From: Membranipora membranacea
Taxonomy: Eukaryota; Bryozoa; Gymnolaemata; Cheilostomatida; Membraniporidae
DNA length: 60,000 nucleotides
NCBI GenBank assembly: GCA_914767715.1
Contig: OU612065.1
Coordinates: forward strand, 33,234,001 to 33,294,000
Direction: 5' to 3'
Below the pieces are notes generated by a model. The model worked only from the letters and a program-made list of their open reading frames with translations. It was not told the origin of the DNA and ran no database searches. How positions within the stretch are numbered: position 1 is the first letter of the stretch; every line of letters begins with the position of its first letter. Below are positions 1-60,000 of this stretch, one piece after another. The position numbers were made by a program, and so were the translations under genes.

Positions 1-238
1 ACAGTTAAAAATGATTTTCTATACAAGGAAAAACCACTCACTGGAAATTAAAGTTTTGATATTTTGCGCTAAAGGATAATTTTACTTGTTTTGAATAGAG
101 CTTCTTGTTAAAATTGTTAAGTTTCTGATTAACACCAAACATAATTTACAGTCCTTAGCTGGTGCTCAGTTTTATTAAAATTTCCTTTTGCATTGCTTGA
201 ATCCATGAAATGTCAGCATGATAGCAGAATAGTTTAAT

Positions 239-1350
239 GTGATATATCGCTTTTTAAAACTTTTTAATATTGTATTGGTGATCATGTCTAATAGTTATTT
301 TCACAGTTGAAACCTCTCAAATATTTGACGTTGAGTCGCAGTGACCTCAGGAAGTTCATTTTGGGGCAAAAAGTGCCCTTTTTAAATTGAGCCCTCTGTG
401 CCTTGTTTTTGAGGTATTTGATTAGTTTATTCTTTCACCATATAGAGGAGGCATGGCAATAACTGGAGGAGTTAAATTTTTGTGAAAAATTATGATTTTA
501 GGCCTCCTGTCTTCGAGATTTGAAATTGATTTTTGCAATAGTAATAGGGCCATTTCTGACCCCTCATAACATGCGACCCCAATAATGTAGAAACTAAAAT
601 TTCCAATTTATTACACCATTTTGGTCTTGTACTGTCACTTCAATCAATAATCTTACCAGCTTACAGATCCTGGTTGTCACAACTGTAAGAGATTATAACC
701 CAAATTTTAACTAATTTAGGTCACAATTTTCCAGCCAAAATCCAGAAATTCAGAGAGATGTCAGTCAAATTTGTTGTCAGTATGATAAACAGCAGGAGAT
801 TGTCTAGATTTTGATCGAAGCGATTATTGATTATGGCTTTACATCTTGAGATATTTGGATTTTTGTGGCTAAACTAGCTTTATATGGTCCAAAACATGCA
901 CTCCTCTCAAGCCAAAAAACTGAAAATATGTTAAACAACATGTTATACACATTAGCTTCCATTAGACTAGAGAGTATTATCGAGGTTTTGACCATGGCGT
1001 TTGATGATAAATTCAATAGCAGAGAAGTTATGAGCATAAACATTCTCTTTTGATGCTAAACAATCACCCAAAAAGGGTGATCCATTGTTGTACACAATGT
1101 GCTTTGCATGTAATACTGCATAGACTTTCATCACGATTTTGCATAACGTAATTTGCTGCATCATTTTGCCCATTGCTGCCTATATGTTTTCAATGTATTT
1201 TAGTTAACATACAATTAATCAAGTAAGTAACATGCGGTTTAAAAAAACTGCGATATTTATACATAAGTCAGACTACTAGCAACATGCCAGTGAAGGAATT
1301 TTTGAGATTGGACAAGTAGTTCCTCAGAAACTGAAAAGGCGATATATCAC
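239..1350. mobile_element. 1.1 kb inverted-repeat DNA transposon upstream of gene 1
   Basis: The ends are inverted repeats: GTGATATATCGC followed by T-run at 239-255, and the matching complement at 1334-1350 (16 of 17 positions agree). The flanks read TTTAAT (233-238) and GTTAAT (1351-1356), a probable 5-bp TTAAT target duplication. The paralogous upstream region of gene 2 (about 18420-18475) lacks the block, which supports a real insertion. No open frame longer than about 70 codons is present, so it is non-autonomous. It ends about 330 bp before the gene 1 start codon. Superfamily not assigned. Confidence 0.75.
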
Positions 1351-1673
1351 GTTAATCCTGAAGACTGAACAAATATTAACGTAACCATGTATCTTTGATT
1401 CAGCTAGCCCAAGTTTCCGGAAAATTGGGCTAGATCACGTGGCCTTATGCAAATGTTCATGTTATGGTTACAAGCTATGGTTACTATGCAACTCATATAC
1501 AATGGATCATTTCTGAGGACATGCTCTCATGCATATAGTGCAAGTAGTATTAGTACTCTCATACACAATCTATAGTTGTGTGACAGAGTTTAGTAATATA
1601 GTAATTCTATATAGTAAAGAAGAAGCCTCTCACAGAGGAAATATGAGCAGCTGAAACATAGCGAGAAAGAAAC

Positions 1674-1691
1674 ATGACGACAAATGGGTGA
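1674..1691 (+). promoter_or_regulatory. Short upstream ORF overlapping the gene 1 start
   Basis: An ATG at 1674 opens a five-codon frame (MTTNG) that ends at 1689-1691, overlapping the gene 1 initiation codon at 1684 in another frame. The paralogous gene 2 leader has no such ATG just before its start. If the leader is transcribed this could damp translation of gene 1; that is inference. Confidence 0.4.
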
Positions 1692-4600
1692 CAGCTTATC
1701 AAAAGTATCTGCCCGGGATCAGCTGACATCGAGAGGTTCAGGACCGTCTAGCTATGCCACCGGGACAATGTCAGGCAGTCCAGCTCAAGGTGCTGGTGTA
1801 AGACCGCATACTCCAGAGAATCAAGGAGAGGCAACCGAACTAGCCTGCCTCACAAACGGCAGGGGTGAACAAATACCGCCAGATTACATTGCAAAATGGA
1901 AGTTTACCGACAGTAACAAGGAGAAAAGAATCAAAGAGATTGTCTATACTCTCAATCTTCTCAAATCTAAAAAGCCTTCTGAACTTGTGCTTAACTCTAA
2001 AAGCTATGAAAGATCTATATAGTAAGTACCAGCTTCTTATAGGCTTGTTTGTACAATAAGTCACAAACTTAGAATCATATAAAACAGTAGAAGATTGTGT
2101 GTACATACATCTTATGAGGGGAACTGTGTTTGATGATGGAATAAATCAGTCAGAATGCAGACATATTTGATACCCATTGTATTCAGAGGCCCGGACAAAT
2201 TTGATTTGTCATTATATTGGTAGTATATCTGTCAGACAATTTAATAAAGTCAGCCAGATGAGGTTATCTTATGCATAGTTGTGTTTCAAGGTTATGATAG
2301 GTTTCTATCCTGAGTGTGTATGCCAATGTCATCTTGGACACCCAGTCTATGGGTTCCAGCACTGACCTCAGAAGCTATTTGAGATGTGTAAGGTAGCTCC
2401 TGGCAACCTGGGTAGCCTTATTTTACACACATATGTGTATCTACTCGCAACATCAACTTTCAGGCCAACCTCAATAGCATATTTCTGTATTTCAGTTTAT
2501 TGTCACGTGGCCTGTATCGTACACACAATACTCATGCACACAACAGAGAACTTGTTGTTAGACTACTGCTAGACAATGGTGCAATGCGCCTTCTCACCAC
2601 ATACTGGGCTGCTCTTATTCAGGAGTTTGAAGCGAAGCGAAGCGCCGTTACTACACATGTGAGCGGCAACGGTGAACTATGGCAGCGTTACGGAGAGATA
2701 CCGGATAAACAGTACATAGTGGCAAGCTTGCAAAACTGCTACCACTTGATGGTAATATTTTGGAATGGGTCCGATCCAAAGAATTATCAAACTCTTAAAC
2801 AGATCTATGACACTTTAGGGCTCTTCCTGTTAGAAAATTTGGATAAATACCTCTACCCTATCACAAGCCAGGAAAACCATCCGCACTGCAAAATAGTCAT
2901 GGCATTCATTGGCACATTGCATAATTTAATCCATAAGTATGAGGAATGCATCGACGAGCTGAGATCTAAACGAGGACGAGCAATTCTCAGTCGCTATAGA
3001 AACGCAGGATCAGTTACGCTGCAGGTAAAAAGTATGCTTGCGTCAGCCTACCTGCTGCAGGACCAGGACATTGATCAGGCAGAGGCCATCATTGAGCTTG
3101 AAGAAGTCGATATAAAGTTCATGATTACAGCCCTTGATGATGCATTGAAAGGTGAAAAGTATTACTCCAAAAAGTATGGCTACAATGTCGAGGAACTGAT
3201 CTCAGGAATAAGTAACATTGCAGCAATAGACTACAACAAATCGCGCCTTGTTGATGCTGGGATCCTACCAGTCTGTGTGAGGGCCATGAAGACATCGGAC
3301 CTGACTATCCAACAGGTAGCTGCCAGCGGTGTGTGGGTGTTAACGTTTGAAGGGAAAAACAAGAGCAGAATAATCTCCCAGCCAGATCTGCTGAGTGGTA
3401 AGTAGCTACAAAAAATACATAAGTACATTTGTATAGATTTTAGGTAAGATCAGTTTTGTTCCACATAAATTCTCAAACGATACTCAGCTTTTTCATAAAA
3501 TTTATATTGTCCTTATAATACTGTAGAGCTTAGAAAGCTATCACAGAGTGGAAACAAGAATGTAAATAAGGCAGCTGAGGGCGCTTTGTGGAAGCTTGAA
3601 GGAGAAGAAAAGTACCAGAGAAGTAAAGAAAGTGCTACTACCGACGGAAGTGAGTAATAACGTAAGGGAAAATTCGTCTGAGTTTCAAACAAATACCAAC
3701 TCTATTTACAAGAGGGTATCTTTCCTGTTGAAGGGACGTTTTACAAACACCACACCCATCAACAACAAACAACAAGCCTGCTGATCAAACACTTCCTGTT
3801 GCCTGATCAGAAAATCAGTAAATTGCTTCAAATAATTACCAACAATCGTTCCATGACATAAGCATTACATATCTAAATGAGTAGTTGGCGAAATCGCATT
3901 TGAAGCCAGCCAGAAATTTGATATGATAACAGCAGCCTTTCTGATTTTAGGCGAGAAACAGCTGCCGCATATAATGATCAGCTACCAGTGGGATGTACAA
4001 CCTCAAGTGTTTAAGATAAGAGATAGATTAAAGCAGGCCGGATATAATGTCTGGATCGATGTGGAACAGATGCGGAAAAGTGAGATTAACTTATACGTGT
4101 AATTTTGAGCCATGATCACTCTACGGAACCATAAAAACTGTGCAGTAGCTGACCGTAACAAGCAACAATTTTTTCAAAGCCAAACACTAGTTTATCGGCC
4201 AGCATCCTTGTATTGCTGCTGAGATTGCTCCATTTCCACAGAATACACTGGTGGTGTAATGCAATAATCCATGTCAGGATACCATCACTGTAACACGTCT
4301 ATAATAAGTCCAATGCATAGTCTTGCTTGCTCACAAGTTAGATTAAGCAGCCAAAATGTTGACGCTATGTTGAGTCGGAAGCGGGAGATGTTCAACCAAA
4401 TATGCAGAGGGCACATTAAAATTAAATAATGGATTTCGTTACTGGCTATCCCTTGAAAATCTGGCATAATAATTGACAGCCTATTCTAGACTGCAGCTGC
4501 AAAGTATTCACAGTTTGACCAGTTCATCTACCATGTTTCTTGGTGACATAATTCCGATTCCAATCACATTATTCAGGTGATAACACACTGGTAGCAAGGG

Positions 4601-5186
4601 CTCAAGCTGTGGAGAATGCATGGGTGGTGGTCCCTGTTCTAACAGATAAGTACAAACACAGCAATCCATGCAGGCAAGGTATGAAATTGGCAATGTTGAT
4701 TGCTTCATGGTTGAATTTGAATAACGATTTATTATAAAACCTCATTCGGCAAAAACAGTTTATATTGGTAAGGTTTTTGAACTGCAAGTAACTGCAACTA
4801 CAGACAATGGAAATTTAAAATTGATTGAGTCAAATTAGAGTGCTGATGAAATAAAACTTACACATTCAGGTTCAAATTTAATTGCCACTCTAGTGTCAAA
4901 GTCAAAGAGCCAAATTTTGCATATGTATCCTTTGTAGAGGCCTCCTACGCTAATAGTCTGAGTAAAAGGTTGCTACCGATATGCCTGCAGCCGAAATACA
5001 GGCCAGATGGATGGCTTGCTTTCCTGCTAGGGGGCGCTTTCCATTACGATCTTTATGAGCATCAAAACTTTGAAAGAAAGCTCCGGGAGTTTTTATCAGC
5101 ACTTGGGAAAGTGGCAATGATAGTCTCCGCACCAACATCTGGTGAGTGTCACTTTTCTGTTGATTTCATTGTATCAAAATAATGTC

Positions 5187-5232
<46 letters not shown>

Positions 5233-8200
5233 GTATATACATATTAATATATGCTTATATTGGCATAAATCTCATTTGTTTAAAATGTTTTTCAGAAAAA
5301 GCCAAAAACAACCTTTAAAGAAACAAAGCAATAAATAGTTAAACAAAAATGGAGTAAAACAATATAGACTGTGTTTTGAATGTATAAATGTTTTGGTATG
5401 TCATTGAGAGTGGAAGCGATCTACTCAGGTTGGGTGTGTCAGCAATGAACTAAAGGTTTAGTTCATTGGTGTCAGATCAACTAACAAACCCAACATGAGC
5501 AGATAACTCGACACAATAACAAACCAAAACCAATCAGCCAATCAAATCAAAACCAAAACACAAGCACATGGGTCCATTTATTCAGGTACAATAGTAGTGA
5601 TACATGAGTAGATAACACCACAGAAGCAATATCCAACATCACCATTAATACAGACAAGGCCTCATTTTGGCCTGAATCCCAGGCTACCCGATCGCAAGAG
5701 AAGACGATATTTAATATCGGCTGCTCAAGACAAGCTTTGTTTCCCCCCCCCCACCCCACTGAACAAAGCTTGTCAAGACAGGCTAGTTTATTCTGATCTC
5801 ACCAATGCCTTTCAAATGGGCATTGTGTAGCAAATCTATGGTGTGCAAGCGTCAAAAATTTTCAGCTCACTTGTAAAATTGTAGTCAAATAATAATCGGA
5901 GAAGTTGCAAATATGCTAAAGTATCTCAGTCATAAATTCCGAGTCATGGTTAAAATTCGCATTCTATTGGCTCAGTCAAGGTTATGGAAGTTTTGGAGGC
6001 GAGTTGTTCTAGTCGGGTAGGAATTGGATATTGTGTACTGCGTATTTGGTTCCTTGTGATCAGCCAAGAGTATGAAAGTCCTTTTGCCTTCTTCCTTAAT
6101 TATGATTGCCTGTATTATTTTCTCTAGCTGCTGCCTTACCCTCATCTCAATCTGACGATGTGCCAGCACCTGCAGATTCACGGTCAGCACAGATAGATGA
6201 TATTATGAGGGTGGTCAACTCAGATACGGCACCAATCGATCTACCATTCGCTCAGTCCGCCACGAACCACAGAACACAGGTACTATAATCATGTTTCATG
6301 TAGTCATAAGTCTTAGCCTTCTTTGCAGTGAGGGTTTTTTCCCTCTAGAGTACAGGTACTGGGACCCATGGCACTCAAGCCAGGCCCCATACCCTTGCCC
6401 GCCGGTAGTCAGGCTCCTCATTTTATTGAAGAGGTAGAGGGGGATCTATTTGAAAAACACACAGTGGACCTCCGGTATTTTTAGTCCCGTTCTGCAAGAA
6501 CTGCTAGGATGAATGGCACGCCAGTACCAAAACAATAATGAATGCTGTCCCTCGGAATTAAGCCTGGACTTTACTGATCAAAAGTCCGCACACTTAAACA
6601 TCAGACCACTCCTGATTCCTGTAGTCTGCTGTAATCATTATTATTGTGGTTCAAATGAACTCGCTGTCACGTCGCAAAAGCTAAACTTGAACTTGGTTGC
6701 ATTACCTACTTGACTTGAAATTAATTTTGCAAGCGATTTTCTATATAATATATATAACCAACCTGAGAAGAATAATTTTAAAATATTATTCCAGGAGGTG
6801 TATCCGATGTCAGAGACCCGTGGGAGAGCCCTCATCATATCTAACAAGTACAACAACTCCAGACTGGGCTCAGAATATGACTATGATAACATGAAGAGAA
6901 TGCTGAACAAGCTAGGATTTATCACTGTTGGTGATCACAAAGACTACAGTGCCCAGGTAAACTCAGTAGTAGCCTCATCTCACATTAGGTCAATTCTCAT
7001 ACAAAGCAGAAATCCCCATTTTCACAGCGCAATGCACCTATTACCAATATACGTATATACGTATTATCCATATACAGCGCAGTTAATTTAATTCAAACCT
7101 CTGGGGACCACGAAAACTTGTTCTAATTAAGCAGAGTTTGAATTGAGTGAGATTAGAATGCATTGAGACTGGCTGAAGGGACCAATCTTCCTTTGAATTA
7201 TATAGTTTGAATTAACCAGCTTGCACTGTATTTTAGATAGAATATATATACATTGAATTTTAGCCATACTTCTTGAATTGAGTGCAAACATTAGGTGTAG
7301 TCATATCTTTTGAAATATGATTACTCAGGAGATGATTCAGGAGATCCACAAAGAGACACAACTGGTTAATCCACAGACAGGAGAATCTGTTCACGCCCAA
7401 CTCGGGTCATTTGTCTTAGTGGTTACAAGCCATGGCCATGACGGAACAGTAGGTGGATCAGACGGTAAACAGATCAGGATCATAGATATGATCGGCCTGC
7501 TGTCTCCTAAGAACTTCCCTGCTATGAGGAGGAAGCCGAAGATTGTAATAATCCAGGCTTGTGCTGGCAGTAAGTTAAGTCCAAAGGTGTCTCTCTTCTA
7601 CATTGTTGATAATTTTTCTTTTAATTAACCAGACAAATAAGTGGACCAAGCGCGTAAGTGTTAAGGGTTCTTGACTCAAGTTGAACAAGAGCAAGAGTTC
7701 ACAATCAACATCCAACAGTGGTAGTTTCGTAGCTCGATCATGGATAAGGGTGGTTTTGAGACTTGTCTTCTACTCGCGCAACTGCAAAAACTGCTCACCT
7801 GTCCTCAACTCAAGTTTGTTGACATTTCTCTATATTTCAGGTCAGAGGGAAATGCTGCTAACTGACACAACTCTTCCCGCTCCAGCCAATCAGAACCAGC
7901 CTGGAGTAGATACTGTGCATCAGCAGCCTCCTGTTTATGATGATGACTTAGATGATGCTGATGCTGCAGATATCTCTACTGCTGACTTCATAATCATGCA
8001 GTCAAGCTTTGAATGTAAGTTAACTAGGTTTATTACAGACTGGGTGGTATAAGAGCTCAGAAGGCTGCAAGTAAATTACGCTTTCAGCCATCTAAGCAGC
8101 GGACTAGTTCCAATCCCAAAAATATCAGGTGCAAATGAACCAAAAGACTTCCGGCCTATAGCCCTCACATCTGTGTTAGCTAAATGTTTAGAACGACTGA

Positions 8201-9981
8201 TATCCCCTTACATCTCAGAAAAAAATCACAGATGAGAACTAGTTTGCCTACAAACGCAGCAGAGGTACTGACAACACTCTGATGATGCTCATTGATAATG
8301 TATCACAACATCTTGATCTTAACGCTCAAAACTACACCCGAGCAGTCTTCATTGACTTCAGTGGTGCATTTAATACCATCGACAGCACACTCATGATCGA
8401 GAAACTGAAAGATAAGAACATCAACTCTATCATCACTACCTGGATTTCCAGCTTTCTCACGCACAGAACTCAAGCGGTAACCTCTGGTGGCGATGTATCA
8501 ACATCAGCAGAAACATCAACTGGCTCGCCACAGGGCTGCATGCTCTCTCCGATTCTGTTTACCCTTTATGTTGAGTCAATGAACACATCTCAAACAAACT
8601 TCTCCATACTTAAATACGCTGACGATACCACCATCCTAGAATATATAAATAGAGGGGAAAACTCCAACATGCAAGCTAAAGTAAACAACATCGCCTCCTG
8701 GTGTGATGAAAACTATCTTATCATCAACTTCGAGCAAAACCAAAGAACTGCTCTTTACTAATCAACGGCACCAACCTAACCCAGGCCCACTCACCATCAA
8801 ACAGATTAACATTGAACGAGTCGAGAAATATAAATACCTCGGCACAATAGCACCTCGAAACTTAAATTCACAGATAGTACTCATCTAGTAACAGATAAAC
8901 TCAGCAAACGCCTTTATATTATGAAGAGACTAGCAAAACTAGGTGTCAGCCCTAAGACCATCAAGTTAGCCTACGAGGCATTCATTGAAAGTGTCATATC
9001 CTTTCATTAAACGGATTATTTAAGTAGACATTTTAGATTTTTATTTTATATTTTTATTTTACAACAGAACGCTCAACAAACAAATGATTTTATCACCAAT
9101 GATACCATACAATATACATATATACATTGACCAAATTTTGTTTTCACTTTCATAAAACCAATTTATTCCTGAGAGTGTATTCACAATAGTTGATAGGAAC
9201 AGCTCGATGTGGGAAAATGAGCAATGTTGTAATAATTATGTTTCAACAAAACAGTTGATTCTTTGTCAGCCAAACACTCAGATTTAATGAGACTGTAATT
9301 TTGTTTTTGTTTCAGCTTTCTCCTCCCCTCGACGACCTAGCATAGGTTCACCATTCATCAGAACACTAGTCACGGTCTTCTACAAATATGCTCATCAGCT
9401 TCATATGGAGGAACTGGCAGCAACTGTAAGCTTTGCTACATCCATTATTATGTACATACTAGATATAAATTTCATACATGGTAAATTAATGGTGGTGTCG
9501 GTATCTTTGTTTGGTTAATTTGATGATAAATTTGCAGAATGGACGGAGGCATATCCATATTTCCAAAATGTAAGAGTGAAATCATCTGTGAATTAATTCT
9601 TTCAAATAATTATTTAAGATCTCATATGATTATTTATAGATAAGACAGATGGTGGCGAAGATCGGAGCACAGAGAACAGAAGCTCTGCTCAGAACCGGAA
9701 CATATAACACAGTGAGAGCTCATGTCGCCTCTATGCCTCAGACTAGATGTACATTTCTTACTGAGAAGCTCTATCTACAACCTGGAGTTAATATTAGGAC
9801 AGAGAACCACCCTGACTCACTGACAAATCCTGTGTTACCCAATCCAACAGGTACTAGGATTCATCCTGAACCTGGTGAGCGATTGTTCAGTAATATTTAT
9901 AAATTCATCCAATTAGTTTCTGTCGTTTTCTCATTTCGTCATTTGAAGGAATTTGTTCCTCCAGTCCAATGTGGTGAGTGA
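1684..9981 (+). CDS. ARM-TIR-caspase fusion protein (gene 1), 12 exons, ~992 aa
   Basis: Exons: 1684-2021, 2496-3397, 3527-3649, 3951-4079, 4577-4678, 4938-5141, 6128-6279, 6795-6956, 7329-7569, 7841-8014, 9316-9425, 9640-9981. All introns are GT-AG and phases agree throughout. Residues 1-112 are a low-complexity leader; 113-454 ARM-like helices; 455-599 TIR (ISYQW, then WIDVEQM with Glu493 at the position of the SARM1 catalytic Glu, and YRPDGWL); 600-650 linker; 651-784 caspase p20 (YPMSETRGRALIISN, SHGHDG with His739, QACAG with Cys782); 785-832 linker rich in Asp; 833-992 p10 with Arg848 at the S1-pocket position. Only entry phase 1 is open in the exon at 6128, and that is the phase the TIR exon leaves. 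Likely role: a TIR NADase sensor/executor coupled to a cysteine protease (inference). The 3' end is uncertain: a donor at 9875 could join an exon at 10179-10282 instead. A separate caspase gene with its own promoter in 5142-6127 is the main alternative. Confidence 0.78.
5190..5226. repeat. AT dinucleotide microsatellite at the paralogy breakpoint
   Basis: A run of about 18 AT units follows the gene 1 TIR exon 6 donor by about 50 bp. Homology with the gene 2 and decayed-copy introns stops here. It is a plausible breakpoint for the join of the caspase exons to the TIR exons. Confidence 0.85.
5722..5787. repeat. Short foldback element with poly-C centre (copy 1)
   Basis: Arms CAAGACAAGCTTTGTT and AACAAAGCTTGTCAAGACA flank a C-rich loop with a run of ten or more C. 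A related hairpin with the same AAGCTTTGTT core and the same outer AGCCTG/CAGGCT ends lies at 57616-57697, so this looks like a small dispersed family. Sits in the intron between the TIR and caspase parts of gene 1. Confidence 0.6.
8100..9008 (+). mobile_element. Dead non-LTR retrotransposon fragment (reverse transcriptase), in caspase intron
   Basis: Coding for a LINE reverse transcriptase of the Jockey/CR1/L2-like group: KDFRPIALTSVLAKCLERL, then FIDFSGAFNTID, SPQGCMLSPILFTLY and YADDT (8615-8629), then the YKYLGT thumb region. It is broken: a frameshift and an in-frame TAG near 8230-8250, a shift near 8738, and stops at 8761, 8888 and about 9008. No endonuclease, ORF1 or 3' tail is visible, so it is truncated at both ends. 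It lies inside intron 8015-9315 of gene 1 in the sense orientation, between the p20/linker exons and the first p10 exon; the host splice sites remain intact and in phase. Confidence 0.88.
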
Positions 9982-11873
9982 GGGATTGGTATTATTTATG
10001 GCTGCATCTGATAACCTGTCATCATTTTTTCACTTGATGTTATTTGAGGGGTCCTTGTTCCTCCAGCCCTCGGTGTAGAGATGATTGTATTGTGATCATA
10101 TAGTTGTCTTGTGTAGAGATGTTTAGTTTATGTGTAATAATTTATTCCCATTTTAGTTATCATTTATTATGGTTGCAGATGAAAAAGTGATATGCTCGAT
10201 TATTTCACGCCACAAATTGAAAAAGAGTATCCCAAAAATGCAACACCAACAGGGCCGGGGAACTGAAGTTGATCATAGCTAATAGTTTAAGAACTTTTAT
10301 CTGATATCCATTTGGTGTTCAAAGCCATAGAATATGCTTTTGGAAGGTGCCTTACCGTTTTTACAGTTACTCATTTGTTATTACTATATTTATTACTGTA
10401 GATCAAACACTTATCATTATGGGCGATGGTCAGATTGTCAGACGGGCCACTTACTATAAGTGGTCAGTAAGATGAAGTCTATGATCATCATAATTCCTCT
10501 GACTCCTCTACTACAAACAGATACAGCAAGAGATAAAGACAGTTCATGAATGTATAAACTTTACACATCAGGTGTCCTCATTACACAGACTATAAGATAC
10601 CAGTAAGATACTAGAAGATACTAGAAGATTAGTTGATCAGACAACATTGTCATATTACATCATTATCCACTGTTATAGGAGTTTTCACAGGGTGAACATC
10701 AAATAGAGCTTCTATAGAAACATTATATTATAATATTACAATGTATCAATTTGACAAATCAAACTTATCATTTATCAATATATTTCATTTCATTTTATGA
10801 TTGATCCTATATATATTGGTATTCTATGATATATTATGCTAATGGATTAGGCCTCAGTTTCAATTGAGTGTGAGATTTGTAGACCTTGTCTAGAATGGTA
10901 ATTTGTTATCATGCGAGCATCAGTTTAGTGACAGTTATGTGACCATGTTTATAGGACAGACAACTCCTAGTATCTCAACTCCATTTATTCAACTGATAAA
11001 ACTGGGCTCCCTGTAAATAACCTGGGCTTCTATGCACAGTGAGGTTGTGATATTGATTGATCATATACAATGGTCCAACAATGAACAATAACTGCATGGG
11101 GACATATTCAGATCCTCAGCTAAAGACCTGAAGCAGATAAAATAACACAATCTTAGAAGAAACTATAATTCTCTACACTACACAGAAAAACTGTGGCCCA
11201 CTATCATGTATCACTATGTTTTCTGAGTTGAATATCAATCAGATTCGCACTATAGCAGCATGTTGTATGCATAGCAAGCAATGTTTAGCCTATATATATA
11301 TATATATCATAATCATCCCTCAAAAGGTCCAGGACCCTCAAAGCAATGAACTAAACCTCCAGGAAGAACAACTGCAGTCACATGACCAATTGAGGTGTGT
11401 GCAGTTGGTTCAGAGTTGTCCTCTCAAAAACACACTAAATTGGAAACATAACTCCATGATAGCCCAAGTTCTTTTGTAGCAATTAGGGGTGGGTTACACT
11501 GAATACACTGACTCACTAGAAAATAACCGCAATTCTGTGAATACTCTTAGTGATGAGGCTTGATGGCCATGGTGTTGACACCAAATATTCTCACAACTGA
11601 TGGTTTATTTCACTAAACTGAGACATGGGACTATAGAGAAGATGCTCATTGATAGTTGAGGTGCCACCCTTTTTAGATATACAATGTTTAAACCTCAAAA
11701 ATAATGAAGAGAAAAGTCATTAAAATGTTAATTTTTCACTCTATAAATCCTGGAATCTCTATGCAGAACCCATAATTGATCAATCTAAAAACATGGATCT
11801 ATGGGCTATATTGCAAAGAACATATACCTTGCAGGTAAATACATTGAACATTCACCTTTTTTATTGTAAAAGG
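9982..11873. other. Intergenic; possible alternative last exon of gene 1 at 10179-10282
   Basis: No recognised gene. If the strong donor at 9875 (CCTG then GTGAGC) is used, a phase-matched exon at 10179-10282 after GGTTGCAG encodes a basic 34-residue tail ending at TAA 10280-10282. The remainder is AT-rich, with a short TA run near 11290-11306 and no convincing reading frame. Confidence 0.4.
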
Positions 11874-12725
11874 ATGAAAAACCCATTAAAATCAGCATAT
11901 ACAAGCAAGATATGCTGAGGAATGTGTCATCTGACTCTAAATCATGGAATGTTCGACAGGCAGTTGAAGGTATGAGTCCTGTTATCCCTCATAACCATGT
12001 TTCATCATAAACAATCACACCTAATGATTGCAATTCCATTTTTTACTGATCACTCTCTAATTTCAAGTGACCATTATTTATGCATGCACATGTTATAGAG
12101 GATATCCTATTGGACATGGTAAATAAAGTTGTCGCTCAACAACCTGCACAGGATGAGACGGATGTCATTGAATCAGCACTAGATTCCCTCAATTGTCAAC
12201 CTGATGGTCCTCATGTCCCTGGCATTGAAAGCCGAATGTCCCTGTCAGAAAAGAGTGTGTACCCGGATGTTTGGACTCCTGATCAATGGACAGCCTTCAA
12301 GTCAAAACACAACTGGCTCATCGCTAAAGGCGGATGCCTTGGATGTTCTATATGCCTCAGATGGTATGAGTATGTTGCGTGCCAATGGTAAGTGGGTTTC
12401 CTGTGAAATAACTTACAATGGCAGCACCAGGCCGTCGCAGTTGAAATCTCTCAGAAAAAAAAATTCTGACCATGCAAGTTCCTCTTCTATGACAAAGCTG
12501 TTTCGATAAAGAGGGAAGCAGACGAGAAAAAGCGAGAACGGGCTGTTGACCAAATAGATAGTAGAGCATTTTCTACAACGGGGAAATGCTTCGTCACAGC
12601 ATATAAAATGGCGAAGTCAGCGAGGCCATTTTTAGACTATGAAGAAGATATGCTGATGATAAATGGTGTGGATCTTGGCGGAATATTGCACAGCGACAGT
12701 TCTGAAAAAGAAATATTTGAGCCTT
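11874..12725 (+). pseudogene. hAT-derived (KIAA1586/ZNF862-like) gene fragment, frame-broken
   Basis: Conceptual pieces resemble the N-terminal zinc-binding region of hAT-derived KIAA1586-like proteins: WTPDQWTAFKSKHNWLIAKG followed by GCLGCSIC, then QLKSLRKK, and downstream AYKMAKSARPF with NGVDLGGILHS. A first exon (about 11874-11969, donor GTATGA) joins in phase 1 to sequence starting at 12100. The frame shifts near 12345 and again near 12480, and nothing of the transposase catalytic core follows. Right after 12725 the sequence becomes the duplicated intron of the TIR gene family, so the fragment is cut by, or borders, the segmental duplication. Confidence 0.6.
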
Positions 12726-13074
12726 GATCATTCTAACTCCTAAGGAAAAAAAATATATATACAAAATGCATTTTGTTGCTGCTTGTTCTAAGCAACACTC
12801 ATTCTCGAAACAAAACATTTGTTTATCCAGGAAGGGTTGGATACCCACCCTCTCTGGATTATCGGCCAGCATCCTTGTATTGGGAGTTGTCCTACCGAAT
12901 ACGCAAAAGGCACTTAGCATGTAAATTGATATTTTCGTTATTAATGACCAATACTTGCTATAATTAAGCGGAACCATTGGCACCTTATCTTGAACTGCAG
13001 CTGCATAAGATGTAAGGTGAGACCACTTCATGAACCATGTTTCTTGGTGACATAATTCCAATCACATTATTCAG

Positions 13075-14550
13075 GTGATAACACACTGGGAGCGATGGCT
13101 CAAGCTGTGGAGAATGCCTCGGTGGTAGTCCCTGTTCTAACAGAGAAGTACAAACACAGTAATCCATGCAGGCAAGGTATGAAATATGGCAATGTTGATT
13201 GCTTCATGGTTGAATTTGAGTAACGATTTATTATAAAACCTCATTCGGCAAAAACAGTTTATATTGGTAAGGTTTTTGAACTGCAAGTAACTGCAACTAC
13301 AGACAATGGAAATTTAAAATTGATTGAGTCAAATTAGGGTGTTGATGAAATAAAACTTACACATTCAGGTTCAAATTTAATTGCCACTCTAGTGTCAAAG
13401 TCAAAGAGCCAAATTTTGCATATGTATCCTTTGTAGAGGCCTCCTACGCTAATAGTCTGAGTAAAAGGTTGCTACCGATATGCCTGCAGCCGAAATACAG
13501 GCCAGATGGATGGCTTGCTCTCCTGCTAGGGGGCGCTTTTCATTACGATCTTTATGAGCATCAAGACTTTGAAAACAACTTCAGGAGTTTTTATCAGCAC
13601 TTGGGAATGAGGCAAAGTTAGCATCCGCACCGACATCTGGTGAGTGTAAAATTTCTGTTGATTTCATTTTATTGAAATATCATCATCGTCTTGACTTAGT
13701 TGAGAAAACAAATATATAGGAACTTGCTCCCATATGTCACATATTGTCGAATTTGGTCCTCAAATGACGCTTTTTTTTTTACCGAAGCCATATTAACACC
13801 CATACAACATATTCTAGTTCAATGAAATCATTTGCTTATGTTTACAGGGGATGTCCACGTAAGAAGATCAAAAGTTGTCCCGCCACAGCCTTTGATTAGA
13901 ACGATAGACAGGCCTGCTCCTACAGGAAGTGTAACCCGATCACAGTACTCAGTTGATTTATGCCGGAAACGAGTCCTCTTATAGTGGCTAATCTAATCTA
14001 ATAATGATTGGCACAGCAAAACTATCCAAGGTTAGGAATCCACCGGAAAGTTTTTTACCTGCAGCCAATATTCCATACTCTCCAAGCCGTCTTTCCTCTC
14101 ATCCCAGTTTAGAGTTTATCGCTGCTGATGTTGCGACATCCCACACATTTTTTAGGTTGAAACCATTGTCGAGATATTATTTAATCCATATATAATCTTA
14201 CATAAACACCTATTCCTATGAAAACAATGAAATGTAAATACACAACCTTACTTACTTTACAAACTCAGTCCCATCAATATTGGCAAAGCTATATAATAAT
14301 ATCACAGGTCAACAAGTTGCCTTTGACTATTTGTTGTTGTATACTTATCAAGACAACCTCTATAAATAAATAAAATTAAATAAATAACTATATGTAATTA
14401 TTTTCTCTGTTAGCTTTTCTGGAGTTAATGGTAAGCTGCTGGCAGAACTAGCCACCATCAGAGCCACAGCACCAGATACATACTGAGAACAAGATGTCTA
14501 TGGTAGACTTACTCAAGTTTAACACCTCTCTTAGTGAGCTTACATAGCAA
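13075..14550 (+). pseudogene. Decayed TIR-SAM copy of the ARM-TIR family
   Basis: Exon 5 (13075-13176, 102 nt) is intact. Exon 6 (13437-13639) has 203 nt against 204 in both intact genes: one A is missing in the AAAACAAACTTC tract, shifting the frame. The first SAM exon, from about 13849, lost about 75 bp and with it helix 1 (the GWSEQQVSDW part) and the donor. The second SAM exon, from about 14415, lost about 17 bp, producing TGA right after the Asp-Thr-Tyr codons. No ARM exons and no exon with the catalytic Glu are present. Non-functional as a TIR-SAM protein. Confidence 0.88.
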
Positions 14551-15175
14551 CTGGGTCAGCTCAATCTGTCAGCTTATGTTACATTTAGTAAACTGGGGGG
14601 CCTTTCAATTAGATGAGCTATGCTTTACTAAAGGATGATATCATATCGCTCAAAATTTAATCAAGCCAACCTATGATACAGAAATATAAGTTCATGACCC
14701 CAAAGTTGAGTTAGTTTCAAAGCATCCCCTAATATTCTCTTGTATTGGATATGGATCAAATTATGATATGTGTTGGCATCCTGTGGCTTTCTGCACAGAA
14801 ATGTCTATGAAAAAATGAAATTTTAATTTTTAACAAAGCATCGTAGAAGTAATTGGCAGTGTTTAACAGTTGTCAGCAGTATGACTAGTTTTGACACAGC
14901 AATGAGCATATGATAACATGTATGTATGAAAAATAATTTCTCCAAATATGTATACAATATAAACAGTAAAAAAAAGATAATATAATATGCAAATCATTGC
15001 GTAATTAGTGAGTCATGAATAGATTCGAATACATTTTTACTCTGCTGATATATGATAACATGTCAATCCTCTTCTATGGGCACCTGACCAAGGGTGTCAA
15101 GTGCTTGACTGTCTACTGTCACTGGGCCATAAGGGCAGGTGCTCCACAGTCCAGCGGTCATATGGGCAGGTGAGC

Positions 15176-15377
15176 CTAAGTTGAAGTTGGAGGAGGGATA
15201 TTTCTTGGTAGTGATGTACTTTTGCTTGATGTTGTACTGTTAGTAGAATGCCGAGGCGATTGGTTATGCCTGGGAGAAGAAGAGCCTCCACTGGCATTGT
15301 ATGAACGACTGAGCGAGCTTATCTTCTTCTTGATGGACCCACCGTCTCCATGGTTAGATGATAGAGTGCCCGTACCA
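15176..15377 (-). other. Orphan intact copy of the srGAP terminal exon
   Basis: This 202-nt block is the duplicate of the last srGAP exon at 25006-25207. Acceptor (TTTATCTGTAG on the - strand), length, phase and stop codon are preserved, and the Ser-rich coding ([20 protein letters not shown] and onward to NIPPPTST) is open. No srGAP SH3 exon accompanies it; the duplicated block ends before that. It could serve as an alternative last exon about 10 kb downstream of the normal one, or be a passive copy. Its unbroken frame may simply reflect youth. Confidence 0.75.
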
Positions 15378-17193
15378 CTACAGATAAATGAATTCGGTTG
15401 TATGGGTTACAAGCTAAAGCTATATTGACAATATCAAATAGTATCGAATCTGACTACAAAGCAGGCAAACAAGTAGTATATCCCCACAGTGTAACTCATA
15501 CAAGGACATCCAAGGGCAGATCAACTCAAACTGTTGCTTGGTTTTATTATATAATGAAAAACCCGAAGTATTACGTTTTGAGATACTAATAAACGAGCCC
15601 TTTTACTCAAAATTTAGGTAACATTTTTCTTTTTGTGTCCTCTACCAGGTGGATGGTTCGGGCCAACGACCATATTGGCTGGGTTTTGTGATCCAAAGGA
15701 ATGTTTAGTTTTAAATGGTTAGGTTAGCAAGAAAACGAGCTGTGTTTTAAAAGAGAAAAGTGATTTACTAAGAGGAATACAGCATCATGCAAGCTTCCTA
15801 TTACTGTTACAAATTTTGTAAAAAAAAGTAAAGACATCCTTTTGTATAGCTCTAACCAGCTGAGTAATGTGGATTAAGGCTATGATATCAAAGGTTACAA
15901 TCTTTGTGACTCCAGGAATTTTGGTCCCTGGTGACTGGTTAAAGTATGTTGCATCTAGAGTCGCTCCCTCAATGAGTCGAGCTGCGGGGCAGCATCTCCG
16001 AACACAACCAAATTGTATGTAATGACAATGCCTACGAGTTTAAAGTTGACAAATGATAGCAAATTAAAACTGGTTAAATATTGAAAACCTCATTAAATTG
16101 ACTGAAAGTTGTGTAAGCGTGATGATTAGATATTGTTATACAACCCACACAAAACATTACACCAATAGTTTTAAAAAAAGTGAATGCACTATAACCAATC
16201 ATGCAGCAAGAGGAATCGAAATGAACAAATAAGGCCAGCCCGACAGCTAGGTATAATAAGTTATAACGTTTACCAATTTCTATCAGAGCCCTTGACTGCA
16301 ATTAGGAACACTGCTTAACAAGACCATCTTGCGACGAATTATTTAACTTGTTTCTAATGGCCTCCAATACGAAGAAAGGAGGACAAGTTTGTTTTAGTGC
16401 GAGGAAAATACTAATAGAATCATTCGACCACCACCGACTGAGTGCATCCACAGGACTAATTTTAAATACTTACCAAGTAGTTATAGTTATAGTAGACCAA
16501 AATTGATCCATTTTGCCCAAACCCGAATGCAGGCAAACTGTATCAAACTTGGTCTATAGTTATAGTGGCACGTTAAGAGAGTGTCAGGCTATTACACTGT
16601 GGCAGTAACTAACCTGAAAGCCTGAGGCCCTCTCCGTCTACCTACTGGGCTGTGAGGCCAGCGACTAGGGGTGCCTTCACCACCTGCCCAGGGCGCAGGG
16701 CTACAGGCTAACAGGCCAGTATACAGTAGTAGCTAGGATTTAATTATTATCACTGTCACATATACTTACTCAAATCGTACCTAAGCTTGATACACTGATA
16801 CGACTCGTGCTACGGAAAATCAACATTCAGTTTTTGTAATCAGTTACTGACATGTAAGTAACTGAAATCGGACAAATTGTATACACAGGTCTGAAAAATC
16901 ACCGTTTTTTTATAAATGCCACATGTGCATCTCATGCTTAATGTGAAAATAGTTAACAGCGTTTGTATTCCAGCTTCTCTTCAAACCTAAAAGGGATGTA
17001 TAGTGCAGAAAAATACAGTACAGTCACCATTTTGTCCAAGGGCTAGCGGCCATAGCTGGGCCTCAATACCACCATGACCATAATTGATCACCTGACTCCT
17101 AACTCATATGATTGGATTAGGAAGCAGGTGACGGCACAAACCTCCCATAGCTGTAGAAAATAATTAATGCATTGGGTTCTTCTTACATTGCAG
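15378..17193. other. Duplicated non-coding flank
   Basis: Matches 25208-26912 up to about 16965. Contains a degraded match (about 16615-16715) to the exon-like block at 26561-26658, here with an internal stop. No gene recognised. Confidence 0.6.
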
Positions 17194-17347
17194 TTTTCCT
17201 AATATGGATGGAGTTTTGCTGGCAGAGCTCGTTGCCTTTAGATTCACATGCGCTGATACATATTATGAAATAATGAAACAGGATCATGATATACCGATGA
17301 TTGATCTGTTGAGACTTAACGCTGCCTACAGGGCGCTGCTCAGGTGA
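17194..17347 (+). CDS. Lone divergent SAM-domain terminal exon
   Basis: After the acceptor TTCTTACATTGCAG the phase-2 frame reads FPNMDGVLLAELVAFRFT and continues to the stop TGA at 17345-17347. This aligns along its whole length with the last exon of gene 2 (FSGVDGKLLAELATIRAT and onward), with the same entry phase and nearly the same length (154 against 151 nt), but at much lower identity than the A/B/C copies. No upstream SAM half-exon in matching phase is visible nearby. It is either the remains of an older family member or an alternative 3' exon for one of the TIR genes. Confidence 0.6.
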
Positions 17348-18263
17348 CATTTGATGAGCAAGGCTTGACCTTATAATGGAGGTTTGTTAGTTTCCTTCAC
17401 CAGGAGCAATATTTGACAGCCTAGTTTCACTTCATCTCCATGACACATACCATCGGGGCACCTGTCCAATCAGGGATTATCAGAGCACCTGTCTAGCCAA
17501 GTCATAAGTGCATCTGTCTAATAAAGTCAACAGAGCACCTGTCTAATCAGATCATCAGGGGACCTGTCCGAGCTACTCATCAGAGCTCATGAAGGAAGCT
17601 TCACCACTGTGATCGACCTGATCGAAGATTGCAGTTTTGTCATTGGGGTAAATTACTGAGATGCTCAGCTTCCAATTTAGCACCTTAGTTTTGTTCAAAT
17701 AATTTCTTATTGTCGATTTTTACTGATTTATTTTTACAAATACATACTGAGATTTGTTTGATTGTTTTAGTTAGTAAATGTCATAATTTTCTATTAATTA
17801 GAATATTGTGTTATCTTGCCATGATTGTTTTTGCTATCTCCTTGCATTAGTACTCATGCTAACAGAATTTACTGTGTAGTGGGCAAATACTGACAAATCC
17901 ATTTACTCAATTTTCCATAATATACACCTATTGTGATAAAGTTTTTGTTGTATTTGAATTTATACACCTACTACATTTTTTATCCATTTTGGTATTTTTT
18001 GCCGTTGATATCTTATACCTATGTAATACAATCCGAAAAAAGTGAAAGCATCTTTTGGGCCGTTGACCCCTTACTGCTTGCAGATTGCCCCTGAAAGCAT
18101 ATTTATTCTCCGTTGAGAGTTTAAAATTAAATCAGTTGTAATGTTTAAAATATCACTGAGGTGATTTAATTATACTGGATATAGAATAATTATGTTCTAG
18201 GGTTTATCACAGAGTGTCATGATTATGAACACAAGCGTGAGGGTCTAGCCTGGGCAGTGAGGG
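17348..18263. other. Intergenic, no gene seen
   Basis: AT-rich spacer before the gene 2 duplication unit. A tract near 17455-17590 repeats the phrase 'agagcacctgtctaatca' several times with variation, a short degenerate tandem repeat. No coding signal. Confidence 0.5.
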
Positions 18264-18798
18264 TCTATACAGGAAAAAAACAATCACTGGCAATTAGAAT
18301 TTTGATATTTTACGCTAAAAGAAAAGTTTTCTTAATTTGAATAGGGCTTCTTGCTCAAATTGTCAAATTTCTGATTAACAGCAAATGTAATTTACAGTGC
18401 TTAGCTGGTGCTAAGTTTTATTCCGAATTGTCGGCATGACCGCAGAAGACTGAAGACTGAGCAAATATTAACTTAACCCACTGATATTATACCTTGATAT
18501 AGATTGTGTCCTTAATTTACCTATTATTAATCATTGAGGGTGGTCCAATGTGAACTGATATAAAATAATCAATAACACAGGCTATGGTTACTATGCAACT
18601 CATACACAATGGACAATATCTGAGGACATGCTTTCATGAATATAGTTAAAGCAGTGTTAGTAGTTTAGTACTCTCGACACACAATCTATAGTTATGTGAC
18701 AGTTAAGTCAAATAAGTTTGTTATAGATAGGAAGAAAACACTCACTGAGAAAGTATTTATGAGCGACTGAAACACTGAAAAAAACTAACAGGACAGCA

Positions 18799-21700
18799 AT
18801 GGGAGACAGCTTACCAAAAGTATCTGCTCGGGATCAGTTGACATCGAGAGGTTCAGGACCGCCTAGCTACTCCACAGGAACAATGTCAGGCAGTCCAGCT
18901 CAAGGTGCTGGTGTAAGACCGCATCCTCCAGAGAATAAAGGAGAGGCAACCGAGCTAGCCTGCCTCACAAACGGCAGGGGGGAGCAAATACCGCCAGATT
19001 ACATTGCAAAATGGAAGTTTACCGACAGTAACAAGGAGAAAAGAATCAAAGAGATTATTTATACTCTCAATCTTCTCAAATCTAAAAAGCCTGCTGAACT
19101 TGTGCTTAATTCTAAAAGCTTTGAAAGATCTATCCAGTAAGTTGATTGCCTAGCCTTCATACCATCGTTGGTTGTTGTAAAAGTTTAATTTTATAGAGGC
19201 TTGTGCCAAACTTAGCAAACAGGGGAAGATTGATTATACCAATATCATTTTAATCACCAAGCCTATGATCTTCAGCATTGATTATAGCAACCTGGGTAGC
19301 CTAATCTGATATACTCATGGTTATGGTGACCAATAATCAACCACTCAGGTCAACCTCAATAGCATATTTCTGTATTTCAGTTTATTGTCACGTGGCCTGT
19401 ATCGAACACACAATACTCATGCACACAACAGAGAACTTGTTGTTAGACTACTGCTAGACAATGGTGCAATGCGCCTTCTCACCACATACTGGGCGGCTCT
19501 CATTCAGGAGTTTGAAGCTCAGCGTAGCACTGTAACAACTCATGTGAGCGGCAACGGTGAACTATGGCAGCGTTATGGAGAGATGCCAGATAAACAGTAC
19601 ATAGCAGCTAGTTTGCAAAACTGCTACCACTTGATGGTAGTATTTTGGAATGGATCTGATCCAAAGAACTATCAAACCTTAAAACAGATCTATGACACGT
19701 TAGGGCTCTTCCTGTTAGAAAATTTGGATAAATACCTCTACCCTGTCACAAGCCAGGATAACCACCCTCAATACAAAATAGTTAAGGCAATCTTTGGCAC
19801 ACTACATAATTTGTGCCATAAGTATGAAGAATGCATCGATGAGCTGAGATCTAAACGAGGACTAGCAATTCTCAGTCACTATAGAAACACAGGGTCAGTT
19901 ACATTGCAGGTGAAAAGTATGCTTGCGTCAGCTTATCTGCTACAGGACCAGGACATTGATCAGGCAGAGGCCATCATTGAGCTTGAAGAATTGGACATTA
20001 AGTTCATGATTACAGCCCTTGATGATGCATTGAAAGGTGAAAAGTATTACTCCAAAAAGTATGGCTACAATGTCGAGGAACTGATCTCAGGAATAAGTAA
20101 CATTGCCGCAATAGACTGCAACAAATCACGCCTTGTTGATGCCGGGATCCTGCCAGTCTATGTGAGAGCCATGAAGACATCGGACCTGACTATCCAACAG
20201 GAAGCTGCCAGCGGGGTGTGGGTATTAACGTTCGAGGAGAAAAACAAGAGCAGAATCATCTCCCAGCCAGACTTACTAAGTGGTACTTTTTTTTGGATCG
20301 GAGAGCAATGTGTGGTGTTGGTGAAATGAATTCTTACAGTTTCTATGTAAAATATGTGACTAGGAGCATATCAAAAATTTAAATCAGTCATGACATAAGA
20401 GAGCAGTATGCAGCAAGTTTCGAGCTCACATAGATTTTACTAAAGAATAAATAGCGTTGCAGCAAGAAGATTTTCTATTTTATTCTTGGATAGTAAGTCT
20501 TTTCATACAAGTCTTTTGTTCTTATAATACTGTAGAACTTAGAAAGCTATCTCAGAGTGAAAACAAAGATGTAAAGAAGGCAGCAGAGGGCGCTTTGTGG
20601 AAGCTTGAAGGAGAAGAAAAGTACCAGAGAAGTAAACAAAGCGCTGCTGCCGACGGAAGTGAGTAACAACGAAAGGGAAAATCCATCTGAGATTCAAACA
20701 CATACCAACTTTAACTTGTTAAGTTAAGTTTAAGTTGTTCAAGTGACCAATCACAAGCACCACACCCATCAACAAAAATCAACGAAACCAGCTGATCAAA
20801 TGCTGCTTGTTCCAATTGCTGTCACTGATTAGAATATCAGTATGTCCCTAGAAATAATTACCATCAAACAGCTATACATATCTCAATGAGAAGTTGGCAA
20901 AATTGACGTTGAGTTGAGTTGAAATCAACAAGAAATATGATATGATAACTGCAGCCTTTCTGATTTTAGAAGAGAAACAGCTGCAGCATATAATGATCAG
21001 CTACCAGTGGGATGTACAGCCTCAAGTGTTTAAGATAAGAGATAGATTAAAGCAGGCCGGATATAATGTCTGGATCGATGTGGAACAGATGCGGAAAAGT
21101 GAGAATTAACTTATACGTGTGATTTTGAACCTTGATCACTCTAAATCCTACGGAAACATAAAAAATATATACGAAATGCATTTTGTGGCTGCTTGTTCTA
21201 AGCTACACTCATTCTCGAAACAAAACATTTGTTTATCCAGGAAGGGTTGGATACCCACCCTCCCTGGATTATCGGCCAGCATCCTTGCATTGTTGCCGAG
21301 ATTGTTCCATTTCCACAGAATACACTGGTGTATTGAGATAATCCATGTTACGATACCCTCACTGTAACACGTCTATAATAAGTCCTATGCATAGTCGTGT
21401 TCGCTCACAAGACAGAGTAAGCAACCGAAATTTGGGTGCTAATATTGACCCGGAATGGGGAGTTGTCCAACCAAATACGCAGAGGGCACATTACATACCC
21501 TACTGACCTTATGTTTTCGAGTGGTTTAATATTTCGTGGTTAGCGATGACAGAAACCGGGAATAATTAAAACTAGCTAAATACACACACTATATGTCAGG
21601 AGGCTGAATAGCTCAGTGAGTAGAGCGTCTGCCTTGTAAGCCCTTGAATATGGGAAGTTGCAGCTTCTAATCCATTAGAGGTTTGTTTTTTTAAAGTAGA

Positions 21701-23607
21701 ATACTACTTCTACTATAGAGGAGTTCTCCTCTCAATTTTGCTGGCCTGAGATCCGTGAATAATTAAGACTGGTGAAAAAGGTTGGAGTTGTGCCCTCCGT
21801 GAATTAGGAGCCCGTGAAATATTAAGGTCAGTAGGGTAATATAAATTAATATTTCCGTTACAAACGGCCAATACTAGGGAATTTAGCAAAATAATTGGCA
21901 CATGATCTTGGACTTCAGCTGCATAAGATGTAAAGTCAGACTACTTCATGAACCATGTTTCTTGGTGACATAATTCCAATCCCATTATTCAGGTGATAAC
22001 ACACTGGTAGCGATGGCTCAAGCTGTGGAGAATGCCTCGGTAGTGGTCCCTGTTCTAACAGAAAAGTACAAACACAGTGCTCCAAGCAGGCAAGGTATGA
22101 AATATACCCATATTGAAAAGCGGTTTATCACAAAGCCAAAGGTAACATTATTGCAGGTAGTAACTGCAACTGCGGACAGTGGAATTTGAAAATGTGTTTG
22201 AATTGAAGTGTTATCTTTGAGCAAACTCAATGGTAGAATTATAGTTTTCATAAAAACAAAACTTACACATTGAGGTGAAAAAATTTCGTTGCCAGTCTAA
22301 TGTTTAACAGAGCTTTTGCTTATATATAATTTGTAGAGGCCTCCTACGCTAATAGTCTGAGTAAAAGGTTGCTACCAATACGACTGCAGCCTAAATACAG
22401 GCCAGATGGATGGCTCGCTTTCCTGCTAGGGGGCGCTTTCCATTATGATCTTTATGAGCATCAAAACTTCGAAAACAAACTTCAGGAGTTTTTATCAGCA
22501 CTCGGGAACGAGGCAAAGCTAGCATCTGCACCGGTATCAGGTGAGTGTCATGGTTGGTCACTTTTCTGTTGATTTCATGTAGCAAAATAACAGCATTATC
22601 TTGACTTAGATGCAAAAACAAATAAATAGTGACTTGCTACCTGATGTCACATAGTCTCGAACTCGGTTTTCAAATGACATTATCTTTACTACCAAAGCAG
22701 TGTTAACAAACATACAGCATACACTAGTTACATGCTGACAATATTTTGCTGATGTTTACAGGCACTGGAATATATTATATTAATATCAATGTTTACAGGG
22801 GAAGTCCAGGTAAGGAGATCAGAAGTTGTCCCTCCTCAGCCTTTGATTAGAACGATAGACAGGCCAGCTCCTACAGGCAGCATATCCCGATCACAGTACT
22901 CAGGCTGGTCCGAGCAGCAAGTCTCTGATTGGATCAAACGCATCAATCTTCAGAAATACTCAAAACAGTGAGTGGTAAAGAGCAGTTGATTTATGCTGAA
23001 CAAGTCCTCTAATAGTGGCTCGGTTTTTCTAAATAATGTCGTTTAGAAATCACTGACACAGTAAAAAGTGTCCCAGGATAAATTCCAACCGTAAAGTGTT
23101 TTAGCTGAAGCCAATATTCCATACACTTGCAAGCTGTCTCTCCTCTCATCCCAATTTAGAGGACACCACGTCTAATATTGAGATATCCGACACATTTTCC
23201 AGGTTGAAACCGTTGACGTGATATTATTTAATCCATATACAATCTTACATAAACACCTGGTCCTATGAAAACCATGAAGTGTAAATACACATCCTCACTT
23301 AATTTACAAATACAATTCCTATCAAAATTCGCGGAGCTATATCATAAAAAGAACAGAGGTCAACAAGTTGCCTTTAACTATTTGTTATGCTATGTTATGT
23401 TATGTATACTTTCAAGCCAACCTCTATAAATTAATGTATTTATTTTCTATATTTAGCTTTTCTGGAGTTGATGGTAAGCTGCTGGCAGAACTAGCCACCA
23501 TCAGAGCCACAGCACCAGATACTTATTTTTCCATCATGAGAGATGAGAACAAGATGGCTATGGTAGACTTACTCAAGTTTAACTCCTCTCTTAGTGAGCT
23601 TACATAG
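18799..23607 (+). CDS. ARM-TIR-SAM protein (gene 2), 8 exons, ~705 aa
   Basis: Exons: 18799-19136, 19381-20282, 20536-20658, 20970-21098, 21993-22094, 22337-22540, 22799-22967, 23457-23607, phases consistent to the TAG at 23605-23607. Residues 1-112 leader; 113-454 ARM-like helices; 455-599 TIR with ISYQW, WIDVEQM (Glu493 aligned with the SARM1 catalytic Glu) and YRPDGWL; 600-633 Pro-rich linker; 634-705 SAM (GWSEQQVSDWIKRINL then FSGVDGKLLAEL). Likely cytosolic NADase-type signalling protein, with ARM restraining TIR and SAM mediating oligomers, by analogy with SARM1; the order (ARM-TIR-SAM rather than ARM-SAM-SAM-TIR) shows it is not a plain SARM1 orthologue. The exon 2 donor is weak (GTACTT; gene 1 has GTAAGT), so read-through would give an ARM-only protein. 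Convergent with srGAP. Confidence 0.87.
21498..21837. mobile_element. TA-flanked miniature inverted-repeat element in gene 2 intron 4
   Basis: CCCTACTGACCTTA at about 21501 is mirrored by TAAGGTCAGTAGGG ending at about 21836, each flanked by TA. The corresponding introns in gene 1 (about 4415) and in the decayed copy (about 12918) lack the block, giving two empty sites. TA target and short inverted ends fit the Tc1/mariner style. It contains a tRNA-like segment. Confidence 0.7.
21602..21680 (+). repeat. tRNA-like sequence (pseudo-tRNA or SINE head)
   Basis: GGCTGAATAGCTCAGTGAGTAG resembles a tRNA acceptor/D-arm with A box, and a TTGTAAG anticodon-loop-like segment follows. The T-arm region lacks a good GGTTCGAATCC B box, so this is not called as a functional tRNA. 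Confidence 0.45.
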
Positions 23608-25005
23608 CTGGGTCAGCTCAATCTGTCAGCTTATGTAACCTGAGAAGTCGATTAGAATGAGCTATGCTTTACTAAAGCGAGATATCACTATCATATTGTA
23701 CAAAATTATCACTCACTTGGTCTTTCAACTAGACAAAATCGCATCCAAATCGCCTACTCATAATGCATATAGTTCCATCATTGAGTGAGCGATCAGATTG
23801 CGATTTTTACTGTTTCTAATTGAAAGAATCCCCTGAGTAATGATATCAAGTGTACGATTTTGGCCTTACTTGGTGTGACAAAGCCCCGTATGAGGTAAAT
23901 TAGTACTGATCCAATCTCAGTATTTTCAAAAAAGCTAGTTTTATTGGTGTGACTTGGCAGGTTCGCACCTAATCTCCCTTTTTCTCCATCTGCTGTGATT
24001 TTTTTCATGTCCAAATTGTCCCTCAACAAAATTCATTATATGACCTCAAAATCATATAGCTTCGAAAATGTTGATGAACAGAATGCAATATTGAATACTC
24101 TATTCTTATACATGGGGACAGCTCGAATAGTTTTCATAAATCCCATTGCCTTATCGTCTTCCTATTTTGTATTATTAGCTCTTGCCTCAAAATCTTCTTT
24201 TTTTTGTATTGATAGATCTAGCTTATTTTATCAGCAATGAAACAGAGATAATAATATCAGATTTAGTCATTCTTATATTTTTGATTCATATAAACTACAA
24301 ATATAAAACATTGTAACATTGAAAACGATACAAAATGTTTGTATCAAAAATCTGCAGCAATACTTTAGAGTTGAGCCAAAGCGAAATTCCTCATCCGGAG
24401 AGCTGATTACGAATGGAAATAAATATGTAATACACTTGCGATATTCAGTGATGTGCATGATAACCTAGAATAGTTCATAGCCAACAATCAGCATTGACCA
24501 ATTTTTCGGCAGAAAAGTATGATACAGAAAAATAAGCTCATGACCCCAAAGTTGAGTTAGTTTCAAAGCATCCCCTAATATTCTCTTGTATTGGATATGG
24601 TTCAACTTTGGATATGTGTTGGTGTCCTGTGGCTTTCTGCACAGAGAAGTCTATGAGAAAAAGACATTCCGATTATTAACAAAGCATCGTAGAAGTAATT
24701 GGCAGTGTTTAACAGTTGTCAGCAGTATGACTAGTTTTGACACAGCAATGAGCATATGATAACATGTATGTATGAAAAATATTTTCTCCAAATATGTATA
24801 CAATATAAACAGTAAAAAAAAGATAATATAATATGCAAATCATTGCGTAATTAGTGAGTCATGAATAGATTCAAATACGTTTTAACTCTGCTGATATATG
24901 ATAACATGTCACTCCTCCTCTATGGGCACCTGATCAAGGCTGTCAAGTGCCTGTCAGTCTAGTATATCAGACAAATAGGAGCAAGTGCTCCCTCCGCAGC
25001 TGGGC
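23608..25005. other. Spacer between convergent gene 2 and srGAP
   Basis: Holds the 3' flank of both genes. A block at about 23710-24510 is absent from the middle duplicate (14640-14680) and is therefore a probable insertion here or deletion there; its left end contains a GAGTGA-type foldback. No gene recognised. Confidence 0.5.
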
Positions 25006-28000
25006 CTAGGTTGAAGTTGGAGGAGGGATATTTCTTGGTAGTGATGTACTTTTGCTTGATGTTGTACTGTTAGTAGAATGCCGAGGCGATTGGTTATGCC
25101 TGGGAGAAGAAGAGCCTCCACTGGCATTGTATGAACGACTGAGCGAGCTTATCTTCTTCTTGATGGACCCACCGTCTCCATGGTTAGATGATAGAGTGCC
25201 TGTACCACTACAGATAAATGAATTCGGTTGTATGGGTTACAAGCTAAAACTATATTGACAATATCAAATAGTTTCATATCCGACAGACACAACAGACAAA
25301 TCAGTGGTTCTTTCCTACAGTGTATCTCATACAAGGACATCCAAGGGTAGATCAACTCAAATTGTTGCTTGGTTCTATTATATAATGTTGTCTCTGAAAA
25401 ACCCAAAGTATTACGTTTTGAGATACTCATAAACAAGGCCTATCACTCAAACTTAATGTTACATTTTTCGTTTCTGTCCTTTACCAGGTGGATGGTTTGG
25501 GCCAACGGGCCATGTTGGCGTGGTTCTGTGATCCAAAGGAATGTTTAGTTCTAAATGGTTAGGTTAGCAAGAAAACGAGCTGTGTTTAAAAAGAGAAATG
25601 TGATTTACTGATGGGAACAAAGCATCATGCAAGCTTCCTATTACTGTCACAAATTTTGTAAAAATAAAAGTAAAGACAATCTTTAGCTAAGACTTTAGCT
25701 AAGATTTTTATAGCCCTGACCAGCTGAGTAATGTGAAGTTAAAGATATGAGATAAAAGGTCACAATGTTTGTGACTCTGAAATTATGATGAATTTAGCGT
25801 CGCTTCGCGACTTAGAGAAGCAGTGGGCTGCAACTCCAAACGCAGCCAAAATGTATGCAAGTCAATATCTGCGAGTTCAAAGTAGACAAATGATATCCAA
25901 GTAAAAGTTGGTGAATATAAAAAACCTCGTTAAATTTACTGAAAGTTGTGTAAGCGTGATGATTAGATATTGTTAAACCACCCACACAAAACGTTACTCC
26001 AAAACTTTAAAACAAGTGAATGCACTATAACCATAAGCATATATATACTAAGTATACTATAAGTATTTATATGTTTATGACTATAACCAATCATGCAGCA
26101 AGAGGAATCGAAATGAAGAAATAATGCCACCCCTACAGTAGGTATGATAATGTTTACCAATTTCTATCAGAGCCCTTGACTGCAATTAGGAACACTGCTT
26201 AACAAGACCATCTTGCGACGAATTATTTAACTTGTTTCTAATGGCCTCCAATACGAAGAAAGGAGGACAAGTTTGTTTTGGTGCGAGGAAAATACTAATA
26301 GAATCATTCAACCAACACCGACTGAGTGCATCCACAGGACTACTGAAATACTTGCCGAGTAGTTATAGTTATAGGAGACTAAGTTTGATCCAGTTGGCCT
26401 GCATTCGGAATTGCTTCTCTTCCAACTGATCAATGGAGGGGGAGCAACTCTGAATGCACTCTGAATGCAGGTAAATTGTATCAAACTTGATCTATAGTTA
26501 AGTTATAGTGACACAATGAGTGAGTATCAGGCTTTTACACTGTGACGGTAAACTGAACAGAAAGCCTGAGGCCCTCTCCGTCTACCTACTGGGCTGTGAG
26601 GTCGGCGACCAGGGGTGCCTTAACCACCTGCCCAAGGAGCAAGGCTACAGGCTAACAGGTCAGTATACGGTAGTAGCTAGGATTTTATTATTATCACTGT
26701 CACATATACTTACTCAAATTGTACCTAAGCTTGATACACTGATACGACTCGTGCTACGGAAAACCAACATTCAGTTTTTGTAATCAGTTACTGACATGTA
26801 ACTTACTGTGAAAACGGACAATTTGTTTACACAGGTCTGAAAAATCACCGTTTGTTTATAAATGCCACATGTGCATATCATGCTTAATGTGAAAATAGTT
26901 AACAGCTTTTGTCTTATTGATGTCTGTGATGGCCATGAGAACTTACTTCAATCCCTATGCCAAATCAACCTACACTTCACAGATGCAATCATGGGTGGCT
27001 TAGGATTAGGGATATATTTCAAAGCTTGCCTATACTTTTGGTACTAAATGAAGACATAAATAGCCGGTACCATATCAACATGCTTTATGACAGTGAAGTG
27101 AGCACAATGTCAGAGTTATCCCCACATGAAATTAGTGAATGAGTAACACTGTCACCACGATAAGCAGTGAATGTCAGGGCAGCCTGTCATTGGTTGCTCT
27201 GCAAACCCAATGGTGGCGTCAAACAGCATTCTTTGGAAATCATTTAGACAAGAAATTTGTTCAATTTAAGTACAATCAATTCTTTATCACCATGTGTTCA
27301 AATTTTAAGAAACACCCAGTTACTAACCGTGCCCAATAAGATGGAAATATTGTTGCTCCTGGAATTGTGCCCCAATAGCTAACATGAGAGCAAATCCAAT
27401 GCAGTCCAATTAATCCATCTCTATGTAAATAGATATGAAGCCTTAGAACCTCACCTCTTTAGTTGAATATACTGGTCGGGTATGAGCCCCTCCTTCCCAT
27501 TACAAGCACCATCCCACCACTCTTCTGACTTTCTATGATACAGTAGAAGCATCTCTCCTGTTTTAAATGATAATTCTCGAGCTGTTCTACCCTCAAAGTC
27601 GTATACAGCTACGGCTTCTATAATCTCAGACTCTGTACGTATAAACACAAAATGAAAACATAAATAATATTATTATACTACTGTTTATCATATTAGGCAA
27701 GTCACTATAATTTTGATTTCTCAAACTATATTTTACATAGTTTTTTAACCTCAAGATACCATCAGGTGATTCAGAAACAGCTAATCCAACATTTTGAAAG
27801 GGCAACACAAACTTTAAAGAATAAATTCAAGCTTGCAGACATCCGTGGATGCATTAAAACGGCTTCACGTTTAAGGTAATGTCAAAGACCGATCCGAATA
27901 TCAACATATCATATACTGTTGGAAAGCTGCCGAGCTACTGAAAATGAATACCTGAACAAATACTTGATTCAATGGCGTTGTGTCATTTTAGGGAGGAAAG

Positions 28001-31000
28001 GAGGCAGAAAACGCTGTTTTTGTCAATTCAGATGGAGGAATCAAATTAATTGCAAGAAAACAAAACAGGTGGAATGTATACTTAGTGATTGCGTTCATCG
28101 TAAAATTTGATTTTCTTTGATATATGACTAGTATTAATTGACTTTTTACGTCACGCCATACAATGCAATTTTTTTGTGAAGCCATGAAAATATGTGAAAT
28201 TTCAATTATTTTTTCAGAACAGAACCTAGGCTTGAAACAAAATGAATTATGATTTTCTCTTAGAGTACACTTCAAATATCATACACATTGACTTTCAACA
28301 AATTAGCTTGCATATTGCTAAGACAGTAGACTCTCAAATACAGCTAATATTTTCGCAACTTTTGGATAACGTCAAATATGCTGTCCAAATGACCATTATT
28401 GTGGCCAAACAAAGTTTTTTTGAAAGTTCTCATATACGAAGCCGATTTCATTAACCATGGTGCACACAGGAAATGCCAACAGAATTTTTCACTGCATCTT
28501 CATTTTTCTTGAATTTAACGCAAAAGAATGCCCAAAAACACCTCAAAAATAGCTGTTTTTTACATTCTTTTGCGTTTTATTCAAGTGAAATGAAAATGCA
28601 GTGAAAAATTTTGTTGGCATTTCCTGTGTTCAAAGTTAATGAAAGCGGCTTCGTATGTGAGAACTTTCAAAAAAGCTTTGTTTGGCCACAATGATGGTCA
28701 TTTGGAAAGCATATTTGACGTTTTGCAAAAGTGGCGAAAATATTAGCTGTATTCAAGAGTCTACTGTCTTAGCAATATGCAAGCTAATTTGTTGAAAGTC
28801 AATGTGTATGATATTTGAAGTGTACTCTAGGAGAAAATCATAATTAATTTTGTTTAGAGCCCATGATCTGTTCTGAATTAATGATTGAAATTTCACATAT
28901 TTTCACGGTTTCACAAAAAAAAGCATTGTATGGCGTGACGTAAAAAGTCAATTTAGACTAGTCATATATCAAAGAAAATCAAATTTTACGATGAGCGCAA
29001 TCTCTACGTATACATTCCACCTGTTTTGAAATTTCTTGCAATTAATTTGACTCCTCCATCTGTATTGACAAAAACAGCGTTTTCTGCCTCATTTCCTTCC
29101 TAAAATGACACTACGTCATTCATTTTCAGTAGCTCGGCAGCTTTCCAACAGTATATGATATATTGATATTCGGATCGGTCTTTGACATTACCTTAAAAAA
29201 GGCAAATATAAACTGCAGAAATGGTGTTCTAAAGTGTAAGTGTCATTTTTAAAATCACGATACAATGTTAATTTCCATTCATGACCCCTACAATCCCCTC
29301 AATAACAAGATGATCTGAGATGTACTTACCTTCATCTTCACTGTGTTCATCATCAGTGTTGTCTGCATTGCTGCTGTGCCTGTAAAAGAATTTTAGGTCA
29401 TCAGTATATAAATCACATTATAAATCAGCGCAATCATAAATAATATAGAGGCCCTTAGTGGTCTGACAAAAGAAAATTTAGAGAACTAGAACCCATTCAT
29501 CGACAATTTTGTTAACTCTTTGTAAGTCGTACAAAGATTCACCAGGATTGACTTTATTCCTACTTCATTAGGAGTTTTGTAAAATTTTAACCTCTCATAA
29601 CATCTTTTACTCCCAAGAAACATTCAATTTAGCAACAATGCATTTAAAGCATTAGGATTTTTTAATACGCATATATCATTCACAAATTGCCATGTATCTA
29701 TAGCGGGTGATTATCTTACCCCGTATCTCCTAGTACTCTCTTATATTGAGGGCCGGGCGGATCATCGGCAGAAAATATTACATCCCAGTTATTAATCAGT
29801 AACTTGACGATGTCATTCACGTGATTTGTATACACAACCTGCAAAAAATAAAAAAGGTAGAATTTAATTAATCAAATTGATATTTTTCATAATTAAAATA
29901 GATGGGAGTTATCCCCCTATGTATCAGGAGTGGGTAACTCGTTATTACCATCAAAATCACAGCACATCCTAACTGTCAGGGTTGATAAATCACAAAATTC
30001 AGAGCTTACATGTTCCTTGCCTTCTGGTTTGGCCAGTTGGGTCAATAATACTTATCTAGTCTGTATTTACTGGTCACAGAGTCAGGTATAAGTAACAGAG
30101 AAAGGGCGAAGCTTACCTGGTCCTGTTTTTCTGATATAAGTAATACAGTAAGGGCGAGGCTTACCTGGTCCTTGCCATCTGGTATAGGCAGTAGAGCTGG
30201 ACCGAAGCAGACTGCCAGGTTGTATGCGTACATCAGATTCTCGTCGCTGTACTGTGATACGTGATTTAGAAAAGCGAAGAGATATCTCATTATAACTATT
30301 CTCGTCTTCGATAATGTGTATATTAGCTGCTTCATTTTACCATAGCACTCCTCATCACCCAATCCTTTATTGAAATGTAACACATATACATAGGTACAAT
30401 AAGCGATCAAGCTAACGATCGAAAAAACACAGCTTCAGACACCAGGCAGAATTTTAAAAGAATAGAATAATTTGATATCACCTGGACTGAATGCAGCCTT
30501 ACACCATAACCACTTTGAAAGTATGAGGCTGAAAAACACACCTCTTGCGTTATCCAGATGAAACATGATTGCATAGAAGAGTTAAATAAATATGATCCAG
30601 TTGTGGTACTTACGACTTGCACTGACGAAATCATCAAACATATACGAGGGAAATATTGGCTCCTCTAATTCTCTGAAGAAGCATTTTAAGACTCCAGCGA
30701 TAGAGTTTATAGAGTTTGCGTCTGCTAAGTCAGCAAGTGGATCCTCACCTGCAATAAAATCACAGCAGTTTTAAATGGAGTGCCTAGGAATATTCAAAAG
30801 ATAAATCAACCATATCGAAATCATGCCAGGTGGTGATCACAACCAAAGATACTAGAAGAACTCATACTATCACACACAATGTGAGTGAGAGTAGTGCTAG
30901 CCTAATCCAGTCTGCATGACAGCAAGTTTACCAACTTAACTTGAGGTTGGTTACTTGAGCCACATGTAAGGACATAAATCCAAATGCAATCACACAGACT

Positions 31001-34000
31001 TATAACAGTAAGTAAACGCTGAAAGGTTGAAGAATGATTTAGATATATCTGCATGCCTTTATCAAAAGATGATTTAAGTTCGACGACCTCTGAGTGTAGT
31101 CCTGACACTCTGAACAGACCCTCATGATGCAATCCGAAGAGATTGATCGCCCTGATACAGCTCTCCATAACCAGGGGTATCGCCTCCTTAGTTATCTTAT
31201 AATGTAGAAAATTTAGAAATATACAGTATATATCGACAATATCATTAGGACCTGCAACCAGTGAATCTAGTTTTTGAGTTTAAATATCATGGGAACAGAG
31301 CAAAACTTATTTTACTTTTCAGACATCGCTTTATCATTATGTTTACAATCTTGTTTGAATAAATCACACCATTCTAAGATTTGACAGGTTTTTTTATAAC
31401 TTGATTTTGGTATTGAAACATAAAAAGTTGGTATATACTTTCAGCATGAAATCAGCAAAGGTTAGTTATGCTCAAAGATTATAATGCTTATCCAATACAT
31501 TCCGATGAGCCACATGATTGTAAACAGCTGAGTCAGACAAGAACATGGAATTTTGTATTCCAAAGACTGTTGCAATGTTATAAAATACTGCAAAACTGTA
31601 CTCACCTCAATATAATCCTCCAGGGCGCATCCAAATACTTTAGGTTGGCCGACTTGCGGTGCTTTGCCGACACGTTTAGGGCGGGACTTAGGCGCCATAG
31701 ATGCAGGTCGCGGTAAGGTCATCGTGTTCCCGGCCATTCTAAGATAGTCAGTACCTAGGGACATCTTCAACGCTATGTATTTGGACTGTAGTCTTGCTGA
31801 TAAATTACTGTCTAAAAGATATTTCCTAAATTTCTACAACAGAACAAAAAGATAAGAAAAGAAATTGTAACATGTGGTAAAGTCGCAGCAGCAGGGCATG
31901 ATTCATAAACATTCACATATTAATGTATGTGGCGAAGTGACCACCTATCATGCAAAGGATATGTCTGTATAAATTACTGAAAATTATTTAACATCAGTAG
32001 ATCGGAATATCCCCAAAGGCGTCAAATAACTGACACGCAGCAAGCCTTATTTGATAGGGTAAGCTGAAGCGTAACCAGCACTGACGCTCAGCCACTGGGA
32101 TTTCCATTTTACAGGTGCATTGTGGGAATGTTTTCCACATGACCTAGATGTGATTTCCTTATCCAGTAACTTTTCAAATGAATATCAGCCCTTAACATGT
32201 ACAGACACTCTTATGACTTACACAAAAAATATGTCAGGCTATTAAAGTCGGGCAAAAACAAAACAAACCTCAAAATAGTAGATTTCTGTGTCTCGTTTCT
32301 TCTTTTCATTTTCTGGGTTTGTGGGAGTCTTAGGTAGAGCTGAGTCTGAAGGCTTAAAATAATCTGTGACATTATAATTCTGAGCGTTGAGCATTCCCAT
32401 CAAATTCTTATCAACTTCCTCCACTGACTTCCATGTCTACAAAACAAGTAATATCATGTATCATGTATCTTGTTTAAACATTTATATAAACCCAAACAGT
32501 TTGCTCACATTGACTGGATATTTGGACCTATTTAGTATCAAGTCAAAGATACGAGTCATTGGTTTTCTAACAAAAATAAACTCAAGTCCCATGGAATTGA
32601 AAAGCAGTCTGATTATGGGAGTATATATTGGCTAGCTGTATAATAGTCAGCTATTGTATTAGCTAAGATCTTAGCTAGCAATAAATTTCGCTATTTCATG
32701 TCTTGGGAAATTTGAAACTTTCCCAACCGTATAAGTAACTCATCTAGGATATACATAGTGCATCATATGCTAGCAAAGCTTTTGGTGTATGTACACATTT
32801 ATACTCACTTCATCGTTCTCTATCTTTAGCCCGGCTATTCTGTTCTGTAGCTGTTGATATCTGTATGTAAGGTCATCCTTCACTGAGTCATCATCTGTAG
32901 TTATTATCAACTCATCCGGAGATTTGTGAGCAGCGAACACCATTCTCTTAGGTGCCGAAAAAATGCCGCTGAAAAATTGAAGCAGAGTCGGAGTGAAATA
33001 TGCGTGGTCTCAGACTCGTGGATATTTACACTGACTGAGTGGATATTTATGCAATATAAAAGCAGGCTTCTCAGTTTTTGGACAGAAAGATAAATTGAAA
33101 TTTGACCCTTGAGGTTCATTTAAGGTTTAGGAGTTTAAATGTGGAAAAATATTATTTACAACATAGTTTTTTGTCCTTGAACAAACGAAATTCTAACTGA
33201 AGATATAAATAGAACGATTAAACAAATAATCTGCGAATGATTTGGTCATGAAGCGTCTTTTCCAAGGGGCAATGAGATAAAAAAGATTTAAAACGCCCCT
33301 GTACCTGTCCTTGATCACTAGTGATAAGCTTACCAGTTGACTTTGAGGAAGTTGGCCTTATCTTTATTGACATCTAGTTCTTGTACACATTTATTCACAC
33401 AGTCTATGGAGTGTTGATGTGAGGAGCGTACATTCTCTAGACATGAGACGTACTGCAGCATACTTCTCTGTAGAGCGTTGTGGTAACCAAAGTCCATCGA
33501 CTGTTAACATTATAAGCATATGTTATGGACGCTAGAGTGTGGTTTTATGAACACTCCTGTTTGGTTTGCACGAACTAGAGCTCAGGATATGACACCCATA
33601 TTTACATAAATAAACAGGATATGTAATATGGCAGCCTAGCCGTTAGCAAATTTTGTTGTTTTGAAAATGCATGAAATCTTGACCTGTTGTTGCAGCGACA
33701 TCAATAATTTGTGGAGAGGAAGGGACAGTAATTTATTTCTACGCCACTTGTCCAATCAAGGAGTAAGAGTCTCTAACTCCTTGGTCCAATAAATAAATTC
33801 TTTGACAAACATTTTATAGGTCCATAGCGGCATCTAATTGAGTGTAAAAATATAAGTTTCTGTTCTAAAGATGTTCCTCAAACCAAGGAATACAACTCCA
33901 ATATTAGCCATTGTAGCAGCACAAGTTGGTTGGGAAACTCAAACTATTGCCAAAATCATTGGTCTCTACGGAATCAGGGAATTCCTCATGGAATGACATA

Positions 34001-37000
34001 AAAGACGCAATAACTCACGTCTATAATAAGAGATAGATCTTCTTCAAAGTATTTCTTAGTGGCAGCGTTAGAAGCCTCCACCGTCAGCAGGTACTCGTTA
34101 CGAGCCTTCACAGCCTTCAAATTTAACTCTGTGTACTTCTCTTGTCTCTACAATAACAACAAAAACAGTGTACATCTTCTGGCCATTGGTCATAGCATAG
34201 AGATAGAAGTGCATGGTGGTATTTCCATAGTCATTGAGAAAGTCTTTTACTGTGGATGTACGATTAGTGATGGAAATATCCCTTGACTTTGTTATATGAT
34301 CAGTGTCGATCCCTGCTGGGGCACCTAGGGGCAGAGAGGGGATTACCTAACCAGTGCTCAGTGCAGTGAAGACTCCATCCGGTCTAACTCAATGGGTACA
34401 CCATTCTAAGCTTCAAGAGACAGTCAGGCATTTATCATTGACAAATTGTCTGGTATTTTCGCTACTAATCCCCAGCAATGGTGGATTGTCTAAAGTGTTG
34501 TCGGTTACTTTGTTGAGAGTTTGAGAGTGTGTCTTTGATATTGACACAGACAGATTTATCATAGACTTATATCTTTACTTATATTTATCATAATACCGCT
34601 AGTAGAAGGAAGAGTTAAAGTCTTGGATCAATGAAAACGATTTTGAAGAACTGTCAAACAAAAATTGAAAAGAATTATAAAGACTTTTATAGCTCTAAAC
34701 TATGTATCAAGAGAAGGACCGACTTGGAGTGTTAGGTACTACTCAGACCAATCTTAATCATGCTCTCATTTCTACCACCGTGGTTTCTGATATAAACAAA
34801 AAGAAGACCCACCGGTGGTTTATAAATGTCATAGTGATTGACAAGCAAGCAACAGGTCGAGAAACAGAAAAAAACAGCCACTGTGCTTTCTTTCAATGGT
34901 GGCTCCATCTTGGAGTGAAACTGTAAAACTCAAAGGTGCACCAAAGTGCTCAAAAGGGTAGGTAATAGGTATGTTCTGTCCGGAGGGGAGGATTTTAAAG
35001 TAAAAATAAATTATATGGGTTTGGGGAATTATACCTCGACAAAAAATGTCGATTTTAGTGATTTCTTGCGAGATCTTTTCAAACTAAGATTCTGAAATAG
35101 ATTGTAGAATGTTAATTTCACAGCTCACAAATCACAGTTACAAGGTGGTATGAGTTAGATATCTATGGACTATGGATTACCACCCAAGTCACAACAGCTT
35201 TGGCACACCTTTGCATGACAATATACTTAACCTACAAGGCTTATTGTCTAAAAACAAGAGAAATTATGGGCTTAAGCAGATTTATTTGTTTGAAATGAAA
35301 ATGCAGAAAATGGATTGATTACATTTCATATGTAGTAGGCCCACATCACAACCTTGATAGCAATGTCAATTTTGCAAGCCGTGTTCTTGAGAAATGTCAG
35401 AGCATATCAGAGGCTCACGCGCCATCTTCAATCATTCCAGTTGTATAATGGTAGGTATCTGAACAACTGCACAACCTGCTCCTAGTGCGTATTGTTCTTC
35501 AGTCGTATCATTAATTTGAAAAGCCAAGTTGAGGTTAGTTGTAGCGGGAACTAGAAAGTTACAAACTCGGAAACTTTAACTCAGACACTAACGTGACGTT
35601 CTAAGTCACGGTTTTTTGAGTCGCGAGTCTCACTCACCTTCTCAACTTGTTTCTCGAGTGTTTTGAGCTTTTTTGATGCTTTGTTTGCTTGAGACTCGAC
35701 TTTGGTCTTCTGATCTTGAGCGTGTTTGAGTTTAGTTTCTGCATCGTATGAGTCACCATTAGACACATGGTACTGCTTCATTTCCTGTAAATTCACAATA
35801 ATGTCGGATAGTGATAACTTCACAAAAGATATGTATACCATAATCCGAATTACTGGAATTCCCAGGGAAGACCAGCTTGATTATTGAGCAATTAGGTTCA
35901 CCTGTTCTCCTGGTGATGTAAGGCATAATTACCTCCAGGGCTTGCTATCAACACAACCTTACTTCATGAACAATGAGGATGTTGAACTCTTGTTTCGAGA
36001 TATTCATCACAAACAATCAGAGGCAATTCCATTGTGATGCTAAGACTGGACTGTAAACACAAGGCTTTCACATGAATAGCCACTAAAAACAATATTTTGT
36101 TTACTTTGTCAGGTGTGCCCAAGTTACAAACTTTAGCTAATCTTGACAATCTCAACACAGATTCCATCAATCATCCCTCTATAGATTATATGGCACTAAC
36201 TTGTCTCAATTATCCCTTCATCATAAATCATGATCATACATTATCATGGCCACCATAAACTGACTGCACTGTGTAGGTAGATCATACCAAAGTAGTAAGT
36301 TTTGATCATTACGTAGTCCTACCCCATCATGATTCTATATATCCATAGTCTCTGGGCCTACTTCATCATGATTATATAAATACAATTCAATCAATGACCT
36401 TCACCTTCTGCACTAAATCAAAATATGGGGGGGGGGGGGAGTGTGCCAAATATTTGCACAGATTAGCGACCTTTTAGGAAGTTAAGGCACCCTATCAATG
36501 AGCGCAGAGCAGTTAGATAAGATAAGTAAGTACTTCTAGTGGAGATCGATTATAGTTTGAGATAATAAGTCATGTGGGGCAGGTGCTTTGTGACACTGAC
36601 AGTCACTCCATGTCATCTCAGAGATAAGAAAACTATCTCAAGTGATTTTGTGATAATCAGAATAAATTAACTCATCATACCGTCTGTAATTCAGTCAGGA
36701 CTTTAGTGATCTGCTCGTGTTCCAGTAGGGCTGTATCTTTGCACTGCATAATAAATAAAATACAGATGATAATAATAATCTGGTAAACAGGTACTACAGA
36801 GCATATGGAGTTTATAGATCTTACCAAATTAGTCCTTATGGTCAAATTTAATTGGCTTTTGCAATCAATATTATGACATAAGAACCAAATAGGCTAAATA
36901 TTGGTCATGGCCAAAATATTTACTCAATCTATAAATACCCAATAGATTTGTTTGTGGTTTTCCCAACTTGAGAGTGGAAATTCATAGAAACTCAACACTA

Positions 37001-40000
37001 TAGAATTTACAAATTTCGTGATTGTTTAAATATTTTTGATCAGGTGGATTCCGCATTAATTTAATCTCTCACATTGAGCCGCCCTTTATATCCACAAACA
37101 TTTACGAGGTGGAAGCTTAGATAGCATTCTTATCTAGTGTTCTACCCTGGGGATGATACATCACTGAGTAAGGTTAACCTGACAGTAGTACTGCAGCAAG
37201 TATGTGCAATATAAACTACATTAATCATCACCTATCACTAGCAGGCATGTCATATAAATAGCTTAGAGCCAGGCTGGCTGCAGCTAAGGCTTGCGACTAG
37301 ATGAGGATGTATTCTTGTATATAAAAAGGAAGAGTGATGATTAAGGGCTTTGTGAAGAGAACGCAGTGTGAATTATGTATGATAAGGGCATACTTATCAC
37401 TAACAATTAGGTGACTTATCAACAGGCTAAAATTGGTATCGAGACACTGCATATAGGCCTCATAGCCTCATCACCATAGAATTTAAGCCTTTTGAGGCTA
37501 AACTACTTATTATAATCCGGGAGTGTAGGTTCAGATTTGATAGAAAGTTGCATTTACGTTGACTTATGTGTGGCTCGCTTCCTAGCCGCTTCAAGTCACA
37601 CAATAATCACATGCCTGATAGCATGATGTGCCCAGACCAGCCTGTATATTTGCTAGGACCATAAAATGGTGCATGATTCTCATGATGATGATCTGCGTAA
37701 TACTGATGCTCAAATTTAGAAATTATTACAAGGTAGTAAATCAGTAAATCATCTTGTAAATGTTCTGTAGAAAGCCTCACACTGAGTTTATCACAAGGTA
37801 CTATAAATTAGCCTGATCCGCATCCTTGTTAGATGCTCACAGGTCAATACCTACAGATTCTAATAAGTCATTGTACCAAACAAGTGGGCTCATGCTGCTA
37901 AGGCAGTCAAGAGAAAGTTGAACTAGGGAAGGCCTCAAAGCAGCACTTGACCTATGTGTTGTGCAATGGTATGTGCTCCCCGTGGTATATTGTATCAATA
38001 ACACTGGCATTTATATTTACTGACATGTGAGGTGACCAATTTAAACTCATTAACGCCAGTCCTACAAACAACACATCTGTGTGTGTGTGCTTAGAAGATT
38101 CTTGATAATTGATTAATAATGATGGATGATAATAAAGGATGGATGTGGGTTTGTTTGGTAAGTGGATTAGATAGTGTGAGGGGGGCTGACTACCTGTATA
38201 TCTATATCAGAGTAACTGTAAAAGAAGCCTACGATCTATCAGACCAGAGAGATTACAACACACTACCATAGATAGACAGGGTGAATTATAGTGGTAACCT
38301 TAGCAGTGCAATAATGTCAATGTGTCACTTTGAAAAGTTAGACAATCTCTAGGTCACACCCGCAGATGAGCTCATTTATTTCTCTACTATTGCAAAGCAG
38401 TTTTCCAGCCATGATGAAACAGGGAACTATCTTCTTTCTCAGCTAGAATGACTGGCTGTTGCAGCCAAGGTCCAATGACATCAGACTTTTTGTGGATGGA
38501 GGAAATACATACATTGTTAAATATACGGCGATGATCGTCCATAACCTCCTGCAGTCTGGAGCACATTGAACTGCTGTAGATATCATGTAGAATACAATGA
38601 TCTCTACTCTGATGTTTGGTTATATTAGCCAGATTCTGTATACAGCCTATAGCCGAATAAGTCGGTGTCAAGTCTTTTCTGTAAACAAAAATACTGATTC
38701 CTTATTATGTAAAATCGAGGAAAAATATAACTTGACTCTTCTCAAAGTGGCAGGGGACAGTCTGTAATTACGTTGAGCCGTATTGAGGGGCTGCACTTGT
38801 GTCATAGAGTGCTGTAGATCTATTTATCTACACTGCATGTGAAGTAAACATCTCATACATATGGCGCGGATAAGATCACAACTGACTTATGATCAGTAAT
38901 CTTAGCCGACCTCAGGTAGCAAGCTGGCCTGTAAATATCTAAGTAAGCTGCAGGGTAATTTGTATCTATCCTCTCCCTAGAGATTACAATGGCATTTAAT
39001 TGATGTTCGCAACATACCATGTACTAAAGCATGGCAGCAAGCCACTTAATATAAACCAAACACACAACATACAGCTAATCGTTATCAACAATAAACAATA
39101 TAATTCTCCATTCTCAACATTAATTAAAATTAATTATTGGTAGTAGTTGAGAGAGATGCTACTGTTACTTATTTTAACGAGGTAAATGCACTGTGTGTAT
39201 TGACATTTCAAACTGTGCATGTATCAAAGAATGTCAGTAAATATCAGTAGCAGCCATAAGACAGGCTGCTACTAATCTATCTAGTGCGTCAATGCAAAAG
39301 TCTTGCTAAGGTTTCAGCGAGGATTGCAAGAAGTTGACGCTATCACTTTCATATTCATCATGCTACCTTCATAAATATTCCCTGTCATGATGGTATGAGC
39401 ATGCCTTATAATCCAAAAGATTTAAAGCCAATGACCATGCCATCTTTATGAATTGTTAATAGTGTGACAATGCTCATACAAAACTGTTGATAGTCTATAC
39501 ATTTTTAGTTTAGTTTGCCAAAGAAAAGCTGAAGGAAAGAAAAGGCTTTCATCCATGGAATGCAGTTAGCTGTTAAATAAGTTCTGAAGTGATAATATTT
39601 TGTTTATAATATTAGTCTTCCTGTTTCATCACCAATTTCTGGGAATTCAGCAGTAAATTTGATTATTACTTCATAATTCAACACCACTACAACTAGATAC
39701 TGGCACAATACAACATTCTATAATCTAAAACATCCTCATAGTAAAACTAGAAACAGTTAGGGGACGGGACATCCTCACTTACTTTTTCTGATTTTCACTT
39801 TTTTGTTTGGAGATGTAAACCCGAGCTAATTTATCGAGCTTTTGAGAATAATCCAGCTCTATCTCAGCTCGCTTACGAAAGAAGTCCTGAGCCTCTAGCA
39901 CCATGGCACACTGACTCTCCATCTTCTGTTCCAAACATTTTAACTGCTGGTCCAGTTTAGAGCGAATGTCTGATAAAACAACATCAATAACTCATCATTA

Positions 40001-40312
40001 CTTTGGTTATCTTGATACAAAAAATGTATTAGGGCCTATTGCTTAAACAATAAACATGTAATACTGTTTTCATCTCCATCACTATTCTAAGAGAAGTTGT
40101 AGTTTACCTTTTCAGTCAAAAGATGTATTTAAGTTTCCGGCTCAAGTTTTGGTTAAGATCTAAACAGTAGTGCAGGTCTGAATACCTGGTGAGCATAGGA
40201 GTTTGCATCATGATAGTTTTTCAACATTCATAATCTACAAACCTTTAATTTGCGTTTCACACTCTGTTTGGATTTCTCGCTCTTTGCGATGTTTCTTATA
40301 GTCCATCGACAT
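25006..40312 (-). CDS. srGAP-like F-BAR/RhoGAP/SH3 protein, 17 exons, ~850 aa
   Basis: Exons in transcript order: 40312-40243, 39969-39783, 38678-38513, 36743-36681, 35784-35593, 34147-34019, 33500-33334, 32968-32809, 32436-32269, 31833-31606, 31195-31057, 30748-30614, 30364-30165, 29838-29720, 29379-29330, 27632-27455, 25207-25006. F-BAR from residue 1 ([45 protein letters not shown]), RhoGAP in the exons at 31195-29720 (GLFRVSG with the arginine finger; [56 protein letters not shown]), SH3 at 27632-27455 ([30 protein letters not shown]), then a Ser-rich tail. Acts at the plasma membrane on Rho GTPases and membrane curvature (family knowledge). Shorter than the roughly 1,050-1,100 residues of vertebrate srGAPs because the C-terminal tail is short. 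One intron uses a GC donor (31056). Two in-frame donors exist after 30165. Confidence 0.93.
26561..26658 (+). other. Exon-like open block of unknown origin in the last srGAP intron
   Basis: Bounded by ...TGAACAG and by ...CTAACAG followed by GTCAGT, GC-rich against its surroundings, and open as [20 protein letters not shown] and onward. The duplicate near 16615-16715 has a stop and a lost acceptor. I do not recognise the peptide; it may be a relic exon or repeat-derived. Confidence 0.3.
27871..29196. mobile_element. 1.33 kb foldback element (giant palindrome) in srGAP intron
   Basis: The left half from 27871 (TTAAGGTAATGTCAAAGACC) is repeated as its reverse complement ending at 29196, with arms of about 650 bp at roughly 90 per cent identity and a centre near 28533. 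Both ends are TTAA followed inward by GGTAATG/CATTACC, consistent with a TTAA target duplication of piggyBac style. No transposase is encoded. It lies in the intron between the SH3 exon (27632) and the exon at 29330. Confidence 0.85.
30066..30170 (-). repeat. Tandem duplication of a splice-donor region in the RhoGAP domain
   Basis: On the - strand, GACCAGGTAAGC and the following CGCCCTT...TTACTTATA occur twice, with donors at 30165/30164 and 30117/30116, 48 nt apart. The 48 nt are open and in frame ([16 protein letters not shown]), so use of the distal donor would insert 16 residues after the IPDGKDQ segment without changing the frame. Confidence 0.75.
31055..31058 (-). other. GC-AG intron donor in srGAP
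   Basis: The exon encoding GLFRVSG ends in AAAG followed by GCATGC. The next exon (30748) must be entered in phase 1 to read [10 protein letters not shown], which fits only this junction; no GT donor in suitable phase is nearby. The family pattern (SSFDKGEDPL, like SFERGEDPL in vertebrate srGAPs) supports it. Confidence 0.7.
34148..39782. other. srGAP 5' introns without other genes
   Basis: The introns between the F-BAR exons (34148-35592, 35785-36680, 36744-38512, 38679-39782) show no convincing second gene on either strand. There is a poly-G run at about 36427-36438 and a short GT tract at 38079-38089. Confidence 0.5.
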
Positions 40313-42938
40313 CCTGAACTCCTTCTGATCTTGTCCTGCTGATATCAACGGAAACTTTTGTCAACAACTTTAAGTGCACGCAGTCTTAGCTTATCATGCT
40401 GGTATCACAGAGCTTAATGCGTAAACTATTACATAATGAATGGTATCCTGGAATCTGAATAGAGTGAATCTACTATAATACTACATACTAAGAACTCCTG
40501 GTTGTGTGCACTGGTGACGCAGTCATTAAACATAATCTGACAATTGCAGCTTTTGACGTCTTTCTTGTAAATCAAACCATGGATAGAGACATAATACGCA
40601 ACAAGATTCTAATAAATTGAGTGAAGTTTGAAAAACGGTAGCATTAGTTGTAGTGAGTTCCCATCTTATTTCTTGACGACTGGGCCAAGAGTTTGACCAA
40701 TAGGACCATTCCTGACATCAACCTATTGGCACCAGAATCATTATAATGAGAATCATCAAATACAGCTTGAACATTCTCTACAGTTCAGTTGTAATGTGTA
40801 ATTGACATATTTCCACCATATATCACCACATCAGTGACCTTCAATCTCACTTAGGCCATTTGATGACTTTAATGTACATGCAATGTGCTGTCTCTGTCAT
40901 TTATCGCCTTGAAGCAAGAGGAGTCCCCTGAATGAACTCCTGTGCTTTTACATAGAGGACCTAATTATAACAAAACGGCCTGTCATGACAAACTTTGTTA
41001 GTGGTGGGGCGTGGGTACTTTAAACTTAGTTATGGACCATGTTAACATGGGCAAATATATTTAATATGTATGTATAGGCCTATGTGGTGTGGGTCCTACT
41101 ATAATGTAGCAAGCCTATAAATGTAGCATGTACAATAAACATTATGTGTTTAGTATTAGATTAGTATATACCATTAAGTAAATAATTTATAAAATTTATA
41201 CCTCCACCTCCCTCTCAGTTCATTGCCTCCACATTCCTTTGATAAACAGTTTTATGTGTTGATAAAAATACAAATAATAATGTATGCAAGGAGTAAGAAG
41301 AGAGAACCAAGGAGTACCCCTTGAGAGAACTAACTTTTTGCTGTAGTGTAAAGTTGCAAGTAGGAGCCCTATACCCTATCCCTATACTAGGGACATCATC
41401 ATGGACATGCACCAATACTACTACTCCATGTCCATGCTACAGTATTAGTACAGGTGTTGTATTAGTACAACATGGTCCTACTCAATCATCATTCATGATG
41501 ATGCATGCAAATTACATGTTACAAAAAGGAAATACAACATACCTGAGCAGTCAAAGCTTTGCACAATGTGGATATTTATGTCCCATTTGGTGTCAAAGCA
41601 ACTCAGCAGCTGGTTTAAGCGTCAAAACACAGTTTAGATGGTGTGAACTGTGAAGATTTTCAAGCCTTGCTGGGCCTGACTTTTATTTCAATTCAGGAAG
41701 CAGTCTAAGACCAACAGTAAACATTACTATAGCTCATGGAGTAAAGTAAGAGATATCAGTGCAATAAGAAGATGATCAGTTTGAGGGACCACTGCAACGC
41801 CCTAAAATTGTGAGACAACACTAGAATTTGTCTAGATGTTCTTTATAGAAGGAGGTACTAATATTGATGTCTTTCCATATTTTTTTCATTTTTCTAAGTG
41901 GCACTTTTCTTTTTAGGGATTTTGCATCTTATACTGCCTACCAGCGCTGATCACTGTCAGTTCACATCGGTGAAGAGGATAGATTTGAGTCACATAAGTA
42001 GCTAAGACTCTCTCGCTAAACATAAAAAGTTTGCTAAGGTATACAGATATTTCTTTACCACCCCAGAAGTAGGACCTATTAGTCACTGTGACTGTCTGTT
42101 CTGTGTCTGTTCACTACTCTACTACTGTACTCTACTCCACTGCTACGTAGTCCCTGGCAGTGCCACAGCAGCCACTCAGTGTGAGCAAGAGATAAGAGGG
42201 TTTGGGACTTTGTGTAGTAATGTTAGCATCAATTTGAATGAACAAAAGATACATTGGATAGTTTGTTGCATGTCAGAAGGAGTCCCAACCAAGTCTTCTA
42301 TGGTCAGTTGAATGAATGTCAGGAGAGGAGGAAGAGACGGCCACTCTCAAGATGCCAAAGGCTATTGAATATTATTATGTTATTATATGCTACCTAGGTC
42401 CTCTACCACTGACCAGCCTACTGTCCAGATTCTTTTACCACCCTGTGACTGTGAGCCACATTGAGGAAATTTTACCTGATCAAGAATTCCTTTATTTGAT
42501 GTCTAAACAGGCCCTGGGATTACCCTGCTCTAAATAAGAATTCACCTAAGTTTAGAATCATAAAAAAAAACGTTATCAATCGAAAAACACAATCGCCTCT
42601 GAACTGGTTCACCAACTAAGCCTTGTCTGTATTTGGGCCCTTCGTCAGACCATCTACAAGCAATAAACATACAAAAAACACTGCAATTAAATCAAAACTT
42701 AACTGTTGGTTCTGTGTCATGTAAAGGTCCTTTCTTACTAGACCAAACTTCAAACAGATTTGCTTCCTCCTTACTGTGATGAGAACATCAAAGCCAGCTT
42801 GTATACTTCTCAACTGAGAGTCACATATCTTTCTGTGATAAAGAGCTGTTTGAGTCCTCTTTTAATTGCACCTTTATTCAAATTTTCGAGATCGACACAG
42901 TGATCTTGTGAAACTGATGGCAACAGAAGTATAATACC
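40313..42938. promoter_or_regulatory. Divergent intergenic region between srGAP and eIF2D
   Basis: The start codons of srGAP (-) and eIF2D (+) face away from each other across 2.6 kb, so both promoters should lie here. I see no clear core element and no additional gene. The 110-codon + frame at 41321-41653 has no family resemblance, and its splice context and composition look non-coding. Confidence 0.45.
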
Positions 42939-45900
42939 ATGTTTCAGAAGCCATTTCATATCAGATCACAGACTGTTCTCAAGGGAAGTGAGAGGTAGGT
43001 TATCTATCAGTGGGACTTATTAGTTTGCCGGTTGTGACATAAACATATATAGACAGTTTTCTGAGCTCTTATTTATGCCTCAATTTGGAGTTGTCCTCTC
43101 TCCAGTTTGGTACTTTTAACCCACGCCGCATAGGAATAACCTGCTGAAAGAGGGTTATATATATAAAAATGATTTTTGATTTAGAGTCCGCACCATTGGA
43201 AACCCTGTGATACAGGGTTTCCAAATCATTGGAGGCTTGAATGTTGTTAAATCTTAATTTTAGTGACAAAACTCAGGAAAGATTCTGCCGAATTGTCCGC
43301 AAAACAGGCAGCAAATGCTATAATTGCCTATCCAAATACTAAAATTATTTTCCAAACTATGTGCATATGAGTTTTCAATGTTGCAGATTCCGAATCAAAA
43401 ATCATTTTTAACCTGTTATAAGCGGTTTTCAAGATAACCCTCTTTTCAGCACGTTTCTCCTATGCAGTGTGGGTTAAAAGTACCAAACTGGAGAGAGGAC
43501 AACTCCAAATTGAGGCCTAAATCAGAGCTCAGAAAACTGTCTTTATGTTGGCCTAGGTTATATGATGTACCAAGGCCAATTTACACAGCATATTATTGTG
43601 TCAAATTTTTCCTTCAGATTCATCTTTTATAAGCTTTCATTGGGGCAAACCAAAAATGTACATCTAAATTTCAGATTTTCTGTTTCTGTAGCTTATATGA
43701 ATGAAATAATCTCACAGAAAAAAATGCAGTGTGAATGCAACATTATCCTCGAAACAACATGCTTTTAGAACTAGGCAGTATCTCATTAATGGCTGTCACA
43801 CTGCGGCAGCTGTGTGCCTAAATTATTTCATGTCTGAATGTCTTAGGCACCAAAATATCAAAAGCATCACCACACAGAATATATGTATATTTAGCAATAC
43901 AATTTGTATACTGCTACACATTAGATAGAGTTTTTGTCTTTGCTTATAATTGTATACATGGTTTTGAATTTTCTACAAACGATTCTGCATTGACATAATC
44001 ACATCATCTTGTTTTAGAAAACGAATAAGATCTGACATACAACATCAGTCCTCGTTATTCACTGCGGAGATCCTTTCTGATATTCTCCCTCAGAAGTCTG
44101 ATGTACAGCAAGCTAAAGTAACATTACACAATGGAAATCAGGCCATTATCATACTAGCTGGAAAACAACCTGTCTTCTTTCAATATGATCGTATATTCTA
44201 TCCGACCGGTATGTTTATCAATAACCTCACTCATCAAAATAATATCAGTTCATGACTACCCACAGTTCGAAGCAATGTGGTCAGGCAGCTGCTACGGCTA
44301 CTGCTGATATTCAATGGAGAAAAATCAAATCGTTTCTGAGAAAAAAAATATAATTAGCAGTAGGAGTTGCCCCTTCTGCTCATGATTTGGTATAATCAGG
44401 CTTGTTTATATCTTTGTTGATATCATATTCTGATTAAAGGAATTATAGCTATACCGCATTATGTAATTATAGCATCACAAATTAGCTCTCATAACAAACA
44501 GTGATAAAAATGATTATTTCATTACTTGTTACAGTATATACAGCATGGAGATATCCAGAGTGTCTCAACTTATTCTCTACATGGCAGCTTGTCATACAGA
44601 AGATCTATTCTGGGGCAGGTAATACATCTATCTACTATTTAGCTACTCTAATAGAATTTATGTAAACATTTTCATGGGAGTGCAAGACACTCACAGCATT
44701 TAAGCATTCAGTTCTATATCCATATCTCTATACATACATCTAATACATATTACAAAATTCATTTGAGCAAGTGTTGAAGGTCGTGGGTTCGAATCCCACT
44801 GCAGTCCATCTTCTACTGGGGATTGGTTGGTCCCCAGGTGTGCTCCGACCTGCCTGCAAACAGAGAGCAAATTAGCGCAGATATTGCGGCCTCGCCAATA
44901 AGGCAATAATATTTCGCCGCCCATGCCTCGGGATGGGCGAGTGAAAAGACATCGGATTTTAATCAACCTTTAAATCAATCTATGCCATCTGACATCAGCT
45001 TATTCAAGATGTAGTGTGAGCTACCCTAAACTATCTAGATATTTGTCAGCAATGTTGTCAGAATTGACTATGTAACTCAACTTCGCTCAATGTCTACATG
45101 AATTTGGTGTGGACATGAATAAATTACATGAAGCTTGAAAATGTTGGAAGATGTCTTAAAATCAGTTATTATTTAAACTTTTAACTCAACCAAATAACTC
45201 ACTTTATTACAGATCTGATGTTACCTGGAGTAGTTGTTAAAGGTGTAGAAGGACTGATAACTCCAGACACATTCTCTCATATAACAGCATCATTACCTGT
45301 AGGTGTGAATGCTGTCGGTAACAGGTCTGTCTGTTAATATAATAATCTCTACTTAGACTACTCCACCTTGCAGTATCAAACATTCTCAGAATTGACTTGA
45401 GCGACCTGATCAAGAATTGTTGATGTAACAGGTCAAGAAGTTCAACCCCAACGGGTTCATACTTGCATACTGATGAGTATTTTATTAAGCAAGGAGTTCT
45501 TCAACCCTTTGGTTTGAGTGCTTGGATATTTTGGGTCATTGTCAGATGTGCTCCATTATTGCCTACTGTCCTTACCCAAGGTTACTCCCCTGAATGATTA
45601 TATTTTCTGTGTATACTCAGGGCAGTATTATATTTTGTGTGTGTATATACAGGGCCGTATTAGCTGTAGGAGAGACTTGTATGAGCGGAGTATCTATGTA
45701 TGAATCTGCTATGAGAGGTAAAGGTGTGGCTATCAGACATTTCTACGGAGATCAACTCTGGTCAGTGTACACTCTTAACTCGACTTACAAGTTAATAAAT
45801 CTCATAACTCAGCACACCTCATAACTCGTCTCATATCTGTCACCAGGAAGTGATGGGCAGGTTCTGACCCAAACTTCCTGGTCACATCTCATAATACCCG

Positions 45901-48900
45901 CTCTCTTGGAGTTTTTCTCTTTTAATTTAGGCACTATTTAACGCAAACGTCTTTAGGAGATCCATTTGTCCAATATAGTAATTTATTTCCAATTCAGCAT
46001 CAGAACCATTCAAAACATATGGGGATATGGTATCGGTGTTAAGTTTGAATACAAGAGAATTTATTCATATCAATATATGCCAGTTTTTCTTGACTGAATT
46101 TCTGGAATTTTGTCCAGGATCACGTCACATATTGAAATATATCAGCTTCACAACCCATATTGATTTAAAGAAAACTGACATTAGTATGTTAAATATACTT
46201 TCCAATTCTACATCTGCACCTTGGATTTGAAAATTAATAGGATTTTTGATGCTCATTTATCTTGATAATACTAGTGAAAATTCCTTGACAGTCAATTTGT
46301 GAACAGACCTGGTTAAGATAAATAAGCTTTCCACACTAAAATCATGACTTCTAAATCTACACCAAGCTCTCATGTGTATTTCATGGAGCAGATGCTGAGC
46401 TGTTGTAATGCTGTGTGTGTTAAAAAGTACCTTTTCATCTAGATAATCCTTGAATGTCTTGGTTTATGGTGCACCTATTATTGAACCTGAACATAATATG
46501 AGAATTTCTTAGTCATATATGGTGTTTCTCTTGTTTCATATAACTGCCATTTGTGTTTCATAGGGCGCTGGGTAGCAAAGTGTCACCCCCACAAATAGCT
46601 GAACCGTCACCAGAAGTAGCTTCAGGTACAGATAGTGCGACAGAGGAACTTAGTGTAGAGACTCAAGCTCTGACACTCGATGAAGGTAAGTGACCAACAG
46701 TATCAGTGGGACATTAGGATAGGCGACTCCCTCAAGAGTTCCCTGTGCCAAATGCCTTTCCTCAGGGAGGGAAAGATGCTTTGTGAGATGAGAAGATCGA
46801 ATCGAATTGTTGGCAATAATTAATTTGTGTTTGTTGGTGTCATTATAGGACCCGAGATTAGTCAACAGGTTTACAATTCTGTGTTCGTATGCTCTTTAAA
46901 GTTTAAAAAAATCCTTTTATTCAATAAGCATGGAATTCATTTGCCTGGTTGTAATAAGAGGTGGAATAGTTTACCCAAGTAACAGGACACAGTTATTTGT
47001 TATCCCTGAGATAAGACTGCTATCTCTGCATTGATAAATGATGGAGTCATTGTCCCTCTTATACTTTGATGTTATTTGCAGGTGAAGGAGACACTGACGA
47101 GGCTGGTGGAGGTGCTGCTGCCGCTGCTGCTGAACCAGAGGAGGACGACTCAGAAGAGTCAGCATTCTCTAGACTATCAGAAGATGATAAATTATTACAA
47201 TGTTTCCTGTACGCTCTGAAGAAGAAGATTAAAGTCACACAACTCCCCATGTTAACATCAGGTTTCTACAGAGACTGTGTGCAAGTCTGTGTGTATGTAT
47301 GAGATTATATATTCATATCACACTTTTTGTTGAAAAAGTTTCAAATTTTAAAATTTCTGTTTCAATTTTCAGTTGACTCATGTATATACATTGGTGCTGC
47401 ATGTGTGCTTCTTAGTTTGGGACTCAGAACAGTCTGGCGCAGCTCCAGAGTACTATCACCATAGTCAGATTGAATCAGGGTGTGTTTTCAGCCTATCTTG
47501 TTAACCCGGCCATTAAGGCTAGGTTTGTGATACGATCCCACTCTCTAGAATCATCTTTCAAATTGTAAAATTATGGTCGTTAGCGTTTTGTGGTCCATTT
47601 CCTGCCGACAGGTCAATGTTGTTTATTTTATTTTACAGACCACCCGGATCTAGTCTAGATATAAAAAAGACCAAATATAAAAAGGTGAGACTTGCCCCTC
47701 CCTTTATCCCGTGTGATCTAAAAAGCGTAGTAAAAGCTCTTCATTACGTTTGGAAGCTTTTTCATGTATCATATGTTTTCTCATTTAAAATTTGATTGGC
47801 ATTCAAATATGATGTTTGACACAGATAGCATGAAACAGCCATAATGCTTTTTTTATAATAAATACAAACATTTCATGAAATTGTTCAGTTCAATGATTTG
47901 AAATTTTTGTTAAGCATTAATTTTATTAACATGCTCCTTTTTATGATTAAAACTTTATTATGATTAAGAAAATATTTCAATTCTCATTTCCTTTAGTTGG
48001 TGACATTCTTGAATGAAATGCAGAAGCAGGATTTTTTGACAGTCAAAGAGACAGCTAAAGGAGTACATAGTGTCACAGATATAAAACCAGCTCATCCAGA
48101 GTGAGTGCTATATACTTATCATTGTAATATGTGTGTCTGTGATATGACGCAACAAGGAAAATTAACTCCTCAAACTCTGAGCGAGTGACACTGACTGCAG
48201 CAACAGAGCAGTCTCTGTTCAAGGAGTTATCCCCTCTTAGCATAGCATGTCCCATAACTCATAGCTAGATGAGTTTTATGACCCACTGTGTACTCCCCAT
48301 AATTTTGGTAACTTCAGAAAAAAAATTCGTCATTTTAGCCATACCTTAACTCAACCTAATAACATTTAAATCTGGGATCAAAACTGAGGCCTACACTGCT
48401 CATCTGGTGGGATAGTCAGTCTAAAACGGAACAATCTATCATAGTATAAAAAACCGTGTGTCTTCTTTGTGACTTCCTTCTATTATACACTATTGATTTT
48501 ATTTGTTTTAATTTCATTTTGATATATATATATATATATGTAATATTTTATGTTATACATATATTTATTTATATTGTGTATCCTTATATTATGATGTTTT
48601 ATTGTGTTCTACACACAGAGTGAGATCGTTTAAGCCGTGGGAGTTACCTGACGTAGAGGAGGTAGTTCCTGATGATACTCAGGAGTATGTTTATGAGCCT
48701 CCTCAGATAAGTGAGCTACTCGCTGTCAACGCTCAAACACTGCCGCTATTCTCTAAACTAGGGCTTGGGTAAGATTACAACCTAATTAGTCTGAGCACCC
48801 CAGACTTTTGCCCCTCGCCCGGCGGCCTCCCCCCCTCCCCTCTAATACATTATTGTACCAATGGGATAAATCTAGCAGATATTCTCCTCAAATTAAAGTT

Positions 48901-51900
48901 GAGTTTGAAAATACAAAAACCATCAACATATAAATACTTTGCATGTCTGTGGCAAAACATACCAAGTTGCTACCTGTAGTTTTGGCAGACAATATCATCC
49001 TGGTGGAATTAATGACTCATTCGTTGGCGGTCTGTTAAATAAAATATGTGGAAAATGAGTCAAATTTACCGCACCAGGTGTTTTATGTTTAATATATCGG
49101 GGTACCTTCATAATGTTGTGGTTATGGTGCCGCTTTCAGTTGATTGTTTTACGTAATTTTACTTTCTATTTATTTCAGTAAAGGAGACGCGATGAGTTTG
49201 AGTGAAATGAGAAAAGCCATAACTGAATATGTGAAGATAAATAATCTGCAAAAAGAATCTGATAAACAGTGAGTGATACCTCATCCAGGGAGTTTCCTTT
49301 TCTTCCTGCCTCAGCTGGGCGGTCATGAGTGTTTCCTTTTCTTACTCACAAAATAAATGGGAAAGAAATATGGGCCCAATATACGCATTTATAAACTTTA
49401 TGCTTATAGTGGATATCAACGCCGCTGTAATATATTGTTTGGTAGACAGGGTACTTGCCATATATTAGATGTTGTTAACTGGTGCAGCTGAGAAATTAGG
49501 ACTTTTTTGTCAGTATTGTAGTTATCTGCTCGTTGTGAAAACAGATGATGGACTAGTTAGGATGCACAAACATTGCATGGGTCACTCTGAGTGGTATTTT
49601 ATTATCAACTCGCCCAACCATGATTGGGATATGGTAGATATTATAACGTCACTGACACAATTTGAGTACTTGAAAAAGGATAGACAACTTAGAAGTCATG
49701 ACTAGATTACGCTGACTGGAGAATCATAGTTTTCAGTGTAGTATATGGATTTTGTGCAGGTTTTTCTGATTCCATGTTTTAGAAGTTTAGATGATGCTCA
49801 TTTGTTTGATAAATCCGCAGTCTCAGTATAATGTGTTATTATATCTCGTTTTGCATATTTTTATTTTAGAATGATTCTGTTAGATGAGCCACTAACCAAG
49901 GCTGTGGTGACTAAGAAGGATGGCTTTGTGGAGTATATGAGGTGGAATATCATCTTTGAGAGGTTTGTATGAAGACTCTTGGTATATAAAGTTTCCGCGT
50001 TGTACGACATCAAGGGCTTTACATTGGGGTGTTGAAGGCTTAATGTCATTGCCATAAGAAAAAAACACTTGGAAGCTCAAAATGTTCAATACTGGCATAA
50101 CTCATTAATAATCATGGAGAGATATTAATTTGTGAGTCTTGGTTCTCAAAATACCTTATATATTATGCTCTCATTGAATGCATCACAGATTCTAATAGCA
50201 ACCAAATAATTAGACATTTCACTTTCACCATGATAATGAAACTTGTTCAGCAGGATAATTCAATCAAAGTCTCCTCTCTGTATAGCATGAATTAGAGAAA
50301 TGATGTCAAAATTTGACCCATCAAAATAAGTATACAGACATCGCACAGATGTCTTGCCTCATATTCTGTGCTGCGTATTTGTTCCAGATTATCAAATGCT
50401 TTGGGTGCTGTATATCAGATCTCCTATCCTAATGGTGCTAAAGAAGTCAAGAAAGGTAAACCACCTCCTGTCAAGGTCAAACTTGAAAAAAGAACAGGAA
50501 ATAAAAAGGTACTTCTAACAAAGTTTACAAAAATAATGAAGTAACTTTTTTTGTGTGTTTGTTCTGCAATTACAATTGGTACAAAGTCTGTTTACACGCG
50601 AGCCAAAAGATAGCAGAGAAATTGATCAAGCTTAGTCTTAAATAGTCTGCCAGCCATTCACAGCACCTACCACCATATATTCTGGAAGTAATGGGGCAAT
50701 ATGATATCAATTCTTTAGCTGTTATTGTATTTTTACATCAAGCCAGCAGGAATGACTGATACCAACCATCAGGTGATGATAGCTACTGATCCTCAGTAAT
50801 ACCTAGATCGACTTAGATTTAATTTTTTTGCATTTAGGGTTGTTCCTCCTCAAGCCCCTAGCGGTTTAACAGTATATTGGAAATTCAAGTAAACTGGATC
50901 AGAGTAAGACTAGATTTTTTTTTCGATTCCTCCACATTCAAAAATTTGTCCTCTGATTTTCAGGTTACTTTGATCAGCAATTTAGACAAATTTGGTATAG
51001 ACCTGAAGGAATTAGCTAAAGAGCTAAGATCATCTAAAGCGTGTAGTACATCAATACAAGAAGAGAGGGGGGATAGTATAGTCCTCGCTCAGGGGAATCA
51101 TGCTAGCTTTATACACAAATTACTCAAAGGTAAGGAAAAGGCATACCATAGTTGTTTGATGACCGGATGATTGTCTGACGTTGGTTGTGCTCTTAGCTAT
51201 ATGCCAGACCGATCGCGTGTGTGGGTGAGATGTTTATATACTACCAGGACACTAAGTGCACTTAGTATACAAGGGAATGTTGTCTAAATCATGCATGTCC
51301 AACCTTTTCTCGGATTTGGCCACTTTTTTTTGTCTTCATCCCATTTGGCCGAACCAAGTTGATGAAGCAAATGAATGATCATAATCATAATCATGTTAAG
51401 TAAGCAGGGCTGTATCCATGGGTTTTGAAGTGGTGGGGAGCCCCCCAGAAAATTTTCAAAAATCAGAGGTAGTTTTAAGGCATTTCAGCCTTTTTTGAGA
51501 TGAAAATTGACAAGAAATTGGCCCAAGTTTGGCCCAAAGGTATGTTTTGAGGCGGGCCATGGCACAGAAGGATAGCGCACATTATTCAGTCTTAGATCTA
51601 TTGATGAACTATAAACCTCATGACAAACAGAAACTTGCTTCACAATCCCTATGTATAACACAAGGGGCAACTGTTATTGACAAACATAAATATAGTCAAT
51701 GTGTATTCATAACTTTTATGGCAATTTTAGGGTTTTTTCAAAATTGACCTGAAAAAGTGGTCGGACTATGGCCCCCTGGCCCTACCTATGAATACACCAC
51801 TGTAAGTAAGGTAATGTAAGTCGGAATTCCCATTTACTGCAACAGAGCATTAATGGGACTTTTCAATGTGTGATAACTGGACTTTCAGATATGACAGAAT

Positions 51901-52316
51901 ACTGAAGACCATGTACACCTTGTGGAATTCCCTTCATAATTTTTATTTTTGAACAAGTTGTGAAAATTTGTCTCAACTTTTTTGTGTGGTAAGGGTGCAT
52001 TTGGCCGAACAAAATGACCAATTTGGCCGAAATGGCCGATTTGGCCTAGGTTGGGCATGGCTGGTCTTAATGATGGTATCCTGCTGATTGTGTCTCACTT
52101 ATTTTGTCCAGTTCATCATTTCTGAGAATTGAAAAAGTGTGTCTGCTGTAGTCTCTCATACCACAACTAGATGAACCATCAGAGCAGGTTTTCTTTGATA
52201 TTATTTTCTTAAACCGTGGGGCTCAAAAAATATATGCTGTAAATTAGACTGATCCGTTTTTTCTATTTTCAGAGAGATATCGGATACCTATAAAATACTT
52301 GGATATTCCTACATAA
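42939..52316 (+). CDS. EIF2D: Eukaryotic translation initiation factor 2D (ligatin), 15 exons, 565 aa
   Basis: Exons: 42939-42994, 44018-44208, 44535-44618, 45213-45324, 45653-45760, 46564-46685, 47082-47292, 47639-47684, 47997-48100, 48619-48768, 49179-49268, 49870-49962, 50388-50508, 50964-51129, 52273-52316; all GT-AG and in phase. Residues 1-82 are the MCT1-like N-terminal domain (MFQKPFHIRS start, like MFAKPFRVKS of vertebrate eIF2D; FFQYDRIFYPTVYTAW). PUA follows (SGADLMLPGVVVKG; AMRGKGVAIRHFYGDQLW), then an acidic/Ala-rich linker around 225-260, a winged-helix part (PPGSSLDIKKTKYKKL), an SWIB/MDM2-like part (about 375-470) and SUI1 (KKVTLISNLDKFGID, residues about 495-551). It delivers tRNA to the ribosomal P site and recycles 40S subunits in the cytosol (family knowledge). 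The very short first exon is supported by homology and phase. The C-terminus is slightly shorter than in human (584 aa). Confidence 0.95.
43040..43549. mobile_element. ~510 bp inverted-repeat element in eIF2D intron 1
   Basis: About 140-160 bp arms: 43040-43185 (AGACAGTTTTCTGAGCTC ... GGAGTTGTCCTCTCTCCAG ... AATGATTTTTGATT) and its inverted match 43383-43549. The centre includes a near-perfect small hairpin, GGAAACCCTGT-gat-ACAGGGTTTCC, around 43197-43222. No coding capacity. Confidence 0.75.
44765..44985 (+). mobile_element. tRNA-derived SINE fragment in eIF2D intron
   Basis: GTGGGTTCGAATCCCACTGC contains a perfect polymerase III B box/T-arm. It is followed by a body with TGGTCCCCAGGTGTGCTCCG and an AT-rich tail. 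The A box side is missing or degenerate, so this is a 5'-truncated SINE, not a tRNA gene. Confidence 0.65.
51290..52063. mobile_element. hAT-type miniature element, outer, split by a second element
   Basis: Ends CATGCATGTCCAACC (51290) and GGTTGGGCATGGCTG (ending 52063) are imperfect inverted repeats. Both arms carry repeats of TTTGGCCGAA. Flanks GTCTAAAT (51282-51289) and GTCTTAAT (52064-52071) form an 8-bp target duplication with one mismatch, as expected for hAT. Another element (51405-51802) interrupts it; without that it would be about 370 bp. Located in the last intron of eIF2D. Confidence 0.75.
51405..51802. mobile_element. hAT-type miniature element, inner (398 bp), perfect 8-bp target duplication
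   Basis: Ends CAGGGCTGTATCCATGGGT and the inverted partner ACCTATGAATACACCACTG. Flanked on both sides by TAAGTAAG (51397-51404 and 51803-51810), an exact 8-bp duplication diagnostic of hAT insertion. No transposase. Inserted into the older element at 51290-52063. Confidence 0.88.
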
Positions 52317-52614
52317 CATTGAATGTACACTAGGACTGCCATGGAACGAGATAGACACCTGACACAACGCTGAGCATATATTCTATTTTTGTCTGCAGAG
52401 ATCTTTTGCTAATCTCCTCAACAGGTTTTGAGTCTGTGAGATATATTATCACACTCATACCAATGATAATTGGTAGACTTCGGAATCACACAACAGACAC
52501 TTATCAAATGGGGAGATAACACAATCAAGTGCACTCAGTTTTATCTTGCTTTTTGAGACCCTTTTATGGGTCTGAAGTGCTCATATTGGTAAACTGAATG
52601 AGTCAAATGGTGTG

Positions 52615-52620
52615 AATAAA
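52615..52620 (+). terminator. Candidate polyadenylation signal of eIF2D
   Basis: AATAAA about 300 nt after the eIF2D stop codon, with a second one at about 52643. It lies close to the opposite-strand signal of the secreted-peptide gene (52638-52633), so the two genes would end tail-to-tail here. Confidence 0.5.
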
Positions 52621-52736
52621 TTATCTAGGGTTATTTATTGAAGAATAAATGACATTCTGACAGGATATCCTTATTTTGTTTTAGCCTTGCTTTGTTACCA
52701 ATAGAGTAGCATATACCCAGCGTTGTTTATCTACTG

Positions 52737-53666
52737 CTAACCACTACCAGCGAGATGCTTAGGTGTTGTACCAGCATGGTCTTTATTTCCCGTATCAACC
52801 CAATCTGAAATAGTCAGAGGCAAAAGCATTAATTATCGACCTAAGCATATCGGTCCTTCATGTATGAGTAGCTGCCAAAAGTTGCCCATGTTCAGTCTGA
52901 GAGTTGGTCGGGGAGAGGTATACACCCGAGGGTGCTGGGGGCTGGAACAATCAACAATGAAAGCTCCCCCAGTGGGGCTCGAACCCACAACTCCTGCGGC
53001 ACTAATCGCCTGGCAGTGAATAGCAAGCGCGCTAACCGGTTGCGCCATCTAACCATCCCAATAAAAGAATGGGTCGATGGCGCTAATTAGATAGCCCGCT
53101 ATTCACTACTCAGAGTTGTGTTCTCTCATCCCATAGCACATTCCAATCCGCCATTGCAACCCTATGAAACACAGCGTACGTGTTAGGGTTATTGGCCTTA
53201 CATGGCCCATTGCTGGGACCCCTTTTAGTAGGTTATAACTTAAGTATGCCATGTAGGTAAGTCATGAAGCTGAGGAGGATGCTGTGAAAGTTATGTCTGG
53301 AAATGAGCGACATTTTGTATATATAAAGAATCCTATATTAAAACAGTGAGTGATAACTTGCAAGTTCATTCTAGTTCTAGATGGATCGCCCCAGCTAAGA
53401 TTGACTATAGTTCTAAAGCCTCTATTATGTATTACTTTTCAGGACATTTTGTGGTACTGATCTTAATTACTCAGTTCCAAAATCCCAAATATGTATGCGT
53501 TAATGCAGAGATAACAAATGATGAAAAGAACAGATTGTTTAGCATAAAAAAGAATGAGAGCGGCTCGTCACATACCTGGTATAGGTATAGGTGGAAATCC
53601 CACCACTGCTCCAAATGCTTGGACAAACATCATACATGCAACGAGTAGGACAAGTAACAACTTCAT
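52737..53666 (-). CDS. Small secreted peptide precursor 1, 2 exons, 52 aa
   Basis: Exon 1 53666-53576 (91 nt), exon 2 52804-52737 (68 nt), phase-1 intron with GTATGT donor. Residues 1-19 form a signal peptide (MKLLLVLLVACMMFVQAFG). The predicted mature part of about 33 residues starts AVVGFPPIPIP and ends in WVDTGNKDHAGTTPKHLAGSG. It has no Cys, so it is not a disulphide-type defensin. A sister gene at 54663-55562 has the same exon structure and shares 17 consecutive residues in exon 2. A TATA-like box lies about 165 nt upstream of the ATG, and AATAAA follows the stop by about 100 nt. Family not recognised; could be a peptide hormone, antimicrobial or mucosal peptide. The intron contains a tRNA-derived SINE. 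Confidence 0.75.
52840..53060 (-). mobile_element. tRNA-derived SINE inside peptide gene 1
   Basis: On the - strand GGTTAGATGGCGCAACCGGT with TTAGCGCGC (A-box side) is followed by GTTGTGGGTTCGAGCCCCAC (B box), then a body with CACCCTCGGGTG. A degenerate second tRNA-like head in the opposite orientation lies at about 53074-53130 (GATGGCGCTAATTAGATAGC), giving a head-to-head pair. It lies wholly in the peptide gene's intron. Confidence 0.7.
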
Positions 53667-53824
53667 GATGATGATGTGCTAGCTCGAAGCTGTATCCACA
53701 AACAATACTCTTACTTTTCCAGCCTCTTAACTAGAGTAAAGTCTGAGTATAAGTGTCAGTATCACTAACGATTGTGCTCTATGCTGTGAGAAGTGTCATA
53801 TGCTTGAAAGATAAATCCTACAGA

Positions 53825-53850
53825 TATGACCAGTATAAATTATCGATAAT
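53825..53850 (-). promoter_or_regulatory. TATA-type promoter of peptide gene 1
   Basis: On the - strand ATTTATACTGG occurs about 165 nt before the ATG. The sister gene has TATATTATACAGG at the same distance, followed by related sequence (CTTCYCACAGCATA) in both, so promoter and leader were duplicated together. Confidence 0.5.
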
Positions 53851-53879
53851 GCATCGATTCTATTTTCCGAGGGTATTAT

Positions 53880-54650
53880 GTCCCGGAATAATGTGACATC
53901 GCGGTTTTTGTTACGACATTGCACTGAGGACGATTTTCTTAGATAAGCACTGCACTGCACTTATTTTATATAATAACAAAAACTTGGTTTTGAAACGTAT
54001 GGCATCTTGCTGACATTATTATGAGGAATTTTTGCATCAAACATAGACTTCTTGATTCTGGGGTCAACTGATACAAGTTTTTTAATATTGAAGCTCAAAC
54101 TTCTTGCAGATTGACTCTGAGATACGAATCTCTCTGCACCGTGCCATTAAGTGGACTAATCGTCCTATTTACATTTTGTCTTTGGTAGCTAACCTTTAGT
54201 TTGCAGATAGGTCATGTTATCAGTTTAGGAACTCAAGCATATTATTTGAATTTGAATCCAAAAGCTACGGTGTAAAGATAAGCAACCTGCAGTATGGTGT
54301 AACACTTTAATGACTAACATACAATGCATGATTAGGTTGTTTTGTTTCTATAAACAGTGTCATAGATTGGACAGAAACTGTAAAAACAATGTGGCTCTCC
54401 ACGATTGATTATATAGCTGAACAAATTGAAAATGTTTAGCCAGAGTTGCCTGTTCATAAATCAAGGTAAGACAATAAATTATTACAATTGTTTGTTGATG
54501 TGAAACCAGGGACTGAGACATAACAAGAATGTTAATGCAGGGAGTTACTCCTTGGTTAATGTATAAGAAGTTCTTGTTAAGGGTATATTTTAACATTTAT
54601 TGAATTCCAATGAACTAGGTATACTTGGTTACAGTAAAGTTTATGATTTC
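53880..54650. other. Spacer between the two peptide genes
   Basis: No gene seen. Contains the shared upstream tract TTTCCGAGGGTATT of gene 1 (compare TTTCCGGGGGTATT at 55775-55790) and, near 54596-54601, the - strand AATAAA of peptide gene 2. Confidence 0.5.
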
Positions 54651-54662
54651 ATCACTACGTTT

Positions 54663-55562
54663 TTATCTGCCAAGATGTTTAGGTGTTGTACCAGCATGAT
54701 CCTTGTTTCCAGTGTCAACCCAACCTGCAAAGTTCAAAGAAATAAATGCTTTGTTATTACCGTACACAATAATACTGAATCTTCTGGGCGGATGAGATAG
54801 CTACTACTGAGTCAACTTACAAATTTGGTAGTCCTTGCTGCGCTATGAATTCATCCGGATGCCTATTTGGAAACCGCCGGATGTCCACATGGCATCTGGT
54901 GGTTGCCAAATAGGAATCCAGATGGGTTCGTGACGGTCACACTTTGAGATCAATTCAAGGTGAAATGGAAGGCCAGATAGCACTGCCGGATGTGTATTTT
55001 TCATAAGAGGATGGCCCTTTTACAGAGTTGTGTGGCGGACGGCCATTTACCTGACACATTTTTGGAATGACAATCGTTGACTGACCTTTCTATCGATTGC
55101 TCATATTCTGAATGAATGGGCATTTTTAAGTCATATTTGGAAGTTGTTTTGTGACAAATTCGGAGCAACGGTTTACAATATAATGAAAGAATTGATTTAT
55201 ATTATTATTTGACAGACTTTTTAATTACAATGACACCATGTCATAAATTAAAACTGTTGTGAATGATGCTAATGCAAATCAAAATCAGTTTTATTATCAG
55301 CACATTATCAATTTTAGCAGCAAATACCAGGGTGCAAGGACCTCAAGGCATGAGGGATGCAGAATTAGATGTAACAAGAGTAAATCCTCAAATAAATAGC
55401 ACCTGAAGCTTTGAAATAATCCCAACTGAAATTTGACTTACGATGTGGCTACGTTGTTTTTGTTTGCTTACCAGGTATAGTTAAAACTCCGAATCCTATA
55501 ACTTTTCCGAACACTTGTGTGAATATCAAGCATATAGCCAGTAAGATGAGTAACAGCTTCAT
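54663..55562 (-). CDS. Small secreted peptide precursor 2, 2 exons, 50 aa
   Basis: Exon 1 55562-55472 (91 nt, same length as in the sister gene), exon 2 54724-54663 (62 nt), phase-1 intron with GTAAGC donor. Signal peptide MKLLLILLAICLIFTQVFG, then KVIGFGVLTIP, then GWVDTGNKDHAGTTPKHLGR and stop. Exon 2 is identical to the sister over WVDTGNKDHAGTTPKHL, while the stretch just before the intron differs strongly. The C-terminal Gly-Arg could in principle be an amidation signal, but the sister ends AGSG, so this may be chance. AATAAA lies about 62 nt after the stop. Function unknown. Confidence 0.75.
54847..54929. repeat. 83-nt hairpin in the peptide gene 2 intron
   Basis: Arms of 37 nt (GAATTCATCCGGATGCCTAT and onward; partner ending in AATCCAGATGGGTTC) pair with about seven mismatches around a 9-nt loop. 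Size is pre-microRNA-like, but it may be a small foldback repeat: CCGGATG recurs again near 54985. Confidence 0.55.
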
Positions 55563-55721
55563 GATACTTGTACTGAGCTTAGTTAGCGATTGTAGGAATG
55601 CTCCAACTTTCCCAGTCACAGAATCTTACTAAAGTGACGTTATCACTACCTGTTAGTATGTCGTTATATATGGTATGCTGTGGGAAGCATCATGTGCTCA
55701 CCAGATGAATCATGGGATAGG

Positions 55722-55740
55722 ACCTGTATAATATATAAGC
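55722..55740 (-). promoter_or_regulatory. TATA-type promoter of peptide gene 2
   Basis: TTATATATTATACAGG on the - strand, about 170 nt upstream of the start codon, aligned with the TATA-like box of the sister gene at nearly the same spacing. Confidence 0.5.
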
Positions 55741-55849
55741 GATCAATGCTGGCTCGGGTGACATATTTCCGCTTTCCGGGGGTATTTTGCTTTGAAGTTC
55801 TGCGTGGGTTCATATTGAAGACAGTGCGCTGAAGAGTTTTTTGGCAATG

Positions 55850-57766
55850 CTCCAACATTATCTGTATTTGTAATGGTGAGACTTTTGAGCAGGTTATCTG
55901 ATAAGCCGGCAGTTTTGTTATCTGATAACAATTATTGCAGATGCTTGGCCTTGACTCCATACATTATCTAGTAGGCAGAAACGTTTGACAAATTTTAGTT
56001 GCCAAACAAATATTTGATTGATAATAGACCATCTACCTCTGTAGTGTAGCATGCGCCAAGTCACAGATTTTGTTCCAACTGTCTGGTATTTTATCTAGGG
56101 AGGAATGATAAACCAGCATAAACTCCAAATAGTCTCACATTCTTGTCATGCAATTTGGAACACCTAAAGTTTTCTTTATTAATGTGAAAGCTCAACACGC
56201 AGGCCATACATTTGACTGCAGCTGAAAACTAGGAACCTTACAGCACGTGGTTGGAGTTGTCCTTACTTTCATCGAGGTGAGACAACTTTGTATGTGGATT
56301 GGCGCACAAGCTCATCATGGTAACATTGAGAACAAGACTACTTAAAGTGATAAACAGGTGAAATTTTATGTACAACAGAACAGATTAAAATGTGCCTGTC
56401 CACTTGCACAGCACGATTCATCAATAAAATGTAGTAATTATGTAATTATCATTAAAATTTAAATAATAAAATAAGGATAATAAATGAGAATCTTGACCCT
56501 GAAAGTTAAATTTCAAACAAACACCAAAAAACAGCCTAAAAGATTACCTTATTGTCGAGCTACACAATCTTTGAAATGACTACTGTATAGATACAAAAAT
56601 GTTGCACAGAGTCATTGTGACTTAGTTTATAAAAGCTGGATATTCCATCTTGTGTGCCTGACAACTCAGGCTATTGGTGAGATTTAACGCATCAACTGAT
56701 TTTGATTAAAGCAGTGATGAAAATGAGGACTGGCATTAAGGACTACTAAAAAATCTGAACCCTTAATTTCACAAAGGGCTAGGAGTTGCCTCATGTTTTA
56801 AACCAGAAGCGGGCGACAACTCTAGATTTATAAGATCAGTGAGATGCATGCTTAGAATTATTTGCAGTCCCTTTGGCAGACATTACGTCATATCTGAACG
56901 CCAGGCTCATTGTTCATAAAGAATAGCATTCTCCTAGCCCTGGCCTGTAGCCTCGGTGACTCAGGCATACTCGATGTAGACATGGCGGACACTGTGGAGA
57001 TGTTCGACCCGTTTCTCTTCATAGATCGAGGATCAATTTGGCAATGCGTTGTCTGCAAGAAATGGAAAAATGATGTCTTTCAGTATAGAAAATGATGACA
57101 GAAGATATAAATACATTGTAATCGAGAATACAATTTTATTCATATGTAGCTAGCAATGAAAGTGAGATTACCCAATCATCATACCCTTTCGAACAGCATG
57201 AGAAGCGACCCATATTTAGAACAACTAATAGTTTAGGGTAAAACTTTTGCACCATCGGGGAATAGGAAAACTTAGTAGAAAGAAACATGAAATAGTACAT
57301 CACTATAAATGGTCAATTTTCCATCGAAACGTTGACTCTCTTTGGGGACTGCCCTCTAGAAGTGTGGGCAGGAGTTATACAAAGCTAAATATAGAAACTA
57401 CTAATGCATAAATGAGTGTTCTGCTGCGTTGACTGATCGCCAACAACGATTGAAGAAAAAAATACCATGTGATAATAATTTGGACTGTTAGCTGGAAATG
57501 ATACTGTGCTGATGTTGTGTTGTCATGCCAGAGTTGATGTTTACCTACATAAAAGATATACCAAATCTAGAAATCATGGTGTGTGAGGAGCTAAGTGTGC
57601 GAAACAAATATTCTGCTAGCCTGCTTGGACAAGCTTTGTTGGTGCGAGGGGGGAACTAACCAAACTTCCCACCAACAAAGCTTGATAAGACAGGCTAATG
57701 TTCCGCATACTAATACTTTGCTAATCTTGCGACTTAAATGCCGACTTTATTTTATTCTCTTCACAG
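55850..57766. other. Intergenic or 5' part of an unrecognised + strand gene
   Basis: No clear gene. A start-like context at 56962-56983 (GTAGACATGGCGGACACTGT) opens a frame MADTVEMFDPFLFIDRGS that ends at 57095; it might be a first exon for the terminal exon at 57767, but no strong donor is seen. Contains a foldback element (57616-57697). Confidence 0.35.
57616..57697. repeat. Short foldback element (copy 2)
   Basis: TAGCCTGCTTGGACAAGCTT with TTGTTGGTG, a G-rich loop, then CACCAACAAAGCTTGATAAG with ACAGGCTA. It shares the AAGCTTTGTT core and outer ends with the element at 5722-5787. Confidence 0.65.
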
Positions 57767-57913
57767 AAACTTGATGCAGCAAAGCAGATAGACTTCAGTG
57801 GTCGAGTAACGAAAGTCACCACACACACACAACCACTCAAAACTCAACAACTGATCGATGAAAATAAGACAAGAGCAGACAAATCTTACAAGAAGAATGT
57901 GCCAGTCTGCTGA
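57767..57913 (+). CDS. Terminal exon of an unrecognised gene
   Basis: After the acceptor TTATTCTCTTCACAG the frame is open for 48 codons (KLDAAKQIDFSGRVTKV and on to KKNVPVC) and ends at TGA 57911-57913. Composition is hydrophilic and Lys/Thr-rich, unlike neighbouring non-coding frames. The acceptor has a good pyrimidine tract. I do not recognise the protein; upstream exons were not located with confidence. Confidence 0.5.
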   Translation, partial: KLDAAKQIDFSGRVTKVTTHTQPLKTQQLIDENKTRADKSYKKNVPVC

Positions 57914-59505
57914 GGCTGGAAATAAAATCACATCACTGCAATGAGCTCTATGTTTTTGTTTCTGATGCTGAGTTGATTCCATTGATATGTAATTATATAT
58001 CGATGGTTGAGAACTATTCCTTCAACTAATTCAGTGTTGAATCCCATTCCCAAAGAAAAAAGCTATACATCTCTCAATACATACAGGCCCATGCATTCAC
58101 ATGAACGATAGCCACAAAGTGGACGATAAACTTGCAAGTTTTTACTTCTTCAAAAACATTTTTCTTAGCACACAATACATGAGGTTCGATACTGATGGGA
58201 TCAACCCTTAGCCCATGCGATGAGATCTCATCTCATACAAATATGCTCATAGAACACTATAGTATATATACCACAGTACTCAGTAATAATTATAATGTCT
58301 GTAGGTATATTCCTATCTCAAGGTATGCAGCTTGATTGTTAGTAGAATAACTTATGATGGGAAAGCTAACTCTCATTTGCTAAAGTTTCCTGACGAGATG
58401 GATTAGAAAAAAAGGAAAATCCATTCTGTGGTCGGAAAACTCGAGCAAAGTGAGATACCTAAAGCAACCACCACTCACTTTATGGCACATGGTGTCAAAA
58501 CAGTTTTGTTACCGAGCTTTATTTAACGCCGTTTTTATCTGCATTAGATAATATACGTCATGATCTAACCATGAGTGTATGTCACAAGATGACCATATCA
58601 TGCTCAAAGCAGGTGGATCAACAAAATACATGGCGCTGAATGACCAAGTGCTTCATACTGCACAAAAAATCTTCGAATCCAAGTCCAAGAGATGATTAAA
58701 TCACTTATTTATTGTTATTGTTTTGGATAATTAATGGTTGATAAACTTTGAAGCAGTTGGTCAGACATTTTATCATGATTAAATTCACAAAAATGAATAT
58801 GGGATAGACATTTTACTTTGTTTGTCTGCTCTACAGTGCAGAGAGAGGTCAGACATGGGTATCACTAAAATAAAAACATTCTGTACAAGTTTTAGCTGTG
58901 ATGACACCCATACAGGATATATCTCACAGCCAATGAAAATGCTGGATACATCTCACATCCAATGAGAATTCTAGATACATTTTCAATCAATTGGAATACA
59001 GGGTACATCCAAAATCCTTTGAGACGAGAGCATGCGGGCTGAGATGTATTCTTATGGCAATTTTGTGTTGCAATGTCATCTGCAATTCGTTACCGTTAGG
59101 AGCAAACTTGATATGACCAGGTTATCAGAATGAAGGTAGAAACTTATATGGCACATTATTGAACATAAGACGTCGGTACTCAGTTTGTATAAAGAGTGTT
59201 CAGGCAGCAAGCACTCCATATGTGAGTGAGTGGTTGAGGAAGGATTGAAAGGTTCATACACAGGAGTGAAGACAAGTGGGATATAGGTCAGACCTGATAA
59301 GGTCAACTCCGGGTCACCCTCCACCTTTAGTAACCAGTAACCATTAGTAACAAAATATCACAAACATTTCAACCCAATAGTCTTTTTGATCAACGTTGTG
59401 TTGTTGGTGTCTTCAGTAGCAGGGAGTTTTCAAAATTGAATTTTTCATATGTCATGCGTAGAAAACTCTTTCATTTAAAGTTTTAATTTTTCAATTCATA
59501 TCCAG
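57914..59505. other. Spacer, possible exon shadow on the - strand at 59076-59324
   Basis: Mostly AT-rich non-coding DNA. A - strand frame from about 59324 (VEGDPELTLSGLTYIPLVF and onward to 59076) follows an AAAG dinucleotide context and could be a 3' exon of the Ser-rich gene at 59707-59897, which leaves in phase 0, but the support is weak. Confidence 0.3.
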
Positions 59506-59669
59506 GTGGTAAGCTGTCAGTGAGCATTTTTGCGGCTGGGATGTTTATAGGCTCTAAGAAAAAAACAGTTTTGGTAGTTAGTCCCGCAGATTATCACAGC
59601 TTCAGAGACACAAAGAACACAACGCTATATGACCCCATGACCTCTTTCAAGTACATAAGTAATTCCTGA
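59506..59669 (+). CDS. Terminal exon of an unrecognised gene
   Basis: After the acceptor TTCATATCCAG the phase-1 frame reads GKLSVSIFAAGMFIGSKKKT, then VLVVSPADYHSFRDTKN, and stops at TGA 59667-59669. The alternation of a beta-strand-like hydrophobic run and a charged tail looks like a real protein C-terminus. Family not recognised; the upstream exons are not identified. Confidence 0.5.
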
Positions 59670-59706
59670 CAGAGAGTGGATAAGAGTGGTGGGCTCTATT
59701 ACTTAC

Positions 59707-59897
59707 CGAGTCGTTTTCTTTACCGGCAGCACCAGGAGATATTCTATCTGAGGTAAGAGAAGAAGATCGAGAAGAGCAGGATGATCCGTCACTGCTCAGA
59801 TTATCACTGGCTACTGTAAGCTGAGTACGATGTCCTCGTGAGTTAATCAGTACTCCCTGCATTAACTCACATAGTCTCTTAAATCGCCTCACTGGAC
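59707..59897 (-). CDS. Internal exon of a Ser-rich protein, gene runs off the window
   Basis: Acceptor TTATTTTAG at 59898-59906 (- strand), donor TCG followed by GTAAGT at 59706. The frame reads PVRRFKRLCELMQGVLINSR, then SDNLSSDGSSCSSRSSSLTS and AAGKENDS. Basic helix followed by a Ser-rich, probably phosphorylated disordered segment. The partner exons upstream lie beyond the right edge. Not recognised. Confidence 0.5.
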
Positions 59898-60000
59898 CTA
59901 AAATAATAGCCTACATTGAACAATGTCTGCAGTCTTTGAAAAAGATAGGCAGGCAATTTGCAGAATTATTTGCAATCCTTAATATGGATTTTCCTGTGCT

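Follow-up and report, generated by a model that had tools for sequence, protein, structure and literature searches.

A candidate ARM-TIR-caspase gene in a rearranged tandem array of the bryozoan Membranipora membranacea

Introduction

SARM1/TIR-1 is a NADase with the domain order ARM-SAM-SAM-TIR. In mammals, the ARM domain of SARM1 is cut by a separate caspase-3, which activates SARM1, and the SARM1 variant E642K is named as NADase-inactive (PMC12846840). ARM-TIR proteins occur in Aplysia, numbering 11 according to the table or 10 according to the text of the report (PMC9334734), and in choanoflagellates ARM was found associated with TIR (PMC6040629). Other animals carry caspase domains in unusual combinations, including the TNFR-caspase (supported by cDNA) and LRR-caspase proteins of amphioxus, where TIR-SAM is also found (PMC2575513), an RLR with a caspase domain in the brachiopod Lingula (PMC8998645), and the sponge Dysidea avara, for which the key to an NLR figure includes CASc (PMC12909245). 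In bacteria, type IV Thoeris couples a TIR protein to a caspase-like protease through N7-cADPR, the two being encoded by two genes of one operon (PMC12847820), and the term "TIR-caspase" in PMC13232231 belongs to the title of a reference on bacterial TIR-caspase signalling. Our literature search, which covered little of the subscription literature, returned no natural animal TIR-caspase protein, and this does not imply absence from print. Here, we describe a locus in Membranipora membranacea at which ARM repeats, a TIR domain, and a complete caspase lie in line on one strand.

Results

The features found in the window, the 60,000-nucleotide stretch of contig OU612065.1 analysed here, are listed in Table 1. 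No better way of joining the pieces was found than the copy A model, in which all 11 introns start with GT and end with AG and the exon phases are consistent throughout. The last TIR exon exits in phase 1; the linker exon has a single open forward frame, which is entered in phase 1 and left in phase 0 into the first caspase exon, and the latter contains stops in both other forward frames. This check confirmed the phases and open frames that an earlier note on this DNA had described along the proposed path from TIR through linker to caspase. The reverse-transcriptase fragment in one caspase intron probably belongs to a non-LTR element.

Table 1. Features of the locus (window positions)
Feature	Positions	Strand	Details
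Copy A ARM-TIR-caspase model	1684-9981	+	12 exons, 992 aa + stop
Copy A exons 1-3	1684-2021, 2496-3397, 3527-3649	+	N-terminal region and ARM repeats
Copy A exons 4-6	3951-4079, 4577-4678, 4938-5141	+	TIR domain
Decisive intron of copy A	5142-6127	+	TA repeat (~5187-5250), palindromic repeat (5372-5549), acceptor 5296, AATAAA 5330
Copy A candidate linker exon	6128-6279	+	phase 1 in, phase 0 out
Copy A caspase exons	6795-6956, 7329-7569, 7841-8014, 9316-9425, 9640-9981	+	last exon taken as unspliced
Intron with reverse-transcriptase fragment	8015-9315	+	fragment 8243-8761, RVT_1 2.6e-19
Relic A2	12716-14544	+	TIR and broken SAM within 12976-14544; TIR exons 5 and 6 ~13075-13639; degenerate SAM exons 13847-13951, 14403-14544
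Lone SAM half	17195-17338		matched copy B by tblastn (E 7e-11)
Copy B, open ARM-TIR-SAM gene	18799-23607	+	705 aa; SAM_1 and gene model
Copy B exons 1-6	18799-19136, 19381-20282, 20536-20658, 20970-21098, 21993-22094, 22337-22540	+
Copy B exons 7-8	22799-22967, 23457-23607	+

The domain matches of the copy A product exceed chance, as judged from its sequence. ARM repeats appear to be present in the N-terminal part, where one Arm repeat rather than a full array scored above the Pfam cut-off (2.8e-5, residues 360-396); residues 355-446 of copy B matched Vac8 (best 3.7e-8), and the remainder of the ARM exon gave a poor AlphaFold model (pLDDT 40.7) built from two sequences. The TIR domain was recognized as TIR_2 (2.9e-18, residues 462-581), and Glu532, whose codon is divided between exons 5 and 6, is the residue that the earlier note had aligned with the catalytic Glu of SARM1; the alignment held, within a weak match to SARM1 (E 0.028). 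We take the SARM1 residue aligned with it to be Glu 642. NADase activity of this TIR may be predicted from that single aligned Glu. Pfam recognized no SAM domain in the copy A product, and the tandem SAM pair that SARM1 carries between ARM and TIR is missing.

The caspase part matched Peptidase_C14 over the complete profile (1-233 of 233; 6.2e-32), with a best match of 2.9e-15 among solved caspases. It contains the catalytic dyad His739 (in SHG) and Cys782 (in QACAG), and in the alignment to caspase-1 8wra, PRRP lies opposite WRHP and RLGSE opposite RTGAE, residues that presumably line the S1 pocket and include the arginines that confer Asp specificity. The profile and this alignment confirmed the complete caspase, with its dyad and S1 arginine, that had been claimed, and protease activity of the domain is predicted. 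The C-terminal extension behind it had no Pfam match. Searches for relatives yielded 27 pattern matches to the caspase in prokaryote genomes and three in viral contigs, and 43 to the ARM exon in prokaryote genomes, none of which was confirmed; because the databases comprised prokaryote genomes and viral contigs, these misses are uninformative about animals.

The locus also holds a tandem sister gene of the ARM-TIR-SAM type, copy B, which is missing from the earlier note. Exons 1-6 are equal in length in copies A and B, and the TIR donor of copy B is in phase 1, as in copy A, and in the gene model is joined to a SAM exon, so that a single SAM (SAM_1, 5.8e-6; 27.0 bits, cut-off 23) sits behind the TIR. 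Relic A2 retains TIR and SAM remnants; its exon 6 is one base shorter than in A and B, and no ARM exons were found adjoining it. The lone SAM half between A2 and B matched no Pfam profile up to E 1. Splicing of copy A into the SAM exons of A2 was ruled out, since both exons are broken. The same-phase SAM join in copy B, together with the TIR-SAM relic, suggests that the caspase occupies the place of SAM in copy A. The sister gene strengthens the case for a fusion, given the matching phase-1 TIR donor, and also calls for caution, as the locus is rearranged and rich in repeats.

The linker encodes 51 residues rich in Asp, Ser, and Pro, with its sole in-frame Met at codon 27, and Pfam recognized nothing in it up to E 1. 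The coding score of the linker lay in the top 2.5% of 475 open stretches, and that of codons 1-25, all but one of those preceding the Met, in the top 3% of 2132, the null stretches overlapping one another and, as in the phase test below, including other genes of the window. The coding-like character upstream of the sole Met favours fusion, and GC content rises from 0.36 to 0.49 at the linker acceptor. Splice sites were scored with matrices built from copies A and B (18 donors, 18 acceptors), minus the tested sites; these training sites are non-independent, as A and B are paralogues, and include the borders of our own model. On this scale, the TIR donor at 5141 scored 9.67, ranking 28th among the 3312 GT dinucleotides of the + strand. 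No SAM match was found between 5142 and 12715, which, together with the broken SAM exons of A2, implies that this donor would serve another exon. The linker acceptor at 6128 scored 4.92, and a stretch of 986 nt is expected to contain 2.3 acceptors as good; the linker donor at 6279 (2.94) and the acceptor at 7329 within the caspase (-3.63) are weak. Of 86 segments taken elsewhere in the window, 34 contained an open exon of 60-300 nt, phase 1 to 0, that fitted just as well, a number falling to 4 when at least 150 nt was demanded, and phase agreement was therefore rejected as sole proof of the join.

The best acceptor of the decisive intron is that at 5296 (9.81), which leads to the short tail EKAKNNL and a stop, with AATAAA beginning 12 nt past that stop; the gene would then end as ARM-TIR only. 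This forms the basis of an account with two tandem genes, in which a shortened ARM-TIR gene, polyadenylated after AATAAA 5330, precedes a separate caspase with a short prodomain, starting at the linker Met or in an unseen upstream exon. We regard it as unlikely, albeit the strongest of the rival accounts. AATAAA or ATTAAA lies within 60 nt of only 9 of the 146 window acceptors scoring at least 4.9, and a start at codon 27 would leave a 25-residue prodomain, a size typical of effector caspases. However, acceptors as strong as 5296 number 34 on the + strand of the window, an expectation of 0.56 in 986 nt, and finding one within this intron is therefore not unusual, and the linker already looks coding ahead of its Met. 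Candidate first coding exons for a separate caspase are poor: among 19 in the decisive intron, the best comprises 16 nt and 5 aa with a donor of only 2.85, and such an exon was rejected as the likeliest origin. The earlier claim of a single ARM-TIR-caspase protein is thus upheld as to its domains, catalytic residues, and best available join, and qualified by a phase fit that arises commonly by chance and by the rival exon at 5296.

Alternative splicing would reconcile both outcomes, with use of the 5296 exon yielding ARM-TIR alone and skipping of it yielding ARM-TIR-caspase. One phase-1 donor can read both acceptors, but the account is the union of two putative joins, and we consider it rather improbable; it overlaps with the fusion reading, so the likelihoods we attach to the separate readings are not meant to add up to one.

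Comparison among the copies revealed a mosaic. Copy A has an open ARM-TIR frame that is constrained relative to B (599 codons, dN 0.043, dS 0.260), a comparison of two sequences that cannot split dN/dS between A and B and hence cannot demonstrate constraint on A after rearrangement. In exons 5 and 6, 9 of the 15 base changes assignable to the A lineage fall in residue-changing codons, a pattern that is no sign of strong recent constraint on its TIR. Differences between A and A2 along the alignment ran 19/99, 8/102, 3/259, 6/144, 9/59, and 9/47, with a near-identical tract at 4679-5082 (9 differences in 403 sites). Before exon 5, A2 is closer to B (8/99) than to A, whereas after exon 6, A is closer to B (4/46) than to A2; no single history fits these conflicting affinities. 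A recent simple duplication giving A and A2 was consequently discarded, and gene conversion or an assembly chimera is likelier. A misjoining of ARM-TIR and caspase during assembly, made possible by the near-identical 0.4-kb tract, which follows a stretch differing at 19/99, and by the TA repeat, beyond which A no longer resembles its sister copies, is quite improbable, as the window contains no N and conversion between neighbours accounts equally well for the tract.

Discussion

We lean modestly toward copy A producing an ARM-TIR-caspase fusion transcript. More tentatively, and with somewhat less than even confidence, we propose that the caspase is assembled through a TIR NADase that is gated by ARM and acts as its prodomain within one chain, arising from a swap of SAM for caspase in the tandem array. 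On the fusion reading, copy A would be a chimeric gene of immunity or cell death. Its ARM-TIR-SAM ancestor was probably duplicated in tandem and rearranged, such that the phase-1 donor behind the TIR of one copy would now face a linker exon followed by a complete caspase, in place of the SAM exons. The ARM part may keep the TIR silent and detect a trigger, upon which TIR-TIR assembly would gather the attached caspases and activate them by proximity, in the manner of the death-fold prodomains of ordinary initiator caspases. The active caspase could cleave the Asp-rich linker, and perhaps also the hinge between ARM and TIR (ATTD|G, residue 453), which would release the TIR and allow NAD+ consumption. 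An engineered MyD88-TIR-caspase-8 shows that such a chain is workable: in cells, it converted TLR4 signalling to activity of caspase-3/7 (PMC13403374).

Should transcripts bear out the join, one protein would contain two cell-death enzymes, connecting NAD+ loss with proteolysis in a single molecule. A link in trans between caspases and TIR enzymes of the SARM1 type is known from mammals (PMC12846840) and from bacteria (type IV Thoeris, PMC12847820); a true animal fusion in cis would be a natural experiment on which of the two drives the other, and would present TIR as a caspase prodomain, which our literature search otherwise turned up only in the engineered chain (PMC13403374). The adjacent copy B offers a built-in comparison, and even as two genes, the locus illustrates how a tandem-array rearrangement can place a caspase behind a TIR.

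Copy A resembles SARM1/TIR-1 in having ARM ahead of a TIR with an aligned catalytic Glu, and copy B adds a SAM, but the order in B is ARM-TIR-SAM, A has no SAM, and the TIR match is weak. The caspase that cleaves SARM1 is a separate protein, whereas in copy A it would share the chain. The ARM-TIR proteins of invertebrates and choanoflagellates combine ARM and TIR as copy A does, with no caspase described on them in the available portions of those papers. In amphioxus, a sensor domain is fused directly to a caspase and TIR occurs with SAM, although TIR-caspase is not among the combinations named in the accessible part of PMC2575513. The Lingula RLR and the Dysidea avara NLR are immune proteins that gained a caspase, with an RLR or NLR-type partner and not TIR. 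The engineered MyD88-TIR-caspase-8 unites TIR and caspase in one chain, but is man-made, with the MyD88 TIR and no ARM (PMC13403374). Type IV Thoeris shares with copy A a TIR enzyme and a caspase-like protease, in separate genes there and in one gene here if copy A is fused. Like initiator caspases with CARD, DED, or Death domains, copy A places a complete caspase behind an assembly domain and a linker, with TIR in the position of the death fold.

Results

Copy A, the gene model that runs from ARM and TIR exons through a linker exon into caspase exons, encodes a conceptual product of 992 residues, and its GT-AG introns are consistent in phase. The earlier note's claim of a complete caspase was borne out, as Peptidase_C14 matched over its full profile length and an alignment to a solved caspase covered both catalytic motifs (His and Cys) as well as the arginine of the S1 pocket. 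This region matched 177 distinct solved caspase sequences at E ≤0.001 (60 of the 177 listed), led by caspase-1 (E 2.9e-15), and the caspase part occurred once within the window (tblastn, E up to 0.01). SARM1 matches to the TIR were weak (seven at E ≤1), and in the best of them (E 0.028) Glu532 fell, as had been proposed, on a SARM1 Glu that we take to be the catalytic one, E642. The available part of PMC12846840 names E642 of SARM1.

Principal features of the window (nucleotide positions unless marked as residues)
Feature	Position	Strand	Detail
Copy A	1684-9981	plus	12 exons
Copy A, Arm			Pfam, E 2.8e-5
Copy A, TIR_2			Pfam, E 2.9e-18
Copy A, Peptidase_C14			Pfam, E 6.2e-32
Copy A, Asp step	residue 453		ARM/TIR boundary
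Copy A, Asp step	residue 616		TIR-caspase linker
Copy A, Asp steps	residues 823, 825		caspase interdomain linker
Palindromic MITE-like repeat	5372-5549		in intron 5142-6127; 66% to own reverse complement
Relic A2	12716-14544		between copies A and B
Further SAM second half	17195-17338		similarity to copy B only
Copy B	18799-23607		open ARM-TIR-SAM model; 8 exons, 705 aa, phases in order
Large palindrome	27870-29197		88% match to own reverse complement
RhoGAP, two pieces	30042-30434, 30902-31279	minus	
Second, weaker palindrome	43047-43546		71%
Pre-PUA	43968-44255	plus	
SUI1	50862-51170	plus	

Pre-PUA and SUI1 (43968-51170) perhaps belong to a single eIF2D-like gene.

Comparison of the window with itself revealed that 1470-5182 is repeated piecewise at 18577-22590, where copy B, a tandem sister, shares identical lengths of exons 1-6 with copy A and 93% protein identity in the ARM exon. 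Its TIR exon leaves in phase 1 into two exons encoding a SAM domain (SAM_1, E 5.8e-6, exceeding the Pfam cut-off). Because SAM precedes TIR in SARM1 whereas it follows TIR in copy B, the latter, though SARM1-like, is not a SARM1 judged on domain order. The relic A2, whose homology to copy B starts just past exon 4 of the latter, retains TIR exons 5 and 6, which lack one base, together with SAM exons that have suffered losses; a Pfam match to the further SAM half was not found. Both A2 and this SAM half are remnants of additional ARM-TIR-SAM copies. The simplest history is a tandem ARM-TIR-SAM array in which one copy lost the SAM exons, with a caspase now occupying their position. The tract 4679-5082 of copy A differs from A2 (matching part of 12940-13690) at 9 of 403 aligned sites and is flanked by more diverged sequence, reflecting either gene conversion or an assembly chimera, and the mosaic of differences among A, A2, and B likewise indicates later exchange or else an assembly fault.

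Whether copy A is a single ARM-TIR-caspase transcript depends on the candidate splice from 5141 to 6128, and we lean slightly toward the fusion. The phase-1 donor at 5141 is retained (ranking 28th of 3312 GT sites by score, counted from the best), and copy B splices to SAM from the equivalent donor. The linker exon 6128-6279 is open solely in the frame that the join requires, in agreement with the earlier note, begins with a GC step, and is coding-like on both sides of its single Met (25 of 26 codons scored upstream). The ARM-TIR frame is open, with dN/dS against copy B of ~0.17. Two separate genes would be a distinctly less probable arrangement, in which a caspase starting at that Met would have a 25-residue prodomain; alternative first coding exons inside the intron are poor. 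However, equally good splice and phase fits occurred in 34 of 86 other window segments (4 of 86 when an exon of at least 150 nt was demanded), and the strongest acceptor of the intron, 5296, would lead to a seven-residue end and then AATAAA, although ~0.56 acceptors as strong are to be expected per intron of such size. The homology break also coincides with a TA repeat adjoining the 403-site tract, and 9 of the 15 changes assignable to the TIR exons of copy A lie in residue-changing codons, giving no sign of strong recent constraint. Fused and two-gene forms may coexist.

Discussion

In animals, initiator caspases have a prodomain of the death-fold type and become active when brought together, and TIR domains assemble. 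In a fused protein, the TIR would occupy the position of that prodomain, so that TIR assembly would turn on the attached protease. The ARM part would restrain the TIR, with SARM1 as the model, whose ARM restrains its TIR and whose TIR is liberated by caspase-3 cleavage after D314 (available part of PMC12846840). Cleavage at residue 453 would release the copy A TIR in much the same manner. The chain holds 11 Asp-Gly/Ser/Ala steps, which are common and prove nothing about cleavage; copy B shares the Asp-Gly matching 453, and the site is therefore not peculiar to the fusion.

In the portions available of the respective papers, ARM with TIR is known from Aplysia (PMC9334734) and choanoflagellates (PMC6040629), TIR-SAM, TNFR-caspase, and LRR-caspase from amphioxus (PMC2575513), and a caspase-bearing RLR from a brachiopod (PMC8998645), and our literature search, of partial coverage, named no natural animal TIR-caspase. 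Together with the non-SARM1 order of copy B, these combinations identify the locus as a variant among domain-shuffled immune or death proteins, and a striking case of such shuffling if the ARM-TIR-caspase transcript exists. Bacterial type IV Thoeris, as described in the part available of PMC12847820, keeps its caspase-like protease separate from the TIR, whereas copy A, if fused, would hold both in one chain. The mechanism proposed here has a precedent in the engineered MyD88-TIR-caspase-8, which, according to the available part of PMC13403374, converts TLR4 signaling into caspase-3/7 activity.
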